This document shows, piece after piece, positions 1-64,000 of a DNA stretch of 64,000 nucleotides (positions within the stretch are counted from its first letter, which is position 1; the number at the start of each line of letters is the position of its first letter). The stretch comes from a virus, in the IMG/VR virus record IMGVR_UViG_3300031215_000009, positions 17,442-81,441 of that record; one strand, 5' to 3'. Below the pieces are notes generated by a model. The model searched no databases. It was not told the DNA's origin and saw only the letters and a program-made list of their open reading frames with translations. The position numbers and the translations under genes were made by a program.

Positions 1-16
1 AAATACGATATATATC

Positions 17-205
17 ATGTTTGAAAACCCCAGAAAAAACCCTAATATTAAACAAGGTGATAGATTATTAATTGATTTTGACCAAATCAAAGCACCTAAA
101 ACTAATAAAAATGATATTAATATAGAAAGAGAAAAACTAAAAGAGGATATTAAAAAACCTACGATTAGAATTAACCCACCTAAAAAAGGTAAAAGTTTAT
201 TTTAA
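17..205 (+). CDS. small hypothetical protein
   Basis: A 62-residue, Lys/Asn-rich, very basic and probably largely disordered protein that I do not recognise. It ends directly against the ATG of the uvsY-like gene (stop at 203-205, next ATG at 206), so the two are almost certainly co-translated. The start at 17 lies so close to the window edge that its promoter cannot be seen. It lacks cysteines, membrane segments and any motif. Its place in front of uvsY is the only clue, and a recombination or DNA-binding accessory role would be a guess. Confidence 0.6.
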   Translation: MFENPRKNPNIKQGDRLLIDFDQIKAPKTNKNDINIEREKLKEDIKKPTIRINPPKKGKSLF

Positions 206-679
206 ATGAATGAAGAAAACGAAGAACTAAAACAAACTGAATTATCAACGTCTGATAAATTAGATGTTGCGTTTGAAAAAGAACGCAAAGAAATATCTGC
301 ATATATTAAAGAAAATATTACAGATAAAATGCATAGTATTGATGAAATAGCAAATCTTCAAGTTCATTTGTTATCTCAACGACAACGATTGGTTGATAAG
401 ACTAATAGTTTAAGAGCCTCTATTAGAAAGAAAAACAAAAGTATGGCAAGGATTAGGAAACAAAAATTTCGTTTCTATAAACTCGACTATGACGTTAAAT
501 TAAATGATTATGAAATAACAAGACATATTGATGCAGATGTAGAGGATGTAGTAAATATGGTTAAAATATTAGAAAATCAAATATTATACTACAAAGATAC
601 AACCGACACGTTAGACAAATGTACTTATATGATTAAGTACTTAATAGACGTTAAAAAGTTTATGTCAGGTAGTTTTTAA
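206..679 (+). CDS. uvsY: UvsY-like recombination mediator
   Basis: A 157-residue helical protein whose second half follows the layout of T4 UvsY (137 residues): a Lys/Arg-rich helix (RASIRKKNKSMARIRKQK), then a Y-D-V-K-L-N-D-Y-E segment, an acidic D-A-D-V-E-D-V stretch, and a C-terminal helix ending in IKYLIDVKKFMSGSF, comparable to IKHIQDMRAFEAGK of T4. UvsY loads UvsX recombinase on ssDNA coated with gp32. The gene sits 50 nt upstream of the uvsW-like gene, and in T4 uvsY and uvsW are also neighbours. The N-terminal 45 residues are extra and unassigned. The call rests on remembered family pattern and position, not on a search. Confidence 0.68.
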   Translation: MNEENEELKQTELSTSDKLDVAFEKERKEISAYIKENITDKMHSIDEIANLQVHLLSQRQRLVDKTNSLRASIRKKNKSMARIRKQKFRFYKLDYDVKLNDYEITRHIDADVEDVVNMVKILENQILYYKDTTDTLDKCTYMIKYLIDVKKFMSGSF

Positions 680-729
680 CACTATTAAATACCTTATAAA
701 CACTATAAACACTATAAATACAAGTACTC

Positions 730-1749
730 ATGAAATTCGAGACAACTCACTCGGGTAAAATATTAACTTTAGTTGACGCTTCTGTTTTAGAAAGAAAGCA
801 ATTAAGTTTATCTTTAACCAAAAAATTAGAATATTACAATTTCTTACCTCCAGCAGTTAAGAAAAGATGGAATGGAATTGTATCTTATTTCCACAAGGAT
901 AGATTTGTCCCTGTTGGTTTGTGGCAAGAATTAAAGTACATTGCAGAAACTTTCAAATTCCCATTAGAAATAACAGGACTTGGAGAAGCAATATTCTACA
1001 AAGATGTAACAAGAGATGAATTTCAAGATTGGGTAGATGATAAGTTTTTCGGTGCCGTTAATTCTAAAGGTGATGATTTTATTCCAAGAAAATATCAAGT
1101 TGATACTGCATACGCAATCTTAACTAATAAAATATCAGTTAGTGAATTAACAACAGCTGCAGGGAAATCTTTGATTATCTTTATTTGTATTGTTTATTTT
1201 CAAGAAACTGGTTTAGGAAAGAAATTCTTAATGATTGTACCATCTATTGATTTAGTAATACAAGCTTATGAAGATTTTAATGAATATAATAGTTTTTTAT
1301 TAGAAGATAATAGATTTCCATTGAATATCAAACAAATTCATGGGGGAGAAAAGAAAGACTTTATTGCATCACAAAATATACATGTTAGTACGTTTCAATC
1401 ACTTGCTAAATTTCAAAATCAATACTTCACTGTATTTGATACTGTTATTGTTGATGAGTGTTTACACCCAGACAGTTTAATCAAGATGGGAGATAATACA
1501 ACAAAGAAAATATCAGATGTAGTAATAGGAGATGAAGTTTGGACTACTAATGATATTACAGGAGATTTGGAAATTAATAAAGTAGATTATATTTATAAAA
1601 ATCTTTCAAGTCACGAACACTTATATGAATTGGAATTAGAGGATGGTTCGATATTAGAACTAACAGGAAATCACAAAGTAAAACTTTCTGATAAATCTTA
1701 TAAGAGAGTTGATGAATTGACAGGAAGTGAAGATATAATAACTTATTAA
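730..1749 (+). CDS. uvsW: UvsW helicase, N-terminal part, fused to intein N-half
   Basis: Residues 1-243 are the N-terminal part of a UvsW-type SF2 helicase (branch migration, R-loop unwinding). Helicase motif I appears as TTAAGKS (near residue 143) after the upstream PRKYQVD segment, and the extein ends at IVDE of motif II. The DECH box is cut: Cys-244 starts an intein N-half of 96 residues, with block A (CLHPDSLI), block B (LTGNHKV) and a stop at 1747. The C-half with CHRTKS follows on a separate frame from 2029. Together the UvsW fragments make about 510 residues, close to T4 UvsW (about 500). TATAAATAC just upstream (near 712) resembles a T4 late promoter. Confidence 0.85.
   Translation: MKFETTHSGKILTLVDASVLERKQLSLSLTKKLEYYNFLPPAVKKRWNGIVSYFHKDRFVPVGLWQELKYIAETFKFPLEITGLGEAIFYKDVTRDEFQDWVDDKFFGAVNSKGDDFIPRKYQVDTAYAILTNKISVSELTTAAGKSLIIFICIVYFQETGLGKKFLMIVPSIDLVIQAYEDFNEYNSFLLEDNRFPLNIKQIHGGEKKDFIASQNIHVSTFQSLAKFQNQYFTVFDTVIVDECLHPDSLIKMGDNTTKKISDVVIGDEVWTTNDITGDLEINKVDYIYKNLSSHEHLYELELEDGSILELTGNHKVKLSDKSYKRVDELTGSEDIITY
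1459..1746 (+). other. split intein N-half (UvsW motif II)
   Basis: 96 residues. Cys1, block A CLHPDSLIKMGD, block B LTGNHKV with the expected Thr and His, then VDELTGSEDI and a stop. Inserted between E and C of the DECH box. No endonuclease domain in the half itself. Confidence 0.88.
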
Positions 1750-1756
1750 ATAACCT

Positions 1757-2032
1757 ATAAAAAGTTTACAAGAAATTATAAATGAACAAACAGAAGCTAT
1801 TCATCAAGATACTGGGATAGAAGAAGGACAACGCAAAGATGTTGATGAAAAAGTAGAAAAGAAGAATCAACAGAATATAGATAAGTTCAAAGGTTTAGAA
1901 GTTTACTTAAAAGAAAATGACTACAAATTCCATTTAATAGATGAAGACTATTTTAGTGTTCAAGATTATTCTTCTTTGGAAAACCAACCAAATAAAAAAT
2001 TACTTAAAACCAGACTAAAAGCATTTATATGA
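1757..2032 (+). pseudogene. orphan reading frame between the UvsW intein halves
   Basis: An open frame of about 91 codons (1757-2032) fills the gap between the two intein halves but has no in-frame ATG. It is highly charged (QRKDVDEKVEKKNQQNIDKF, then a hydrophobic/aromatic tail ending LKTRLKAFI). Its stop TGA overlaps the ATG of the intein C-half (ATGA), the usual coupling for a translated upstream gene. I do not recognise it. By analogy with the gp41 locus it may be the C-terminal remnant of a homing endonuclease, which is inference only. Confidence 0.45.
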
Positions 2033-2145
2033 AAATAAAGAAAATAACAAAAAAGAAATATAAAGGTGATGTTTATAATCTTAGAATAGATAGTGAAGAT
2101 GGAAACAATCATAATTACTTTGCTAACGATATTAATGTATCGAAT
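2029..2145 (+). other. split intein C-half (UvsW motif II)
   Basis: 39 residues from its own ATG to the terminal Asn. Block F is NHNYFAND and block G is INVSN followed by Cys+1. The penultimate residue is Ser, while the other four C-halves here have HN. Confidence 0.87.
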
Positions 2146-2832
2146 TGTCATAGAACTAAGTCAAACACTATTAGAGAATGTATTAGTAAGTGTGTAAATG
2201 TAGAAAGACGTTTCGGATTAACAGGAACAACTCCAAAACAAGGTACTTTAGATAGTTTAACACTACAAGCATATCTTGGTCCCAAGGTAATAGAAGTTAA
2301 AGCAAAAGAATTACAAGACAAAGGAGATATTGCAGAAGTTGATATAGCAATTGTTGAATTGATTTACCCTGAAGAAATTCAAAAACGATTTGATGATATT
2401 AAAAAGAGTATGACAGGTGAAGACAAAGGAAAACTTCTTAAAATAGAACAAGATTTTATTATTAAGTACATTCCTAGAGTTGAATTAATTTCAAAAGTCA
2501 TTTCTAAAGTTCAAAAAAACCAATTAGTGTTGTTTCACAGACAAGCTTATGGTAAACAACTTAAAAAGTACTTAGAAGAAAATACAGATAAAGAAATATA
2601 TTTTATTTATGGTGAAACTAAGAAAGATGATAGAGCTGAGATTAAAAGATTGATGGAACATGATGTTATTGAAAAGGAAATAGATGCTTTTCGATTTGAT
2701 TCAGAAGGTAATAGTTATGAAATATCACACAATGAGTATATTAGATTAGTAAATGGTAAATCTATAAAGGTGTCAAATTTAAGTGAAAATGATGATATTG
2801 ATTTGAAAAGTATATCTAAATTTAAAGTTTGA
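2029..2832 (+). CDS. uvsW: intein C-half fused to UvsW helicase middle part
   Basis: Residues 1-39 form an intein C-half (YNLRIDSEDGNNHNYFAND = block F, INVSN = block G) followed by Cys+1 of CHRTKS, which completes UvsW motif II. The next 175 residues are helicase: RFGLTGTTPKQG (motif III region) and the domain-2 segment LVLFHRQAYG...IYFIYGET. After KRLMEHD (2664) the sequence changes to about 55 residues that look like a truncated intein N-half (YEISHNEYI, then SNLSENDDID), ending at 2832. The real helicase C-terminus lies beyond an HNH gene, at 3821-4163. Penultimate intein residue is Ser instead of the usual His. Confidence 0.82.
   Translation: MKIKKITKKKYKGDVYNLRIDSEDGNNHNYFANDINVSNCHRTKSNTIRECISKCVNVERRFGLTGTTPKQGTLDSLTLQAYLGPKVIEVKAKELQDKGDIAEVDIAIVELIYPEEIQKRFDDIKKSMTGEDKGKLLKIEQDFIIKYIPRVELISKVISKVQKNQLVLFHRQAYGKQLKKYLEENTDKEIYFIYGETKKDDRAEIKRLMEHDVIEKEIDAFRFDSEGNSYEISHNEYIRLVNGKSIKVSNLSENDDIDLKSISKFKV
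2665..2829 (+). pseudogene. truncated second intein N-half inside UvsW
   Basis: About 55 codons replacing helicase sequence after KRLMEHD. FDSEGNSYEISHNEYI followed by SNLSENDDIDL aligns in spacing with the end of the other N-halves here (for example LEDGSILELTGNHKVKL ... VDELTGSEDI). Block A with the catalytic first residue is missing, so splicing from this piece is not expected. It ends at a stop 45 nt before the HNH gene. Confidence 0.45.
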
Positions 2833-2877
2833 ATCACAACTGGAGTAAATATATAAAATATATAAAATAGATATATT

Positions 2878-3819
2878 ATGAAAAATGATTTACTTAAATG
2901 TTTCCAAGAAAAACATGGAACTCCAGATAATGTAAATAAATTAAATGAATATGTTGATTTCCTCCTGACATATAAGTTAAATGAAACTGAATATACTGAA
3001 AATCATCATATATTAGATAGGGCATCATTCCCAGAATTTGAAAAAGAAGAATGGAATATTATAACATTAGACTATAAAGACCATATTAAAGTACATGAAA
3101 TGTTGTTTGAAGATTATAATATTAGAAGATACCAAAGAACTCTTACTTTCAAAGGAGTGAAAAAAGATTATAAGTTACTTTCTAATGCAGCAAAGAAAGG
3201 ATGGACTAAATTTAAAAACAACAAAGTAAAATATGATTTATTTTGTTTACGTAGAAGTGTAATAATGAAAACACTTTCGTCAGATGAACAATCAAGAAGG
3301 GGTAAATTATTTTGGGATAATTTATCAAGTGATGAATTAGAAAAATGGAAAATGAAATGTAATAAAGGTAGAACCAACGAATCAAAAATAAAACAAAAAG
3401 AATCAATTAATATTTATTATTCTAATCCTGATAATAGGGAAAAGAAATCTAAAGAAACAAAAGACTATTGGGATTCATTAAGTGAATCTAAAAGAAATGA
3501 TTTTAGAAAAAACATGAAATCTATAAATTCTAATGAAGATAAAAGAAAAGATGCAAGTGTAAAAATAAAAAATAAATGGCAAGACCCTGTTTTTCAAGAA
3601 AAAATGTCAAATAGAAAAACTAAACCAAAAAACAAATATGAATTGATATTTGAAGATGGTAATAAAGAAATAATAATTGGGTTTTCTGAAATGATAGAAA
3701 AATATAACTTAAATGCTACACTAATTAGAAAATTCTTAAATACGAAAACCAAAGTAGAATCTAAAAGTAAACGAGAACAAGCATTAAATACAATAGGATT
3801 AATAATAAACCAAATATAA
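2878..3819 (+). CDS. HNH homing endonuclease interrupting uvsW
   Basis: A 313-residue protein with an HNH core near residues 40-75: ENHHILDRASFPEF, then NIITLDYKDHIKVHEML, giving the His-His, Asn and His pattern of phage homing endonucleases. Residues 130-255 hold repeated helical segments (LFWDNLSSDELEKWKMK, DYWDSLSESKRNDF, KIKNKWQDPVFQEKM) like NUMOD-type DNA-binding modules, and the C-terminus (IIGFSEMIEKYNLNATLIRKFL) looks like a NUMOD1/HTH repeat. It lies between the middle and last pieces of uvsW, so it probably invaded this gene. Its ATG sits after an AT-rich 45-nt leader. Confidence 0.82.
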   Translation: MKNDLLKCFQEKHGTPDNVNKLNEYVDFLLTYKLNETEYTENHHILDRASFPEFEKEEWNIITLDYKDHIKVHEMLFEDYNIRRYQRTLTFKGVKKDYKLLSNAAKKGWTKFKNNKVKYDLFCLRRSVIMKTLSSDEQSRRGKLFWDNLSSDELEKWKMKCNKGRTNESKIKQKESINIYYSNPDNREKKSKETKDYWDSLSESKRNDFRKNMKSINSNEDKRKDASVKIKNKWQDPVFQEKMSNRKTKPKNKYELIFEDGNKEIIIGFSEMIEKYNLNATLIRKFLNTKTKVESKSKREQALNTIGLIINQI

Positions 3820-3820
3820 T

Positions 3821-4163
3821 ATGGCACAAATAACAAATTTAAAACACATAAAAAAGAAAGTAGAGGCTGCAAGAGTTCTTGTAGCCTCTTATTAGGTGCG
3901 GTACGTTATCGACAGGAATTAACATAAAAAATATCCATAATATTCACTTTACTGAATCGTTTAAATCAGATGTTATTGTAAGACAGTCTATTGGTAGAGG
4001 TTTAAGACAACATAAAGATAAAGATAAATTAAGAGTTTATGATTTTGTAGATTGTCTTAATACTGGAAAAGATAACATGTTAATGAATCATTCAAGAGTT
4101 AGACGAACAATCTACAAAGAACAACAATTTGATTATATTATCAAGAAAGTACATTTAATTTAA
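3821..4163 (+). pseudogene. uvsW: UvsW helicase C-terminal fragment, frame-disrupted
   Basis: An ATG at 3821 opens 24 codons ending ARVLVASY and a TAG at 3893. Seven bases (3893-3899, TAGGTGC) separate this from GTLSTGINIKN in the +1 frame (from 3900), which runs through VIVRQSIGRGLRQH (motif VI) to a stop at 4161. In T4 UvsW these two pieces are one continuous motif V (VASYG..STGI). The downstream piece has no early ATG. Either a short insertion broke the gene, or a recoding event bypasses it. With the split intein and HNH gene upstream, this helicase may be inactive. Confidence 0.72.
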
Positions 4164-4167
4164 TAAT

Positions 4168-4209
4168 GGTCTCATAGAGTTAAATACTTTATGAGACCTT
4201 TTATTTTTT
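4168..4209 (+). terminator. terminator after uvsW
   Basis: GGTCTCATA (4168-4176) pairs with TATGAGACC (4190-4198) and is followed by a T-rich tract. Confidence 0.75.
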
Positions 4210-4227
4210 ATAAAGTTTTTAATTACA

Positions 4228-4234
4228 TTAAATA
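4228..4234 (+). promoter_or_regulatory. late-type promoter box
   Basis: TTAAATA ending 19 nt before the ATG at 4254. Confidence 0.45.
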
Positions 4235-4253
4235 ATTAAAAGAAATATAGTAA

Positions 4254-4601
4254 ATGAAGAGTTTAAATGAATTTTTAAAGGAAGAGGTATCTGATAAGTT
4301 AGAAGAAAGAACTGTTCAAGTTAAAAGAAAATATGGTATTCATGATTCTATCAAAGTTGGAGCAATTGCACCAGTTAGATTAAAAATATTAGGATTTATT
4401 GCAGAAAAAGGTCATTGTACTAAAGATGAATTAAAAGAATTTATAAATTCTAAAAATGAAGATTCAGGGACAAGAACTAATATGTCTTGGTTAAGAAAAA
4501 ATGCAAAATATATTACAGAATTTGAAAAAGATGGTTGTAGTTGTTGTAAACTTTCTAAACTTGGTAAAAGAGTTATAAACAAAACAAATATCAACGATTA
4601 A
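4254..4601 (+). CDS. putative internal head protein with winged-helix fold
   Basis: 115 residues. The first eleven (MKSLNEFLKEE) match the pattern of T4 capsid-targeting peptides (MKTYQEFIAEA), with LKE as a possible cleavage site for the gp21 protease. The rest looks like a small winged-helix DNA-binding domain: VRLKILGFIAEKGHCTKDELKEFI (helix-turn-helix), then SWLRKNAKYI and a KLSKLGKRVI wing. Three cysteines (GCSCCKL) cluster near residue 98. It has its own late-type box and terminator context. Packaging with DNA and injection would fit but is inference; a plain transcription regulator is the alternative. Confidence 0.6.
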   Translation: MKSLNEFLKEEVSDKLEERTVQVKRKYGIHDSIKVGAIAPVRLKILGFIAEKGHCTKDELKEFINSKNEDSGTRTNMSWLRKNAKYITEFEKDGCSCCKLSKLGKRVINKTNIND

Positions 4602-4630
4602 TAGTTTAATTCGCAATTAAATCTAATTAG

Positions 4631-4639
4631 GATTAAATA
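4631..4639 (+). promoter_or_regulatory. late-type promoter box
   Basis: GATTAAATA ending 28 nt before the ATG at 4668. Confidence 0.5.
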
Positions 4640-4667
4640 TAGTAACTAAAAAATATAAACATAAAAA

Positions 4668-5261
4668 ATGAAAAATTTAACAGGATTTATAAACGAGGCT
4701 CAAAAGTCTAAAAAACAAAAAGAATATCAAGATTTCTTTGATAAGAAATTAGAAAAATATAATGTAAAATCACCTGCAGAACTTGATGATGCTGAAAAGA
4801 AAAAATTCTTTAATGAAATAGATAAAGAATGGACAGGTGAAGCTACAAACGAAAAGAAAGTAGAAGAAGATTTCGATTCTGAAGATGATGAAGATTCTGA
4901 AGACTTGAAAGATAAGAAAGATAAAGACGATAAGAAAGACAAAAAAGAAGAAGATGAGGATGATGAAGAAGATGAGGATGATGAAGAAGATGAAGATGAT
5001 GAAGAGGATGATGAAGAAGATGAAGATGAAGAAGAAGATGAGGAAAAAGTTGATGAAAGTTTAATAACAGAAAAAGAATCTAAATTTGCTAAAAAATTCA
5101 AAGGGTTAGTAGATAGTAAAGATATTGCAGGAATTAGAAACGGTGTAAAAAACGTTTTCGCTGATTTAGCAGAAGAAGGAGCAGCTAATGAAGATATTAG
5201 AGAATTTATTCAAATGTATGTTGATATTTCATTGGATCAAATCGAAGCATCTGTTGGATAA
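4668..5261 (+). CDS. acidic protein with capsid-targeting-like N-terminus
   Basis: 197 residues. It begins MKNLTGFINEA, close to the T4 capsid-targeting peptide including an INE/A cleavage-like site. Residues about 65-125 are almost only Asp and Glu with a Lys-Asp lead-in, an extreme low-complexity acidic stretch, followed by a folded-looking C-terminal helical domain (KFAKKFKGLVDSKDIAGI ... EFIQMYVDISLDQIEASVG). T4 has acidic prohead-core and internal proteins, so a packaged or core protein is plausible. No enzyme motif is visible. The gene is a single unit between a late-type box and a strong terminator. Confidence 0.65.
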   Translation: MKNLTGFINEAQKSKKQKEYQDFFDKKLEKYNVKSPAELDDAEKKKFFNEIDKEWTGEATNEKKVEEDFDSEDDEDSEDLKDKKDKDDKKDKKEEDEDDEEDEDDEEDEDDEEDDEEDEDEEEDEEKVDESLITEKESKFAKKFKGLVDSKDIAGIRNGVKNVFADLAEEGAANEDIREFIQMYVDISLDQIEASVG

Positions 5262-5290
5262 GTATAATAAAACACAACAAAACACATTAA

Positions 5291-5320
5291 AAAAGGAATC
5301 TCAAAAGGATTCCTTTTTTT
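5291..5320 (+). terminator. intrinsic terminator
   Basis: AAAAGGAATC (5291-5300) pairs with GATTCCTTTT (5308-5317) and continues into a T run. Confidence 0.85.
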
Positions 5321-5323
5321 ATT

Positions 5324-5332
5324 GATTAAATA
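5324..5332 (+). promoter_or_regulatory. late-type promoter box
   Basis: GATTAAATA 22 nt before the ATG at 5355. The 27 bases from 5323 match those from 9046 exactly. Confidence 0.55.
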
Positions 5333-5354
5333 TTAAAACTTAGAATTACTATAC

Positions 5355-6632
5355 ATGGCAAATTGTAACATTATAACTTTAAAAGGAACATCTTCGATTT
5401 CAAATGATAGAATCATTATAAATGAAAATTTTAAAAACCTTATTGGGTGTTTAAAAGAACTACAATCTTTAGTAGATTCTGGAAATATAGATATTAATAG
5501 TAATTCTGTTAGTAATGATTCGAATGTTCCTGGTAATACTGTTACCAATGCACTAAATAATTTATTATCTTCAATGTCAACAAGTAATTCAGTTACTTTA
5601 GTTGATTTACTTGATGATTTACCATATATTGGTAGTAGTGGTGATTTATGTTTTGTTAGAGATATAACTGCAAAAACAACACCTATAAGTGCATTATATA
5701 TTTATGATACAGAATGGAAACAATTAATTAGGGAAGATTCAAATACGTACATAACAGATTTGAATGATGCTATCGAATCACCGGGTCTAAATATAATAGG
5801 AGCAACCGTCGCAGATATAAAAGGTAAAACATTCTCAGATTTCATTGATATTTACGTGTTTCCAACTGTAGCAGCATCAATATCAGCAAACGAATCTGCT
5901 AATATAGTTTATGCTGGTGCATCTTCAACTGTTGAAGTAGGTACCACACTAGATGTTACATTAACTGCAACATTTAATAGAGGTTCTATACAAAATGGTG
6001 ATGGTAGTTCAGGTCCATTATTAGTAGGTTTACCAAATCAATATGAATTTTCTGGACCTGGTATTTCGGTTCCTGTTGTAATTACATCAACAAATTTATC
6101 TGAAATATTAACAACTGCAAATACTGGAATGTCAACAGTATTAGCGATTTTCGGTTCACAAAATTGGGGAATTGATATTGATTATGATGCTGGAAGTGGT
6201 ACTTATTTAGATTCTAAAGGAAATGTTGCTAATAATCTTGATGGTAGTAGAGTATCTGGAAATGATACAGATGATACACCAAATATTACAGGTAGATATT
6301 ATGTATTTTATGATACTGGTTCAATAGTATCAAATTCAGCACAAGTTAGAAATTCATCAGGAAAAGTATTTTTATCTGCATCTAATACTGGTTCATTTAC
6401 TATAAATATACCATTAAATACAGCAGAAGTATATTTTTCAGTTCCTACTGGAAAATCAGTACAAGTAAATTACGTACAAAGTTCAAATGCAGACGTAACA
6501 GGGTCATTTGCTAGTTCAACATTTAATGTTGATGATGCTAGTGGTTCTGCAGTATCTTATGATACTTGGCGTTCTACTATTGGTGGTGGAGGTTATCCTG
6601 CAAATGCAACATATAACGTAGTAATAAGTTAA
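5355..6632 (+). CDS. virion structural protein (fibre/appendage-like)
   Basis: 425 residues, rich in Ser, Thr, Asn, Gly and Val with few Lys/Arg, typical of beta-rich phage appendage proteins. The first 75 residues look helical and could be an attachment part. A DLLDDLPYIGSSGDLCFVRD segment is followed by many predicted beta strands and an Ig-like or Ig-fold region (TVEVGTTLDVTLTATFNRGSI). The C-terminus (GGGGYPANATYNVVIS) is a plausible beta sandwich. It precedes the beta-helix protein at 6647 by 14 nt, so both likely form part of one fibre or neck appendage. I cannot match it to a named T4 protein. Confidence 0.6.
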   Translation: MANCNIITLKGTSSISNDRIIINENFKNLIGCLKELQSLVDSGNIDINSNSVSNDSNVPGNTVTNALNNLLSSMSTSNSVTLVDLLDDLPYIGSSGDLCFVRDITAKTTPISALYIYDTEWKQLIREDSNTYITDLNDAIESPGLNIIGATVADIKGKTFSDFIDIYVFPTVAASISANESANIVYAGASSTVEVGTTLDVTLTATFNRGSIQNGDGSSGPLLVGLPNQYEFSGPGISVPVVITSTNLSEILTTANTGMSTVLAIFGSQNWGIDIDYDAGSGTYLDSKGNVANNLDGSRVSGNDTDDTPNITGRYYVFYDTGSIVSNSAQVRNSSGKVFLSASNTGSFTINIPLNTAEVYFSVPTGKSVQVNYVQSSNADVTGSFASSTFNVDDASGSAVSYDTWRSTIGGGGYPANATYNVVIS

Positions 6633-6646
6633 AAATAAAACAATAA

Positions 6647-8302
6647 ATGAGTTTTTTCAATTTACCCTTTCCTATCAGAATTGCGGGTGCTGACCCAGTT
6701 GATGGAGAAAGATACTTAGCAGCAGATTTAACAGAAAGAAATGATTTAATAGGTTCAGGAAGAGAATATGATGGTTTACAAGTATTTGTAGAATCTGAAA
6801 AACTATTATATATTTTAGAAGATAAAACGATTCCAACTTGGACAGTTATCGGTTCAGGTGGTTCTATTGACTTACCTTTAAAGTATTATTGGATAGTTGA
6901 CCCAATAAATGGTGATGATTCAACGGGAGAAAAAGGTAATATATTAAAACCACATGCTACAATAGCAGGGGCGGAATTAGGAGCAACTTCTGGTGATACT
7001 ATAAAAATAGTTTCTGATATTGTTGAAGCAAATTGTGGTAAAGATGGATTAACTTATATATTTGACGAAAATGTTCAAATGTATTGGCCAAGCACTAATG
7101 CTAACATTACAGGACAAAACTGGAATGCTCTTTTTACAGATTATGGTGCTACTGGAACAGAAGTTATGTCATATACTATAATAGGTGGTAAGTTTCTTGC
7201 AGGTAGTTATTGGTATGGTAATTGGCGAAGAAGTGTAGTACGATTAAATGCTGCATCTAGTGTGAAAATGATTGCAGCAGAAACTATTGGGATGGAACAA
7301 AATGATGGGTGGATATTTCACATGGTTGGTGACAATTCAAGAATTGATGTTACTTGTAGTGGAGATATAACAAATTCTTATGAAGTATTAAGAATTAATG
7401 GAAATAATGTTACTGCTAATATACATACACAATCTAGTATAGTGCCTATTGAAAATTCTGGAATTGTTATTGTTAGAACTAGTGCTGTATCTAATTATCA
7501 TGTAGTGATTACCGCAGAAATAAATATGTCAACAAGAGGTCATGATATTGGTGTAGAACGTAGACCATTTCATTTGCGTGGTTCTACTAATAGTACAAAA
7601 AAGAGTACAGTTGTTATAAACACTCCAGTATTTGATTATTATGATAATTATCCTAATACTGCAGGTGACGAATACGGTTTAGTTACTTTAGTTGAAACTG
7701 GCGTTAATATATATGTAGCATTTAATGCAGATATAGTTAAAATTCATCATGACGTTTCAATACCTGGAGGTTATTATCAAGGTGGTAGAGCAGGTTTATA
7801 TAGTTCTTCAGGTGGTCAAAACTTTACATTCGCACATATAGATTTTAATATTAGACTATTACTTTTAGGGATTAATCACAATCTAGATTATTGTAGAAAT
7901 ACAACAGCTGCTGCAAAACCTAAAACTCTCATTAATCTTATAGATTGTACTATTGTTTCATATACTGATAACGCAGATACATATAATGATTGGAGAACTA
8001 ATTCAAACAGAGATAACACTGTATTAATTCCTACTATGTACACAAATTACGTTTTTAAAGGTGACACTGTTGTTGTTATGAATCCAGTAGGTGCAACTGC
8101 AGGTAAAAAAGTAATAGGAAGTTACGATAATGTTAATGATGGTGCATTTATAATGGGTGAATTTGTATCTAATGCTGATATTAAAAATACAACTTTCGAG
8201 GATTTATATACTGGAACAGATTATGCAACTGGTATACCTAAAATGAAACTATTAAATAACAATATATTAACAGACTACACAAATTATGAAAATATAATAT
8301 AA
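6647..8302 (+). CDS. tail-fibre/adhesin-like protein with beta-helix
   Basis: 551 residues. Residues 1-75 form an N-terminal domain common at the start of phage fibre proteins (GADPVDGERYLAADLTERN, then YDGLQVFVES). The sequence after YYWIVDPINGDDSTG continues with a short-strand pattern (KPHATIAGAELGATSGDTIKI ... SVKMIAAETIG ... RIDVTCSGDI) typical of right-handed parallel beta-helices of tailspikes. No catalytic residues can be assigned, so it may bind or degrade surface glycans. It is followed after five bases by a small gene (8308) that may be its partner. Host adsorption is inferred from the fold type. Confidence 0.62.
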   Translation: MSFFNLPFPIRIAGADPVDGERYLAADLTERNDLIGSGREYDGLQVFVESEKLLYILEDKTIPTWTVIGSGGSIDLPLKYYWIVDPINGDDSTGEKGNILKPHATIAGAELGATSGDTIKIVSDIVEANCGKDGLTYIFDENVQMYWPSTNANITGQNWNALFTDYGATGTEVMSYTIIGGKFLAGSYWYGNWRRSVVRLNAASSVKMIAAETIGMEQNDGWIFHMVGDNSRIDVTCSGDITNSYEVLRINGNNVTANIHTQSSIVPIENSGIVIVRTSAVSNYHVVITAEINMSTRGHDIGVERRPFHLRGSTNSTKKSTVVINTPVFDYYDNYPNTAGDEYGLVTLVETGVNIYVAFNADIVKIHHDVSIPGGYYQGGRAGLYSSSGGQNFTFAHIDFNIRLLLLGINHNLDYCRNTTAAAKPKTLINLIDCTIVSYTDNADTYNDWRTNSNRDNTVLIPTMYTNYVFKGDTVVVMNPVGATAGKKVIGSYDNVNDGAFIMGEFVSNADIKNTTFEDLYTGTDYATGIPKMKLLNNNILTDYTNYENII

Positions 8303-8307
8303 TAGAT

Positions 8308-8541
8308 ATGAAAACTTATAACACAAAGAAAATAAACTTATTTTTCACTTTTGATAGTGAAGGAAATGTAATAGAAGGTAGTAAATTTGTTGGTGTTACT
8401 TATCTTGATGAAGATGGACAAAGATTTGAACCAGAAGGTAAACGTTCTAGTTTAGCAGTTCAATATGAACAAATGACAATAGAACAAAAAGAAGCATTTG
8501 ATACATTAATAGAATCTTATGTGAATCTTAAAGACCAATAA
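8308..8541 (+). CDS. small hypothetical protein after fibre gene
   Basis: 77 residues with no recognised motif. A beta-hairpin-like start (KKINLFFTFDSEGNVIEGSKFVGVTYLDEDG) is followed by a helix (YEQMTIEQKEAFDTLIESYVNLKDQ). It begins five bases after the fibre-like gene and is surely co-transcribed with it. Small proteins at this place are often fibre-assembly helpers or minor fibre parts, but nothing in the sequence proves this. Confidence 0.6.
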   Translation: MKTYNTKKINLFFTFDSEGNVIEGSKFVGVTYLDEDGQRFEPEGKRSSLAVQYEQMTIEQKEAFDTLIESYVNLKDQ

Positions 8542-8555
8542 AAATATATAGCATT

Positions 8556-9032
8556 ATGCAAAATATTAATCAATTAAAAACATTATTTAAGGTAAAAGAT
8601 TTATATTCTTTTACTTTATATCCTAATTTAAAAGAAGAGGTTATAATAAATGCTTTATTAAAAGATATTAAAGATTATGATTTACCAAAGGAAGTTTTTA
8701 ATTTATTATTAGAAGCTTGGAATAGTAGATTTTGGGTAACTCATGGGTATGATGGAGCAACTATAATAAAAAATAAGAAGCATCCAGCAATTGCAAATTT
8801 CTTGCATGATTATATGTGGAGATTTGGAATGGGTGGATATAAAAGTGATTTTATATATAAAAAATTATTACCAATAACAGGATATAAAAATACAACAGCT
8901 TTAAAAAGATTTTACATAATAAGATTAGCTTGGTTATTTCATTATAAATGGAAACATATATTTAAAGATAATAAATTACCTATTAGTATTAATGTTAATA
9001 ATTTGTACATAAAATTAAAAGAACACATTTAG
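8556..9032 (+). CDS. conserved hypothetical protein (HGYDGAT / FLHDYMWR motifs)
   Basis: 158 residues. The central part WVTHGYDGATIIKNKKHPAI followed by ANFLHDYMWRFGMGGYKSD has the look of the DUF1353-like group of phage proteins, where a GxDGAS/T motif precedes an HDYLWR-like motif. The conserved His, Asp and Arg might form an active or metal site, but the family's role is not known to me. The terminator stem begins inside its last codons. It closes the fibre gene cluster. Confidence 0.55.
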   Translation: MQNINQLKTLFKVKDLYSFTLYPNLKEEVIINALLKDIKDYDLPKEVFNLLLEAWNSRFWVTHGYDGATIIKNKKHPAIANFLHDYMWRFGMGGYKSDFIYKKLLPITGYKNTTALKRFYIIRLAWLFHYKWKHIFKDNKLPISINVNNLYIKLKEHI

Positions 9033-9044
9033 TGTTCTTTTTTT
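9017..9044 (+). terminator. intrinsic terminator overlapping a stop codon
   Basis: AAAAGAACAC (9017-9026) pairs with GTGTTCTTTT (9032-9041). The stop codon of the 8556 gene lies in the loop/stem. Confidence 0.8.
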
Positions 9045-9046
9045 AT

Positions 9047-9055
9047 GATTAAATA
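9047..9055 (+). promoter_or_regulatory. late-type promoter box
   Basis: GATTAAATA 21 nt before the ATG at 9077, in a 27-bp copy of the leader at 5323. Confidence 0.55.
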
Positions 9056-9076
9056 TTAAAACTTAGAATTACTTTT

Positions 9077-10003
9077 ATGAACAAATTATATGAAGGTGGA
9101 AATGCCGTTAGTAACGTTATGCCAATTAGAGCAGAAGATACAATACCTACTCTTAAAGATATAGACACTAAAATTTTATCAAGATTTTTAAAATTAAAGA
9201 AAAATGAATGGGCTGCGTTAGGTTCAACAGGTAAAAAGTTACCCGGACAATCAAGTGGCGATATTGATTTAGCAATTGATATTAATAAAATTGCAAAATC
9301 TTATAAAATACAAACTAATGAAGTTGGTCAAAAAATACTTGATTTATTAGATTCTGCATATCCTAAGATGGAAAAAAACTATATGAAAGGATTAGAAATT
9401 ATTTCATTAGCTTATCCAATTAAAGGTTCTGGTGGAAATGTTCAAGTAGATTTGATGTTACAAGACAATATTGATTTTGCAAAATGGATGTTTCATAGTC
9501 CTGATTTTACTAAACACGAGTCTGAATGGAAAGGTTTATATAGAACGGAATTACTAAAAGCAATTGGTAATGCTATTTCTATTCCAGAAATGACAGAATA
9601 TTTTGAAGATGAATTTGAAGGAAAATATAAAGGAACTATAAAGAAATTAGCAAGAAATATGTTAGATCCAAACAAAGGTTATAAGAAACAATTGAAATCA
9701 TTTGTTGGTAAAAAAGGAACACCTGTAAAAACTGGGAAAAGTGAATATGAAGAACTTATAAGTAAAGACCCAGAATTCATTACAAAAGCATTATTAGGTC
9801 AATCTGCAACTATCAAAGATACTAATTCATTCGAAACTGTATGGAAAGTAATGCAAAACAAAGATTTCCCATGGAAAGACCAACTGAATAAAATTGTAGT
9901 TAAATTTGCAGAGGTTCTTAGAGGTAAAGGTTTACCTATGCCAAAAGAACTTGGTATTTCAGAGAATTCTCGAATGAAAAAGTTTTCAGATATTAGACAA
10001 TAA
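9077..10003 (+). CDS. nucleotidyltransferase-fold protein
   Basis: 308 residues. The segment ALGSTGKKLPGQSSGDIDLAID (residues about 47-68) has the hG[GS]-x(9-13)-Dh[DE]h signature of the DNA polymerase beta-type nucleotidyltransferase superfamily, with two Asp as metal ligands. The third acidic position could be in VQVDLMLQ (near residue 125). The substrate cannot be read from the sequence. The N-terminus MNKLYEGG is short and carries a LYE/G site like those cut by gp21, so packaging in the head is possible. The ligase gene follows 62 nt downstream, behind its own promoter-like site, which suggests nucleic-acid end modification or repair. Confidence 0.62.
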   Translation: MNKLYEGGNAVSNVMPIRAEDTIPTLKDIDTKILSRFLKLKKNEWAALGSTGKKLPGQSSGDIDLAIDINKIAKSYKIQTNEVGQKILDLLDSAYPKMEKNYMKGLEIISLAYPIKGSGGNVQVDLMLQDNIDFAKWMFHSPDFTKHESEWKGLYRTELLKAIGNAISIPEMTEYFEDEFEGKYKGTIKKLARNMLDPNKGYKKQLKSFVGKKGTPVKTGKSEYEELISKDPEFITKALLGQSATIKDTNSFETVWKVMQNKDFPWKDQLNKIVVKFAEVLRGKGLPMPKELGISENSRMKKFSDIRQ

Positions 10004-10004
10004 A

Positions 10005-10036
10005 TTTGTTTAACTTAAATAAAAATCGTATATTTA
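10005..10036 (+). promoter_or_regulatory. Bacteroidetes-type promoter candidate for the ligase gene
   Basis: TTTG (10005-10008), 20 nt, then TATATTTA (10029-10036). This fits the TTTG / TAnnTTTG consensus of Bacteroidetes housekeeping sigma factors, with the same spacing as the site at 58151. Confidence 0.5.
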
Positions 10037-10065
10037 CATAATATACAAAACTAAATTAATAAAAA

Positions 10066-10470
10066 ATGGCAGGACTACAACACTTATTCGATATTTATAG
10101 TAAACAAGGAAACGAGTTTATACAAGATATGTTTAGTAAACAATTAATTGTATCGGAAAAACCAGATGGTTGTCTAAAATATGATACTATTTTAGAAACC
10201 GAAGATGGATTAAAGACAATACAAGAAATATGCGAAACTCAATACAAAGGTAAAGTTAAATCATATTGTATAGAAACTAATAGTATAGTTTGGGATTGTA
10301 TAATAAATCATCTAATAAAGGAAGACCTTTCAAAAGTATGGTTTGAATTAGAATCTACCAATGGACAAATAATAACAGTAACTGGCAACCATAAAATATA
10401 CTGTTCAGATTTAAAAATGTGGAAAAGAGTTGATGAATTAGATGGTACCGAATTGTTATTGTTTAAATAA
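10066..10470 (+). CDS. ATP-dependent ligase N-terminus fused to intein N-half
   Basis: Only 35 residues of ligase precede the intein: GLQHLFDIYSKQGNEF then LIVSEKPDG, which is nucleotidyltransferase motif I (K-x-D-G) with the Lys that would accept AMP. Cys-36 starts a 99-residue intein N-half (block A CLKYDTILE, block B VTGNHKIY), ending in a stop at 10468. The C-half and the rest of the ligase start at 10829. Without trans-splicing the catalytic Lys is separated from all other motifs, so activity depends on splicing. Confidence 0.85.
   Translation: MAGLQHLFDIYSKQGNEFIQDMFSKQLIVSEKPDGCLKYDTILETEDGLKTIQEICETQYKGKVKSYCIETNSIVWDCIINHLIKEDLSKVWFELESTNGQIITVTGNHKIYCSDLKMWKRVDELDGTELLLFK
10171..10467 (+). 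other. split intein N-half (ligase motif I)
   Basis: 99 residues. Cys1, block A CLKYDTIL, block B TVTGNHKI, VDELDGTEL near the end, then a stop. Insertion follows KPDG. Confidence 0.88.
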
Positions 10471-10547
10471 AGAAAGGGTATCATAGGAATTGTAGTTCCT
10501 CGCCCTTTCTTTAAAATAATTATTAACTAATGTATTTAACACACTAA
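10469..10547 (+). promoter_or_regulatory. mobile-gene leader hairpin, copy 1, with five-codon stub
   Basis: AAAGAAAGGG (10469-10478) pairs with CCCTTTCTTT (10503-10512) around an inner AGGAA/TTCCT hairpin (10485-10500). The shared AT-rich linker leads to ATGTATTTAACACAC at 10530, giving a stub MYLTH then stop. The same leader lies before relics at 18691 and 26460. Confidence 0.72.
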
Positions 10548-10552
10548 AAGAA

Positions 10553-10753
10553 TGTCCAATTTGCAAAAAGAAAATGAAATTTTTTGTAGGTAGACCGTGA
10601 TGTAAATGCCGCTTGTAACATAAAATCTTTTACTTTAAAAAATATCTTGAGTACGGAACATACTCTTAAAAATCAAGGTAAGTTGCCAATATTAGTTGGA
10701 GCGTTAACCCTTGAAGCCCATCCCATCACCTCTGGCGTGGGTGGGTAGTTCAC
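10553..10753 (+). mobile_element. TnpB (IS605 OrfB) C-terminal remnant with omega-RNA-like right end
   Basis: In one frame (10553-10600) the sequence reads CPICKKKMKFFVGRP, half of a zinc-finger. After a frameshift, 10593-10748 reads DRDVNAACNIKSF..., the final RuvC motif of TnpB nucleases (DRDxNAAxNI), to a stop. The 3' part GAAGCCCATCCCA (about 10713-10725) pairs with TGGGTGGGTAGTTC (10738-10751), the typical hairpin of IS605-type right ends and of omega-RNA scaffolds, ending GTTCAC. The protein is clearly dead. The element sits between the two halves of the ligase intein, together with an alien leader (10469). Confidence 0.75.
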
Positions 10754-10800
10754 TAGTTCTTTGGGAAACATATATAAATAATGCGAGTGATTCGGAATTA

Positions 10801-10807
10801 TTAAATA
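10801..10807 (+). promoter_or_regulatory. late-type promoter box before intein C-half
   Basis: TTAAATA ending 21 nt before the ATG of the ligase C-half. It would let the two halves be made from separate transcripts. Confidence 0.4.
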
Positions 10808-10828
10808 CAATAACTAAAATAATATCAA

Positions 10829-10942
10829 ATGGAAATAACGAAAATAAAATCTATAAAGAAATTAGACAATAAATTTACTTGTTATGACATAACAACGGAA
10901 AAAACCCATAATTTCTTTGCTAATGAAATATTAGTTCACAAT
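10829..10942 (+). other. split intein C-half (ligase motif I)
   Basis: 38 residues from its own ATG. Block F THNFFANEI and block G LVHN, followed by Ser+1. Confidence 0.88.
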
Positions 10943-12052
10943 TCGTCATTTTCAGCACAACAAAGAGAAGATGGTGGTATGGATTTCTTTAAAAGAGATG
11001 ATAGACAACCAATATCTAAATTAGACAGAACAATAATGTCTTTATATGAACCACCAATTGAATTCATCGAAAAACAAATAGGTGATAAAAAGATTCCATC
11101 AAATTTAAGATTTGGATTTGAATATTTTCAAAATACTAAACCAGTTGCAATATCTTATGATGTATTACCTAAGAATGGACTTGTGTTAACACACATGAAA
11201 GAAATGAATGATAAAGGTAAAGTAACAAAATTTATTGATGATCCAAAAACTTTGAATAAATGGGCGAAATACTTTAATGTAGAGAACCCTTTTATCATTT
11301 TTGATGGTAAGTTAAGTCAATTACAAAAAGAACAATTAGAAGAGTTCCTTAACACACCATTCGAAGACTTAGTTGCTAAGTTTAAAACTTCATCGTTTAC
11401 TAAATACATTGTTTCTATTTTAAATCCAAAATTAAAAAAAACAGCACTAAATAATACTCTTGATAAACCAATTGAAGGATTAGTGTTCAAATTTAATGAT
11501 GGTGAGTATCTGGCAAAAGTAGTTGACCCAATGTTTACTCAAATGGCAAGAGATAAGGCAAATGCAAGACACGCTGAAAAAAAGAATAATAAACAAAGTT
11601 CTGATGAATTTGGATTAGTTCTTTATACTTTTATTAATTGGATAGAAGAAAATCAAATATTTAAAGATTTCATTGCAGATGGTGATAATGAAGATGAAAA
11701 ATATGTTGATTTAATGACAAGAATTGCAAAGCGTTTTATTGACGAAAATGCTATATTCTTAAAAGGATTGAATATCAAAAAACCAGATTTTGCTAAAGCA
11801 CCAGAATTTGCATTGAATACTAAAATGATTAAAAATAAAGAAGTTGTAGATTTCATAAATAAAAATAGAAACCAAGAAGAAATATTCAAAATTTTGTTAT
11901 CTGGGTTTAGGAAACTTAGAAAACGAAAAACTAATATGATTGATGAAAATTTGATGAAACAAATCAATTCAGTTGTAAATCAAATAAGAACAATTACAAA
12001 AAAAGTAAACGAAGAATTTCTTTCATTTTCAGATTGGAAGAAAACATTGTAA
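10829..12052 (+). CDS. intein C-half fused to ATP-dependent RNA/DNA ligase body
   Basis: Residues 1-38 are an intein C-half (CYDITTEKTHNFFAN, EILVHN) and Ser+1 begins the ligase extein SSFSAQQRED. Later motifs are visible: LRFGFEYFQN (motif III/IIIa), PIEGLVFKF (motif IV, E-G) and EYLAKVVDP (motif V, K-V). Joined to the 35 upstream residues the ligase has about 404 residues. The family is ATP-dependent covalent nucleotidyltransferases. I favour an RNA-ligase-like enzyme because of the short motif spacing, but a small DNA ligase cannot be excluded. The C-terminal 150 residues are helical and end in LSFSDWKKTL. Confidence 0.8.
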   Translation: MEITKIKSIKKLDNKFTCYDITTEKTHNFFANEILVHNSSFSAQQREDGGMDFFKRDDRQPISKLDRTIMSLYEPPIEFIEKQIGDKKIPSNLRFGFEYFQNTKPVAISYDVLPKNGLVLTHMKEMNDKGKVTKFIDDPKTLNKWAKYFNVENPFIIFDGKLSQLQKEQLEEFLNTPFEDLVAKFKTSSFTKYIVSILNPKLKKTALNNTLDKPIEGLVFKFNDGEYLAKVVDPMFTQMARDKANARHAEKKNNKQSSDEFGLVLYTFINWIEENQIFKDFIADGDNEDEKYVDLMTRIAKRFIDENAIFLKGLNIKKPDFAKAPEFALNTKMIKNKEVVDFINKNRNQEEIFKILLSGFRKLRKRKTNMIDENLMKQINSVVNQIRTITKKVNEEFLSFSDWKKTL

Positions 12053-12059
12053 TTAAATA
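12051..12059 (+). promoter_or_regulatory. late-type promoter box
   Basis: AATTAAATA 19 nt before the ATG at 12079. Confidence 0.45.
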
Positions 12060-12078
12060 CTAAAAATAACATAATATT

Positions 12079-12459
12079 ATGGCTAAGAAAAAAGAAGTGA
12101 TTAACAAAGAAGTAACAAAAGTTGTTGATGAAGTGACAATTGAAGAAACTTCGGTAACTGAAGAAAAAGTTGAAGAAAAAGTTGAAGAAAAAGTTGAAGA
12201 AAAAGTTGAGGAAAAAGTTGAAGAAAAAGTTGAAGAAAAAGTTGAAGAAAAAGTTGAAGAAATAGATGTAGATATTACTATCGAAAACCCGGTTAAAGAA
12301 ATAATTGTAAATGCTGTTATTGAAAATCCAAATTCTAAAAAAGTTGAAGGTAAAGGTAAAATTGTTAAATTATCACATAGAGTTGCAGTTTACGAAGATG
12401 GTACAGAACTAAAAATCACAAGTAAAAAACAACACGCTGAATTAAGAAAGCAAAGATAA
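12079..12459 (+). CDS. KVEE-repeat protein
   Basis: 126 residues. Residues about 29-60 are eight tandem copies of Lys-Val-Glu-Glu, likely a rigid helix or coiled coil with alternating charge. Flanks are N-terminal MAKKKEVINKEV (basic) and a C-terminal domain of about 60 residues with small beta strands (KGKIVKLSHRVAVYEDGTELKITSKKQ) and a basic end. No family recognised. A late-type box upstream suggests a virion or late role. Confidence 0.65.
   Translation: MAKKKEVINKEVTKVVDEVTIEETSVTEEKVEEKVEEKVEEKVEEKVEEKVEEKVEEKVEEIDVDITIENPVKEIIVNAVIENPNSKKVEGKGKIVKLSHRVAVYEDGTELKITSKKQHAELRKQR
12163..12260 (+). repeat. tandem 12-bp coding repeat
   Basis: About eight copies of AAAGTTGAAGAA, nearly identical at DNA level (one GAG variant near 12210), encoding KVEE. 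The copy number is likely variable through slippage. Confidence 0.9.
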
Positions 12460-12502
12460 ATAACTACTACCATGTATGTAAAAGCCCTGTATGTAGTTTA
12501 AT

Positions 12503-12532
12503 AAAAGGTCTAGTTAATTCTAGACCTTTTTT
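12503..12532 (+). terminator. intrinsic terminator
   Basis: AAAAGGTCTAG (12503-12513) pairs with CTAGACCTTTT (12520-12530), followed by T's. Confidence 0.85.
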
Positions 12533-12539
12533 GTTTGTA

Positions 12540-12546
12540 TTAAATA
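12540..12546 (+). promoter_or_regulatory. late-type promoter box
   Basis: TTAAATA 19 nt before the ATG at 12566. Confidence 0.5.
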
Positions 12547-12565
12547 AGAAAACAAATATTATCAA

Positions 12566-15052
12566 ATGGCAAACGAAGATGTTATCAAAAAAGATATGAT
12601 TAGTGAACTAAAGGATATGGAATCTGAAAACGACCAACGTCATTTAGAACCTGTAAACGTAGTAGTTGGAAGATTTCAACCCTATACGATTGGTCATTTA
12701 AGTATGGCAAAAGAATTAGAAAAAATCAATGGTTTACCATCGGTTTATATTTATATAAGAAGTAAAAGTGGTAAAAATGCAAAATTTACAGATAAGTTGA
12801 CTATCAACTACATGGAAGATGTTGTTCAAGGTCAACCATTAGTAAGAGATGCCTGGGCAATGGAATCTGCATTTATTCCTGTTATTATACTTGAATCGCA
12901 AAGAAGAGGATATAATCCAGTACTTATTGGTGCAGGGGAAGATAGAGCAAAGTCATATAAAGGTATGGCAAAGAGAATGAAAGATGTTGTAACACACCCA
13001 GATTTCGAAATAAAAGAACTTAAAGGAAGAATAACATCAGCAACAGAAGTTAGACAAGCTATTTTAGATGATGACAAGAAAAAATTTAATAAACTTGTTC
13101 CCAAACAAGTACAACCATATTATACACAACTTAAAGCAGAATTAGAAGCAAGTTTAGTTGAATCTATTAATGTTTCTGATATTGTAAACAACTTTGATGT
13201 TGATATTGATGAGATGGAATCTATACTTTATAAATATGATGAAGATTTCTTTTCTGATGTATTGATTATTGAAAGTATTTTAGAATATGAACTAACACAA
13301 AAAACAATTAAAACTATGAATGAAGATACTATGTCCCCAGCAGTAAAAAAAGAAATGATTTCAGTAATTACTACCTATACAGGAGCAAGAAATTCTTTTA
13401 TTGAAAAAAAGATAGAAAATAATCCTAATTGGGATTGGAATAAAATTACATCTGCATTAACTTCTAAAGATAAAAAAGAAAAAAAGAAAGTAGTTGATGT
13501 TATTATGGGATGGGGTTCAGAAATAGATAAAAAATATATTAATGAATCTATTAATGAGGCTGCAATGTCTAAAGATACTAAGAAATTCCTTAAAGGGATG
13601 AAAAAGATTAAAATAAATGAATTAGGTGGATGGATGCCTGGTCATAAATATATTTATTTTGATAGTAATGATTCTAAATATTACTTTGTTGACTTTGAAG
13701 GAGATCACATGGAATTAAAAAACGAAGGCACACTAAAAGAATTAGAAAAATTCTTGAAAAAGAATGAATCTAATCATATTGAATTAGTACATGTTTACGA
13801 TGAAGATGGTTCATTATTCGGAACAGGTGAATTAATTAAAACTAAAGGAGATAAATCATTAGTTAGTTTTGATGCAAATACAGAAAAATGGGTTAAATCT
13901 AAATTAGTTAAACTTGTCGAATCTAAAGTGAATGAGAAACTTAAACTAAACAGTAACTATCCTGTATATCATCACACATTTGGTTCAGCATTAGATGCTA
14001 TTTCAGCATACGCAGAATCAGGTGGATATAATATCGACCAACAAGAATTCTTCACTGCATTTGGAGATGCCTTCTTTAAACCAAAGAAAGGTAAAACTTT
14101 AAGTAAATCAGTTGAATTGCAAGATAAAAACGGAAACGTAGTTGGTGTATTACATTCTTCAATATACAATAGAGGTGTTGATGGTAAAACATACGAATTG
14201 ACTATGTATTCTGACCAAACTAAAAAAGGATTGAGAGAATCAGTAAACGAAAGTAAAGGTAACTTTAAGGATGCTTTAAAAGTTATGAACTTTAAAGATG
14301 CTTCTAAAGAAGATGTACATAGTATGATTACAGATTTCTTTGGTGAAGATGGTGTTCCTGTATTAGAACACATGACATCTAAACATGGTGAATCAATAAA
14401 CAAAGCACACACAAGATTCTTCGAAAGAGTTATTGCATTCAAAAAAGGTGAATTAACTTTAGAATCTTTAGATAGTATAAAAGAAAGAGAATCAATTCCT
14501 TACTTATCTAAAATTACAGAATCTAAATTGGAATCATTTAAAGATGCACTTACAGAAATGGTAGGTTCTAATGAATATGAAGCTAAACTTGATGCCGCAA
14601 TTTGTATGTTAGTTAAATCTAACAGACCTGTTGTCTGGGAAGATTTCAAATCTCAAATGTTAAGTTGTGATTTCTTTAAGAAAGATTTTAAACCATTCTT
14701 AATGATGCAAGGTTTAAATGATTATCAGATTGATAAATTCATTGAAAATATACTTAGAGTAAAGTATCAACATTATACAAATTATTTCACTGGATCAATT
14801 CCATTGCAATATGTAAAGGAATCTGAACAAATTCTAGAAGCAACCGTCGAAGATGGACTAGCAGGAATTATTGCAAGATATACAGGAGCAAGAGCTACAC
14901 ACATTCTAAAAGTAATGGCAGAACAACCAGAAATTGATTGGACTAAAGTTGCAAAGGATATTTCAACTACTGATAAACATGGATTACGAAGATCATTCAT
15001 GTTCCCATCAAAAAAGGAAACAGAAAACTTTAATAAAGTATATTTAAAGTAA
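12566..15052 (+). CDS. large protein with N-terminal NMN-adenylyltransferase-like domain
   Basis: 828 residues. Residues 30-195 form a cytidylyltransferase-type nucleotidyltransferase: VVVGRFQPYTIGHL has the GRFQPxxxGH motif, and RITSATEVRQAI matches the ISATxVR substrate-loop motif of NMN adenylyltransferases. This enzyme class joins NMN and ATP to NAD. The remaining 600 residues are helical and of unknown role. They hold an internal repeat: YTGARNSFIEKK...NWDWNKI (near residue 272) and YTGARATHILKV...IDWTKV (near residue 775). Several LVE/S- and INE-type sites suggest processing by the head protease. A virion-borne NAD-metabolism protein is one idea. Confidence 0.65.
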   Translation: MANEDVIKKDMISELKDMESENDQRHLEPVNVVVGRFQPYTIGHLSMAKELEKINGLPSVYIYIRSKSGKNAKFTDKLTINYMEDVVQGQPLVRDAWAMESAFIPVIILESQRRGYNPVLIGAGEDRAKSYKGMAKRMKDVVTHPDFEIKELKGRITSATEVRQAILDDDKKKFNKLVPKQVQPYYTQLKAELEASLVESINVSDIVNNFDVDIDEMESILYKYDEDFFSDVLIIESILEYELTQKTIKTMNEDTMSPAVKKEMISVITTYTGARNSFIEKKIENNPNWDWNKITSALTSKDKKEKKKVVDVIMGWGSEIDKKYINESINEAAMSKDTKKFLKGMKKIKINELGGWMPGHKYIYFDSNDSKYYFVDFEGDHMELKNEGTLKELEKFLKKNESNHIELVHVYDEDGSLFGTGELIKTKGDKSLVSFDANTEKWVKSKLVKLVESKVNEKLKLNSNYPVYHHTFGSALDAISAYAESGGYNIDQQEFFTAFGDAFFKPKKGKTLSKSVELQDKNGNVVGVLHSSIYNRGVDGKTYELTMYSDQTKKGLRESVNESKGNFKDALKVMNFKDASKEDVHSMITDFFGEDGVPVLEHMTSKHGESINKAHTRFFERVIAFKKGELTLESLDSIKERESIPYLSKITESKLESFKDALTEMVGSNEYEAKLDAAICMLVKSNRPVVWEDFKSQMLSCDFFKKDFKPFLMMQGLNDYQIDKFIENILRVKYQHYTNYFTGSIPLQYVKESEQILEATVEDGLAGIIARYTGARATHILKVMAEQPEIDWTKVAKDISTTDKHGLRRSFMFPSKKETENFNKVYLK

Positions 15053-15054
15053 AC

Positions 15055-15086
15055 AAAAAGGGAATCGTAATTGATTCCCTTTTTTA
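15055..15086. terminator. bidirectional terminator between convergent genes
   Basis: AAAAAGGGAATC (15055-15066) pairs with GATTCCCTTTTT (15073-15084). A/T flanks serve both the NMNAT gene (+) and the glycosyltransferase (-). Confidence 0.8.
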
Positions 15087-15112
15087 ATATGAATAAATGT
15101 GATTAATATCAT

Positions 15113-15937
15113 TTAATACCACGATTTACCCTGTGCTTTTAGTTTTTCTTTTAATTCCTTTGTTGGTCGTCCCCAATTATCATCATTAACCATTTCCCTG
15201 ACAATATCTCTAAAAGTATCTCCAGCTCCATAAGTTACTTTATGATGTTCTTCTTTAGACATTCCAGATTCTTTTGTTGTAGTTCCTTCTGTTTCGTTAT
15301 GATGTTCTACAAATGATGTTCCTACAAATATATGTGGAATTTGATGATGTTGCAATGCAACACTATACCAATTGTCACAAAACCAAAACTTTACACGTTC
15401 TTCGAGTTTACCTATTTTATCAAATACGTTTCTTGATTGAAATAAACACCAACCTGCAATATGTTGTCTCACACCATATCCAACTTCAATATTGTTTAAT
15501 TTCCTTTTATGCCACATTTCTCGTGGATTACAAGGAGATGCTGAAACAAATTCCCATTGTGCCGGATTTCCTTTTCTTTGTGCATTTATTAAACCTATTA
15601 TTTCAGACGCCCAACCTGGTTTAAATACTAAATCGTTGTTACATAAACAAGTCCATTCTGCAGACCCATGTTCTAATCCTACATTTAAGTATGTGTGATA
15701 CCCAAATTCTTTATCTGTATAAACAGTTTTAATAGAATGTCCTTTACCCTCAATATCATCATACGATGTGTCTTTGTTGGATTCTACTACTATTATATTA
15801 AATTTTATATTGCTGGATTCTTCACTATCTATAAGTGTTTCTATTGTTGTAAGTGATTCTTTGTGTAATTTTTTACTTTTCGCCCAGGATATGATAACCA
15901 TATCAACCTCAGTGTGTTTCAAATTAATTTGTGACAT
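15113..15937 (-). CDS. family 2 glycosyltransferase
   Basis: 274 residues, GT-A fold. The N-terminus VDMVIISWAKSKKLHKESLTTIETL and NIIVVESNKD is the nucleotide-sugar binding start, YLNVGLEHGSAEWTCLCNNDLVFKPGW carries the DxD-like NND motif, and WCDNWYSVALQHHQIP is the acceptor-side region. It would transfer a sugar to DNA bases, a virion protein or a host surface glycan; the acceptor is not readable. It is one of the few minus-strand genes. A TTAAATA box on the minus strand (15974-15980) lies about 37 nt upstream of its ATG. Confidence 0.78.
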   Translation of the reverse strand: MSQINLKHTEVDMVIISWAKSKKLHKESLTTIETLIDSEESSNIKFNIIVVESNKDTSYDDIEGKGHSIKTVYTDKEFGYHTYLNVGLEHGSAEWTCLCNNDLVFKPGWASEIIGLINAQRKGNPAQWEFVSASPCNPREMWHKRKLNNIEVGYGVRQHIAGWCLFQSRNVFDKIGKLEERVKFWFCDNWYSVALQHHQIPHIFVGTSFVEHHNETEGTTTKESGMSKEEHHKVTYGAGDTFRDIVREMVNDDNWGRPTKELKEKLKAQGKSWY

Positions 15938-15975
15938 TGATGTGTTTGTTTAAAATAAATGATTCTTATTTGTTA

Positions 15976-15989
15976 TTTAATAAGTATAA
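15976..15989 (+). promoter_or_regulatory. TTTAATAAGTATAA motif
   Basis: Fourteen-base motif 14 nt before the ATG at 16004. Close copies precede the genes at 25892, 41618, 61642 and 63868. Confidence 0.4.
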
Positions 15990-16003
15990 AAACACACTAT
16001 TCT

Positions 16004-16252
16004 ATGGAAATACACATAAACAATATATTAGACTTGAGTTTAGTTAATGAAGATGTTACTCATTTTGTTAATTTATTTGGGTTACTTAAAGATACAATTA
16101 ATTCATCTGAAAAATCAGTAGGGTTTAAAAAGAAAGGAAAAATAACAGTCGAATTGACAGAAGAATCTATTGAATTTATAATGAAAATGTGCGAATCTGC
16201 AGGTATAATAACAGAAGATGAAATAGAAAATCAAAACCAAGAACAAGAATAA
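16004..16252 (+). CDS. small hypothetical protein upstream of polymerase
   Basis: 82 residues from the ATG at 16004 (MEIHINNILDLSLVNEDV). An earlier ATG at 15959 would place the start before the conserved TTTAATAAG motif and adds a hydrophobic stretch unlike the rest, so the later start is preferred. Helical and acidic at the C-terminus (EDEIENQNQEQE). It stops two bases before the polymerase ATG and is thus translationally linked to it. No known family; a polymerase accessory or regulator is conceivable. Confidence 0.65.
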   Translation: MEIHINNILDLSLVNEDVTHFVNLFGLLKDTINSSEKSVGFKKKGKITVELTEESIEFIMKMCESAGIITEDEIENQNQEQE

Positions 16253-16254
16253 AT

Positions 16255-17763
16255 ATGATATTAGATATTGAACAAACAAAATACACCAATTCGGTAAAAA
16301 TTTCTTATATTGATGCAAACAGGAATAGACAAATTCTTGACATTCCTAAAAGAGATTTTTGGAAATGGAAGTATAATGAAGGTGCAAATGCAGATTCTAC
16401 TTTTAAATCTTGGGATAACAAAGGAGTTGTTAGGTGTTCATATAAAGATTCTGATAATATAGACAAGAAAAGTATATGGGAATGGATCAATGCACAACCA
16501 GAATACAAAGACTTGTTATATCAATTCAATATACCAAAGATTCTTTTTTGTGATATTGAAACAGATATTCATGATGGATTTCCAGATGTAACTTTAGCAA
16601 AAGAAAAAATTACTTGTATTACCGTTTGTTATAAAGATGATAAAGGTGTTGTACAAGTAATAATTTTAGGTGAAAAGGAAAACTTTGATTACGACAAACA
16701 AAAGAAAATGAATGATTTCATTGCTGATTATTTTTCAAAAATATCAGATTTGAAATTTGTATTGAAATATGTATTTATTCCAGATGAAAAGAAATTATTA
16801 GAATCATTTGTTAAGATTTGTTCTAAGTTTCACGTTTTAACTGGTTGGAACTTTATTAATACCTTCCGTTCAAAGTGGTTTAATGACAGTGGATTTGATT
16901 GGCCTTTCTTATCAAAGAGAATGGAAAACTTAGGAGTTGATTACAGATCAATTTCACCAACAAGAAACATTGCAAAGAAAAAAGATGTTGGTAATGTACC
17001 AAGTCACTTTGCAGTTGTTGATTATATGTATTACTTTGATGCATTTGATAGAAGTATTAAAGTAAAAGAATCTAAATCATTAGACTTTGTTTCTGGGGAA
17101 GTTCTTAAAGTTAAGAAATTAAAATATGGAAACTATCCAGTAATGGATGGTGATGTTCTTAAAGAAATGTATGATAAAGATTATTATACTTATTGTTTAT
17201 ATTGTGCCGTAGATACTATTTTAGTTCTATTAATACACGAAAAAAGACAACCATTCTCAGCAATCTTAGCACAAGGTAATGATTCCGGTAATCATATCGA
17301 CAAAGCAGATTCTGCTGTAAATGTTACAGAAGGATTTATGTCTAAGGCTTACTATAAGGACAACAAAGTAATGCCAATGATTGATATGACTAAAAGGAAA
17401 AAAGAATGGTATGAAGGTGCCTTTGTGAAGGCCCCTTTAGCAGGTTTACACGAATTAACATGTTGTTATGACTTTAGTTCACTATATCCATCAATATCAA
17501 GATTCTTAGAATTAGGATTTGAAAACTTTGATAGAAAATTAACAGATGATTTGAAAAAGTATGTAAACTATAAACCAGTTTCACTTAAATTAGAAAGACC
17601 AAAGAATGATGAGATTGTAAGTGTTACCGGTTGTGTATTCAAAAAAGGTGAATCAACATTAAAAAAAGTTTATGATGAATTGTACGCTGCAAGGAAAAAT
17701 AATCAATACCGAGCAAAATTATGTGCAAAAATCGCTCATGAATTAAAAGAAAAAAGTAAATAA
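16255..17763 (+). CDS. 43A: DNA polymerase gp43, fragment A (exonuclease and motif A)
   Basis: 502 residues of a family B polymerase. The 3'-5' exonuclease motifs are present: ILFCDIETDIHDG (Exo I), LTGWNFINTF...GFDWPFLSKRM (Exo II) and YCLYCAVDTILVL (Exo III, Y-x3-D). Polymerase motif A is CCYDFSSLYPSI. The frame ends in the fingers (YDELYAARKNNQYRAKLCAKIAHELKEKSK region), before motif B. The remainder is encoded from 18781, after the clamp gene. Natural splits of gene 43 in the fingers are known from T4-like Aeromonas phages, where the two parts assemble without splicing. No intein sequence is present at this break. Confidence 0.9.
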   Translation: MILDIEQTKYTNSVKISYIDANRNRQILDIPKRDFWKWKYNEGANADSTFKSWDNKGVVRCSYKDSDNIDKKSIWEWINAQPEYKDLLYQFNIPKILFCDIETDIHDGFPDVTLAKEKITCITVCYKDDKGVVQVIILGEKENFDYDKQKKMNDFIADYFSKISDLKFVLKYVFIPDEKKLLESFVKICSKFHVLTGWNFINTFRSKWFNDSGFDWPFLSKRMENLGVDYRSISPTRNIAKKKDVGNVPSHFAVVDYMYYFDAFDRSIKVKESKSLDFVSGEVLKVKKLKYGNYPVMDGDVLKEMYDKDYYTYCLYCAVDTILVLLIHEKRQPFSAILAQGNDSGNHIDKADSAVNVTEGFMSKAYYKDNKVMPMIDMTKRKKEWYEGAFVKAPLAGLHELTCCYDFSSLYPSISRFLELGFENFDRKLTDDLKKYVNYKPVSLKLERPKNDEIVSVTGCVFKKGESTLKKVYDELYAARKNNQYRAKLCAKIAHELKEKSK

Positions 17764-17808
17764 ATGCATTTAATAATAAACAAGTAACAAATAGTAAATT
17801 TAAAATTA

Positions 17809-18597
17809 ATGAAAAAAGTAGTATTAAAAACAGTAGACTTAGTAAAGTTCAATAGCTTTATAGATTCTTTAATCCCACTTAGTGAATCGGGAACAATATA
17901 TTTCAAGATTGATTCAGAAGGATTAAGTACAGATTCACACAATAGTAGTGGAACTATTATTAAAAGTTTGAGAACAAGTATAGGTGAAATTTGTGGTGAA
18001 AGCAACTTAGATAAAGTTGAAGGACCAATTAAATTTTGTTTCTATGATGGTAAAAAAGTAAAAAAAGCATTTTCATTCCTAAGTGGTAGTGATATTAAAT
18101 GTGAAATTACATTTCAAAAATTAGATTCAACAGGTGAATTGTTTGCAGAATCTATGAGAGTTTCAAGTCCTAAAATATCATTTACCTTAGATGCAGCAGA
18201 CCCTGATTTATTCGAATTTGCAAATGTACCAGCAGAATCTATTGCAGAGGTAAAAGATGTAACAAATGCTGATTGTAACTTTAGAATGACAGCAAATGAA
18301 ATTTTACAAGTTCAAAAGTTTTTTGACTTTGATACAAATGAAGAAGTTGAATTTCAAGTTAATGGTGAAGTAAGAGTTGTTTCTGAAGGTGCATATAATA
18401 TTGCAATATCAGATGATTTTGAAGGTTTATCAGGTGGTGGAACAAATTCTTATAAAGTTTCAAAAGACTTGTTTAAATTGTTAGATTTCAACACTTATAT
18501 AGTTTATCCATTGATAGATGAATGTAAAATCATTTTCGAAGCAGAAGATAAAACATCAGAAGTAGTACTTACCTTACACGAAGATTTAGAATTGTAA
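17809..18597 (+). CDS. 45: sliding clamp gp45-like
   Basis: 262 residues with the alternating strand/helix pattern of a clamp subunit: VDLVKFNSFIDSLIPLSESGTIYFKIDSEGLS at the start and EVRVVSEGAYNIAISDDF followed by a C-terminal IIFEAEDKTSEVVLTLHEDLEL. It is slightly longer than T4 gp45 (228). Position strengthens the call: it sits between the two polymerase fragments and near other replication genes. A trimeric ring that tethers gp43 and activates late transcription through gp55 and gp33 is the known T4 role. Alternative: another replication accessory protein. Confidence 0.6.
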   Translation: MKKVVLKTVDLVKFNSFIDSLIPLSESGTIYFKIDSEGLSTDSHNSSGTIIKSLRTSIGEICGESNLDKVEGPIKFCFYDGKKVKKAFSFLSGSDIKCEITFQKLDSTGELFAESMRVSSPKISFTLDAADPDLFEFANVPAESIAEVKDVTNADCNFRMTANEILQVQKFFDFDTNEEVEFQVNGEVRVVSEGAYNIAISDDFEGLSGGGTNSYKVSKDLFKLLDFNTYIVYPLIDECKIIFEAEDKTSEVVLTLHEDLEL

Positions 18598-18620
18598 AAT
18601 TTGGGAATATAAAAGTATTT

Positions 18621-18690
18621 GATTAAATAAAGAAAGGAACTATAATAGGACTCGAATCCTAAGTTCCTTTCTTTAAAATAATTAAACTTA
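18621..18690 (+). promoter_or_regulatory. mobile-gene leader, copy 2 (late box plus 5' hairpin)
   Basis: GATTAAATA (18621-18629) runs directly into AAAGAAAGGAAC (18629-18640), which pairs with GTTCCTTTCTTT (18663-18674) around an inner AGGACTCGAATCCT hairpin. A linker of 16 nt leads to ATGTATTTAACACAC at 18691, as in copies 1 and 3. Confidence 0.75.
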
Positions 18691-18780
18691 ATGTATTTAA
18701 CACACACCCAAATAATCCCAAATTCTGGAGGATTGTATCAAATAAGAAATAAAAATTTCAATAATTATAAATACATTTGA
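18691..18780 (+). pseudogene. GIY-YIG homing endonuclease N-terminal relic
   Basis: A 29-codon frame MYLTHTQIIPNSGGLYQIRN then KNFNNYKYI, stop at 18778. SGGLYQIRNK...YKYI matches the GIY...YIG core of GIY-YIG endonucleases (SGIYKIxNxxNxKxYIG). The stop directly precedes the ATG of polymerase fragment B, so the rest of the nuclease is gone. It marks an invasion at the polymerase break. Confidence 0.6.
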
Positions 18781-19521
18781 ATGATTAAAATAAGAGATAT
18801 GACAACTGATGAAATAGAGAACTTTGATTATAGTTCTCTATCAGAATCTGAGAAAGCCAATATCATTAGGGAACTAACTGACGAAGCAGCAATCAAAGGT
18901 ACACTTGAACAATCTAATAAATTAGTTCTTAACTCTATTTATGGTTCGATGGCATCTATATTTTTCTATTTTTATAATAAGAGTTTAGCGGAAACAATAA
19001 CAGGACAAGGACAAGATGCTATTCGATATGCTGAAAGGGCAGTTGATTCTTATTTTCAAAACATTTTACACAAAGATAAATTTATTCTTAATAAATTAAA
19101 AGAAATTTGTCCAGATGTGAATGTAACCCCCGAACCTTGTGTTAAACCAACAGTTGTTTATATTGACACAGATAGTGTTGATAAAGATACTATTATTAGT
19201 ACAAATAAAGGAAATATTAGAATAGAAGATTTGTATAACGAAAATTCTATTAATGCAGGGGGAACCAAAAGTGGGCACGAATCTGTTGAAACTAACAGAA
19301 CAGTATTGAATTGGTCAGAAACTAATGGACTTTATCAAGCACCAGTAAAAAGAATTATTAGACACAAAGTATCTAAAGCAAAATGGAAACTTAAAACTAA
19401 ATCTGGAAAAGAAGTAACTGTAACTAACGACCACTCTATGATTGTATTTAGAAATGGGGTTAAGATAGAAGTTAAACCATCTGAAATATTAAAAACCGAT
19501 AAAATATTGTCAATTAGGTAA
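18781..19521 (+). CDS. 43B: DNA polymerase gp43, fragment B1 (motif B) plus intein N-half
   Basis: Residues 1-131 are polymerase: a helix from the fingers, motif B KLVLNSIYGSM, and VVYIDTD of motif C. The second catalytic Asp of DTDS is the last extein residue. Ser-132 starts an intein N-half of 115 residues (SVDKDTIISTNKG, block B VTVTNDHSMI, end LKTDKILSIR). The other half starts at 19732. With fragment A and B2 the polymerase adds up to about 907 residues, matching T4 gp43 (898). Activity needs protein trans-splicing here and assembly of A with B. Confidence 0.88.
   Translation: MIKIRDMTTDEIENFDYSSLSESEKANIIRELTDEAAIKGTLEQSNKLVLNSIYGSMASIFFYFYNKSLAETITGQGQDAIRYAERAVDSYFQNILHKDKFILNKLKEICPDVNVTPEPCVKPTVVYIDTDSVDKDTIISTNKGNIRIEDLYNENSINAGGTKSGHESVETNRTVLNWSETNGLYQAPVKRIIRHKVSKAKWKLKTKSGKEVTVTNDHSMIVFRNGVKIEVKPSEILKTDKILSIR
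19174..19518 (+). other. split intein N-half (polymerase motif C)
   Basis: 115 residues, longest N-half here. First residue is Ser (SVDKDTIIST), not Cys. Block B is VTVTNDHSM. Inserted between D and S of YIDTDS. Confidence 0.85.
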
Positions 19522-19532
19522 CTTTGTAGTTT

Positions 19533-19562
19533 ATATAGATTAAATTTAGAAAGTCTATATAA
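19533..19562 (+). other. stem-loop in polymerase intein gap
   Basis: TTATATAGA pairs with TCTATATAA around an AT-rich loop, between the N-half stop and the small frame at 19566. It lacks a T run and could be a processing site or a weak terminator. Confidence 0.5.
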
Positions 19563-19565
19563 AAT

Positions 19566-19766
19566 ATGAATTTAAAAGAACAAATAAAAGGATTTAGAAA
19601 TAGAGAGATAAATTACATAGTGCGAATATGTGATATATTAGAATTTGATAGTTGCATAGTAACGGGAGAATCTATAATATATCCAAATACTAAAATTAGA
19701 CAACACAAAGACGGTGAAATTTACTTAGAAAATGAAATACGAAATAGAAGAAATAGAATACATTGA
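19566..19766 (+). CDS. small unknown protein in polymerase intein gap
   Basis: 66 residues (MNLKEQIKGFRNREINYIVR...), no recognised family. It fills the only gap between the polymerase intein halves and overlaps the C-half start (19732) by 35 nt. The basic N-terminal helix could bind nucleic acid. It may be a shrunken homing endonuclease or DNA-binding relic, given what occupies the equivalent gap in the gp41 gene. That it is made as a protein is uncertain. Confidence 0.4.
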   Translation: MNLKEQIKGFRNREINYIVRICDILEFDSCIVTGESIIYPNTKIRQHKDGEIYLENEIRNRRNRIH

Positions 19767-19860
19767 GTGTATAGGAGAATTTGATGATGAATATGTTTAT
19801 GATATAGAAGTTGATGATGATACCCATACATTTATTGCAAATGATATATTGGTTCATAAT
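19732..19860 (+). other. split intein C-half (polymerase motif C)
   Basis: 43 residues. Block F DTHTFIAND, block G ILVHN, Ser+1 follows. Confidence 0.87.
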
Positions 19861-20685
19861 TCTGCTTATGTGACTTTTGAAGAAGTTGCAAAGAAAATCA
19901 ATTGGACAGGTTCAGCAACGGATTTAGTACTTACTATCAATAAACACAGACTAGAATCTTATTTAAAGAAAGTGTTTGAAAAGTATGCTGAATCTTATAA
20001 TACTGAAAATTATTTAGATTTTGAATTAGAAACAATCAGTAAATCGGGTATTTGGGTAAAGAAAAAGAAATATACACAAGACATTGTGTGGGCTGATGGT
20101 AAGTTCTATGATAGTGGTAGTTACACAAAAACAACAGGATTGGAGATCATTAGATTAACTACACCTCCATTTTGTAGACCAGAATTAGTTAAATTAGTTC
20201 AATGGATATTCGATAAAGGTAAACAATTTACACAAAGAGATATTACAATTGAATTGTTGAAATTAAAGAAAAGATTTGCAATTGTTGACATTGAAGATAT
20301 TAGTATTACAACAGGAATAGGTGATTATGAAAAATATATTCTTAGTGACACTAATGGGTTAAAAGTTGCAAGTGGTTGTGGAACTCACATTAGAGGAGCA
20401 GGGATTTATAATATGTACCTTAATAACAATCCAGATTATGAAAATAAGTATGAAAGATTAAAAACAGGTGACAAAGTTAAGTGGTATTATGCAAAATCAC
20501 ACAAAGAAGAATTAAATGTTTTTAGTTACAAACGTGGTTCACACCCTAAAGAGTTTGCACCAGAAATAGACATTGATTTGATGTTTGAAAAAACAGTGAT
20601 AAACCCACTAAATAATATTCTTCAAGCAATGCCAGGGATTAATGCATTATCTGGTTCATTGAAGATCAAAAAAAGATTATTTTAA
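19732..20685 (+). CDS. 43B: intein C-half plus DNA polymerase gp43 fragment B2
   Basis: Residues 1-43 are the intein C-half (YVYDIEVDDDTHTFIAN, DILVHN), Ser+1 continues SAYVTFEEV to rebuild YIDTDSAYVTF. The following 274 residues are the rest of the palm and thumb: GIWVKKKKYTQDIVWADGKFYD is the conserved KKKY block of family B polymerases, and the thumb ends at GSLKIKKRLF. A short basic-hydrophobic tail (KKRLF) could dock on the clamp. The ATG at 19732 is chosen because it gives a C-half of typical length. Confidence 0.88.
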   Translation: MKYEIEEIEYIECIGEFDDEYVYDIEVDDDTHTFIANDILVHNSAYVTFEEVAKKINWTGSATDLVLTINKHRLESYLKKVFEKYAESYNTENYLDFELETISKSGIWVKKKKYTQDIVWADGKFYDSGSYTKTTGLEIIRLTTPPFCRPELVKLVQWIFDKGKQFTQRDITIELLKLKKRFAIVDIEDISITTGIGDYEKYILSDTNGLKVASGCGTHIRGAGIYNMYLNNNPDYENKYERLKTGDKVKWYYAKSHKEELNVFSYKRGSHPKEFAPEIDIDLMFEKTVINPLNNILQAMPGINALSGSLKIKKRLF

Positions 20686-20702
20686 AAAAACAATTAATAT
20701 AT

Positions 20703-21011
20703 ATGGCAAAAACAAGTAAAAAACATAGTTCCGTTGATGATATATTCAAAGAACTTAACGAAGTTAATCCTTTTGGTAGTAGTAGTTTCGGTACCTCAGA
20801 GATTTATAAAAACAACAACTGGATTGATTCTGGTAATTGGATTCTTAATGCAGCATTAAGTGGTTCAATTAAAAAAGGGTTTCCAAGTACTAAACAAACA
20901 TCATTAGTAGGAGAATCTGGTTGTTTACCGAAAGAAGAAGTTGTTCGATTATATATACTAAAGAGTATAGATAATTATGATAGAGAAATTATTAACGAGG
21001 AACATATCTAA
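20703..21011 (+). CDS. uvsX: UvsX recombinase N-terminus plus short intein N-half
   Basis: Residues 1-73 are the N-terminal part of a UvsX/RecA-type recombinase, ending at SLVGESG, the first half of Walker A. Cys-74 starts an intein N-half of only 29 residues (CLPKEEVVRLYIL...NEEHI) with block A but without blocks N2, B. The rest of the intein is carried on the next frame. This is an early ('atypical') split, unlike the four other inteins in this window. The stop at 21009 is followed by a TAACAC/GTGTTA stem-loop. Confidence 0.85.
   Translation: MAKTSKKHSSVDDIFKELNEVNPFGSSSFGTSEIYKNNNWIDSGNWILNAALSGSIKKGFPSTKQTSLVGESGCLPKEEVVRLYILKSIDNYDREIINEEHI
20922..21008 (+). other. split intein N-half, very short (UvsX Walker A)
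   Basis: 29 residues, block A only. Inserted in GESG^SGKT. Confidence 0.83.
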
Positions 21012-21052
21012 CACTAAATCTTTATTTTGTGTTAAGGACGAAAACAAAAAAT

Positions 21053-21520
21053 ATGAAAATAGAAATTATTAAAAAAGAGTTAACTCATTGTGGATATGAC
21101 ATCGACAAGTTAACTGATGGGGAATTAACTAAGTTATTCAATACTCATTGCGAAGAACATTCTGAATTAGTTAAAGTACAAGATTTAATTGAAAATAAAC
21201 TATCTAACTTTATAGTTATAGATACACCAGATGGATTTCAAGAAATTAGTACTATTTATAATAAAAAGGAAAGACCTATATATGAAATAGTATTGACTAA
21301 TGGATTTAAAGGACTATCTTCTAATGACCACTTATATGAAACACCAACTGGATGGGTTAAAGCCGAAGTACTTAAAAAATCTGATTTAGTATTGACTAAA
21401 GATGGAGTTTACGAGGTATCTACTATAAATAAAAAAGACAAAGAATTAGTATATGATTGGACAGTAGAACACGAAAACCATAGATACTGGTCTGGTGTTG
21501 GAGGTATTAGTTCCCATAAT
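21053..21520 (+). other. split intein C-half, long (UvsX Walker A)
   Basis: 156 residues containing everything after block A. Block G is SSHN followed by Ser+1. The first 50 or so residues are extra compared with a minimal intein. Confidence 0.82.
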
Positions 21521-22525
21521 AGCGGTAAAACATTCTTAACACTTAACGCTGTAAGGAATGCACAATTAGCTGGTTACACACCAATTTATTACGATACAGA
21601 AGGTGCTGTTGACCCTGATAGTTGTTTGAATTTCGGTATTGATTTAAAAAACTTTAGACACGAACCAGTTTCGGAGATTGAAAAGTTGAAAACAATGTAT
21701 GCTATTTTCATCAAGAACTTAACCGCATTGAAAATCAAAGGACAAGAAATTCCTAAATTTATTCTGATTCTTGATTCAATCGGAATGGTTGCATCATCAA
21801 AAGAAATAGAAGATGCAAGAACTGGAAATAGTGCCGCAGATATGACAAGAGCAAAACAAATACGTTCGTTCTTTAGAATTATCACATCAGATTTGAATTC
21901 ATTAGGAATTCCAATGATATTCACAAACCATACAATGGTAAACATTGGTGGTTATGGAGACCCAGTTGTTCAAGGTGGTGGAGGTGGTGTTGTTTATTCC
22001 CCAAGTATCACATTATACTTATCAAAAGCAAAATTGAAAGATGATAAGAATGATGATAAAAGACAAACAGGTGTAATTGTAACAGCCAAGACCGGAAAGA
22101 ATAGATTTGCACAACCTAAAACTATTAAGTTTCCTATATTCTTTGATAGACCATTCAACAGATATATGGGTGTTCAAGATTATCTAAGTTGGGATAATGT
22201 AGGAATTGCAAAAGGAAATCTATTAACAAAATCTGAATATAATAAACTTAAAGGACAAGCAAAAGAAAAGATAAAAGTTTTTACACCAGACAACTCAGAT
22301 GAAATAATGTATTTCGCACCAAAAGAAACAGCGAGAAAATATGTTGTTGAACATTTAGGCGAAGCAATCGACACGAGACAATTATTTTCTGAAAGAGTTA
22401 TGAAACCATTAGAAGATAGATTTGATGCTGTAATTAGAAAAGATTTCGAATTTAGTTCACAAGAAACCGATGAAGAAATTGAAGAAATACTTCACAATGA
22501 TGATGAAGAACTAAACGAAGATTAA
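21053..22525 (+). CDS. uvsX: long intein C-half plus UvsX recombinase body
   Basis: Residues 1-156 are the intein C-part: an N-terminal helical region of about 50 residues (MKIEIIKKELTHCGYDIDKL), block B-like SSNDHLYETPTGWVKAEVL, then YDWTVEHENHRYWSGVGG (block F) and ISSHN with Ser+1. The extein restarts with SGKTFLTLNAVR, restoring Walker A GESGSGKT, and continues with FILILDSIGMV (Walker B) and a Gly-rich loop GYGDPVVQGGGGG. Spliced UvsX has about 407 residues (T4 391). The acidic tail (DEEIEEILHNDDEELNED) is usual for UvsX. An ATG at 21029 is also possible. Confidence 0.88.
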   Translation: MKIEIIKKELTHCGYDIDKLTDGELTKLFNTHCEEHSELVKVQDLIENKLSNFIVIDTPDGFQEISTIYNKKERPIYEIVLTNGFKGLSSNDHLYETPTGWVKAEVLKKSDLVLTKDGVYEVSTINKKDKELVYDWTVEHENHRYWSGVGGISSHNSGKTFLTLNAVRNAQLAGYTPIYYDTEGAVDPDSCLNFGIDLKNFRHEPVSEIEKLKTMYAIFIKNLTALKIKGQEIPKFILILDSIGMVASSKEIEDARTGNSAADMTRAKQIRSFFRIITSDLNSLGIPMIFTNHTMVNIGGYGDPVVQGGGGGVVYSPSITLYLSKAKLKDDKNDDKRQTGVIVTAKTGKNRFAQPKTIKFPIFFDRPFNRYMGVQDYLSWDNVGIAKGNLLTKSEYNKLKGQAKEKIKVFTPDNSDEIMYFAPKETARKYVVEHLGEAIDTRQLFSERVMKPLEDRFDAVIRKDFEFSSQETDEEIEEILHNDDEELNED

Positions 22526-22540
22526 AATAAATTCTAAATT

Positions 22541-22575
22541 AAATCCCACATTTCTTTGATTTGTGGGATTTTTTG
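22541..22575 (+). terminator. intrinsic terminator after uvsX
   Basis: AAATCCCACA (22541-22550) pairs with TGTGGGATTT (22562-22571), followed by T's. Confidence 0.83.
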
Positions 22576-22596
22576 TTATCTTACATTTTCTAAAAA

Positions 22597-22603
22597 TTAA
22601 ATA
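22597..22603 (+). promoter_or_regulatory. late-type promoter box
   Basis: TTAAATA 22 nt before the ATG at 22626. Confidence 0.45.
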
Positions 22604-22625
22604 AACTATAAAAATAATTAACAAA

Positions 22626-22838
22626 ATGAACGATTTATTAAAATATATTAATAAAGAAGAAATTAATGAAGCAATGGTACAAATTGCAGGAAGTAAAAAA
22701 CCATCAGGTGCAAAAGTTTTAGCAAAGATTACTGTTGAAATGTTAGTTGATAAAGGTTATTTTACAAAACTACCTAAAGATTTTATACCGTATGCAAAAG
22801 AAGATATTGAAGAAGTTATTATAAATAGTACATTTTAA
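22626..22838 (+). CDS. small putative internal protein
   Basis: 70 residues. The start MNDLLKYINKEEINEAM contains an INE/A site at residues 14-17 and resembles a capsid-targeting peptide, though its spacing differs from the others. The remainder (GAKVLAKITVEMLVDKGYFTKLPKDFIPYAKEDIEEVI) is a compact helical domain of unknown function. It stands alone between two terminators with its own late-type box, which argues for late expression inside an otherwise early gene block. Confidence 0.6.
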   Translation: MNDLLKYINKEEINEAMVQIAGSKKPSGAKVLAKITVEMLVDKGYFTKLPKDFIPYAKEDIEEVIINSTF

Positions 22839-22862
22839 TATTATAATCATAATTTAATTACG

Positions 22863-22890
22863 AAGGACTAAAATTATTTAGTCCTTTTTT
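22863..22890 (+). terminator. intrinsic terminator
   Basis: AAGGACTAAA (22863-22872) pairs with TTTAGTCCTT (22877-22886), then T's. Confidence 0.83.
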
Positions 22891-22917
22891 GTGTTTAATA
22901 CACAAAGAAAGATATAT

Positions 22918-24240
22918 ATGATAAACACTAATGAATTTGAGAAGATATTTTTACTGTACGCATTGCAAACACCTGTCTATTTAGAACCAGTTGAACAAGG
23001 GTTCTTTTCCGTACCAGAAATAGATTTACTTGCTACCCTATCAAAAAGGTATTACAAGAAATATAAAATTGCACCTACAAAAGATAACTTGTGGATGCTT
23101 ATTTCAACAGGAGAATTAGAACAACGATGTCCTAAAGTATTTTTTGATGAAATATTTAAGAAAAAAATAGAATCTTATGATATTGCTTGGGTAGAAGAAA
23201 CAGCTCAATCGTGGATCAAATGGAAACATTTAGACTCATCTATCATTGATACAGTTGAATATATCAATACTGTAAAGGTTACACCTGAAAATGTTAGTTC
23301 TATTGTTGATGATGTTAAAAATATGATTAATGGTAGAAACAATATTACTTTTGATGATGATTTAGGTTCAGATTTCTTTGATACAAAATCTCACGTTCGT
23401 GACCCACAAGATTTATTAAGTTCTAATTATGATTTCTTAGACAAAAACCTTGGTGGGCACTCTAAAGGAACATTAAATGTTTATGTTGCACCACCAAACA
23501 CAGGAAAATCGTTATTCTTAGCACAAGATGCTGCTAATTATATGAAAGCAGGTAAAAATGTATTGTTTATCTCATTAGAAATGGGAGGACAAAAGGTTCA
23601 TAAAAGAATTGGTTCAGATATTTTCAATATTGCTATGAGTGATTATGATAACAAAGCAGATGATACTGATTTCATGCATCGCAAAATTTCTGAATTCAAA
23701 GCACATAGTATAATTGAACCAGGTGCATTAACAGTAAAGAATTACGAAACAAGTAATGCAACTGCCGATGATATTGATAATTTTATTGGTAAAGTTCAAG
23801 ATATTACAGGATTAGTTTATGATGTTGTAATAGTGGATTATATTAATATCATGAAAGATATTAGAAATCCTAATTCAGAATCAACATACATCAAGATTAA
23901 AAACATTTGTGAAGATTTAAGAGCAGTTGCTCAAAGAAGACATGTAGTTCTTTTAAGTGCAACACAAACTAACAGATGTTTAAGTTTAGATACTAAAGTA
24001 CAAACTAAAGAGGGAGAAATGGAAATATCTAAAATAAAAGAAGGTGACTTTATTATGGGAACAGAAGATTGGGTTAAAGTTACTAAAGTTTACCCAATAG
24101 AAACACTACCTAAAGTATTGAAACTTAAAACCAAATCAGGAAAAGAAATTGTTTGTGGTCATAATCACTTATTCCCAATAGGAGATAAATTAGTAAAAGC
24201 ATCCGACTTAGTAATTGGAGACAAATTAACAAGTAAATAG
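22918..24240 (+). CDS. 41: replicative helicase gp41, N-terminal part, plus intein N-half
   Basis: Start chosen at 22918 (MINTNEFEK), because the ATG at 22891 lies in the terminator tail. Residues 1-353 are a DnaB-family helicase: N-terminal domain, then VYVAPPNTGKSLFLAQ (Walker A), LFISLEMGGQKVHKR (motif H1a region), VVIVDYINIM (Walker B), and LLSATQTNR where the extein stops. Cys-354 starts an 87-residue intein N-half (CLSLDTKVQTKEG, block B CGHNHLF). The missing last 83 helicase residues come from 25478. gp41 unwinds DNA 5'-3' at the fork. Confidence 0.9.
   Translation: MINTNEFEKIFLLYALQTPVYLEPVEQGFFSVPEIDLLATLSKRYYKKYKIAPTKDNLWMLISTGELEQRCPKVFFDEIFKKKIESYDIAWVEETAQSWIKWKHLDSSIIDTVEYINTVKVTPENVSSIVDDVKNMINGRNNITFDDDLGSDFFDTKSHVRDPQDLLSSNYDFLDKNLGGHSKGTLNVYVAPPNTGKSLFLAQDAANYMKAGKNVLFISLEMGGQKVHKRIGSDIFNIAMSDYDNKADDTDFMHRKISEFKAHSIIEPGALTVKNYETSNATADDIDNFIGKVQDITGLVYDVVIVDYINIMKDIRNPNSESTYIKIKNICEDLRAVAQRRHVVLLSATQTNRCLSLDTKVQTKEGEMEISKIKEGDFIMGTEDWVKVTKVYPIETLPKVLKLKTKSGKEIVCGHNHLFPIGDKLVKASDLVIGDKLTSK
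23977..24237 (+). other. split intein N-half (gp41 helicase)
   Basis: 87 residues. Cys1 in CLSLDTKV, block B IVCGHNHLF, LVIGDKL at the end. Same host gene and same kind of site as the gp41 split inteins reported from marine metagenomes. Confidence 0.9.
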
Positions 24241-24299
24241 GTGTTTGTGTTGCAGATAATAGTTTTTGAGTAAATAGTATTGTATAAATGTCATATATT

Positions 24300-25487
24300 A
24301 TGAAATCAAAAACTATTAAAAATAACATACAAAAAATCATAGAGCAAGACAATTATAATAAATCAAATGTCGAAATTAATTTTCGTAGATTGTTAGTATT
24401 CTTTAGATTCTTTGAAAAAAATATTAGATTCGTCCAGATATATCAAACAACAAAGAAACTTCAATTATTAAAAAAACTATATTATATGTTTCAATACAAT
24501 ATAGAAATAGAAACATCTACAAATTTAGATGAAAAATGGACAAATTTATTGTCTTTGTCATCTAAAGATAGTTCATCTATTGAATATCATACTATCATAT
24601 ATGGACAAAAATTAGGTAAGGTTATACAAGAAAACAAATCAAAGAAAACTGCAATTACTGTTAATAATTTTATTAACAAGGTAGGTACTCTTTATAAAAA
24701 TATCGAAGAAGCCAAAGTAGCATATAGAAATAGTAGAAATGGAACAAGTGATGTAAAGTTTAAAGAAAAATTTGGAACGAACTGGAAGGAACACAAACAA
24801 GAGTATTTAGACAGGAAACGACATAAACAATCAGTAGAGTATTTAGGGGAAGATGAATACAATAAAAGAAAAGAATATCACAAATACTATAATACGAAAG
24901 ACGGATATATCAAAAAGCATGGATTTGTAAAGGGATATGGTTTATGGAAAAGTAAAAATAATAATATTAGAAAGTCTAATAAATTATTAACACACAACCG
25001 AGATAATAATAGTTTACCTGCACATATTCAAAGATATGGTATATTCAAAGGTAACCAAATATATAAAAATCTTTGTTCAAAACAAAGACAAATATCAATA
25101 GTAAATGAATCGTATAAATATTTTGGTAAAAATAATGGTGCTATTAGTAAAATATCAATGGTATTATATGATATGTTAATTCCATTTATTGATAATATAG
25201 AATGTGAGTTTAAAATAAATAGATATTATTTTGACTTTAAGATAGGTAAGACTATTATAGAGTTTAATGGTGACTATTGGCACTGCAATCCTATGATTTA
25301 TGAACATGACCAATTAGTAAAATTTCCAAATAGAACAATACCCGCTAATACTAAATGGGAAGAAGATAAAAAGAAAATTAAAGTTGCTAAAGATAATGGA
25401 TATGATGTTATTGTTATTTGGGAAAAAGATTTTAGAAATAATAAACAAAAAGTATTACAACAATTAAAAAGAATATTATGTATTTAG
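24300..25487 (+). CDS. Vsr-like (EDxHD) homing endonuclease in the gp41 gene
   Basis: 395 residues from ATG 24300 (a frame ATG at 24288 adds four). The C-terminal 110 residues are a Vsr-type nuclease: RYYFDFKIGKTIIEFNGDYWHCNP (Asp, then E-F-N-G-D-x-W-H), TKWEEDKKKIKVAKDNGYDVIVIWEKDF, as in very-short-patch repair endonucleases and the homing endonucleases described with fractured genes. The middle holds basic repeats (KKHGFVKGYGLWKSK; RYGIFKGNQIYKN) that likely bind DNA. It lies exactly between the two intein halves and overlaps the C-half start by 10 nt, so it is the probable agent that spreads this locus. Confidence 0.85.
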   Translation: MKSKTIKNNIQKIIEQDNYNKSNVEINFRRLLVFFRFFEKNIRFVQIYQTTKKLQLLKKLYYMFQYNIEIETSTNLDEKWTNLLSLSSKDSSSIEYHTIIYGQKLGKVIQENKSKKTAITVNNFINKVGTLYKNIEEAKVAYRNSRNGTSDVKFKEKFGTNWKEHKQEYLDRKRHKQSVEYLGEDEYNKRKEYHKYYNTKDGYIKKHGFVKGYGLWKSKNNNIRKSNKLLTHNRDNNSLPAHIQRYGIFKGNQIYKNLCSKQRQISIVNESYKYFGKNNGAISKISMVLYDMLIPFIDNIECEFKINRYYFDFKIGKTIIEFNGDYWHCNPMIYEHDQLVKFPNRTIPANTKWEEDKKKIKVAKDNGYDVIVIWEKDFRNNKQKVLQQLKRILCI

Positions 25488-25591
25488 ATGAAATAATAGA
25501 AATAGAAACAATAGACAATATAGATACCGTAGATATTGAAGTATCAGGTAAAGATAGATTATTTTATGCTAATAATATTTTAACTCACAAT
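25478..25591 (+). other. split intein C-half (gp41 helicase)
   Basis: 38 residues. Block F RLFYANNI, block G LTHN, Ser+1. Confidence 0.9.
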
Positions 25592-25843
25592 AGTGGTTTT
25601 GAGAGTTCAAATATTAATATGGGAATGATTGCAGAATCAGCTGGTTTAGCAGCAACTTGTGATACTATCATGGCAATTATTCAAACACCTGATATGAACC
25701 TAGAAGGATTCTATTGGTTGAAACTATTAAAAGTTAGAGATGGTTCCGGTAAAGGAATAAAGTGTAAAATTGATATAGATTATGAATACATGAGATTGCA
25801 CGAAACCAACACGGTATTGTTTGACGATGGTAGTGGTGAATAA
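25478..25843 (+). CDS. 41: intein C-half plus gp41 helicase C-terminus
   Basis: Residues 1-38 are the intein C-half (VDIEVSGKDRLFYANN, ILTHN). Ser+1 begins SGFESSNINMGMIAESAGLAATCD, the C-terminal RecA-core segment that in T4 gp41 follows the QLNR motif, and it ends DDGSGE. Spliced gp41 is about 436 residues. Translation start at 25478 overlaps the end of the endonuclease gene, so the half may be made by coupling. Confidence 0.9.
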   Translation: MYLDEIIEIETIDNIDTVDIEVSGKDRLFYANNILTHNSGFESSNINMGMIAESAGLAATCDTIMAIIQTPDMNLEGFYWLKLLKVRDGSGKGIKCKIDIDYEYMRLHETNTVLFDDGSGE

Positions 25844-25865
25844 AATATTTCAACTAAAAAACACA

Positions 25866-25879
25866 TTTAATAAGTATAA
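25866..25879 (+). promoter_or_regulatory. TTTAATAAGTATAA motif
   Basis: Exact copy of the motif at 15976, 12 nt before the ATG at 25892. Confidence 0.42.
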
Positions 25880-25891
25880 TTAACCAACAAT

Positions 25892-26371
25892 ATGGCAGAA
25901 GATAAAAAACCAACAACAAAACAATCCAACTATTACTTACAAAGTAGGTATGATAATGGAGAACTTAATATAGAACCGATTTCATTTGAACCAGATACTG
26001 GTAGTAGAATGTATTCCGACAATTCACAAGAATCTGTAAATAAAAAAGAAGACTTAGAAGAATTAGATTTACAAATTTCAAACAATTCTATGATTAAAAA
26101 ATTAATTGATGATATTCCATTAGAAAGAACAATTAATTTACCAATAGAAAGTGTTAATAAGATATATGCATTTTGTATGTTGTTATTGAAAAACAATAAA
26201 CGATTATCGAGATTGACAAAAACAGATATGTTTGCATTAATAACAGACTATATCAATCTTAATGAAAAAGAAGAACGTTATTTCTATAAAAATTTATCAA
26301 TTAAGTTTAAAGGTGAATTATTAGATGAATTGAAAAAAGCTAATTTATACAAATCAAATAAATTATTTTAA
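25892..26371 (+). CDS. hypothetical protein after gp41
   Basis: 159 residues. The N-terminal 60 look disordered (KKPTTKQSNYYLQSRYDNG). The C-terminal 95 form a helical domain (KKLIDDIPLERTINLPIESV...AFCMLLLKNNKRLSRLTKTDMFALITDYINLNEKEERYF). It lies between the helicase and gp47/gp46, where T4-type phages carry replication or late-transcription cofactors, but I see no convincing match to gp59, gp61 or gp33. The leader hairpin at 26397 follows its stop. Confidence 0.6.
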   Translation: MAEDKKPTTKQSNYYLQSRYDNGELNIEPISFEPDTGSRMYSDNSQESVNKKEDLEELDLQISNNSMIKKLIDDIPLERTINLPIESVNKIYAFCMLLLKNNKRLSRLTKTDMFALITDYINLNEKEERYFYKNLSIKFKGELLDELKKANLYKSNKLF

Positions 26372-26390
26372 TATGTCAAAAGTATTTTGA

Positions 26391-26459
26391 ATAAATAAAG
26401 AAAGGAACTATTATAGAACTGCAAATTCTAAGTTCCTTTCTTTAAAAATAATTAACTTA
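26391..26459 (+). promoter_or_regulatory. mobile-gene leader, copy 3
   Basis: ATAAATA, then AAAGAAAGGAAC (26397-26408) pairing with GTTCCTTTCTTT (26432-26443), then the same linker ATTAACTTA before ATGTATTTA at 26460. About 85% identical to copy 2 over the leader. Confidence 0.73.
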
Positions 26460-26805
26460 ATGTATTTAATCTCACGAGAATGGAGTATCAGAACTCCATA
26501 TTATTTCTACAAAACAACAAATCTTATTAGCAATAAATTCTACTACGGTAGTGGAACGGATAAAGAAAACTACATTAGTTAAAGACAAAAAAGGAAACAA
26601 ATTTCATATCAGTCCAGATGATACTCGATATATAAGTGGTGAATTATTCGGACACACTAAAGGTGATTGGGTTTGGAATAATAGAATACAAATAAACAAT
26701 ATGATAAAAATAGCGAAAGAGTGGAAAGATTTTTATAGTTTAGTAAAATTATCTGAACTAAAATCACATTTAATAAGTAACAATATTAAATTTGAAAAAT
26801 TATGA
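26460..26805 (+). pseudogene. GIY-YIG homing endonuclease relic (N- and C-ends fused)
   Basis: Frame 1 (26460-26582, 40 codons) reads MYLISREWSIRTPYYFYKTT then NLISNKFYYGSGTDKENYIS: the YYxYKTTNxxxxKxYYG pattern of the GIY-YIG catalytic start, then a stop. Frame 2 (GTG at 26551 to 26805) reads TTLVKDKKGNKFHISPDDTR then YISGELFGHTKG, a C-terminal module seen after GIY-YIG and HNH domains in phage endonucleases. The middle of the gene is deleted and the frame shifted. The final 4 nt overlap the gp47 start. A short protein from the GTG cannot be excluded. Confidence 0.68.
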
Positions 26806-27854
26806 GTAAGGTTTTCGTGTGGTCTGACACTCATTTAGGTGCAAGGTCAAACTCAACAGAGTGGATGGATATAATGGAAGAAGCACATTTCAAATTCATT
26901 ATTCCAACAATAAAAAAACATTTCAAAAAAGGAGACATCATCGTAAATTGCGGTGATGTTTTTGACAATAGAACCTCCGTTAACATTAAATCATTAGACT
27001 TAGGAATAAGGATTTATGAAGAATTAGGTAAAATTGGACCAGTTCACATCATTGCAGGGAATCATGACCTCTATTATAAAACTAATACAGAAGTAACCAG
27101 TTTAGATTCGTTGAAATACATTCCAAATGTAACTGTACACAAAGATGTAAATGTAATAGAACATGACAATCAAAAAATATTAATGATGCCTTGGAGGCGA
27201 GATATTAAAGAAGAAGCAGAAACCTTACAAGATTATCAAATTAATAACAATTGTGACTATGCATTTATGCATGGTACTTTTTCGTTAATCAAATACAACA
27301 AATATGTGAACATACACGAAGACGAAGGAGCTAATCCAAAAAGTGCTGATGGTTACAAAAGAGTTTACACAGGACATATTCATTGGTCACAACAAAAAGG
27401 AAATATCAATGTTGTAGGTACACCTTATCAAATCACTAGAGGAGACTCAGGGAACAATAAAGGGATGTTTATATTAGACCTTGCCACAGGTAAAGATACG
27501 TTCTATGAGAACACTATATCACCTAAATTTATACAGTTTACAATAAATAATATAGATAAAGACCAACTAATGGAAATACACGCATTAAGTAAAAACAACT
27601 TTGTTGATATTAACATTAAAGAAAAGTTATTATCATCAAGTTCATCTAAACTTACAAAAGTATTTCATAAGATTGGAGAACAAACTAGAGTATTAAATAT
27701 TTTCCCAATTGAAGAAGATTATGGGGAAATAGACGAAGACTCATCTACATTAGATGCAAAAGAACTTATTAATAAAGAAATTAACAATAGGTTTCAGGGT
27801 GAAGATAACAAAAAAGCAAGAAAGATTTTTGAAGACTTGTTTAAAGGAATATAA
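26802..27854 (+). CDS. 47: recombination nuclease gp47 (SbcD/Mre11-like)
   Basis: 350 residues (T4 gp47 339). Calcineurin-type metallophosphatase motifs are complete: VWSDTHLGAR (motif I), VNCGDVFDNR (II), IIAGNHDLYY (III), FMHGTF (IV) and YTGHIHW (V). With gp46 it forms the ATP-driven exonuclease that resects DNA ends for recombination-dependent replication and degrades host DNA. It precedes gp46 by 5 nt, the normal operon order. The ATG overlaps the relic upstream. Confidence 0.93.
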   Translation: MSKVFVWSDTHLGARSNSTEWMDIMEEAHFKFIIPTIKKHFKKGDIIVNCGDVFDNRTSVNIKSLDLGIRIYEELGKIGPVHIIAGNHDLYYKTNTEVTSLDSLKYIPNVTVHKDVNVIEHDNQKILMMPWRRDIKEEAETLQDYQINNNCDYAFMHGTFSLIKYNKYVNIHEDEGANPKSADGYKRVYTGHIHWSQQKGNINVVGTPYQITRGDSGNNKGMFILDLATGKDTFYENTISPKFIQFTINNIDKDQLMEIHALSKNNFVDINIKEKLLSSSSSKLTKVFHKIGEQTRVLNIFPIEEDYGEIDEDSSTLDAKELINKEINNRFQGEDNKKARKIFEDLFKGI

Positions 27855-27859
27855 CAATT

Positions 27860-29518
27860 ATGAAATTACTTAAATTAGAATATAAAAACTTTAATTCATA
27901 CGGGAACAAAGTAACTCGAGTTGAATTTAATGATAAAGGTGAAATGATAATGCTTATCGGTCAATCTGGCCATGGTAAATCTACAATTAGAGAAGTTATT
28001 TCATATTTGATTTATGGTAAAGTTCAAGAAAAGAAACTTGGGGATCTCCCCAACAGAGTTAACAAATCTCTTTGGGGAAAAATCACTTTAGGGGCAAAGG
28101 GTTCAATTATAACTATTGAACGTGGTATTGCACCAAAAGTGTTTAATGTATGGATTGACAATGTAGAACAAGAAGTTGCTGGAAATAGTAACATACAGGG
28201 TATAATCGAAGATGATTATATGAAAATTCCACAATCTACATTTGACAATGTTATATCAATTTCTGTTGATAAATTCAAGTCATTCTTGACAATGAAACCA
28301 TCAGACAAAAGAAAAATCTTAGACCAAATCTTTGGTATAATATTCTTTAATAAAATTCACGATTCTTTAAAAGAAAATGTTAAACAATTCAACATTGAAA
28401 TAAAAAACTTAGATGGACAAGCAAGAGTATTACTTGACAATAAGAAATCAATTCAAGATAAGTTGGAAAAGATTGACAAAGATAAATCAAAAGATATTAC
28501 AGATAAATTAGAAGAGGTTGTTTCACAAATAGAAGAATTAAGTACATCTTTAACAGATTTAAACAATAAGTCTGAATTAGTATCTGAAAAGTCTAATTTA
28601 GCCTTTGAAAAAATGACAAAATTGACAAAGACTAAAAATGATTATGCATATAAAATAAAGGATTGTACAGAAAAACTAAAACTTTATGATAATGAAGAAT
28701 GTCCAACTTGTGGATCAGATTTAACCGGGGAAATACATAAGAAATATCAAGAAAAGGTAAAAGAAGATAAGATTGCATTTGAAGCTGAGATTGAAACGAC
28801 TAAAGATGCAATAACTAAAGTAAAACTAGTTACAATCTTGATTGACAATAAGAAACGAGAATTAAATGATTCTATTTTTGACATTAGATTAGGATTAGAT
28901 AAATTACACACAACACAAAACACTTTATTAAAACCTAAAGAAGAAAAAAGTGAATTTGATTCTGTATTACAGAACACTATTAAAAAAATTGATGAAATTC
29001 TATTAAACATAGAAGAAAATAAAAAGAATGAATTTTTATACACTGAATTAGGTAAAATATTTGGTGATGATGGGGTTAAGTTACAAATTACAAGAAACTT
29101 TTTACCAAGTTTTAACAAGTCTATCAATGAGATTAGTAAGAAATTACATTTCCCATATAAAATTGAAATAGATGAAAAGTTTAATAGTAAGTTGTTATAT
29201 ATTGGGGAAGAAATTAATACAAAGACATTAAGTACAGGGGAACGTAAAAAAGCAGATTTTGCTGTGTTAATTTCTTTGATTCATATTATGAAAAGAAACT
29301 ATCCAAATATCAATTTATTATTCTTAGATGAAATATTAGCGTCACTTGATGCTAATTCTATACACGAAGTATTGTCATTGATAAGAACAATTGTAGATGA
29401 ATTGGATTTGAATGTATTTGTTATTAATCATTCAACTCTACCCAAGGAAATGTTTGATTCAGTTTATTCTGTAAATAAAGTAGCAGGATTTAGTGAATTA
29501 GAGATAAATCCTTGTTAG
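27860..29518 (+). CDS. 46: recombination ATPase gp46 (SbcC/Rad50-like)
   Basis: 552 residues (T4 560). Walker A is LIGQSGHGKST (residues 30-40), a long coiled coil interrupted by the zinc hook EECPTCGSDL (CxxC, near residue 283), then the ABC signature LSTGERKKADFA and Walker B LLFLDEILASLDA. It is the SMC-like partner of gp47. The gene pair has no promoter box of its own between the two genes. Confidence 0.93.
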   Translation: MKLLKLEYKNFNSYGNKVTRVEFNDKGEMIMLIGQSGHGKSTIREVISYLIYGKVQEKKLGDLPNRVNKSLWGKITLGAKGSIITIERGIAPKVFNVWIDNVEQEVAGNSNIQGIIEDDYMKIPQSTFDNVISISVDKFKSFLTMKPSDKRKILDQIFGIIFFNKIHDSLKENVKQFNIEIKNLDGQARVLLDNKKSIQDKLEKIDKDKSKDITDKLEEVVSQIEELSTSLTDLNNKSELVSEKSNLAFEKMTKLTKTKNDYAYKIKDCTEKLKLYDNEECPTCGSDLTGEIHKKYQEKVKEDKIAFEAEIETTKDAITKVKLVTILIDNKKRELNDSIFDIRLGLDKLHTTQNTLLKPKEEKSEFDSVLQNTIKKIDEILLNIEENKKNEFLYTELGKIFGDDGVKLQITRNFLPSFNKSINEISKKLHFPYKIEIDEKFNSKLLYIGEEINTKTLSTGERKKADFAVLISLIHIMKRNYPNINLLFLDEILASLDANSIHEVLSLIRTIVDELDLNVFVINHSTLPKEMFDSVYSVNKVAGFSELEINPC

Positions 29519-29529
29519 TTAAATAGACT

Positions 29530-30330
29530 ATGAGCGAAACTTATAACAATTATCAAAACAAGGATGATGTATTATTCCGTAATTTGATAATCGGAACATT
29601 AAATGCAATTGATGATAGAATATTCTGGAATAATGTTATTGATAACAAAAAGACCAAAGTAGAAGTACCAGTAAATTTTACTGTTGCTGGATCAGAAAGG
29701 TTTATGAGTGATATATTTCTAAATTCAGATGAATTAAAATCAGAAGGAAAAGCAACAGGTCTTTATGAAAAGTTTCCAAGAGCGACATTGAGTTTGCAAG
29801 GTATAGGATTACAAGAAGAATATTTAGCGAATAAGTTCAAACGAGCAAATTTCATTAAACAAGAAGGTAATGAAGTCAGAGAATTCAATGCAGAATTTAT
29901 GGAAGCCCCTTTTAAAATGGACTTTGAAATTACTATTCACGTAGATTCCATAGTAGATATTTTTAAATGTATAAATTCGATATTTTCAAACATGTATAAA
30001 AATGTATATTTCTATGTCGATGTGTTTAGTGTGAAGGTACCATGTTATTTTGCAATCCCACCAGATATAAATAAGGAAAGGTTAGTTAACTTTGGTCTAT
30101 CGGATAAAAAAGAAATAAAAATAACATTTCCAATAGAAGTACAAGCAAGTTATCCATTATTCAAAGATAAAACAGAAATTTTTGCAGGAAATAGAATGGA
30201 GAATATAATTGCTAATATTTATACAATTTCCGAAAAACCTAAAGATACTGATTCTGCAGGTCGAAATATCGTAGTTACAAAAGATGTGTGGCCAACTGGA
30301 AATAATTCTGGTTCAACCTACAATGATTAA
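29530..30330 (+). CDS. 15: tail terminator / sheath stabiliser gp15-like
   Basis: 266 residues (T4 gp15 272). The order of segments follows gp15: an N-terminal helix (VLFRNLIIGTLNAIDDRIFW), VEVPVNFTVAGSERFM, PRATLSLQGIGL, then PFKMDFEITIHVDSIVDIFKCINSIF and IKITFPIEVQASYPLF. In T4, gp15 caps the finished tail and joins it to the neck. It starts a run of head and tail genes. The match is by pattern only; another neck or tail-completion protein is the alternative. Confidence 0.58.
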   Translation: MSETYNNYQNKDDVLFRNLIIGTLNAIDDRIFWNNVIDNKKTKVEVPVNFTVAGSERFMSDIFLNSDELKSEGKATGLYEKFPRATLSLQGIGLQEEYLANKFKRANFIKQEGNEVREFNAEFMEAPFKMDFEITIHVDSIVDIFKCINSIFSNMYKNVYFYVDVFSVKVPCYFAIPPDINKERLVNFGLSDKKEIKITFPIEVQASYPLFKDKTEIFAGNRMENIIANIYTISEKPKDTDSAGRNIVVTKDVWPTGNNSGSTYND

Positions 30331-30333
30331 ATA
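30325..30333 (+). promoter_or_regulatory. late-type promoter box
   Basis: GATTAAATA 29 nt before the ATG at 30363, over the end of the upstream gene. Confidence 0.5.
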
Positions 30334-30362
30334 AGTAAATAAGAAAAATAAAATACAATAAA

Positions 30363-31904
30363 ATGAGAATTAACGTTATTGAAAAATTAGGACTATATGA
30401 AAAACTAAAAGGGTTATCTGCAAGTCTTAACGAACACGAAGTATCTCAAACGATTTGCAACAAAGCAATACACGATTTGAAAAGTGGGTTTACCGCAAGT
30501 AAATTTAACTTATACTTAGAACAATTAAAAGAATATGATTGGATTACAGATGTTGAAAGTTTCCTTGAATCAGTTGACACATTTATAAACGAAAACAAAT
30601 ACGGGTTAGAACTTGAAAGAATAATGAACAAATTGGATGGTATTAACACATACGTACCAGTTGTTGAATCAATCAAAAGTTTAGTAGCTCTTGAAGAATC
30701 AGAAATTAAAAACAGTCTTCCATCATTATCAAAATTCAAATTCGAACCAAATGTTAAGAGATTAATAGAAGGTTTCGAAAGAGAAGAGTTTAATGTACAA
30801 ACTACGGCAAAAGCAGAAATTACAAGTTCACCTGTGTCACCTGTTATGCAATTAGAAGAAGGATTTGTATTCACTTCTAAAAGCGGTAACTATATGGTAG
30901 CAAATGACCTTACTAAAGTTGAAAAATTTACAGGTAAAGTTAGTGCTGAATTTGCAAAAGCAAACCAAGCTTTGAATATGTTTACTTACAAAGGTAACAA
31001 CACATTTGAAGCAGTATTACCAAAAGCAACGTTTAAGATTGTTACAAGTGAAAAAGGTAATACAATGACTATCAATGAAAGTGTAATTGAAAACAAAGAA
31101 CAATTATCTAAAGTATTGAAAAACGCAGGATTTATTGATTATACTAATACTAAAGTGAGATCACTTGTTGAATTCATGTATGAAAAAGCAAACGATTTTA
31201 TAGAAATTGATTTTGTTAAATCGGTTGAAACTATCAAAGAAAACTTTGAAGTATTCAAAATGGCAAACAATGAAGTATCTATTTCTAAATTCGATAAAGT
31301 TTCAAGAGGGTTTGTATTAGAATCATTAGACATTGAAGATGTTGAAGAGTTAAGTGAATCATTAAAGAAAAATTATGATTTAGATTTCAATCATGTTCTT
31401 GAAGGATTACACATCAATGTTGATTCTTTAGAGTTTAAAGGATTAGTAGAAGGAATTGATATAACTAAACTTGTTGATATGACTAAAACTGATGAAATTT
31501 ACGCTAAGATTGACGAAGCAGTTGCAAAGTACAACGAATTAAATGTTGAAAATAGAGCAAATGTTGAAGCTGAATTCAAAACTTTATCAGAAATGGAAGA
31601 CACATTAAAGAGTGATGAAGTTCAATTTATCGTTGAAACAAAGAAAGTCTTAGTTGAAAAACTAGATGAAGGTGAGGAGTTAGAGAAGTCTATCGCTATG
31701 TTAAACGAAGAATTAACTACTTTGTTAATAGAAAAGAAAAAGGTTTCCCCAAAGGAAGCAAAAAAAAGATTAGAAGAAATTAGAAAATCTTTAAAAGCGG
31801 AAAACATTAGTTATGGTGAAATTGCAGAACTTGAAGCACTTTCAGCATATATTGAAGATGATGATATAGAACTTAGACAAGCAGCTGGATTACCAGAAAA
31901 TTAG
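30363..31904 (+). CDS. large hypothetical head-region protein
   Basis: 513 residues, acidic, mainly helical, with a beta-rich centre (GFVFTSKSGNYMVANDLTKVEKF) between two helical parts. The C-terminal part (LEKSIAMLNEELTTLLIEKKKVSPKEAKKRLEEIRKSLK) is a coiled coil. There is no signature of an enzyme. Position between tail terminator and gp55/gp4/portal and a late box suggest a virion or prohead-core component. Several (L/V)xE sites could be cut by the gp21 protease, but such sites are common by chance. Confidence 0.6.
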   Translation: MRINVIEKLGLYEKLKGLSASLNEHEVSQTICNKAIHDLKSGFTASKFNLYLEQLKEYDWITDVESFLESVDTFINENKYGLELERIMNKLDGINTYVPVVESIKSLVALEESEIKNSLPSLSKFKFEPNVKRLIEGFEREEFNVQTTAKAEITSSPVSPVMQLEEGFVFTSKSGNYMVANDLTKVEKFTGKVSAEFAKANQALNMFTYKGNNTFEAVLPKATFKIVTSEKGNTMTINESVIENKEQLSKVLKNAGFIDYTNTKVRSLVEFMYEKANDFIEIDFVKSVETIKENFEVFKMANNEVSISKFDKVSRGFVLESLDIEDVEELSESLKKNYDLDFNHVLEGLHINVDSLEFKGLVEGIDITKLVDMTKTDEIYAKIDEAVAKYNELNVENRANVEAEFKTLSEMEDTLKSDEVQFIVETKKVLVEKLDEGEELEKSIAMLNEELTTLLIEKKKVSPKEAKKRLEEIRKSLKAENISYGEIAELEALSAYIEDDDIELRQAAGLPEN

Positions 31905-31949
31905 TATAAATAAAATAAATTACATAAAAAACGTATTTAATATATACAT

Positions 31950-31980
31950 AAAGGGGAAACAATTATGTTTCCCCTTTTTA
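31950..31980 (+). terminator. intrinsic terminator
   Basis: AAAGGGGAAAC (31950-31960) pairs with GTTTCCCCTTT (31967-31977), then T's. An ATG at 31965 lies inside it and is not used as a start here. Confidence 0.83.
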
Positions 31981-31994
31981 AATTTAAGAAATAT

Positions 31995-32741
31995 ATGTCA
32001 AAAACTAAAAATTATCTAAATAAAAAAGATTTGTTAGAAGAAATCTACAAATCAAGAGCACAAGACGAACTTACAACAAAATGTGTAGAAATGTTAATGT
32101 TACTTGCAAAAAAGACTATTCGAAAACTTTATTACAAATGTGAAGATGATAAAGAACATGCACTATCAGAAGCATATTACGATTTGGCAAAGAATTGGCG
32201 AGGATTTGATCCAGATTACGCAAAGTTTCATGGTTATGCAGATTTAAAACCAGGTGATGAAATTAGAGTTTATCCAGAAAAAGGTTCAGATAGGACAGCA
32301 GCCGCAATTGTAGTAGAAAACTATCCAGTAGAAACTCTTATAGAAGAAGAAAAAAAACGTTTAGTTAGTTTAGGTAAAAGAGAAATAACATTTGAACATA
32401 TTAAAGAAGATGAAATTGTTATTTTTAGATTCTTAAAAAAAGGGGTTAGAAAATCTAAATCTAATCCAGAAGAAGATTATACAACATCAATGGTAGATGT
32501 TACAGGTTCAGATACTATCAAATTAAATTATATCGTTAAGAAAAACCTTAGAGATATTGATATATTTGAAAAAGAACAAATAATTATCAAAGACCCAAAT
32601 CCATTTTCCTTTTTTACATCAGCATGTATCAATGGTTATGCAAAAGGATGGAAAAGATTATATCCAAAGAAATCGAAAGGATTGTTACTTAGTATAGATT
32701 CTGGATATAATACAGACGGCGATGGTATGCATTCAATATAA
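31995..32741 (+). CDS. 55: late sigma factor gp55-like, with insertion
   Basis: 248 residues. The first 75 follow T4 gp55 (185 residues): NYLNKKDLLEEIYKSRA resembles NYVNNKELLQAIIDWK, LMLLAKKTIRKLYY...HALSEAYYDLAKNWRGFDPDYAKF resembles the sigma-2 helices ending HNFDETKYKN. The continuation NPFSFFTSACINGYAKGWKRLYPKK (near residue 212) matches [24 protein letters not shown]. In between lies an insertion of about 135 residues with beta-rich character (GDEIRVYPEKGSD...IVIFRFLKKG) not found in T4. gp55 directs RNA polymerase to TATAAATA late promoters; this window has a related GATTAAATA box. Confidence 0.72.
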   Translation: MSKTKNYLNKKDLLEEIYKSRAQDELTTKCVEMLMLLAKKTIRKLYYKCEDDKEHALSEAYYDLAKNWRGFDPDYAKFHGYADLKPGDEIRVYPEKGSDRTAAAIVVENYPVETLIEEEKKRLVSLGKREITFEHIKEDEIVIFRFLKKGVRKSKSNPEEDYTTSMVDVTGSDTIKLNYIVKKNLRDIDIFEKEQIIIKDPNPFSFFTSACINGYAKGWKRLYPKKSKGLLLSIDSGYNTDGDGMHSI

Positions 32742-32767
32742 TATCCCATCAAATTAATTTAAACCTT

Positions 32768-32797
32768 AAACCTCTATCATTTGATAGGGGTTTTTTT
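32768..32797 (+). terminator. intrinsic terminator
   Basis: AAACCTCTATCA (32768-32779) pairs with TGATAGGGGTTT with one wobble, then T's. Confidence 0.8.
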
Positions 32798-32842
32798 GTG
32801 TCTATTAAATAATATATGAATATTAAGAACTTGAAACCAACA

Positions 32843-33295
32843 ATGAATGGAAGAACAAAACAAGGATATTTTAACATATCTGAATCCGTTAAATATATTG
32901 GAGCAGTAAAGAAAGTAATTTATAGGTCCTCGTGGGAACAACGTTTTTGTATTTGGTGTGAAAGAAGTCCAGTAGTAGAAAAATGGTCTTCAGAATCAAT
33001 AGTAGTGAAATATCATTGTCCAATAGACAATAGAGTTAAGAATTACTATCCAGACTTTTTAGTTAAAATGTCAGATGGTAAAACTTGGTTAGTTGAAGTA
33101 AAGCCCGCACAGGAATATAAAAATCCACCATCAAAACCTAAAAGAAAAACAAAGAAATCATTGAAAACTTATGAATATCTGATGAAAAATTATATAGTAA
33201 ATACCTCGAAGTTTAAGTCTGCAATTGCATTTTGTGATTCAAAGGGGTGGACTTTCTTTGTTGCAGATGAAAATTGGTTCAAAACTAAGAAATGA
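32843..33295 (+). CDS. 4: head completion protein gp4
   Basis: 150 residues from ATG 32843, exactly T4 gp4 size; an ATG at 32816 would lie only 4 nt after a TTAAATA box (32805-32811) and is less likely. The TnsA-like nuclease core is clear: VIYRSSWEQRFCIWCERSPVV then EKWSSESIVVKY, YYPDFLVKM, WLVEVKPAQEY (Asp, Glu-x-Lys), and a KPKRKTKKSLKTYEYLMKNY segment like KIPARKTKKSVLNEVRTYMVN of T4. gp4 finishes packaged heads before tails attach. Confidence 0.87.
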   Translation: MNGRTKQGYFNISESVKYIGAVKKVIYRSSWEQRFCIWCERSPVVEKWSSESIVVKYHCPIDNRVKNYYPDFLVKMSDGKTWLVEVKPAQEYKNPPSKPKRKTKKSLKTYEYLMKNYIVNTSKFKSAIAFCDSKGWTFFVADENWFKTKK

Positions 33296-33900
33296 TACTA
33301 AAAGAAATAAATCAAGAAGTTAGGTCTAAGGGAGTTAAAATTGCAGAAAAAGAAGCTGATAATTGGTTATCATCTGCAAAAAATAACCCAAGAGACTCAA
33401 CTGTTGTGTTTTGTGAAAATCAAATGATGCAAGTTGGTAAAATAAACCAATTTAGTTATAATCCCAAAGGTAAAGACACTTTAGATTATTATGACAAAAA
33501 ACCTTTAGTTCTTAGTTTAGGTGTTGTGCATAAGAAAAAAATGAGATATGAATTAGGAATAAACTTAAATTTTATTCCCGCTCCATATAAATGGTTCATA
33601 TTAGATAAAGTTCAAAGAACATATAGTGGTTTCTTTAATAGACAAAAAGATGGTAGAGCATCAAACGATGCATTAAAACAACCACAAATAATGTACAAAT
33701 ATAGAGCAATAAAGGCAATGTTATCTCAATATGGATTTGAATTTGCAATTAGAATGTACATCCCAAGTAGAAAATCAAGAGTTTATTGTATTAATTATAA
33801 TAGTTGGGTAAACGCCTCCTTTTTAAAGAAAGAAAACTTTTCTGGTATCACATATAGTGAAATGATAAAAGAGTTTCAAAAAGCGAAAAATTCGAGGTAG
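33292..33900 (+). CDS. conserved phage protein following gp4
   Basis: 202 residues, start overlaps the gp4 stop by four bases (ATGA). The core MMQVGKINQFSYNPKGKDTL then DYYDKKPLVLSLG, followed by YELGINLNFIPAPYKWFIL, is a pattern I know from uncharacterised virion-gene neighbours in T4-like and marine phages (YxPKxKxxLPYYDxFPLV...GxNxHYLP). The C-terminal half is basic. In T4 gene 53 (baseplate wedge, 196 residues) follows gene 4, but the sequence is not similar to my memory of gp53. A structural or DNA-binding role is open. Confidence 0.65.
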   Translation: MILKEINQEVRSKGVKIAEKEADNWLSSAKNNPRDSTVVFCENQMMQVGKINQFSYNPKGKDTLDYYDKKPLVLSLGVVHKKKMRYELGINLNFIPAPYKWFILDKVQRTYSGFFNRQKDGRASNDALKQPQIMYKYRAIKAMLSQYGFEFAIRMYIPSRKSRVYCINYNSWVNASFLKKENFSGITYSEMIKEFQKAKNSR

Positions 33901-33907
33901 TTAAATA
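33901..33907 (+). promoter_or_regulatory. late-type promoter box
   Basis: TTAAATA 24 nt before the portal gene ATG. Confidence 0.5.
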
Positions 33908-33931
33908 ATATAATAAAAAGATAATTAAAAT

Positions 33932-35542
33932 ATGGCATCTATATTCAATAGAAGTGGGGCAAATAGCAATAATCCCAATGTAAATAATAAATCATTCAGA
34001 AACACTTCTTTAAGAAAGTTATCTGGAAGAGGATATGATTTCAAGGATAGTGTAATATCAAATTCAGAAGCAATTGGTTCTATTGAGAATCAAATTGGTT
34101 GGGAAGATAACAATAACCTGTTACGTTATGGTTATGACACTAATAATATGGATCAATTATATGATTTTTCATATTCTGATGTATATTCAAAGAAAAACAT
34201 TCCCTTTTTTGACCAAAACTATCCTGAAAAGATAAAACAACTTAGAAGTTATGCATTACAAGATGAAATTGAAATGATTCTCGATACATTGACAGATGAA
34301 GTAGTTGTTTACAATACAGATAGATATTTTGCAGATATTTCTTGGGAATCAGACCCAAATATGAAAGACGAGTTTTCTCAAATCATAAAAGAAAACTTAA
34401 ATGATAATTTCAAAAAGATATATAATCTATTTGGATTTAAAAATGAGAACACAGCTTGGCACTTTGTAAAGAAGTTTTTAGTTGATGGTTATTTATCATA
34501 CGAAATCATTTGGGATAATTCAAAAACAAACATTATTGGTTTCAAAGAATTAGATCCAGTTTCATTAACACCAAAAATTTATGAAGATGGTACTCGTGGA
34601 TGGGTTCAATATCCAATGGACCAAGTTAAGAAACGTGAATTAACGGACGCCCAGGTTATTTTCTTATCTTATTCAGCAATCAACAACGAAAATAGAGTAT
34701 CGTACACTGAGAGACTTGTAAGGTCGTTTAATCTATTGAGAATCATGGAACAAACAAGAATTATTTGGTCTGTTGTGAATAGTTCATACAAAACTAAATT
34801 TATTATTCCAGTTGGTGGAAAGTCTAAACAAATGGCAAAACAAACATTAGGTTCATTAATGCAGTCTTATAGAGAGAATGTAGATTTTGATAATGAATCA
34901 GGAGAATTAAAAATCAATGGTAAATCAATGATGCCTTTCTCTAAAGAATATTGGATCCCAGAAGGGGAACAAGGAACACCATCAATTGAAAATATTGGGA
35001 ATGATGGACCAGATTTATCAGATACAGACAAATTAAAATATTTTGTTGATAAATTAATTCAAGTTTCTAAAATTCCAAGAAATAGATTTATGAAAGAAGA
35101 ATCTCCAAGATGGGAATCTTCAGCTGAAGGATATACAAGAGAAGAAATATATTTCAGTAGGTTTATTGACAGATTAAGAGGTAAAATTCAAGAAGTTTTA
35201 TTAAGACCTGTAATTTTACAAACTAAAAGAGATATTAAAGAATTAGCAGAGGATCCGATGTTTGATTCAAAAGTTAATCTAAACTGGACAAGATATGATG
35301 TTTTTGAAAAAATAAAGGAAACTGAATTACTACAAAGAGAATTAGATTTAATTAGTTCAGCAAAAGACTCATTAATTGACTATGATGCAGAAGGTAACGA
35401 AATTAGATTTTTTGCATCCGAGTTTTTAGTGCGAAAATACTTGACATCATTGACAGAAACTGATTTAAAGTTGAACAGAAAACTGAAAGCACAAGAAGAT
35501 AAAGCTATGAAAGATAACCTACCAGATGAACAAGAATTTTAA
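33932..35542 (+). CDS. 20: portal protein gp20
   Basis: 536 residues (T4 gp20 524). Typical features: YALQDEIEMILDTLTDEVVVYNT near residue 115, FLVDGYLSYEIIWD and FKELDPVSLTPKI, then VSYTERLVRSFNLLRIMEQTRIIW, and the clip/crown part EYWIPEGEQGTPSIENI followed by IPRNRFMKEESPRWESSAEGYTREEIYFSRFIDRLR. The dodecameric portal is the DNA gate and packaging start point of the head. The order portal, protease, capsid is that of T4 (20, 21, 22, 23). Confidence 0.93.
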   Translation: MASIFNRSGANSNNPNVNNKSFRNTSLRKLSGRGYDFKDSVISNSEAIGSIENQIGWEDNNNLLRYGYDTNNMDQLYDFSYSDVYSKKNIPFFDQNYPEKIKQLRSYALQDEIEMILDTLTDEVVVYNTDRYFADISWESDPNMKDEFSQIIKENLNDNFKKIYNLFGFKNENTAWHFVKKFLVDGYLSYEIIWDNSKTNIIGFKELDPVSLTPKIYEDGTRGWVQYPMDQVKKRELTDAQVIFLSYSAINNENRVSYTERLVRSFNLLRIMEQTRIIWSVVNSSYKTKFIIPVGGKSKQMAKQTLGSLMQSYRENVDFDNESGELKINGKSMMPFSKEYWIPEGEQGTPSIENIGNDGPDLSDTDKLKYFVDKLIQVSKIPRNRFMKEESPRWESSAEGYTREEIYFSRFIDRLRGKIQEVLLRPVILQTKRDIKELAEDPMFDSKVNLNWTRYDVFEKIKETELLQRELDLISSAKDSLIDYDAEGNEIRFFASEFLVRKYLTSLTETDLKLNRKLKAQEDKAMKDNLPDEQEF

Positions 35543-35557
35543 GGTTAAATTCAAAAG

Positions 35558-35566
35558 GATTAAATA
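35558..35566 (+). promoter_or_regulatory. late-type promoter box
   Basis: GATTAAATA 31 nt before the protease gene. Confidence 0.5.
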
Positions 35567-35597
35567 TTATAAATTAAGACAAAATTAATTAATACAA

Positions 35598-37478
35598 ATG
35601 AAAGATTATTTATTAATAGAAAAATCAAAGTTTAAAGTAAAATCTACAGACGAAAGTGATAAATATACTTTAGAAGGTGTTTTTACAGAATTCGATAATG
35701 AAAATAGAAATGGTAGAATTTATACCAGAAAAGAATTTCAACCACATTTTGATGTCTTGAAAAAGACAGTATTAGAAGGGACTTCTGTTGGGGAATTGGA
35801 TCATCCAAAACAATTTGAAACAACATTGAAAAATGTTTCACATAAGATTGAAGATATTTGGATAGACGAATCAACTAACTGTGTAATGGGGAAAATTAAG
35901 TTACTAAACACAGAAGCAGGAAAAAATGCAAAAGCATTAGTTGATGCTGGTGTTCCTTTACATATTTCTTCAAGAGCAGCTGGAACTGTTACAGAAAACA
36001 AATCTGTTAAAATTCATAAACTTTTTACTTATGATTTAGTAGATACTCCAGGTTTCGCAAATGCCCGTTTGAATAGTTTAACAGAATCTTTTGGGTTCTT
36101 AAATGAAAACGAAGAACTTGATGAATTTAGTAATTTTGCTATATATGAAGTTCAAAAGCAAATCAAAGCGGATATGGTTGAGTTAAATAATAAAAATAAA
36201 GAAACTAAACCAATGGACAAAATCGAATACCTTAAAGAAAACGAATTCAACAAATACACAGAAGAACAGTCTAAAGCAACTAAAAAAGCTATTAATTCTG
36301 TTAAATCTGAAATTGCTGAAATGAAAGAAATTCAAGAAAGTATAATTGAACAAAATGATTCAATTGTTGATGAATATAGTAATGCAGATTTCAAAAAGAA
36401 AATTGCAGATTTAGAAGAAAAATTAGTTGCAATCGACAAATGGTCTGAGCACGTTAAAGACGAATTTAATGGTCTTAAAGAAGCTAATGATGGTGGAAAA
36501 CTTGGTAAAGAAGATGAAACTATCGAATATCACGTAGGGGATGAAGTAGAAGGAAAAATTGTTAGAGCAATCGAAAAAACAGATGATGGTAAAACAACAA
36601 TCTATTTTGAAGGTGAAGACGAACCAATGATTATGGAAGCACAAGCAGAACTTGCTAAAGCAGACCCATTACAAGTTGGTGCAAAATATAAAGGTGGTGT
36701 TATTACACAAGTAGAAGTTCAAGATGATGGAAGTACTAAAGTATATCTTGATTCAACTGATGAACCTATTATTGTAGGTAAAACTAAAGTTGATAATTTA
36801 ATTGACGATACTACAATGCAAGAAAAGTACGATGCTCTTGAAGCAAAGTTTGAAGCAATGATTAAGTGGTCAGAAGAAGTAACAGAAACTGTTACAGCAT
36901 TAGAAAAATGGTCAGATCATTCAACTGACACTGTTTCAGCAATGGAAAAGTGGACAGACCACGTTACAGAAAGTGTTACAACTATTGAAAAATGGTCAGA
37001 ACATGTAACAGAATCAGTAACTCTTTTAGAAGAAAGTGCTGTAAATAAAAGTGATATAAACGCTGAAAAAATTAACGAAAATAAAATTTCCGATTTTAAA
37101 GCGAGTATATATAATAAGTTAGAGAGTATTTTAGAAAATGCTAAGGAGCAAAAAGCAACAGACAAAACACCTCTAAACGAATCTAAATCTGATTTAGAAA
37201 AGAAAAACGAGTCTCCATTATGGTTACAAATGATTCCAACTAAATACAAGGAAACTTGGGAAGGATTAGAAGAAAGCGAAAAAGTTAGAATCTCAAAGAG
37301 AGCTGATTTATTCGATTTCAAAACAGAATCAGTAATTAAATCTTTTTGGAACAACGAGTTGACTAAAGAGAATGTAATTAAAGAGGAAAAAGTTGAAATT
37401 ACTCCTGAAGCTAAACAAACTATGCTTAACGAAAGAAGAGCAGCCGCAGTTAAAGGTTATAGAGCAAATTTCGGTTAA
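35598..37478 (+). CDS. 21: prohead protease-scaffold fusion (gp21-gp22-like)
   Basis: 626 residues. Residues 1-180 are the T4-type prohead protease (herpesvirus-like serine fold): GVFTEFDNENRNGRIYTRKEF, His in VGELDHP, Ser in HISSRAAGTV, and LVDTPGFANARLNSL. The rest, about 430 residues, is acidic and coiled coil, with repeats of EKWSDHSTDTVSAM / EKWTDHVTESVTTI / EKWSEHVTESVTLL (residues about 416-475) and an acidic hinge. This looks like the scaffold (gp22) joined to the protease, which are separate genes in T4. It ends AAAVKGYRANFG. No gp22 gene exists between it and the capsid gene 33 nt on. Confidence 0.82.
   Translation: MKDYLLIEKSKFKVKSTDESDKYTLEGVFTEFDNENRNGRIYTRKEFQPHFDVLKKTVLEGTSVGELDHPKQFETTLKNVSHKIEDIWIDESTNCVMGKIKLLNTEAGKNAKALVDAGVPLHISSRAAGTVTENKSVKIHKLFTYDLVDTPGFANARLNSLTESFGFLNENEELDEFSNFAIYEVQKQIKADMVELNNKNKETKPMDKIEYLKENEFNKYTEEQSKATKKAINSVKSEIAEMKEIQESIIEQNDSIVDEYSNADFKKKIADLEEKLVAIDKWSEHVKDEFNGLKEANDGGKLGKEDETIEYHVGDEVEGKIVRAIEKTDDGKTTIYFEGEDEPMIMEAQAELAKADPLQVGAKYKGGVITQVEVQDDGSTKVYLDSTDEPIIVGKTKVDNLIDDTTMQEKYDALEAKFEAMIKWSEEVTETVTALEKWSDHSTDTVSAMEKWTDHVTESVTTIEKWSEHVTESVTLLEESAVNKSDINAEKINENKISDFKASIYNKLESILENAKEQKATDKTPLNESKSDLEKKNESPLWLQMIPTKYKETWEGLEESEKVRISKRADLFDFKTESVIKSFWNNELTKENVIKEEKVEITPEAKQTMLNERRAAAVKGYRANFG
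36840..37035 (+). repeat. KWSxHVTE coding repeats in scaffold region
   Basis: Four to five copies of a 14-residue unit around KW(S/T)(E/D)(H/E), with an earlier isolated copy near 36440 (DKWSEHVKDEF). The regular spacing fits a coiled-coil scaffold. Confidence 0.75.
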
Positions 37479-37511
37479 AATTAAGAAAATTAAAAAAAAT
37501 AAGTTGTTAAA

Positions 37512-39170
37512 ATGAACAAACATCAATTATTAGAAAGTTGGACACCAACTATCGAACAAACAATTGGTAAAGATGTAGATGCTACTAAAAAACATTTAGT
37601 TGCAACAATCTGTCAATTACAAGAAACCTATGAATCCAAACTACAAGGTATGGGTGGATTAATGGAAAACAATGCTTACGCAACTTTAGGTTCTGTAAAC
37701 GGTATGGGTGCAGTACAATTACCTACAACAAATGGAAACGGTTGGTCAACTGGAGCAGCAGGTTCTGGAGATGTTCCTTATTCTCTATTACCATTAGCTA
37801 TTCAAGTTGCAGCACAAACTATTGGATTGGAATTAGTTCCTACTATCCCAATGAACTCTCCAGTTGGAATGTTATCTTACATGGATTTCGTTTATTCTGG
37901 TGGTAAAAATGGTTATGCACCATTGAATGATTTATATGCAAAAGGAACAAGTGGATTCGGTGCAAACTCACCTATCTATATTAAAGTACCTTTGGATGAT
38001 TACACATTAGCTGTTAAAGGAGCAACTGCAACTTTAGATACTACTGCTGTAACTGTATTAGGTCAATCAAGAATTGATGGTTACGCTATCTTAAAATTAC
38101 CAAGAGAATTAGGTGCTGCAGTTTCTGTTGCTACTTTAGTTCCAGCGGCAACTCCAGGAACTAATGCATTGACATTTGCTGGTGGTACTGCAGGTATTAC
38201 TGCAAAAGCAGAATTAGTAAAAGCGTTAGAAGATCACATTATTGATTTCTCTACAAACCAAGGTGCTGACACATTCAACCAAGTTGATAAAATGTCAAGA
38301 TTACAAGGTGAAACTACACCAGCAAACGTTGGAAACCTACAATTATTCTCTAAAGCAATCGAGGCTAAGACTGTACAAGCAGCAGCAGCGGTAACAAGAG
38401 AGCAATTAATGGACTTGAAACAATTCGGTATTGATGCGGTTGCACAAGCAAACCAATTCTTAGCGAATGAAATGACGCAAGTTATTAACAAGGACATTTT
38501 AGGTGAAATCTTTGAGTTAGGATTAACTAACCACAAGAACATCGAAACTGTTTCTGGAAAAAACTATCACTTAGTTTTAGACCAAAACAACACTGCTAAT
38601 TCTATTGCAACTTTGGCAGCAGCAAATCCTTTCTGGGGATATTTCACAGGAATGGGAAGTGTAACATCAGTAGATGCTGCAAACTTAGGTGCTGAGAACT
38701 TAGCAACAAGACAAAGAAGATTAATGTCAAGAATGTTAGCTTCAAGTAACATCATTTCTGTAAGAGGAAGAAGAGGACCAGCAACTTTCGCTGTATGTTC
38801 TGGAGGTGTTGCAAGTGGATTCCAAGATTGTGCAGGTTTCGTACCTTACCCAATCGCTAACACTATTAACCAAGTTCCTGGTGCTTTATATCCAATCGGA
38901 ACATTGGCAGGAGTAGCAGTATACGTTGACCCTAACATGACTTGGGAAGATGGTAGAATTGCATTAGGAAGAAAAGGAGACGGTAACACACCAGGTCTTG
39001 TATTCATGCCTTACGTAATGGCTGATACTGTTGAAACAATCGCAGAAGGAACAATGGCTCCTAAACTTCAAATGAAGTCTAGATATGCATTGGTTCACGC
39101 TGGACATCACCCTGAAACTATGTACTTGACTATCGGTACAGAGAACATTGTTGATAACGGTTGGGCATAA
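37512..39170 (+). CDS. 23: major capsid protein gp23
   Basis: 552 residues (T4 521), HK97 fold. The start KHQLLESWTPTIEQTIG and the region NGWSTGAAGSGDVPYSLLPL then AIQVAAQTIGLELVPTIPMN are typical, as are YMDFVYSGGKNG and QRRLMSRMLASSNIISVRGR near the centre and a C-terminus MYLTIGTENIVDNGWA. A gp21-type cleavage site LME/N lies at residues 50-52, close to the T4 site at 65. The gene has more C and G at third positions (for example AAC, GCA) than its neighbours, as expected of the most expressed gene. Confidence 0.93.
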   Translation: MNKHQLLESWTPTIEQTIGKDVDATKKHLVATICQLQETYESKLQGMGGLMENNAYATLGSVNGMGAVQLPTTNGNGWSTGAAGSGDVPYSLLPLAIQVAAQTIGLELVPTIPMNSPVGMLSYMDFVYSGGKNGYAPLNDLYAKGTSGFGANSPIYIKVPLDDYTLAVKGATATLDTTAVTVLGQSRIDGYAILKLPRELGAAVSVATLVPAATPGTNALTFAGGTAGITAKAELVKALEDHIIDFSTNQGADTFNQVDKMSRLQGETTPANVGNLQLFSKAIEAKTVQAAAAVTREQLMDLKQFGIDAVAQANQFLANEMTQVINKDILGEIFELGLTNHKNIETVSGKNYHLVLDQNNTANSIATLAAANPFWGYFTGMGSVTSVDAANLGAENLATRQRRLMSRMLASSNIISVRGRRGPATFAVCSGGVASGFQDCAGFVPYPIANTINQVPGALYPIGTLAGVAVYVDPNMTWEDGRIALGRKGDGNTPGLVFMPYVMADTVETIAEGTMAPKLQMKSRYALVHAGHHPETMYLTIGTENIVDNGWA

Positions 39171-39190
39171 TAACTTAAACACAATAAACC

Positions 39191-39224
39191 AAAAGGGTAA
39201 CATTTATTTGTTACCCTTTTTTTT
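39191..39224 (+). terminator. intrinsic terminator after capsid gene
   Basis: AAAAGGGTAACA (39191-39202) pairs with TGTTACCCTTTT (39209-39220), then T's. Confidence 0.87.
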
Positions 39225-39233
39225 GATTAAATA
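39225..39233 (+). promoter_or_regulatory. late-type promoter box
   Basis: GATTAAATA 21 nt before the ATG at 39255. Confidence 0.5.
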
Positions 39234-39254
39234 ACTAAAATACCAACTTAAAAT

Positions 39255-40316
39255 ATGATTAAGAATTTAAACGATTATAGTCAATATATTTCAAATAAAG
39301 AAAACCTTTCTTTAACAGAAGAAGATTTAGGATTTTTAAAATCTTATATGGACACACAAGAAAAACTAAAAGCATTTTTAGCAACATATATGTATATTTT
39401 ATCTCCCGGAACTGGAGATGGTATAATGGAATCAAATAGGTTAGAATCTATTGATATTAAAAAAGTATTAGAAGATAATAATGAACTTAATGAAAATGTT
39501 CTTGGTAATGTTATGGCATTCTTAAAAGGAAAAACTGGAATTAGCAAATATTATAAAGGATTGGATTCAGCAGCGAAAAACTATATTAAAGCATCTAAAC
39601 AAATTGATAAATTGGATTTAGATAAAAGAACAGATTCAAGAGAAAAAGCATTAGATGTTTATACAAAACAAGTTAAGTCATTAGATTCTATTAAAAGTGA
39701 TGTTGATAAACTTAAAAAAGATTCTAAGATATTAACTAAATATGACCAATTTGCATTAAACAAATATAAAATTAATTTATTTTTATCAGGAAAGAAATCT
39801 GGAGTTAGTTTAGCAAAACTGAAAGGTTATGAAGATAAAATTGATAAAATCAAAGCAGACCAAGTAAAGTATGCTCAAGAAATTAAAGATAACGAACAAA
39901 AAACCAAAAAAGAACAAGAAAAGGCAAAAGAAAAGGTGGCAGAAGAGGGTGATAAGAAAGATGATAAAGATGAAAAGACAGAAGTAGAAAAAACACAATC
40001 TGAAACTGCTAAAATCAAGGCTGATGTTGATAAAGAAAACCCAAATCAAGACACTAAAGATGTTAAGAATGAAAAGATTCAAAAACAATTAGATGATTTA
40101 AAAGCAAAAAAGAATAGAATCAAAATAGAATCTATTAAAAAACCAAAGAAAGGTAAAGATTACGAAAAAGAAATTGATGACCTTTCTAATAAAGTAGCAA
40201 ATCTTGAAAAGAAACTTAAAGAAAATTCTACACTATCATTATCATTCTTTTATGAACTGAGTAATATTAACGAAAAACTTACATGCTTAGAAAACTCAAT
40301 CGGAGAAAATCTGTAA
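39255..40316 (+). CDS. hypothetical coiled-coil protein
   Basis: 353 residues. The N-terminal 75 look globular (EDLGFLKSYMDTQEKLKAFLATYMYIL), then Lys/Asp/Glu-rich coiled coil through the middle (KKEQEKAKEKVAEEGDKKDD), ending with NLEKKLKENSTLSLSFFYEL. No family recognised. Its place after the capsid gene, with a late box, suggests a head or core role. It overlaps the next gene by 34 nt. Confidence 0.62.
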   Translation: MIKNLNDYSQYISNKENLSLTEEDLGFLKSYMDTQEKLKAFLATYMYILSPGTGDGIMESNRLESIDIKKVLEDNNELNENVLGNVMAFLKGKTGISKYYKGLDSAAKNYIKASKQIDKLDLDKRTDSREKALDVYTKQVKSLDSIKSDVDKLKKDSKILTKYDQFALNKYKINLFLSGKKSGVSLAKLKGYEDKIDKIKADQVKYAQEIKDNEQKTKKEQEKAKEKVAEEGDKKDDKDEKTEVEKTQSETAKIKADVDKENPNQDTKDVKNEKIQKQLDDLKAKKNRIKIESIKKPKKGKDYEKEIDDLSNKVANLEKKLKENSTLSLSFFYELSNINEKLTCLENSIGENL

Positions 40317-40924
40317 GAAAAAACTTTCATACAGATATAATATATCAAAGATTATTATTAGATAAAGCAAATCAACAAGAAAAACGCGTGTTTACCTCCA
40401 ACAAGGTAGCACGTAATTTCTTTGATGATGATTTATTTTGTAATATGTTGATCCAAAAGGATAAGTTTATAATGAATAAACTTACAGGAACATTAGCAAA
40501 AAGATTATTTCCATTTTATCCAAGTTATATTCCATTAGTAGATTCAAATATTATTCTATCTAAAGATGAATATTATTGGACTGCAAACACTATACATTAT
40601 CCATGTTTAAGATGTGGTGAAAATACAACATCATTTTTAGGTGATTTTGGATTAAAGAATGTATTGTGTGGTACTTGCATTGAAGATAATTACATTAACA
40701 AGAAAGGAATATTTGATAAAAGACTACACGACCACGAATATTCAAAATTTCATCAAAATTTCTACGTAATTAACAAAGAACATCAAAGTATGATATTCAG
40801 TAAGTTGATTAAACGAGAGAAATCTTTTTATTCTAATGACAAATCTATAAGAAAAGGATTGAAACGTAGTTATACTGAAAAATTAAAGAGCATTGAAAAG
40901 GTTTTTAATTCTTTGACAAATTGA
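40283..40924 (+). CDS. zinc-ribbon-like hypothetical protein
   Basis: 213 residues. Two CxxC pairs (YPCLRCGENT and VLCGTCIEDN, about residues 111 and 130) form a probable zinc knuckle. N- and C-terminal parts are basic (MLRKLNRRKSVRKNFH; RKGLKRSYTEKLKSIEK). It could bind nucleic acid. Its end overlaps the end of the minus-strand gene (40905) by 20 nt. No specific family can be named. Confidence 0.6.
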   Translation: MLRKLNRRKSVRKNFHTDIIYQRLLLDKANQQEKRVFTSNKVARNFFDDDLFCNMLIQKDKFIMNKLTGTLAKRLFPFYPSYIPLVDSNIILSKDEYYWTANTIHYPCLRCGENTTSFLGDFGLKNVLCGTCIEDNYINKKGIFDKRLHDHEYSKFHQNFYVINKEHQSMIFSKLIKREKSFYSNDKSIRKGLKRSYTEKLKSIEKVFNSLTN

Positions 40925-41573
40925 TTTTAAGTAAATACGGTATAATTACACCTTTACTATTCAATGCAATAGAAGTTTTAACTTCTAGAAGGTTATTTTC
41001 TTCATCTTCAACAAACTTAGTTGTACTACGAAACGAACCTAAGAAATCAATTTTACCTTTTTTAGATACAGTATAGTGTTCTATAATATCACAATTACAC
41101 ATTTCAATGTATATGTGTATATTTTTTCTACGGTCACGTATTTCTTTACGAACAATTGAAATGTTATTCTTCAAAAATGTTATTGCTAAACTTAATTCTA
41201 AAAATTTTTGTTTAAGTTTTTTTACACTTCTTTTTGCAATCTCATCAATTTCTTTAAATTCTAACTCAGCACTTGGTAATTCATAGATGTAATTGAAAAG
41301 TTCTTCACTTTCTTTATCTTTGTTTACAATTTCATACGTTGATACAAAAGATTCTAAATCCTTGTATCGTTTTTCTAAAGTTTCAAATTCTTTAAACAAA
41401 TAACCTTTTTTAATATTATCATCAACTCTTTGTAAATATGCAAGTAATTTCCAATGTTTGTGTTCTATATCTATTGGTTTTTGGACAAACCACGTATTAG
41501 GAAATTCATTTACAATATAATTTTTATCTGTAAATGAAACTTTTTCTGTATCTATAAAATATTCTGTATTCAT
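40905..41573 (-). CDS. hypothetical protein (minus strand)
   Basis: 222 residues; N-terminal NYIVNEFPNTWFVQKPIDIEHKHWKLLAYLQRVDDNIKKG is a distinctive start, followed by a long helical region (KKLKQKFLELSLAITFLKNNISIVRKEIRDRR) and a beta-rich C-terminus. I do not recognise the family. It is divergent from the clamp-loader gene across 44 nt and convergent with 40283, overlapping its 3' end by 20 nt. Confidence 0.62.
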   Translation of the reverse strand: MNTEYFIDTEKVSFTDKNYIVNEFPNTWFVQKPIDIEHKHWKLLAYLQRVDDNIKKGYLFKEFETLEKRYKDLESFVSTYEIVNKDKESEELFNYIYELPSAELEFKEIDEIAKRSVKKLKQKFLELSLAITFLKNNISIVRKEIRDRRKNIHIYIEMCNCDIIEHYTVSKKGKIDFLGSFRSTTKFVEDEENNLLEVKTSIALNSKGVIIPYLLKINLSKN

Positions 41574-41579
41574 ATTGTC

Positions 41580-41593
41580 TTTAATAAGTGTAA
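41580..41593 (+). promoter_or_regulatory. TTTAATAAGTGTAA motif
   Basis: One-base variant of the 15976 motif, 24 nt before the gp44 ATG. Confidence 0.4.
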
Positions 41594-41617
41594 TTAACAG
41601 TCTTAATAATATTTACT

Positions 41618-42571
41618 ATGAGTTTAAAAAATAACATTTGGGTCGAAAAATATAGACCACAAACACTTGATGATTTAATTATCCCAGAAAGAGTATATAA
41701 CAAGTTCCAAGGTGGAAAGTTAAACAACCACGTATTACTTTATGGAAGTCCCGGATTAGGGAAAACGAGTTTAGGGAAGATTATCGCAAAAGATATGGTT
41801 TCTTTAGAAATCAACTGTTCACTTGATACAAGTGTTGACAATGTTAGGACTAAAATTACTGAATTCTGTTCAAATATTTCTATTTTAAATGGAAAGAAAG
41901 CACAAAAGGTTGTGTTATTAGATGAGTTTGATGGAGTATCTGATGCTTATTTAAAAGCAATGAGGGGGGTTATTGAAAAATTTGCAGCAACTACAAGGTT
42001 TATTGCAACGTGTAACTACATTCAAAAGATTCCTGATAATGTTCAATCCAGATTTGATTGTATTAACTTTGATTTTCCTAAAGAAGAAGAAAGAGATTTG
42101 ATGAAGAAATACTTAATGAGATTTCATCATATTTGTAAAGCAGAGGGAATGACAGTTGATCCAAAAGTTATGGGACAAATTGTAAAAAAACATTTTCCAG
42201 ATTTACGTTCTACTATTACTTTTTTACAAGGTATGTTCGAAGAAGGTAAAACAGAGATTACTTTAGAAGATTTAAACTCATTTGCTGGTGAAAATAAACA
42301 ATTGTTTGACCATTTAATGGATAAACAATTGGATTTCATTGAATTATATTCGTATGCTTATAAAAACTATGTGAATAATGAAGACAATGTACTTAGTTCA
42401 TTAGGAAAAGAATTTGTCGAATACTTAATTAAGAATGATACATCTTCAAATAAAATAGGTAACGTAATTGTAGAGGTTGCCGACTACACTTACAAATCAC
42501 AATTCGTGATTGATAAATTTGTTACATTATCGGCTTGTTTACAAAAAATCAAATTAATATTAAATGCGTAA
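41618..42571 (+). CDS. 44: clamp loader large subunit gp44
   Basis: 317 residues (T4 319), AAA+ ATPase. WVEKYRPQTLDDLIIP is the universal clamp-loader start, YGSPGLGKTSLGKII Walker A, VVLLDEFDGVSDAYLKAM Walker B, IATCNYIQKIPDNVQSRF sensor 1 and the SRF-type arginine finger region. With gp62 it opens gp45 onto primer junctions. It overlaps the RNase H gene by 8 nt. Confidence 0.93.
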   Translation: MSLKNNIWVEKYRPQTLDDLIIPERVYNKFQGGKLNNHVLLYGSPGLGKTSLGKIIAKDMVSLEINCSLDTSVDNVRTKITEFCSNISILNGKKAQKVVLLDEFDGVSDAYLKAMRGVIEKFAATTRFIATCNYIQKIPDNVQSRFDCINFDFPKEEERDLMKKYLMRFHHICKAEGMTVDPKVMGQIVKKHFPDLRSTITFLQGMFEEGKTEITLEDLNSFAGENKQLFDHLMDKQLDFIELYSYAYKNYVNNEDNVLSSLGKEFVEYLIKNDTSSNKIGNVIVEVADYTYKSQFVIDKFVTLSACLQKIKLILNA

Positions 42572-43754
42572 ATTTACATTAATCATTGATGGTAATTACT
42601 TATTGTATTCAACTTTAAGTGTTCTTCAATTGTTTTCACCAAAGAATCAAATGTTCTTAAAGACAAATGATGAAGAAATTCTAAGAAAAGATACTAATTT
42701 CTTGCTGGAAAAACTGGCACAGGTATATGCTAAGGATATTAGAAGTATGAGTCCAATTTTGGAAGATGTTATCATTACGATTGATGATGCTCATTCTTGG
42801 AGAAAAGATTTATGTCTTACTAAGAATTACAAAGGAATCGAAAAGGAATTACTTTATAAAGGTAATAGAAAAAAAGATGATAGTTTAGATTTTACAGCTA
42901 TCTTTAATGTTTTTGATTCTTTTGTAAAGGGTATTGCTATTAGTTCTGGTACTAAATTCAAATCCATTACAGGTTGTGAGGGAGATGATTTAATTTTTGT
43001 TCATTCAAGTTATTTGAATAGTCAAGGAAAAAGTACTATCATTTATTCCGGGGATGGTGATTTAAAACAATGTGTAGGGTTTGATAAATCTAAAAACACA
43101 TTTACAATTCAATATCAAAAGCAAAATAAGAAACTTTGGATTGACAGAGAGACTGCATTATACATTAAAGAACATCAAAAAGAATATTTTGTTGATTGCT
43201 TACGTTCTGTTATTGCAAATACTTCTTCAAAGTTAGCAGTAGTTGATCCATTTGAGGTCGTTCTAAGTAAAGTTATCGGTGGTGATATAAGTGACAACAT
43301 ATTTTCAATTATAAGCGAACAGAGACAGCGTAAGACAGGTAAAAACATAGGAGAGTGGTATGAGACTAGAGTAACACCAACAATTGTTGCAAAGGTAAGT
43401 AAAGAAATTGACATTAACAAATATAATGTAGAAGATTTATTTAGACTAGATTTTCAAAAAAAGTTAGCAAGTTCAACATTAAGAAACTTTAAAACACAAA
43501 ATAGATATACTATTGATGACTTGCAAAATAATGTTGATGTGAATACTACATTAGTATTATTACACAAGGACACTATACCATCTTATTTGTATGCTGATAT
43601 TTTAGATTGGTCTGAAAAGGTTGCAACTAAACCTAAGTGTGAACTTAAAAAACAATTCAATTACAAAGAACTACTAATGTCTATGAAATTATACGATAAA
43701 AAATTACAAGACGATTCAAGTAGTGCATCAATATTTAAAGAATTAGGATTATAA
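42564..43754 (+). CDS. rnh: RNase H / 5'-nuclease (T4 Rnh-like)
   Basis: 396 residues (T4 RNase H 305). FEN1-type metal-binding motifs in order: LIIDGNYLLYS, ITIDDAHSWR, SITGCEGDDLIFV, IYSGDGDLKQC, and VIGGDISDNIF. It removes RNA primers from lagging-strand fragments. About 90 additional residues lie after the nuclease core, ending DDSSSASIFKELGL, where T4 RNase H has its gp32/gp45 contact region. Its stop overlaps the next small gene's ATG (TAATG). Confidence 0.87.
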   Translation: MRKFTLIIDGNYLLYSTLSVLQLFSPKNQMFLKTNDEEILRKDTNFLLEKLAQVYAKDIRSMSPILEDVIITIDDAHSWRKDLCLTKNYKGIEKELLYKGNRKKDDSLDFTAIFNVFDSFVKGIAISSGTKFKSITGCEGDDLIFVHSSYLNSQGKSTIIYSGDGDLKQCVGFDKSKNTFTIQYQKQNKKLWIDRETALYIKEHQKEYFVDCLRSVIANTSSKLAVVDPFEVVLSKVIGGDISDNIFSIISEQRQRKTGKNIGEWYETRVTPTIVAKVSKEIDINKYNVEDLFRLDFQKKLASSTLRNFKTQNRYTIDDLQNNVDVNTTLVLLHKDTIPSYLYADILDWSEKVATKPKCELKKQFNYKELLMSMKLYDKKLQDDSSSASIFKELGL

Positions 43755-43918
43755 TGGAAGAATTAACAAATAAAACAAACCCGAAAATAGACGCTTCTAA
43801 AATAGAAACGTTAGAAGATGATAAGTTAATATTCAAATTGATGAATTTAACTGTTAATAAAGAAAACGTATCAGATAGTGATTATGAATCTTTAAAACAT
43901 TTATTACATGATAATTAA
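43754..43918 (+). CDS. small hypothetical protein
   Basis: 54 residues (MEELTNKTNPKIDASKIETL..., ending ESLKHLLHDN), too short for most gene finders but tightly coupled: the ATG overlaps the RNase H stop (TAATG) and its end overlaps the next start at 43908 by 11 nt. Mainly helical and acidic. Function unknown; the coupling inside the replication operon is the only evidence of reality. Confidence 0.6.
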   Translation: MEELTNKTNPKIDASKIETLEDDKLIFKLMNLTVNKENVSDSDYESLKHLLHDN

Positions 43919-44348
43919 ATCACCATTTGATATTTTAAATCAATTAGGAAAATCTGCATTTGATGATATTTCTAATATGGATAAGAAAAGACACGCATTC
44001 ATTATAAATAGAATGTTATCAAGAGCATTACCAGAAGTTTCATTGAATATGAATCACATGAGAGTTGCTCCAGAAAGTACCGTAGATTTTTGGAATCAAG
44101 CATTTAAAGATATGATGGCATCCCAAAGAGGAAGGAACATGTTAAATCACATTAGAAGTGTATATAGAGTTTCAATGGCAGGTGCTAAGAAAAAAACAAA
44201 GAAAAATATTGACAAAGATTTAGCAAAACAATATATGCAGATCAGTAAAATTGGAAAAAAAGAGTTTAAAGTTTTAGAAGATTATCACGAAAAAGACTTG
44301 GTTACATATTTAAAGAAGTTTTCTAAAATGTTAGAAACTACTAAATAA
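43908..44348 (+). CDS. 62: clamp loader small subunit gp62-like
   Basis: 146 residues (T4 gp62 187). The segment KRHAFIINRMLSRALPEVSL followed by NMNHMRVAPESTVDFWNQAF parallels the gp62 family pattern (xxFIVNRxLSxFPxxxxxxNxMNxxxxLxxxxxxDFxxxxI) known from T4-like phages. Its location two small genes after gp44 supports this. The usual KRxxKW motif downstream is not clear (SQRGRNMLNHIR instead). gp62 bridges gp44 subunits in the loader. Confidence 0.6.
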   Translation: MIIKSPFDILNQLGKSAFDDISNMDKKRHAFIINRMLSRALPEVSLNMNHMRVAPESTVDFWNQAFKDMMASQRGRNMLNHIRSVYRVSMAGAKKKTKKNIDKDLAKQYMQISKIGKKEFKVLEDYHEKDLVTYLKKFSKMLETTK

Positions 44349-44357
44349 ATTTTAAGT

Positions 44358-45149
44358 ATGAAAATAAAAGAAAAGTTTTGGGTTGGGACATTTATTTCCC
44401 TATGGTTATTAGTAAGTACAGTAAGTACATTTCACGCAGTTGAATTTTTTGAATTGTCTAATAATCAATTTTTATCATGGGTATTAGCATTCGCATTTGA
44501 ATTAGGTGCTATGGCATCATTAGGTGGAATGGTAATAGGTAAAGGAAATAAATCTATTATATGGATAATGTTCATTCTTTTAACGGCTTTTCAAATACAT
44601 GGTAATATGTTTTATGCATGGACACACTCAGGTGATTTAACTAATTGGACAAACCTATTTGATTTAGGTGACGAAGATGTTAATTTCACCAAGCGTGTGT
44701 TTTCGTTTATAAGTGGTGGTATTCTACCGTTAATTTCATTAGGGTTCGTTAAATCGTTAATGGATTACTTGAAACCACAAGAAGATGTTATAAGTGAAGG
44801 AATAACTGAGGAAGTAATTGAGGGAATACCTGATGAAAAAAATAATAAACAATCATCATTTACTAAGGAAGAAATAGAGAATAACGAAAAACTGCGACAC
44901 GAAGAAATATCAGAAATTGAATTTGAAGAAGTAAAAGATGATGTAAAAATTGATAATACAACAGGGAAAGTAAACATTTCTGACGAACCTTTAGAAATGA
45001 AAAAGGAATTTTGGTTAGGTCAAACAGATGAATCGCCTATTATTGAAGAAGTAAAAGATAGTGAGTTAAATACTAAGAGTGACCCTATTAACTTAGGTGA
45101 TATTATTGATAAAGCGGAAAATACTGTGAATTCAATAGGTGAAAAATAA
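44358..45149 (+). CDS. membrane protein with four TM helices and acidic tail
   Basis: 263 residues. Hydrophobic segments at about 8-28 (FWVGTFISLWLLVSTVSTF), 37-58, 63-84 and 112-132 predict four transmembrane helices. The C-terminal half is long, acidic and soluble (residues about 140-263). Nothing identifies a holin or a transporter. Four-helix topology with a cytosolic tail and location in a late region could mean an envelope-modifying or lysis-related protein. Confidence 0.6.
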   Translation: MKIKEKFWVGTFISLWLLVSTVSTFHAVEFFELSNNQFLSWVLAFAFELGAMASLGGMVIGKGNKSIIWIMFILLTAFQIHGNMFYAWTHSGDLTNWTNLFDLGDEDVNFTKRVFSFISGGILPLISLGFVKSLMDYLKPQEDVISEGITEEVIEGIPDEKNNKQSSFTKEEIENNEKLRHEEISEIEFEEVKDDVKIDNTTGKVNISDEPLEMKKEFWLGQTDESPIIEEVKDSELNTKSDPINLGDIIDKAENTVNSIGEK

Positions 45150-45159
45150 TTAACAATAA

Positions 45160-46233
45160 ATGTCAAGTACTACTAAATGTGTAATAAGAATAGATGAAAA
45201 TGGACCAAGAGTTGAATCCAACAGTAACGTTATTGCAAGTGATTTAAAATTAACCCTAAAAGATTATATTCCAGAAGTAACCAATTGGACTACGTGGAAT
45301 GGTATATTAAATGAAGGTGAAACGATAAGTATTTCGACACCATATAAATTCATTGCTCTAAGAGCAAGAAATGCTGGTAATAGTGTTGGTAGTACATTAA
45401 ACCCACCAACAGGAGCAATTGATTTAACAAGTGCCTGTTTACCAGCAAATAATTCATTAGCAAGTAATTGTGGGTGTTCTGATGATTCTTCATCTTCAAA
45501 TGAGGTATTACTTGATTTTAAAATGGATCAATATACAACCTATGAATTAGATAACAAAACAATTTATTCAACAAACCCTTATATTTTCGATTGTACAAAT
45601 GGTGCAACCGCTTCTGGTGTAACTGGATGGTCAGGTTGTGTGATTAATAGTACAGACCCTTGTGGTGTTACAGGAGCAACAGGAGCAACAGGTGCAGTTG
45701 GAATCACTGGTGGTATAGGAGGAACTTGTATAATAGGAGCTACAACGGTAGCTGCACCAGCAAAAGGTGTTTATGAATATGCATTTGTTGGATTACTTAA
45801 AGATAATAATTTAGTAATCAAAACAGATGAAGCAGAATGTGACTATAAATGTAAGTTAGATTATTATGCTTATACAAAAACAGACAACGAATATATATTG
45901 TTTATTTGGGATGACACTGCCGGAAAATGGGTAATTGTTAGACTTGATGAAAAAATAAGTGATATTGTAACAAATAAAATATCATTTAATATCATTGAAT
46001 TAATAGAGTGGTCTGAATCAGTATACTCTTATAAAAATAGTAATATAACAATGCCTGGTGTTACAGGAGCAACAGGTACAAATAGTTATGAAGGTTCTGT
46101 AACGGAATTAGATATTGATATGCCAGTCGAATTCAAGTTGAATAGTCTGTTTATAATGGAATCTAAAACCTTTACAGGGATAATTACATCGAGGTTAAAT
46201 AACTTAGATGTTAATATAATGTTAGCAGTTTAA
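45160..46233 (+). CDS. fibre-like protein with collagen-type repeats
   Basis: 357 residues. Residues about 166-185 read CGVTGATGATGAVGITGG, a Gly-x-Thr collagen-like run, and GVTGATGTNS reappears near 302. Such triplets form triple helices in head and tail fibres. The N-terminal part (TKCVIRIDENGPRVESNSNV) and the cysteine-rich ASNCGCSDD segment are unassigned. Likely a decoration fibre of the virion, but exact place is unknown. Confidence 0.6.
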   Translation: MSSTTKCVIRIDENGPRVESNSNVIASDLKLTLKDYIPEVTNWTTWNGILNEGETISISTPYKFIALRARNAGNSVGSTLNPPTGAIDLTSACLPANNSLASNCGCSDDSSSSNEVLLDFKMDQYTTYELDNKTIYSTNPYIFDCTNGATASGVTGWSGCVINSTDPCGVTGATGATGAVGITGGIGGTCIIGATTVAAPAKGVYEYAFVGLLKDNNLVIKTDEAECDYKCKLDYYAYTKTDNEYILFIWDDTAGKWVIVRLDEKISDIVTNKISFNIIELIEWSESVYSYKNSNITMPGVTGATGTNSYEGSVTELDIDMPVEFKLNSLFIMESKTFTGIITSRLNNLDVNIMLAV

Positions 46234-46251
46234 TTTTAAATTTATATAAAG

Positions 46252-46560
46252 ATGAGTAAAGAAGTGAAAAAAGAAAACACAAATCAAGCAGGTGCAAAAA
46301 CAGTAACACAAAACGTTCCTGAAGGGCCACAACAAGTAACAAATTTCCACCAAGCAATTTCTGTATTGTTACAAGCCGCAGAAATAGGAAGAAAAGCGGC
46401 AATTTATGATTGGGAAGATAGTATTTTAATTGGACAAGCCGTTATTTTATTAACAGATGCTCAACAACAAGCACAAGAACAAGCAGTTGCTCAACAACAA
46501 AAACAGGAAACTCCTGTCCCAGAAACTAAAGAAGTTAATTTAGAACCTATTAAAGACTAA
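46252..46560 (+). CDS. small Gln-rich structural-type protein
   Basis: 102 residues. Central helix (FHQAISVLLQAAEIGRKAAI) and DWEDSILIGQAVILLTDAQQ followed by a Gln/Ala-rich segment; low-complexity ends. No family recognised. It precedes the glycosyltransferase gene by 3 nt. Confidence 0.6.
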   Translation: MSKEVKKENTNQAGAKTVTQNVPEGPQQVTNFHQAISVLLQAAEIGRKAAIYDWEDSILIGQAVILLTDAQQQAQEQAVAQQQKQETPVPETKEVNLEPIKD

Positions 46561-46563
46561 TAC

Positions 46564-47790
46564 ATGAAACATAGAATAGTATTAACTATGATAGTAAAGA
46601 ATGAAGAGCACGTAATTGAACGTGCTCTTAACTCTTGCTATAAAATGATTGATTCATATTGTATAGTAGATACAGGTTCAACAGATAAAACCAAAGAAGT
46701 TATTAAAAACTTTTTTGATTCAAAAGGAATCGAAGGTAAAATTGTTGACTTTGAATTTACTAACTATGAAGAATGTAGAAACAAATCAATTGAATTTGGG
46801 AAAGAATTAGGAGAATATGGATTCTGGATGGATGCTGATGAAGAACTAATTTTAGATAAAACATTCAGTAAACAAATTTTCAAAACATTTTTAAAAGGAA
46901 ATAAATTTCCAGATCAATTAGTAATTGATGTACATTATGGTGCATTAAAATACCATAGAGCACAATTCTTTAAGTTTAGTTCAGATTGGTATTGGTATGG
47001 ACCTGTTCACGAAGTTTTAACGAAAAATAAAGAAGGGTCAACTCAAATGCAATTCCCATTTGGTTATCATAAAGTACACCCTGATGGAAATTCTTGGCAA
47101 ACTGATGACTTATCAAAGAAATATCAAGACCACGCAGAAATTCTTTTACAATATCAAAATGATAATGAATGGAAAGATGCTAGATGGACTTTTTATTTAG
47201 CACAATCCTATAAAGATGCTGCAAATATTAGACTATCAACTGATCCAAAAGATGAATTGGGAATTACACTTGTAAAGAAAGCGATTCAATATTTTACAGA
47301 AAGAGTTGCAGATAAAACTGGATTTCATCAAGAAATTTATTATTCTCAATTAATGATAGCGAGACTTCAATATCATTTATCATCTGATGATTTGATTTTG
47401 AATCAATTACTTAAATGTGAAGAACTAAATGCTGATAATAGAGTAGAGCACTTATTTAATATAGCATCATTTTTACAAGCACAAAGTTATCATAAAAGTG
47501 CATTGATGTATCTTAAACTTGGGTTAAAATATATAAAAGAAGGTACAACAAGTGCATTGTTTTTAGAACCTATGTGTTATGAATGGGCATTATATGATAT
47601 GTATGGAGTTTCATTATATTTCACAGGTGATTTAGATGGATCATTAAAATATTTTAAATACACACTTAAAAAAATAAACAATGGAAACGCAACAAATATT
47701 GACATTGAAAGAGTTGAAAATAATGTTAAATCCGCTGAGAATGCAATTCAACAACGAAATCATACCCCTAGACAAAAAATCAGAATCTGA
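46564..47790 (+). CDS. family 2 glycosyltransferase with TPR-like tail
   Basis: 408 residues. VLTMIVKNEEHVIERALNSC then CIVDTGSTDKTKEVI is the GT2 start (as in SunS-type enzymes), and YGFWMDADEELIL has the DAD(E) metal motif (DxD). WYWYGPVHEVL lies near the acceptor site. The C-terminal 190 residues are helical repeats, TPR-like (ARWTFYLAQSYKDA ... ALYDMYGVSLYFTGDLDGSLKYF). It probably glycosylates a protein or surface glycan. The gene overlaps the start of the next one. Confidence 0.82.
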   Translation: MKHRIVLTMIVKNEEHVIERALNSCYKMIDSYCIVDTGSTDKTKEVIKNFFDSKGIEGKIVDFEFTNYEECRNKSIEFGKELGEYGFWMDADEELILDKTFSKQIFKTFLKGNKFPDQLVIDVHYGALKYHRAQFFKFSSDWYWYGPVHEVLTKNKEGSTQMQFPFGYHKVHPDGNSWQTDDLSKKYQDHAEILLQYQNDNEWKDARWTFYLAQSYKDAANIRLSTDPKDELGITLVKKAIQYFTERVADKTGFHQEIYYSQLMIARLQYHLSSDDLILNQLLKCEELNADNRVEHLFNIASFLQAQSYHKSALMYLKLGLKYIKEGTTSALFLEPMCYEWALYDMYGVSLYFTGDLDGSLKYFKYTLKKINNGNATNIDIERVENNVKSAENAIQQRNHTPRQKIRI

Positions 47791-47974
47791 TGATGATATA
47801 CAATTCACTTGGGGTTCAAATGTTTTAATTCTATATCGTAGTCCAAATGGAACTATTTTCAAAAAGAATGGAGATAAAGATGATTTGTGTATAAAGATTA
47901 ACGGATTTAATAAAGATTTACAAAATTTAACAATAGACGACACAGGGGTTTTAATGACTTTTTATAATGGATAA
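47741..47974 (+). CDS. small hypothetical protein
   Basis: 77 residues from the ATG at 47741 (MQFNNEIIPLDKKSESDDD); ATGs at 47681 and 47723 in the same frame would lie deeper inside the glycosyltransferase gene. Beta-rich (FTWGSNVLILYRSPNGTIF). Unknown function. It overlaps the previous gene by 50 nt and the next by 8 nt. Confidence 0.55.
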   Translation: MQFNNEIIPLDKKSESDDDIQFTWGSNVLILYRSPNGTIFKKNGDKDDLCIKINGFNKDLQNLTIDDTGVLMTFYNG

Positions 47975-48317
47975 AAAACAAATAACATATTTCGACACAA
48001 CTAATAAATTGTTACAAAATCTTCAGAATTGTACAAACAAGGACATAGATAATGCATTTACAAAGGAAGCTTTAAAGACATTAATAAATATAATGCAAAC
48101 ACAAAATTCTTTTATTGAATATATTATCAAATTAGAAGATAACATGGAGATAGTTTCTGATGATAAACAAATCATCAAAGGTATGTTGTGTTACATTAGA
48201 GGTCGAAAAAGATTTGGAAAAATTACAGACATTGATGAAGAAAAAGGAATTTATACCCTTAGAATTTTAGATTCTGACGAACAATTAAGAGTGACCAAAA
48301 GTCACTTTAATATATAG
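47967..48317 (+). CDS. small hypothetical protein
   Basis: 116 residues. Helical first half (TNKLLQNLQNCTNKDIDNAF), then a small beta domain at the C-terminus (GMLCYIRGRKRFGKITDIDEEKGI) like an SH3-type barrel. No named family. Overlaps its upstream neighbour by 8 nt. The late box for the next gene overlaps its stop codon. Confidence 0.6.
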   Translation: MDKKQITYFDTTNKLLQNLQNCTNKDIDNAFTKEALKTLINIMQTQNSFIEYIIKLEDNMEIVSDDKQIIKGMLCYIRGRKRFGKITDIDEEKGIYTLRILDSDEQLRVTKSHFNI

Positions 48318-48325
48318 ATTAAATA
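48317..48325 (+). promoter_or_regulatory. late-type promoter box
   Basis: GATTAAATA 19 nt before the ATG at 48345. Confidence 0.5.
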
Positions 48326-48344
48326 AAATACAAATTATTAAATT

Positions 48345-49373
48345 ATGGCAAACGACAAAGAAGAAATTTCAGCTCAAGAAAGAGCACTAAGAGATATGGA
48401 CAAAGAACCAAAAATATCTCAAGAAGACCAAGAAGGAATGGATGATTTAGAATCAGCAAACCAAACAAAACCTGTTGAAGATACAAAAGTTGTTGAATTA
48501 GGTAGAGCAAAAAGAATTGATTATACTAAACAAGATGTTGAAAGTACTAACTTAAAACATGGTTTTTTTAAAGTCAACCCAACTGAATTTCCATCTAAAG
48601 GTAGATTCTATCCAAATGGTATAACTATTAGAATTAAAGCTGCAACAGTTAAAGACATTAGAACATTTTCAGCATTAGATGAAGATAATCCTTATGAAGT
48701 TGATGAAGCATTAGTAGCATTGCTTAGTAACTGTGTAAGAGTTTCTTTTCCAGAAAGAGTTGGTTCGTGGAAAGATATTTTAGAAGAAGATAGATTAAAT
48801 CTTATTTTAAGTATTAGAGAACTTACATTTGCGGAAGGTGAAAATAAAATATCATTCAAAGTAAAATGCGAATCTTGTTCAACTGATAATGACATGGATA
48901 TTACAAATCAAAACTTCCAACAAAGGGATATTAACGAAAAACTTGAAAAGTATTATTCTGATGCACACAAACGTTTGAATGTTGAAACAAAACAATATGG
49001 TATAATTAACATAAAACCACCAACAATTGGTATAATGAGAGTTGTTAACAAATATATCAAAACATTACAAGAGAATAAAGAAAACTTAAAGGAATACTTA
49101 CCGTTCTTAAAAACTGTTCCTTATATGATTGAAGAATGGAGAGGTTTAAGTGTTGATGATATGGGGAAATATAGAATTGAATTCCTTAGATGGAATACTA
49201 ATAAGTTTTTAACCTATACTAAAATTGTAGAACTAGCACAAATTTCAGTTAAAGAAAAAATGATGAAACCATGTAGTAATTGTGGTGACCCAATAGAAGC
49301 AACGATTGAATTACCAACAGGTATTAAAGGATTGTTTATTGAGGATAATATTTTGGATGATGAATTAATCTAA
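48345..49373 (+). CDS. 26: baseplate hub-type protein (gp26-like)
   Basis: 342 residues. FKVNPTEFPSKGRFYPNGI is the start of the T4 gp26-like baseplate domain, followed by a segment LLSNCVRVSFPERVGSWKDILEEDRLNLIL and the zinc-type pair KCESCSTDND (and later MKPCSNCGDPIEATIELP). T4 gp26 is smaller (208). These proteins assist assembly of the baseplate hub. Its place shortly before a tape-measure-like gene agrees. Confidence 0.62.
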   Translation: MANDKEEISAQERALRDMDKEPKISQEDQEGMDDLESANQTKPVEDTKVVELGRAKRIDYTKQDVESTNLKHGFFKVNPTEFPSKGRFYPNGITIRIKAATVKDIRTFSALDEDNPYEVDEALVALLSNCVRVSFPERVGSWKDILEEDRLNLILSIRELTFAEGENKISFKVKCESCSTDNDMDITNQNFQQRDINEKLEKYYSDAHKRLNVETKQYGIINIKPPTIGIMRVVNKYIKTLQENKENLKEYLPFLKTVPYMIEEWRGLSVDDMGKYRIEFLRWNTNKFLTYTKIVELAQISVKEKMMKPCSNCGDPIEATIELPTGIKGLFIEDNILDDELI

Positions 49374-49379
49374 AAATTC

Positions 49380-49410
49380 AAAAAGATAATCAGAAATGGT
49401 TATCTTTTTT
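49380..49410 (+). terminator. intrinsic terminator
   Basis: AAAAAGATAA (49380-49389) pairs with TTATCTTTTT (49400-49409). Confidence 0.75.
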
Positions 49411-49438
49411 GATTAAACAAAAAAAGAAATATATACAA

Positions 49439-49780
49439 ATGAAAAGATTAAATGATTATTTAAACGAAGGTTCTAAAATACAAAATGAAATAAAATTATT
49501 AAATAAATCTGAAAAGTTTTGGGATGCTAAATTCAAAAAAGCAATTAATTTATTCCCTGAATGGAAAGATGAAAAAATTGTTGTTACTAATAGTATTAGA
49601 AAAGCATATAATGAAATGGTAATAGATGTTGTTAAAGGAGATAAAGGTTATGTTGAAATGCCTGGTAGAACATCAAACAAAATACATACTAAATTCGCAG
49701 AAGATATGTGGACAAAATTAAAAGGTAATGAATGGGCAAAGAAATATGCACTTGAAGACCACCTTGGTTGGTTAAAATAA
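49439..49780 (+). CDS. small putative internal head protein
   Basis: 113 residues from ATG 49439 (MKRLNDYLNEGSK). An upstream ATG at 49409 overlaps the terminator tail and is rejected. The N-terminus fits the capsid-targeting pattern with LNE/G as cleavage site. The body is basic and folded-looking (FWDAKFKKAINLFPEWKDEKIVVTNSIRKAYNEMV). Single-gene unit with terminators on both sides. Function unknown; a packaged protein is likely. Confidence 0.62.
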   Translation: MKRLNDYLNEGSKIQNEIKLLNKSEKFWDAKFKKAINLFPEWKDEKIVVTNSIRKAYNEMVIDVVKGDKGYVEMPGRTSNKIHTKFAEDMWTKLKGNEWAKKYALEDHLGWLK

Positions 49781-49806
49781 TTAATATGTTCGAAATTCGA
49801 GAATAA

Positions 49807-49840
49807 AGAAAAGACTATCAGCAATGATGGTCTTTTCTCG
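49807..49840 (+). terminator. terminator hairpin
   Basis: AGAAAAGACTATCA (49807-49820) pairs with TGATGGTCTTTTCT (49825-49838) with one G-T pair. Confidence 0.75.
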
Positions 49841-49843
49841 TTT

Positions 49844-49852
49844 AATTAAATA
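49844..49852 (+). promoter_or_regulatory. late-type promoter box
   Basis: AATTAAATA 18 nt before the ATG at 49871. Confidence 0.45.
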
Positions 49853-49870
49853 CAATACAAATAATAGTAT

Positions 49871-50200
49871 ATGGCAACACCAATTGTTAGATTAAAACTT
49901 AGTGACATTTTTAAATCATTTCAAATAGATTTAAGAGGGTTTTATAAGAATAGAGTATATGTACAACACCATTTACATATACAACCGTCAGAGATAGATT
50001 CTATGTGTTATTATGAATATCAATGGATGCTTAAAGATTTAGTAGAAATGTTAAAAGAACAAAATGGTGACAAATCCACTAGTCAAGAAGAAACAAACAG
50101 TCAGATGGAAGATATGAAAAACAAAACAAGTAAGTACACGAAAGGGTTTGGTGGTAACAATGTGCCAAAATTAGGCAGTTTCAAAATGCCGAAGATGTAA
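49871..50200 (+). CDS. small tail-assembly-type protein, 3' end duplicated downstream
   Basis: 109 residues. The centre YVQHHLHIQPSEIDSMCYYE then YQWMLKDLVEMLKEQN resembles small assembly proteins in front of tape-measure genes of myophages. The tail NNVPKLGSFKMPKM is basic. Its last 34 coding bases recur, imperfectly, at 50340-50373 behind an inserted leader element. So the 3' end was replaced or copied by an insertion event. Confidence 0.62.
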   Translation: MATPIVRLKLSDIFKSFQIDLRGFYKNRVYVQHHLHIQPSEIDSMCYYEYQWMLKDLVEMLKEQNGDKSTSQEETNSQMEDMKNKTSKYTKGFGGNNVPKLGSFKMPKM

Positions 50201-50373
50201 TTCTGATTAAATAAAAGAAAGGGAATCACTGGACTGGAATCCTATCCCTTTCTAAAATAAACACAACAATTATTTGTATAATTTAGAATGGTGCACACCA
50301 TCTGGAAATACCCTACATTGGATGATTAAATAACATAACAAAGTTAGGTAATTTCAAAATGCCAAAAATGTAA
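50201..50373 (+). mobile_element. 173-bp insertion with duplicated 3' gene end
   Basis: Between the stop at 50200 and 50373 lies a leader hairpin, a 13-codon stub (50288-50329), a GATTAAATA box (50324), and a second copy of the KLGxFKMPKM-stop coding end (50340-50373, about 30 of 34 bases the same as 50167-50200). This is what remains if a homing-type element entered the 3' end of the gene and later lost its own gene. Confidence 0.55.
50206..50287 (+). promoter_or_regulatory. mobile-gene leader, copy 4 (divergent)
   Basis: GATTAAATA, then AGAAAGGGA (50215-50223) pairing with TCCCTTTCT (50245-50253) around GGACTGGAATCC, close to the inner hairpin of copy 2. The sequence after it is different; an ATG at 50288 opens only 13 codons (MVHTIWKYPTLDD). 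Confidence 0.6.
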
Positions 50374-50387
50374 AATAGTCAATTTAG

Positions 50388-53300
50388 ATGGGTGAAAATT
50401 TAGTAGCAGGAATATTAAAGAATATTGAAAGAATGTCTGAAGTTAATATTAATGTTAATTATGACATTCTTTTAGGTATAAAAAAGAATAATATTATTCT
50501 TTCGAAAGTAATAGGTAAAGAACTTAGGATTCAAACAAAACTTTTAAAGGAAATTGTAAATAATTTAACAGGTAGTTCTGTTAATAGTTCACTAAAAGAT
50601 ATAGGTAATCAAACAGGAAATATTTTTAAACGCATTACAAAGAATTTAACAAGTGGTTCTGTTGGTGATTCGCCTATCAAAAAGAAAGAAGACACTTCTG
50701 ATGACAGTTCACCAAAAAATAAGAAAGAAAAATCTTCTGGTCTTGCCTTAGCAGCGCTTGGTATTAAAAACTTTGCACTTATGCTTAAAAAAGGGGCATC
50801 TAAAAACGTTACTAAATTAGCAAAAGCAATCACATTATTAACTAAATCAGTAGAAGGGTTTGCAAAAGCTGTTAATAAAATAGACGAAAAAAAGTTTAAA
50901 TCATTTATGGAAATTTTCTTGCCAATTGGTAAGAAAATTTTCATGTTTTCATTACTTATTGCACTATCAGCACCACTATTGATGATTGGGTTAATTACAA
51001 CACTACCTTTATTGTTTTTGTGGGTTAAATTCTTTAATTGGATAGGAAAATCATCAAAGAAAATAAACAAAGGCGTAAAAATGCTTTTATTTATAGCATT
51101 ATCAACTGCAGTAGTTACTTTAACTGTTTTAATGGCATCTTATGCATTAGGTTCACCATTAAAAACAATGGCAGCATTTGTCTTAGTTGCAGCATCATTG
51201 TTAATTTTAACTTTAGCATATTTCTTAATATCTAAATCTAGTAAAAGTTTAAAAACAGGAGTACTTACAATGTTAATGATGGCTTTAACTACCGCACTAT
51301 TAGTAGCAATTGTTATTATTGCATCTAAGAATCTTGGAGGACCAGAAGAAACATTAATTGCATTTGGGTTAATCGCTGGTTCTTTATTACTTCTTGCATT
51401 TACGTTTTTCCTTATAAGTAAAGTTAAAGGTGATGTTATTGCTGGTTCAGTTGCATTATTAATAGGTGCTGTTGCTGTTATTGCACTTGCTACTGCAATG
51501 ATAATATGGATGAAAGCAAATACAACATGGGAAGGATTAGCAATGTTAGGAGCTGCAATTTTAGGATTAGGTCTTGCTATGGTAGGGTTTGGTGCTGTTT
51601 CTGGATTAGTTATTCCTGGTGCGGCTGCATTAGTTCTTGCTAGTGTTGGTTTATTAGTTTTTTCATCTGCTGTAATGGTTTGGATGAAAGCAAAAACAAC
51701 ATGGGAAGGTATTGGAATGTTAGGAGCTGCAATTATTGGTGTTGGTGTAGCAATGGCTGGTTGGGGAGCAGTTGCTTTTTTAATCATTCCGGGGGCAGCA
51801 GCAATGGTAATAACGGCAGGTGGTTTGTTAATGTTTACACAATCACTTAAAAACTTTCAAGAAGCAAAATGGTCAACAAATAACACAGACAACTTGTTAT
51901 ATTCTATCGAAACTATATTAACAGGGTTCATTACTATATTTGATGATATATCATATAGTGACATTGCAAAAGCAATGTTTGGTGCTAATTTATTAGGAGA
52001 TTTAGGAAATAGTATTAGTCAATTTGCATCCGGGCTAAGCGCATTTGCATCAGGTCAAGAACCCGAATTTGCAGTAAAAGATGGTAAACTGATTTTAGTT
52101 GGTACTAAACCTTTAGGGAAAGACTTAGGTAAAAGAGTAGGAGACACAATTAAAGCTTTGGTTGATCCATTAGTTAGTGATTCAAGTGTATTAGCAAATT
52201 TAGGTGCTGGAGCAGGTTTATTTTTTGATGGACCAATTGGTAATGGTATTGATTTATTAGGAAGATTAGGAAATAGTATTTCTGGATTTGCTAAAGGTTT
52301 ACAATCTATGGCAGAATTAAAAATTCCTATATATGGTAAAAATGATAAAGGTGAATTAGTTGTTACAGGATATGATAAAATGCCTGAAGGATTTGGTGGT
52401 TTAGTTGGAAAGAATATTAAAGCTTTGGTTGATCCATTAGTTAGTGATTCAAGTGTATTAGCAAATTTAGGTGCTGGAGCAGGTTTATTTTTTGATGGAC
52501 CAATTGGTAATGGTATTGATTTATTAGGAAGATTAGGAAATAGTTTAGCCGGTTTTGCAAAAGGTGTACAAGCGTGGGCAAAATTAAAAATTCCTATATA
52601 TGGTAAAAATGATAAAGGTGAATTAGTTGTTACAGGATATGATAAAATGCCTGAAGGGTTTTCAACAAAAGTTGGGGATAATATAAAAATGATGGTTACC
52701 GCTTTAACAAAACCACTAGAAGATTTAGGTAAAAAAGATGGTGGGTGGTTTAGTTCATCGGATTACGAAAACGGATTAAAATTATTAGGAGAATTAGGAG
52801 CACCATTAGAATCACTAGCAAATGCAGCAGAAAAATTTAGTTCTGTTGATGTTGACCCATTAAAAGTTAAAAATGTTGTTAGTGGAACAATTAAATCCTT
52901 TGTTCAAGCATTATCTAAAGATGCTCTTAAAGGACTGGACGAAAAGAAAGGTAAAACAATTCTTGATGGATTTAATTACTTTGCGGATGCTGTAACTAAA
53001 ATAGCAGGTAAAGATACTAAAGATATTGGAACAATGTTTACTAAAGTTAAAGATTCTATTAATACAATGGATTTAAAGAAATTAAACAAATTAAATGACC
53101 TTGCATATAACCTTAGTAAATTTGCTGAAAATATGAAAGGTTCATTTGGTGATTTAGAAGATGTATTAGAAAAACTATCTGATGTTATTAATGAAATGAA
53201 TGGATTGCAAATTGCGGTTCCAAATACAACTAATCAACCTACTACACAAGTAACAAACACAACTCCTACTAATTCACAAAATACTGAATTTAAAACATTA

Positions 53301-53396
53301 GATTTGGGACCATTGTTAGCAGAATTAGATGACATCAAGAATGTGTTAATGTCTGGTATTGAGGTAGAAGTGAAAGGTAATAACCTAAGTTCATAA
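50388..53396 (+). CDS. tape-measure-like protein
   Basis: 1002 residues, largest plus-strand gene. Residues 120-490 hold about ten hydrophobic Ala/Leu/Val-rich stretches (FSLLIALSAPLLMIGLITTL, MLLFIALSTAVVTLTVLMA and others) as in tape-measure proteins. Then two near-identical 89-residue units (IKALVDPLVSDSSVLANLGA ... GELVVTGYDKMPEGF). A helical region and an Asn/Thr linker close the protein. Position after small tail genes, with PhoH and tail tube following, supports a tail ruler or hub role (T4 gp29 counterpart, but longer). A membrane protein is less likely in this context. Confidence 0.68.
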   Translation: MGENLVAGILKNIERMSEVNINVNYDILLGIKKNNIILSKVIGKELRIQTKLLKEIVNNLTGSSVNSSLKDIGNQTGNIFKRITKNLTSGSVGDSPIKKKEDTSDDSSPKNKKEKSSGLALAALGIKNFALMLKKGASKNVTKLAKAITLLTKSVEGFAKAVNKIDEKKFKSFMEIFLPIGKKIFMFSLLIALSAPLLMIGLITTLPLLFLWVKFFNWIGKSSKKINKGVKMLLFIALSTAVVTLTVLMASYALGSPLKTMAAFVLVAASLLILTLAYFLISKSSKSLKTGVLTMLMMALTTALLVAIVIIASKNLGGPEETLIAFGLIAGSLLLLAFTFFLISKVKGDVIAGSVALLIGAVAVIALATAMIIWMKANTTWEGLAMLGAAILGLGLAMVGFGAVSGLVIPGAAALVLASVGLLVFSSAVMVWMKAKTTWEGIGMLGAAIIGVGVAMAGWGAVAFLIIPGAAAMVITAGGLLMFTQSLKNFQEAKWSTNNTDNLLYSIETILTGFITIFDDISYSDIAKAMFGANLLGDLGNSISQFASGLSAFASGQEPEFAVKDGKLILVGTKPLGKDLGKRVGDTIKALVDPLVSDSSVLANLGAGAGLFFDGPIGNGIDLLGRLGNSISGFAKGLQSMAELKIPIYGKNDKGELVVTGYDKMPEGFGGLVGKNIKALVDPLVSDSSVLANLGAGAGLFFDGPIGNGIDLLGRLGNSLAGFAKGVQAWAKLKIPIYGKNDKGELVVTGYDKMPEGFSTKVGDNIKMMVTALTKPLEDLGKKDGGWFSSSDYENGLKLLGELGAPLESLANAAEKFSSVDVDPLKVKNVVSGTIKSFVQALSKDALKGLDEKKGKTILDGFNYFADAVTKIAGKDTKDIGTMFTKVKDSINTMDLKKLNKLNDLAYNLSKFAENMKGSFGDLEDVLEKLSDVINEMNGLQIAVPNTTNQPTTQVTNTTPTNSQNTEFKTLDLGPLLAELDDIKNVLMSGIEVEVKGNNLSS
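52152..52657 (+). repeat. two 267-bp tandem repeats in the tape-measure gene
   Basis: AAAGCTTTGGTTGATCC begins at 52152 and again at 52419. The units are almost identical in DNA over most of their length, including silent positions, so the duplication is recent. Confidence 0.88.
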
Positions 53397-53436
53397 ATCA
53401 GTTATAATTTCAGTTAAATATCATATAAGAACAAAA

Positions 53437-54249
53437 TTGTATGTTATGAAAACAAGAAAATTAAGTTCCACTGATAAAGAAGAAGTGTCGGAATATTTAG
53501 AAAATATTATAATTAATTTAAAAACAAAAAATTTTATGGACAATCAAGGAAATTACTCTCAATTTAAAAAAGACATTTCGGTAGCGAAATTCAAAAATAA
53601 TTCAACAAATCAAGGTGCAATAGTTAAATCTATTACAAGTAAAGATAATACTATCACAATTGTTCATGGAAGACCTGGAACAGGTAAAACATTTTCAGCA
53701 ATCCAAGGAGCATTAAAAACATTTAAAAATGGTTCTTATAAGAAAATCTACTTAACTAAGTCCGTAAAGACATTGGATAATAAATCTGAAGATATTGGAT
53801 TCTTAAAAGGGTCATTAGAAGAAAAGATTGCACCATTCATGTTTTCTTATGATTTCAACTTTAAACAAATCATAAGTCCAACAGTTTATATGGCAGCAAG
53901 AGAACAACAAGTTATTGAATTTTTACCTTTGGCATATATTAGAGGAATTGGTCTAAATAACTGTATAATCATTTTAGATGAAGCACAAAATATAAACAAT
54001 GCTATTTTAAGGACTGTTTTATCGCGTATAGGACAAAATTGTAAACTTATTATATTAGGTGATACTCAACAAAAAGATAGTTCATCTGGACACACCTCAG
54101 GACTTGAGTTTTTAATTAAACATTTTTCAGACATAAAAGGATTCACTGTTATTGAAATGACTGCTGAAGATCAAAGTAGAGCTGATATTATTAATCAAAT
54201 TGAAGATAGATACGAAGAATTAGAAAAAAAGGGTACTAAAGTAGGATAG
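53437..54249 (+). CDS. phoH: PhoH-like ATPase
   Basis: 270 residues (267 from a second ATG at 53446, which gives better spacing to the TTAAATA box at 53414). ITIVHGRPGTGKTFSAIQGAL is Walker A, NCIIILDEAQNIN Walker B, LIILGDTQQKDSS the following motif, all typical of PhoH. Phage PhoH proteins are common in T4-like marine phages; suggested roles are RNA metabolism. The N-terminal 65 residues are unassigned. Confidence 0.88.
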   Translation: MYVMKTRKLSSTDKEEVSEYLENIIINLKTKNFMDNQGNYSQFKKDISVAKFKNNSTNQGAIVKSITSKDNTITIVHGRPGTGKTFSAIQGALKTFKNGSYKKIYLTKSVKTLDNKSEDIGFLKGSLEEKIAPFMFSYDFNFKQIISPTVYMAAREQQVIEFLPLAYIRGIGLNNCIIILDEAQNINNAILRTVLSRIGQNCKLIILGDTQQKDSSSGHTSGLEFLIKHFSDIKGFTVIEMTAEDQSRADIINQIEDRYEELEKKGTKVG

Positions 54250-54267
54250 TATTTAAAAAAGAGCATA

Positions 54268-54299
54268 AAAAAGGGAACTATTAATTTAGTTCCCTTTTT
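54268..54299. terminator. bidirectional terminator
   Basis: AAAAGGGAACTA (from 54269) pairs with TAGTTCCCTTTT (54287-54298). Between the convergent phoH and tail-tube genes. Confidence 0.83.
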
Positions 54300-54314
54300 G
54301 TTTTTTAATTCTTA

Positions 54315-54866
54315 TTAAGCTTGAATTTCTGTCCAGTAATCACTTCTAAAAGTAACTTCTAATTCCAGTGGATCACCAGAAGTATAATCTAATGGTAATT
54401 CTGGTAAATCCCCGTTGATGAAACAATCGTGGAATGTTCTTTGCCAATGCACATCTCCAACTCTATTATACATTGTAACGATAATTTTAGCATCAGCATA
54501 GTCTTTTTTAAGGCCCATTTCACCAGTAAGTGGATTATAACCTAATCTTTTCCAATCTCTTAAAGTATTGTAGATGTAATTTGAATTATCATCATTTAAG
54601 TTCATTGAAAAGTTAATTGCTAAATCAACTATTGTGTTTGTCGGAACAGTACTAAGGTGTGACCTTTTTGCTGTTTTAAATTCTTGTTCTACGGCTTCTT
54701 GTCCAAGTTCAGTAGTTAAACCACCAATACTTCTAACATGTTCTAAACACATTTCTCCACCACCAACACCAGGAGGTGGTAGTATAGTAATTTCAAATAA
54801 ATTGCCTGCGACAAATTCATATTTGTTTACCGATGCCTTTGAATTTTTATAATGAGGTAAGTTCAT
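54315..54866 (-). CDS. 19: tail tube protein gp19
   Basis: 183 residues (T4 163). NKYEFVAGNLFEITILPPPG, a cross-shaped tube fold start, continues with an RSIGGL strand, VDLAINFSMNLNDDNSNYI, LRDWKRLGYNPLTGEMGLKK and a C-terminal FHDCFINGDLPELPLDYTSG, all usual in gp19. It forms the inner tube of the tail. It lies downstream of the sheath gene on the minus strand, so the order sheath then tube is as in T4. Confidence 0.85.
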   Translation of the reverse strand: MNLPHYKNSKASVNKYEFVAGNLFEITILPPPGVGGGEMCLEHVRSIGGLTTELGQEAVEQEFKTAKRSHLSTVPTNTIVDLAINFSMNLNDDNSNYIYNTLRDWKRLGYNPLTGEMGLKKDYADAKIIVTMYNRVGDVHWQRTFHDCFINGDLPELPLDYTSGDPLELEVTFRSDYWTEIQA

Positions 54867-54900
54867 ATATTGTTATTTATTTTACTTTTCTTTTTAGTAT

Positions 54901-54936
54901 TAAGATATAGCGAACTAATTAGTTCGCTATATCTTA
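54901..54936. other. 36-bp perfect palindrome between sheath and tube genes
   Basis: TAAGATATAGCGAACTAA (54901-54918) is followed directly by its exact reverse complement (54919-54936). On the minus strand it starts right at the end of a GATTAAATA box, so it would be the 5' end of the tube mRNA. It could also terminate the sheath transcript. Confidence 0.85.
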
Positions 54937-54943
54937 TTTAATC
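54935..54943 (-). promoter_or_regulatory. late-type promoter box for gp19
   Basis: Minus-strand GATTAAATA, abutting the palindrome. Confidence 0.5.
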
Positions 54944-54948
54944 ATTTA

Positions 54949-57900
54949 TTATGCTACTGTGAATTCTCCAGCCGCAATTCCACCTGTTCTTAGAATAGTT
55001 ACTCTTTGTACAAGTTTTCCTAAACCTCTTACAGGTTCAACTGCGATGTCAATAATACCCATATCATTATCAATAACTTCATTAGTATTATTTACAGTAT
55101 TCATTATTGTTGAGAAATCATATAATCCACCATCATTCAAGATTTGTCCTAAGAATCCATCAACTAAAGTTTTGATTTCTAATCTTGTTTGAACTGTGTT
55201 AAATTCCCATCTGTAATTTTTAAGGATAGATTCAACAGTTTCTTCAATATAAATTAACAATTCTCTAACATGAATACTTGACAATGCTGATTTGATATTT
55301 TGTTGTGCTGTTTGGTTAGCATTAATTACGTTTCCGAAACCTCTACTTGGAACAGTTACATTCAATCCAAATGGTTCTACTGCATCTAATCCTTTTCTAT
55401 CATAGATATATTCAACACCTACTATGTTATTTCCAGACAATACCCCTCTTCTTGGTCCTGCAATAATAGAATATGGTTGTGAACTTCTATATTTGGCCAT
55501 AAAGTTATTTGACACATAAGCTGCTGGTGGAACTAACTTTGTAGATGGTCCTTCTCTCATTACTAAGTAAGGGTGAAAGAATCCAACATAGTTTGAACCT
55601 TGATTTAAACTTGGCAACGAGAATGTGTTACTTGGGTTAAAATCTTGATTACCTCCAGTTGCAACATATCTTGGGTCAAAATCACTTCTCGTATTTAACT
55701 TGAATAGTGGATTGATTGAATCATCAAATTGTTTAACAGATGGTGCATTTAAGATTGCAAATGCAAACTTTCTATCTCTACATAATGAAGATAATACATT
55801 TTTACTATTTGGTTCAATTAAACCATCAAAAGTATCAACAATATATCTAAAGATAATTGCTTCTCTATCTGCTAATGCAGAATATAATCCAGTGTTAGTT
55901 AAAACACCCATGATTTCATTTTGTCTTAAAGCAGTACCATTTGGTAATTGTGCTTCTCTCATTACAAACCCATCAAGTCCATGAACATTATAGTTAGTAA
56001 CGAAATTTTGTACTGACTTATATCTTTCTACTTCATCGTTAGATGTTCCGAAATATACAGGGTCAATTGTTTTAACAGTTACAATTTGTGTAAGTGAATC
56101 TTCTTTTACAGAATCTATTCTTGTATATCTTGTATTTCCTGTTCTTGGGTCAAATTTAGTTTTAGTTGAACCATCGTCAAAACTTCTAATTAAGTATTCT
56201 TCAGGTTTAATATCACCTACTTTATATATACTAGTTCCACCTACACTATAAGTAAATTCATAGTCAGATATTTTAGTTACATTAAAGGTTTTGTTGATTG
56301 CACCTGCAATAGATTTAATATCCATTGTAATTCCAAATCCTGCTAAACTTTCTGGTGTTAATGTGTAGTAAGTTATCCCATGAGATAATTTATCAACACC
56401 TAACAATCCATCAAGACCATCGCCAGTTGATCCATCAGCAACTCTTGAAACGATTTCAAATGTTTCATAAGCACCACCGGCCACTTTTACAGTATCACCA
56501 CTTGATAAAACACCAGAAATATAATCAATACCAGATTCCGCAGATTGTGTAAACACATATCCAGGAGTATCGAATACTTGGATAGCAACTTCATTATAAA
56601 CCGGTAATGTTTCATCATTACTTAAACTATATGCAGAACCATCAATGAATAAAGATTCTGTTCCGGCTTCATTTAAAGGATAAATTTGAATACTGATTTT
56701 GTCAGTACTTAAAGATACATCTTTTGCTAATGCCATTGTTGTTGTTCCAGCAGTTGCACCATTTACACCAATAGTTGATGAACATTCGATGAAACTTACA
56801 TTTGCAGCAACTGTTGTTGCCCATGATAACCATGTAGCATCATCAGCAAATAAACTTGTACCTCCTGTTGCAAAAGCATCAGTAGATGAAGGTGCATATA
56901 TTGTTACAGTATCATATTTCCCTGTTGCACCTGCATAAGCAGCTGTATCTGTTAAAGATGATTGTGCATTTGCAGCACCAGTATAAGAAGTAGCACCATA
57001 AAAATCAACAGTGTTTGCTTCGAAATTTAATACCTCAGAATCGTAGTCTTCCGCAGAGTATGTTAAATCCTCAACTACTGTACCTAAGTAAGATAAGTAA
57101 TTAATTTTATTTAAAGAAGATGAACCTTCAATTGTTCCACCTAACAAGTCAATTACTGTACCTGATAATAATGTAGAACCATCAAACAAATCATCATCAA
57201 TTGAACAAAACAATCCGTTGAATGCAGTTTCTAAGTTAATTAAATCTTGGATATATAAATCAGTTCCGTCATTATCTTGGAAGTTTGGAATTAAAACTCC
57301 AATGTACTCACCTAAAGATATTACGTTTGGATTTTCTAATAATGAAACTAAACCATCTGATTCGTTTCCAACTGAATCTGTGTAAATTTTCTTGATACCA
57401 TTAGTATCAAAGTAATCACCTAAAATCGGATCAACAGATAATTTTTCAAAATCAGTATAATCTCCTTTAATTACGTTAACTCTTACACAGTAATCATTAA
57501 TGAAATCGGAACCATCCATAAATTCTGGAACATCTGCTTCACCATACCAATCATTTGCAGTAATATCAAGACCTTGAATTCTATCTTGTGTTACAATAAC
57601 TGATATTTTTTTTCTACCAACGTTACTAAAGTTCAATAAAGACTTTGTGTAACCATCTTGGTTATTAATGTTTTTCAACGCCTTGTCTGTGTCTAATTTC
57701 CAGAACTTAGATGTGTTGAAGTTTCCTGATAAAGGAGCATAACCTGTTTTTTGGTTAGCTTCGTTTGCTGCAGTAGAAAAACTAATAAACTCAGTTGTAT
57801 CAAGTTCAGAATCCAACTTTAATAAGTTTAATGCGATGATTGGAGAATCCAATAACATCTCACTAGCACTTAAATGGAAGTAAGAACCTTTTTTTTCTAA

Positions 57901-58101
57901 TTGCTTATCTCTTTTTCCATATACACTCTCGAAGAATGCATAATCCTGACAAAATACCGGAGTATTGAAAGGTCCAACTTTACTAAATCCAATAATCAAT
58001 CTGATTGTTGAAGTCGTAGTTGTTACGATTTGTGATTTGTCGAATTCAAATACATACACACCTGAACTCTTAATATTAGACAAATATACGGGTAAACTCA
58101 T
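54949..58101 (-). CDS. 18: tail sheath protein gp18, very long
   Basis: 1050 residues (T4 659). The N-terminus IKSSGVYVFEFDKSQI... and QDYAFFESVYG, and the C-terminal half SNYVGFFHPYLVMREGPSTK followed by VPPAAYVSNNFMAKYRSSQP, SALSSIHVRELLIYIEETVE and SILKNYRWEFN, match contractile sheath proteins. The middle (about residues 330-700) has extra Ser/Thr/Gly-rich beta domains that are probably exposed on the sheath surface and explain the size. It contracts to drive the tube into the host. Third positions are rich in C, in keeping with high expression. Confidence 0.88.
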   Translation of the reverse strand: MSLPVYLSNIKSSGVYVFEFDKSQIVTTTTSTIRLIIGFSKVGPFNTPVFCQDYAFFESVYGKRDKQLEKKGSYFHLSASEMLLDSPIIALNLLKLDSELDTTEFISFSTAANEANQKTGYAPLSGNFNTSKFWKLDTDKALKNINNQDGYTKSLLNFSNVGRKKISVIVTQDRIQGLDITANDWYGEADVPEFMDGSDFINDYCVRVNVIKGDYTDFEKLSVDPILGDYFDTNGIKKIYTDSVGNESDGLVSLLENPNVISLGEYIGVLIPNFQDNDGTDLYIQDLINLETAFNGLFCSIDDDLFDGSTLLSGTVIDLLGGTIEGSSSLNKINYLSYLGTVVEDLTYSAEDYDSEVLNFEANTVDFYGATSYTGAANAQSSLTDTAAYAGATGKYDTVTIYAPSSTDAFATGGTSLFADDATWLSWATTVAANVSFIECSSTIGVNGATAGTTTMALAKDVSLSTDKISIQIYPLNEAGTESLFIDGSAYSLSNDETLPVYNEVAIQVFDTPGYVFTQSAESGIDYISGVLSSGDTVKVAGGAYETFEIVSRVADGSTGDGLDGLLGVDKLSHGITYYTLTPESLAGFGITMDIKSIAGAINKTFNVTKISDYEFTYSVGGTSIYKVGDIKPEEYLIRSFDDGSTKTKFDPRTGNTRYTRIDSVKEDSLTQIVTVKTIDPVYFGTSNDEVERYKSVQNFVTNYNVHGLDGFVMREAQLPNGTALRQNEIMGVLTNTGLYSALADREAIIFRYIVDTFDGLIEPNSKNVLSSLCRDRKFAFAILNAPSVKQFDDSINPLFKLNTRSDFDPRYVATGGNQDFNPSNTFSLPSLNQGSNYVGFFHPYLVMREGPSTKLVPPAAYVSNNFMAKYRSSQPYSIIAGPRRGVLSGNNIVGVEYIYDRKGLDAVEPFGLNVTVPSRGFGNVINANQTAQQNIKSALSSIHVRELLIYIEETVESILKNYRWEFNTVQTRLEIKTLVDGFLGQILNDGGLYDFSTIMNTVNNTNEVIDNDMGIIDIAVEPVRGLGKLVQRVTILRTGGIAAGEFTVA

Positions 58102-58122
58102 AATTTTAATCTTATTTTAGTA

Positions 58123-58131
58123 TATTTAATC
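58123..58131 (-). promoter_or_regulatory. late-type promoter box for gp18
   Basis: Minus-strand GATTAAATA 21 nt before the sheath start codon. Confidence 0.52.
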
Positions 58132-58150
58132 AAAAATAAACTAGAAATAG

Positions 58151-58182
58151 TTTGTATTTGTCAAATTTATCTCGTATCTTTA
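58151..58182 (+). promoter_or_regulatory. Bacteroidetes-type promoter candidate
   Basis: TTTG (58151-58154), 20 nt, TATCTTTA (58175-58182). Same spacing as at 10005. It would start a leader of about 180 nt before the sigma-like gene at 58370. Confidence 0.5.
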
Positions 58183-58266
58183 TCGAAGGATAATAGTATT
58201 TGTAAAATAAATTAAAAAAATACCACATGAAATAAAATAAAACAGTATTAATATACATATAATAAT

Positions 58267-58316
58267 TGTACAATTCACCAGGGGTAATATTAATACTCTT
58301 TGGGTAAATTGTATAA
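58267..58316 (+). other. stem-loop in leader of sigma-like gene
   Basis: TACAATTCACC pairs with GGGTAAATTGTA with one mismatch, around an AT-rich loop (AGGGGTAATATTAATACTC). No T run follows, so it looks like a leader structure more than a terminator. Together with the promoter it fills the 268-nt divergent region. Confidence 0.5.
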
Positions 58317-58369
58317 TGAAGGGAATTAAATAAACAATTATAAACAAAGTAAAAATAAAGTAGGTAAGT

Positions 58370-58975
58370 ATGAAAAAAGTAGGTAAAGTAAACATTAAAT
58401 CATTGGGATTGAAATTCCAAGAAACAAAATCAGAAAAAACATTTAAACAATTATTTGATGCTTGTAAACCAGGTGCAATTAAATATTACTTAAAATTTAA
58501 TAATCCTTTGGAATTATTAGAAGATTGTTATAATGAAACATTAATTGCAATCTGGAATGATATTGATAAGTATGATGTAAAAAAATACAGCATTAGTACT
58601 ATGATATATTTGAAAATGAAACAAAACATCATTAGACATTATAAAAATGTAGGGGGTCAATATCAAAATTTAGATATTGATGAACCATCTGTAACTAATA
58701 AAGTATTAGCACAAGAAAGTGGTGATAATATTTTTGACTTACAACAAGAATATATTAAAGATGAAAGTGTTGAAACACTTTGGTGTAGTATTAAGACTAT
58801 ATTAAATAATGATATAAGTTACAATATATTATATGATAAGTATGCAAACAATATGAAATCAAAAGAAATTGCTGATAAATACGATACTAAATTACAAAAC
58901 GTATTAAACCGAATTTTTAACGCAAAGAAAAAAATTGAATCTAACGAAGAAATATACCATGAATTCATCAAATAA
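58370..58975 (+). CDS. sigma-70-family-like factor
   Basis: 201 residues with the two-domain plan of small (ECF-type) sigma factors. Region 2: FKQLFDACKPGAIKYYLKFN then NPLELLEDCYNETLIAIWND, IDKYDVKKYSISTMIYLKMK followed by QNIIRHYKN. Region 4: LNNDISYNILYDKYANNMKS then KEIADKYDTKLQNVLNRIFN, a helix-turn-helix. It differs from the gp55-like protein at 31995, which lacks region 4. It could serve another promoter class. It has its own long leader with a host-type promoter, suggesting early or middle expression. Confidence 0.68.
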   Translation: MKKVGKVNIKSLGLKFQETKSEKTFKQLFDACKPGAIKYYLKFNNPLELLEDCYNETLIAIWNDIDKYDVKKYSISTMIYLKMKQNIIRHYKNVGGQYQNLDIDEPSVTNKVLAQESGDNIFDLQQEYIKDESVETLWCSIKTILNNDISYNILYDKYANNMKSKEIADKYDTKLQNVLNRIFNAKKKIESNEEIYHEFIK

Positions 58976-59471
58976 ATTTTTCAATTTCCTATTAAACTTA
59001 GGATATTGGCAAGAATACAACGAATATTCTAAACTAAAGAGTGTATTAACCGAATTTTTCACAACAGAAGATGATAAATTGCAACAAGCGTTTATCAAAA
59101 ATTTTGATTATCCTGAAGATATGGTTGATGCACCCGTTAGGTTCGAACCAAAAACTGGAGATGTGTATTATACACTTAATTTTAAATCTAAAGAATTGTT
59201 TGAAAATTCTGGAACACAAGAAAAGGCACTATCTAATAGTTTAGTTGTTCTTGATAAGTTTTTACCTTTAGGTGTTACTCAATATTTAGAACCACAACCT
59301 CCAATACATATACCTGACACCTTTACCTTATTATGTTCATTAAGGGTTTTAACAGACACTACACCAAAGAAAACTTTGTGGAATACTGTTGGTTCAATAT
59401 TCAAACCTTTGACAATTCTTTCAATATTAGGTATAATAATAGCGGTATGTGTAAAATATTTGATGCAATAA
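58959..59471 (+). CDS. hypothetical protein with C-terminal TM helix
   Basis: 170 residues from ATG 58959 (MNSSNKFFNFLLNLGYW), overlapping the sigma-like gene by 17 nt; an upstream ATG at 58935 is in frame. Soluble domain (residues 1-145) then one hydrophobic helix (PLTILSILGIIIAVCVKYLM) at the C-terminus: a tail-anchored membrane protein. Unknown function. Confidence 0.58.
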   Translation: MNSSNKFFNFLLNLGYWQEYNEYSKLKSVLTEFFTTEDDKLQQAFIKNFDYPEDMVDAPVRFEPKTGDVYYTLNFKSKELFENSGTQEKALSNSLVVLDKFLPLGVTQYLEPQPPIHIPDTFTLLCSLRVLTDTTPKKTLWNTVGSIFKPLTILSILGIIIAVCVKYLMQ

Positions 59472-59521
59472 AATGCTTTAAATATAAAGACAATTACATT
59501 TATTCACAAACCTAAAAATTA

Positions 59522-60070
59522 ATGGAAAAAACAAGTAACAATCCACCAAAAAATGAAGAAGGTGGTAAAACAATTCATTTAGACCCTCTTAGAGAAGAGG
59601 ACTTAGAAGATAAAAGAAATCTTATAGCAGAAAATTGTTTCATAGAAATAGACATTGCTTTGAAAAGTTATTCACAATGTTTTGGTGAAGATTTTTCATA
59701 CGATGAACTATCATTATTACATTCTACAATTGCATATATATTAAGTAGTCATGAAATAAAACATAAGTTATCAAATGTTGACATGGAACAATTTTCAATA
59801 CCAAAGTCACCCTTTAAAACAAAAGAAGGAACACCTACTGATAAATTATTCAACTTAACAGAATCAGATAAAATTCACTATATTACTAATTTGATAATGA
59901 ATTCTAAATTAGGATTTCACGAACTTAATAAAAGTGAATATTTTGAAAAAATGAATAAAGATTTGATGGTAGAAAAAAATGGTTTGTTATTTCAAACGAA
60001 CATTATGTATGATAGAAGCATACTTTTATTAAACAATAAATATAGTAAATTAATCTTAAATATAAAATAA
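59522..60070 (+). CDS. hypothetical protein
   Basis: 182 residues. The first 35 are charged and disordered (KTSNNPPKNEEGGKT), then a helical domain (LSLLHSTIAYILSSHEIKHK). No recognised motif. Three nucleotides separate it from the next gene, so it belongs to the same operon from 58370 to 61532. Confidence 0.6.
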   Translation: MEKTSNNPPKNEEGGKTIHLDPLREEDLEDKRNLIAENCFIEIDIALKSYSQCFGEDFSYDELSLLHSTIAYILSSHEIKHKLSNVDMEQFSIPKSPFKTKEGTPTDKLFNLTESDKIHYITNLIMNSKLGFHELNKSEYFEKMNKDLMVEKNGLLFQTNIMYDRSILLLNNKYSKLILNIK

Positions 60071-60073
60071 ACA

Positions 60074-60601
60074 ATGGGAAAAGTTAAAACAATTACAAAA
60101 GAAAAAAAAGTACAAAGAGTACTTGGTGGTGATATTGAAACTATGAAGTTAGAAGAACTACAAAAAGAATTTGATAAAGTAAAAGAGGTATATTCTACAA
60201 AGACATATCCTTTAACATTATCACAAAGTGCAATTTCATTATTATTAATGGAAATTTTACCTAATGTAGAATGGATAGGACAACAAGCATGGGATATTTT
60301 AGAAGCACAAAAAGTTATTGTAGAATTAAAACCTGATGTTGAAGCACAAATCACAACTGCGTCTGTAAGGTCAATGTTCCAATTTTTAGCAACTAACAAG
60401 TACAAAGGAGTTGATAACGTAATGGCAGTATCTGATTTATTAACACTATTAGCAACAATCATTCAAGGACCAATTCAAGAAGATGAACAAGTTTTTAGAG
60501 ACGCTGGTTTCGAATTACAAGCTGCAGAATTAGGAATTTTACCTGAAAAAGCAATGGCAGATGCAATGTCAGCACAAGCAAATGGTGCTCCACAAGCATA
60601 A
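60074..60601 (+). CDS. hypothetical helical protein
   Basis: 175 residues, strongly helical, Ala/Glu/Leu-rich (LEELQKEFDKVKEVYSTKTY; QPIQED-like LLTLLATIIQGPIQEDEQV). No family recognised, and no membrane segment. The C-terminus (AMADAMSAQANGAPQA) is low complexity. Possibly a structural or assembly protein. Confidence 0.6.
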   Translation: MGKVKTITKEKKVQRVLGGDIETMKLEELQKEFDKVKEVYSTKTYPLTLSQSAISLLLMEILPNVEWIGQQAWDILEAQKVIVELKPDVEAQITTASVRSMFQFLATNKYKGVDNVMAVSDLLTLLATIIQGPIQEDEQVFRDAGFELQAAELGILPEKAMADAMSAQANGAPQA

Positions 60602-60616
60602 AAAATAAACTAAATT

Positions 60617-60955
60617 ATGGAAAAGTTTCAAGCAAAGATTCCTTTCATAACATTAATCCTAGTGTGTTGTACGTATCTTTATACGTGCAACACTAATAGG
60701 AATGTTGGGAAAGTTATCAAAGAAAACAAAGAAATGTCATCATCTATTGATTCTCTAAAAACTGAGATCACTAACTTATCAGATAGTACTATTTCAGCCG
60801 AAGAATTTCAAATAAGATTAGAATTAGAAGGTTACAAAATTTCAAATAGAAATCTTTATTATAATAATGCTATTATTAGAACTAAAGTGAGACCTGATGA
60901 TATTATGCACAAGTATAATGCTGAAATAGAACGATTAACAAAAAAATTAAAATAA
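60617..60955 (+). CDS. membrane-anchored coiled-coil protein
   Basis: 112 residues. An N-terminal hydrophobic segment (FITLILVCCTYLYTC) is followed by a coiled-coil-like outer part (IKENKEMSSSIDSLKTEITN) and a basic end. Single-span proteins of this shape include inner-membrane spanins, but there is no adjacent outer-membrane lipoprotein gene, so this stays a suggestion. Confidence 0.55.
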   Translation: MEKFQAKIPFITLILVCCTYLYTCNTNRNVGKVIKENKEMSSSIDSLKTEITNLSDSTISAEEFQIRLELEGYKISNRNLYYNNAIIRTKVRPDDIMHKYNAEIERLTKKLK

Positions 60956-60957
60956 TC

Positions 60958-61272
60958 GTGAATATTGATAATCTTCTCAAAAAAATAGAGAAAGAATCTA
61001 AAGACCAAATAACTAAAAATAAAATAAAAATCAATAGGTTTGTTAGTAAGTATAAAGATGTAAGACAATGTTTCTATACAGATGATGAAAATGATGATTT
61101 ATATAATTTTTTGTTTGATATGTCAAATGAATATAATTTATTGGAATCTGATGTATATTTTTTATATATCGAATCTAAATTTGATATATTCGGAGAAATA
61201 TCAAATACATTTGAAGAAGACTTTGCAACTCACATTACATTAAGCGAAACCATTAAAAAAAAGAAAGCATGA
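60958..61272 (+). CDS. small hypothetical protein (GTG start)
   Basis: 104 residues starting with GTG at 60958, two bases after the previous stop, which decides the start. Acidic and helical (DDENDDLYNFLFDMSNEYNL). Ends in KKKKA. Overlaps the next gene by 4 nt (ATGA). Confidence 0.55.
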   Translation: MNIDNLLKKIEKESKDQITKNKIKINRFVSKYKDVRQCFYTDDENDDLYNFLFDMSNEYNLLESDVYFLYIESKFDIFGEISNTFEEDFATHITLSETIKKKKA

Positions 61273-61532
61273 TTGACACTTGGAATATAGTAGAAAATGA
61301 AAATGTTAAAACAATCTGGAAAGATTTAGAACAAACAAACTACAATGAAATTAAAAATGTAGAAGAAACAATTGGATCAGAACCATATTTTTGTAAAAAA
61401 ACAAACTCAGTAGTTTTTAAAACATCGGTTCCCCATATTAGAATGGAACGTGGACAAAATTATTCTGAACTTGAATTAATTTCAAGATATTTAACAACAG
61501 AAAGTAAATTATATGATCTGTTAAAAAGTTAA
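61269..61532 (+). CDS. small hypothetical protein
   Basis: 87 residues. KNVEETIGSEPYFCKKTNSV and ISRYLTTESKLYDLLKS form a small alpha/beta domain without known family. Starts by ATGA overlap and ends just before a terminator, closing the operon. Confidence 0.57.
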   Translation: MIDTWNIVENENVKTIWKDLEQTNYNEIKNVEETIGSEPYFCKKTNSVVFKTSVPHIRMERGQNYSELELISRYLTTESKLYDLLKS

Positions 61533-61535
61533 TAC

Positions 61536-61566
61536 AAAGAGCAACTAAAAGGTTGCTCTTTTTTAT
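61536..61566 (+). terminator. intrinsic terminator
   Basis: AAAGAGCAAC (61536-61545) pairs with GTTGCTCTTT (61552-61561), then T's. Confidence 0.83.
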
Positions 61567-61596
61567 ATCAATAAAATATTTTAAAGATAAATGTAC

Positions 61597-61610
61597 TTTA
61601 ATAAGTAAGA
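61597..61610 (+). promoter_or_regulatory. TTTAATAAGTAAGA motif
   Basis: Variant of the motif at 15976, 31 nt before the exonuclease ATG. Confidence 0.35.
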
Positions 61611-61641
61611 AATAAAATTAAGAACAATAATAAATTACACC

Positions 61642-62454
61642 ATGAAAACTGAAGAAGTAAGAGATATACTAATAAAACTTTACAAAATTACAAAAACCCC
61701 TGTGACATTCTTTGATATTGAATCAACAGGAATAGATAAAATAACTGATGATATTATTGAATTGTATTTGTGTAAGTATGATGGTAATGAATTCATAGAA
61801 AGTGATTCATATTACAATACAAACGTTCCTGTTAGAGCGGAAGCATTAGAAAAACATGGAATAACAAATGATTCTTTGATAGGTTATCCATATTTCAGCG
61901 AATGTGCAAAAGATATATACTCAGAATACTTTTCTAAAGGAACTATATTATGTGGTTACTGTTCAAATAACTTTGATATTCCATTTATAATCGAAAAGTT
62001 TTTACAAGCAAAAATTACAAGTTCTGTTAATATCTTACAAAACAAAAGAATTGATGTTTATGATATTTATAGACAACTTTACCCAAACACATTAGAAGGT
62101 GTTTATGATAGAGTAGTTGGAGGTCCAATGGGTAATGCACACGAAGCTAAGACAGACGTTATTGCAACTATCAAAATCTTAGATAAATTAATCTCAACAA
62201 AAGGAGATTATGAATTAGTAACATCATCAGATACTATTGATACTGATAAATTCTTTAGTAGAGAAGGAAATTCAATCTTCTTTGCAAAAGGAAAATTAAA
62301 AGGTGAAAATGTTCTTAAAATGGATTCAAAAGAATCTTTAGGATTTTTAAGATGGATGACAAGAATGGATTCAATTTCGATTCATACTAGAACAGTTGCC
62401 AATAAATTAATAGAAAAAATAGAATCAAATCTTGCAGCAAATTTATCTGTATAA
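61642..62454 (+). CDS. DnaQ-type 3'-5' exonuclease (DexA-like)
   Basis: 270 residues. TFFDIESTGIDKITDDIIEL is Exo I (D-x-E), CGYCSNNFDIPFIIEKF Exo II (N-x3-D-x2-F), and NAHEAKTDVIATIKIL Exo III (HxAxxDV, DEDDh type). The T4 counterpart is DexA (227), which degrades DNA, but RNase-like substrates cannot be excluded. The C-terminal 80 residues (GNSIFFAKGKLKGENVLKMD) match the small extra domain seen after some DnaQ domains. Confidence 0.85.
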   Translation: MKTEEVRDILIKLYKITKTPVTFFDIESTGIDKITDDIIELYLCKYDGNEFIESDSYYNTNVPVRAEALEKHGITNDSLIGYPYFSECAKDIYSEYFSKGTILCGYCSNNFDIPFIIEKFLQAKITSSVNILQNKRIDVYDIYRQLYPNTLEGVYDRVVGGPMGNAHEAKTDVIATIKILDKLISTKGDYELVTSSDTIDTDKFFSREGNSIFFAKGKLKGENVLKMDSKESLGFLRWMTRMDSISIHTRTVANKLIEKIESNLAANLSV

Positions 62455-62512
62455 AAATTAGGTTATGTCAATATAAAGTTGTATATTGCAATATAAATTA
62501 AAATATACTACT

Positions 62513-62851
62513 ATGACCTATTTTCTGTATTCCCTTTTTATGATTATTACCGGAGTTTTAATCTGGTTTCAAACAGTTGCCCCAATTAGATTTCCAGTGT
62601 TTTTAAGTAAATACACTTGGTTAGTTTATCTCTTAGGATTATTCACAAGTATTTTATTTGTAGAAGCATCCAAAATTGGGGCAACTATTTTTGTAAATCC
62701 ATGGACACTTCGTTTCATGGCATTTGCAATTAATACCCTTTTATTTGCTACCCTAACCCAAGTAACAATGGGCACAGATTTTGACACTAAAACAATTGTA
62801 TGTTTATTATTAAGTGTTGCAATAATATTGATTCAATGTTTTTGGAATTAA
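62513..62851 (+). CDS. small membrane protein
   Basis: 112 residues from ATG 62513 (MTYFLYSLFMIITG); an ATG at 62486 adds nine polar residues. Four hydrophobic segments spaced over the whole length (LFMIITGVLIWF, YTWLVYLLGLFTSILFV, FMAFAINTLLFATL, VCLLLSVAIILI). No motif for a known transporter; a holin-like role is possible but unproven. Confidence 0.58.
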   Translation: MTYFLYSLFMIITGVLIWFQTVAPIRFPVFLSKYTWLVYLLGLFTSILFVEASKIGATIFVNPWTLRFMAFAINTLLFATLTQVTMGTDFDTKTIVCLLLSVAIILIQCFWN

Positions 62852-62852
62852 A

Positions 62853-62861
62853 GATTAAATA
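62853..62861 (+). promoter_or_regulatory. late-type promoter box
   Basis: GATTAAATA 18 nt before the ATG at 62880. Confidence 0.5.
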
Positions 62862-62879
62862 AAGAAACAAAGAATTTTT

Positions 62880-63776
62880 ATGAAAGGAATAGATAAATTT
62901 AAAACATCTTTAAAGGTAGATAGAAAAATAAAAGAATTAGCATTAGCTGAAAACTTTGAAGATCAAGAAAAATTAGACGAAAAACTGATAACATTCGGTA
63001 AAAAAGCATATCCTAAATTTGGAAATGTAGTTTTATTAGCAGGTGGAGCAGGTTCTGGTAAAGGTTTTGTTAAAGATAAACTTATGGGAATTGAAGGTCA
63101 AGTGTATGATGTAGATGTTATCAAAGAACTTGCATTAAAATCTACATTAATTAAGAAAAATATTTTAGAAGAAACGGGTAAAGATATTTCAACATTTAAT
63201 CTTAAAAACCCTACTGATGTTTCAACACTACACACTGTATTAGAAAAAACATTAGGAATTATAGGTAAAAGACAAGCAGCAAGATTTTCTGCTATTTTAT
63301 TAGCACCAAAAGATAGAAAACCAAATTTAATATTTGATATGACACTAAAAAGTTTAAATAAACTAAGAAGTGTTTCGGGTCATATTAAAGACTTAGGATA
63401 TGAAGATATAAACACACACCTTGTTTGGGTAATAAATAGCTACTCTGTTGCAATTACACAAAACAAAAGTAGAGATAGACAAGTTCCTGAGGAAATATTA
63501 ATGGACACACATAGAGGAGCAGCACAAACAGCAAAAGATATTCTTGATATGGGTAAAGATATTAATAAATATTTAGATGGTGATGTTTGGTATGTATTCA
63601 ATAAAAGAGGAGAAGATTCTACAATTGTTTCATCAGGTTCTGGTGGTTCATATATAGAAGATGCAAATTATATTAAAGTAAAAGAAGCTGGAAAAACTAT
63701 TAATGCTAAAAAAGTAACATCCGAGGTTAAAACAAAAATAAAAGAGTATGTTCCACCAAGTAATTATTGGAACTAA
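62880..63776 (+). CDS. zeta-toxin-like P-loop kinase
   Basis: 298 residues. VVLLAGGAGSGKGFVKDKLM is Walker A with the GSGKG sequence of zeta toxins and related phosphotransferases; YDVDVIKELA holds an Asp in the place of the substrate-binding acid, and LIFDMTLKS a Walker B-like strand. Arg-rich KSRDRQVPEEILMDTHRGA resembles the lid. Zeta kinases phosphorylate UDP-N-acetylglucosamine, but phage proteins of this type may have other substrates. No antitoxin gene is next to it. Late box upstream. Confidence 0.7.
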   Translation: MKGIDKFKTSLKVDRKIKELALAENFEDQEKLDEKLITFGKKAYPKFGNVVLLAGGAGSGKGFVKDKLMGIEGQVYDVDVIKELALKSTLIKKNILEETGKDISTFNLKNPTDVSTLHTVLEKTLGIIGKRQAARFSAILLAPKDRKPNLIFDMTLKSLNKLRSVSGHIKDLGYEDINTHLVWVINSYSVAITQNKSRDRQVPEEILMDTHRGAAQTAKDILDMGKDINKYLDGDVWYVFNKRGEDSTIVSSGSGGSYIEDANYIKVKEAGKTINAKKVTSEVKTKIKEYVPPSNYWN

Positions 63777-63800
63777 TAAACGTAATTATATAATAAAACC

Positions 63801-63832
63801 AAAGGGAACTAAAATATTAGTTCCCTTTTTTT
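63801..63832 (+). terminator. intrinsic terminator
   Basis: AAAGGGAACTAA (63801-63812) pairs with TTAGTTCCCTTT (63817-63828), then T's. Confidence 0.87.
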
Positions 63833-63834
63833 GT

Positions 63835-63848
63835 TTTAATAGGTATAA
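63835..63848 (+). promoter_or_regulatory. TTTAATAGGTATAA motif
   Basis: One-base variant of the 15976 motif, 19 nt before an ATG at 63868. Confidence 0.38.
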
Positions 63849-63867
63849 AATTTTAAACAAAAATTAA

Positions 63868-64000
63868 ATGGCAAAAAAAAGACTCAATTCAATTACCAAT
63901 GAATAGGGAGTATCTATTCAACAAACAAGTAGACCAATCATCAATAGGAGAAGTTACACAATTCATTTTAGATGTGAATGCAGATGATGCCTACTTAAAG
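63868..64000 (+). CDS. partial protein, start frameshifted at an A8 run (ClpP-like?)
   Basis: An ATG at 63868 reads MAKKRLNSITNE and stops. Removing one A from the eight-A run (63873-63880) joins ATGGCA to the long frame KDSIQLPMNREYLFNKQVDQ, then SSIGEVTQFILDVNADDAYL, which stays open to the window end. An ATG at 63899 also opens that frame. The REYLFNKxVDxxSxxxVxxxIxxxNADD pattern resembles the start of ClpP-like serine proteases, but the catalytic part lies outside. Either a sequencing error, polymerase slippage, or use of the second ATG. Confidence 0.4.

Follow-up and report, generated by a model that had tools for sequence, protein, structure and literature searches.

Mobile ORFs (mORFs) have been described in fungal mitochondria, namely in atp6, atp9, cox2 and nad3 of Glomus and in atp6 of Allomyces (PMC3630166). 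In T4-like phages, free-standing homing endonucleases are encoded by intergenic seg and mob genes, some of them (segB, mobE) preceded by hairpin leaders, and their cut sites lie hundreds to thousands of bp away (PMC2988022). Here we analysed a 64-kb stretch of DNA (the window; 64,000 nt) from an 81 kb virus record with T4-like genes, in which the remnant of an HNH endonuclease gene lies between two copies of the 3' end of another gene. I-HmuI (PDB 1u3e), to which the intact relative of this endonuclease is related in sequence over NUMOD4 and HNH, is intron-encoded, whereas no intron was seen at the element of the window. The Rfam search of the window detected neither introns nor known RNAs, and the upstream copy closes the gene with its own stop, placing the element outside introns and inteins as a free-standing one.

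The mechanism proposed below would match that of the fungal mORFs. As in those, an endonuclease element within the 3' portion of a gene appears to have brought its own C-terminal end, and the native end is stranded downstream with mostly synonymous differences (PMC3630166). The gene end is present on both sides of the nuclease gene, foreign upstream and native downstream, the two ends of the intact case being seen on two contigs (G001 and G007), not one. The locus differs from mORFs in its phage host, its HNH type and its end of 11 codons compared to the longer C-terminal ends of mORFs (PMC3630166), as well as in having a stereotyped hairpin leader with three-frame stops and one version at a 5' end. 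With the T4 seg and mob genes it shares the phage host, HNH and GIY-YIG genes, hairpin leaders and co-conversion of flanks, but the best-studied T4 hairpins sequester the RBS, whereas the hairpin found here ends before the ATG (PMC2988022). A term search of the T4 mobile-element review brought up no duplicated coding ends (PMC2988022), and no phage report of coding-end replacement was found in the literature searched, the coverage of which is incomplete.

Organization of the duplicated gene end

The product of the target gene has weak likeness to the T4 gp51-type baseplate hub assembly catalyst (PHROG 634, E=0.025). Orthologues occupy the same position in L007-L011, while the sole matches among phage records were Sphingomonas phage PAU and a single uncultured phage, and a profile search of genome contigs with the target-gene alignment gave no relative. 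For the N-terminus of the following tape-measure-like gene no relatives were found at the sequence level used. The features of the locus, all on the + strand, are as follows.

49871..50200, +, target gene, a 109-aa ORF directly upstream of the tape-measure gene
50136..50193, +, near-identical tract, imported or co-converted coding end (57/58 identical to G001)
50168..50200, +, copy 1, the element-borne 3' coding end in use (KLGSFKMPKM stop), from the repeat comparison
50204..50214, +, leader start TGATTAAATAA with stops in all three frames, from the leader comparison
50205..50258, +, homing-endonuclease-gene leader of a dispersed family (92.6% identical to G001 14944-14996)
50216..50253, +, leader hairpin whose fold is retained among the copies with compensatory changes
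50253..50333, +, what is left of a NUMOD4/HNH endonuclease gene, its final 26 codons with the stop, the 5' part being deleted and the leader fused to the tail
50341..50373, +, copy 2, native target-gene 3' end left stranded (KLGNFKMPKM stop), with 14 nt between it and the tape-measure ATG
50388..53396, +, tape-measure-like gene, 1002 aa, intact, named from its position and repeats

The original prediction that the gene end is repeated downstream, with mostly silent or conservative changes, was borne out. The direct repeat (50166-50200 and 50339-50373) extends over 35 nt with 30 identical positions (86%), compared to a chance best of 23/35 in 20,000 Markov-simulated stretches of 187 nt and a runner-up of only 22/35 in the whole window. 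Both copies read KLG(S/N)FKMPKM followed by a stop, and their five differences comprise four synonymous changes and one Ser/Asn exchange. An automatic scan of the window, G001 and G007 revealed no other strong long coding-end duplications.

A hairpin and a 13-codon stub had also been predicted between the copies; the hairpin stood, whereas the stub proved to be an out-of-frame reading of the end of an HNH gene. A DNA pattern search with the stub hit a single contig, L044 (G007), which carries in the same slot the intact nuclease that had been proposed as a check, a NUMOD4/HNH endonuclease gene of the I-HmuI type. The stub matches the 3' end of this ORF, and its interpretation as a 5' stub was thus ruled out. 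The L044 protein scored 29.5 bits for HNH_3 (above the cut-off of 24.8) and 19.1 bits for NUMOD4 (below the cut-off of 23.4), and matched PHROG HNH families (E=7e-28) and I-HmuI in the PDB (1u3e, E=4e-8). Since its 26 terminal codons match 50253-50333, with 96% amino acid identity between the remnant and residues 85-110, the 13-codon ORF (50288-50329) is the endonuclease tail read out of frame, the HNH reading frame lying one base later. The catalytic first half has been lost from the window nuclease, and the window element is therefore dead. Leader and HNH tail are joined at a short A/T-rich stretch that both sequences share, in keeping with fusion by an internal deletion.

The leader has relatives at 10463, 18621 and 26386 in the window, at 3553 and 14944 in G001, and in L054, L057, L058, L060 and L070. 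In eight of the nine copies tested the opening bases provide stops in all three frames, and the third hairpin pair after GG is G-C, A-U or U-A, a compensatory pattern. Leaders precede intact HNH (L054) and GIY-YIG (L058, L070) genes and persist as shortened scars in L009 and L068. The other copies are mostly intergenic and without coding-end duplication, which was counted against a model of replacement ends. By the T4 precedent the hairpin may limit nuclease expression, although the nuclease start codon lies outside it here.

Several further leader sites were observed. Leader and stub at 18595-18705 of the window, which separate a sliding-clamp-like gene from the second portion of a split DNA polymerase gene, are 100% identical to G001 3530-3640 over 111 nt against flanks of about 79%, which suggests a very recent exchange. 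Between the tail sheath gene and the next tail gene (L070/L068), G002 has a leader with an intact GIY-YIG gene and G003 only a shortened leader. At the gp46 3' end an intact GIY-YIG gene with repeated DNA-binding motifs (L058 178-1179), a decayed one (G001 14944-15440) and an empty site (window 29518) were found. At 10463-10830 of the window, a leader copy within a split intein is followed by fragments resembling the C-terminus of TnpB (DVNAACNIKS), which apparently derive from a dead nuclease.

Related phages and the origin of the two copies

The original prediction had called for orthologous loci with and without the insertion, and L007, L008 and L010 indeed lack it: the gene stop is followed by about 15 nt and the tape-measure ATG. 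L009 has a single gene end and then a shortened leader. In L002 a brief leader-like piece follows the stop, and then a degenerate second gene end without hairpin or nuclease; in none of 5000 simulations were known gene ends matched as well as by this second copy. The element or its scar is thus found at the site in four of seven lineages, a presence/absence polymorphism among related phages. The spacing of 14-15 nt between stop and tape-measure ATG is kept in the window, in L002 and in the empty sites. As the spacing behind copy 2 is that of the empty sites, copy 2 is native, and copy 1 with the intervening DNA constitutes the insertion.

Identity to relatives gives the same assignment. The tract at 50136-50193 matches G001 at 57 of 58 positions, compared to 205/265 (77%) in the rest of the target gene (Fisher p=3e-5), and in other relative pairs the same tract is 62-89% identical. 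Copy 1 equals G001 at 26/26 nt and differs from copy 2 at 5/33. The nuclease tail (50255-50341) is identical to G007 at 86/87 positions, but the adjoining copy 2 only at 27/34 (p=5e-4), and the copy 2 of G007 has drifted to KLGNFSMPKM. The flanks are only about 75-80% identical, and the tape-measure start 58-80%. The high identity of tract and tail against diverged flanks indicates that the end of the upstream gene travelled with the element. Judged by these comparisons, the upstream copy 1 is the one imported with the element, while the downstream copy 2 shares the history of the host genome, in agreement with the predicted arrival of one copy from a related phage. The near-identical tract begins some 31 nt upstream of where the element inserted and may in part be flank co-converted during repair, not element.

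Copy 1 and the intact nuclease are linked through two contigs from the same sample, G001 and G007, and not within a single contig. These come from one metagenome and match different, complementary regions of the window, each terminating at the element; presumably they represent the same phage or near kin. Their ends do not overlap, and when the contig collection was searched with copy 1, only the known contig and no bridging one came up.

Some other features of the relatives were recorded. In L007 (4353-4530) the tape-measure frame stops after 57 codons and is then open, either a sequencing error or a real interruption. In the distant relative L015 a TnpB-looking ORF of 408 aa (about 4855-6080) lies shortly behind the gp51-like gene. 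In the distant relatives L004 (3001-3030) and L005 (3001-3050) the gp51-like region begins in another frame inside the end of a T4_baseplate gene, which a programmed frameshift like that of lambda G/GT could explain.

Proposed homing and alternative explanations

Very probably, 50168-50340 represents a decayed free-standing homing element that replaced the 3' end of the target gene. The footprint of a homing gene carrying its own version of the target end was what had originally been proposed, and the empty sites and the intact HNH gene in the same slot support it. The intact element would consist of the replacement for the last 11 codons, the hairpin leader with its three-frame stop and the NUMOD4/HNH gene. 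The comparisons show that it inserted after codon 99 of the target gene in a lineage with an empty site: the upstream part of the gene was joined to the element's own 3' end with the frame kept open, and the native 3' end was displaced downstream and fell out of use. A deletion later removed the nuclease gene from immediately downstream of the hairpin up to codon 84. We infer that the HNH enzyme would cut the uninserted 3' end, which would be repaired from the element-bearing phage, and that the differences of the replacement end (the four synonymous changes and Ser/Asn) would stop self-cutting, the imported end thereby conferring immunity. The leader may limit or time nuclease expression and insulate the upstream gene.

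If the gene end had long ago been tandemly duplicated in place, and hairpin and nuclease fragment had arrived between the copies later, this could account for the degenerate second copy of L002, which is without hairpin or nuclease. Three relatives have a single copy, however, and copy 1 is identical to G001 while differing from copy 2. Moreover, since the leader-like start persists after its stop, L002 appears to represent an advanced stage of decay and not the state before insertion, and we regard such a duplication as highly improbable. Very unlikely, too, is a target-site duplication, in which repair of a staggered or illegitimate break doubled about 33 nt and the identical copies then drifted. 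The final anatomy would be identical and copy 2 of G007 has in fact drifted, but drift predicts that copy 1 follows the divergence of the host gene, contrary to the 57/58 against 77% observed, and the differences between the copies are mostly silent. It could, however, describe how the first element acquired its gene end.

The second copy and the hairpin could also be kept for a present function, the hairpin acting as an attenuator or terminator and copy 2 providing the tape-measure gene with its native context for translation initiation. The conserved hairpin fold and the constant spacing to the tape-measure ATG speak for this, but three relatives do without the hairpin, and leaders recur as shortened scars. 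We consider this explanation unlikely as the reason for the arrangement; it is compatible with the homing element.

A mirror-image case and implications

A similar arrangement was found at the 5' end of the gp47-like gene.

26373..26387, +, stranded native gp47-like start ATGTCAAAAGTATTT, matching the intact G001 start exactly
26386..26804, +, leader and decayed GIY-YIG endonuclease, with an intact endonuclease relative in L058
26802..26834, +, putative replacement gp47 5' coding end ATGAGTAAGGTTTTC, the gene start now being at 26802

Codons 2-5 all differ synonymously between the replacement and the stranded copy, and the replacement ATGA overlaps the stop of the GIY-YIG endonuclease. On its anatomy, the recoded 5' coding end of gp47 is one supplied by the GIY-YIG element. 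The first 33 nt of gp47 vary among other relatives too, so the case is weaker on divergence than on anatomy. It was spotted by eye, the stranded piece being only 15 nt long and thus missed by the automatic duplication scan.

Homing elements are very abundant in the window. A DnaB-like helicase gene (22891-25843) is split by intein-like halves with a putative endonuclease of 399 aa between them (weak MTES_1575 match), a layout which we take to resemble the 'fractured gene' split-intein arrangement. Intein-like interruptions were also seen in a helicase (730-2832), DNA polymerase B (18781-20685) and a RecA-like gene (20703-22525), the first two with Intein_splicing and Hint matches. Three small proteins (4254, 4668, 49439) share an N-terminus like MK-LN-FL-E, reminiscent of the T4 capsid targeting sequence.

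We tentatively suggest that modular homing cassettes, made up of a three-frame stop, a hairpin leader and an HNH or GIY-YIG gene, may carry a built-in 3' or 5' replacement coding end, although we think this somewhat less likely than its opposite. If true, such cassettes could reside at the ends of essential genes with no need for splicing, which would be a third route beside introns and inteins. At the present locus, a selfish cutter can apparently occupy an essential-looking gene without intron or intein by replacing the end that it displaces. The seven phages, in which one site has the element present, decayed or lost, provide a natural series of the homing cycle, and the leader scars a DNA tag by which emptied homing sites, and short gene ends exchanged between phages, could be recognized.
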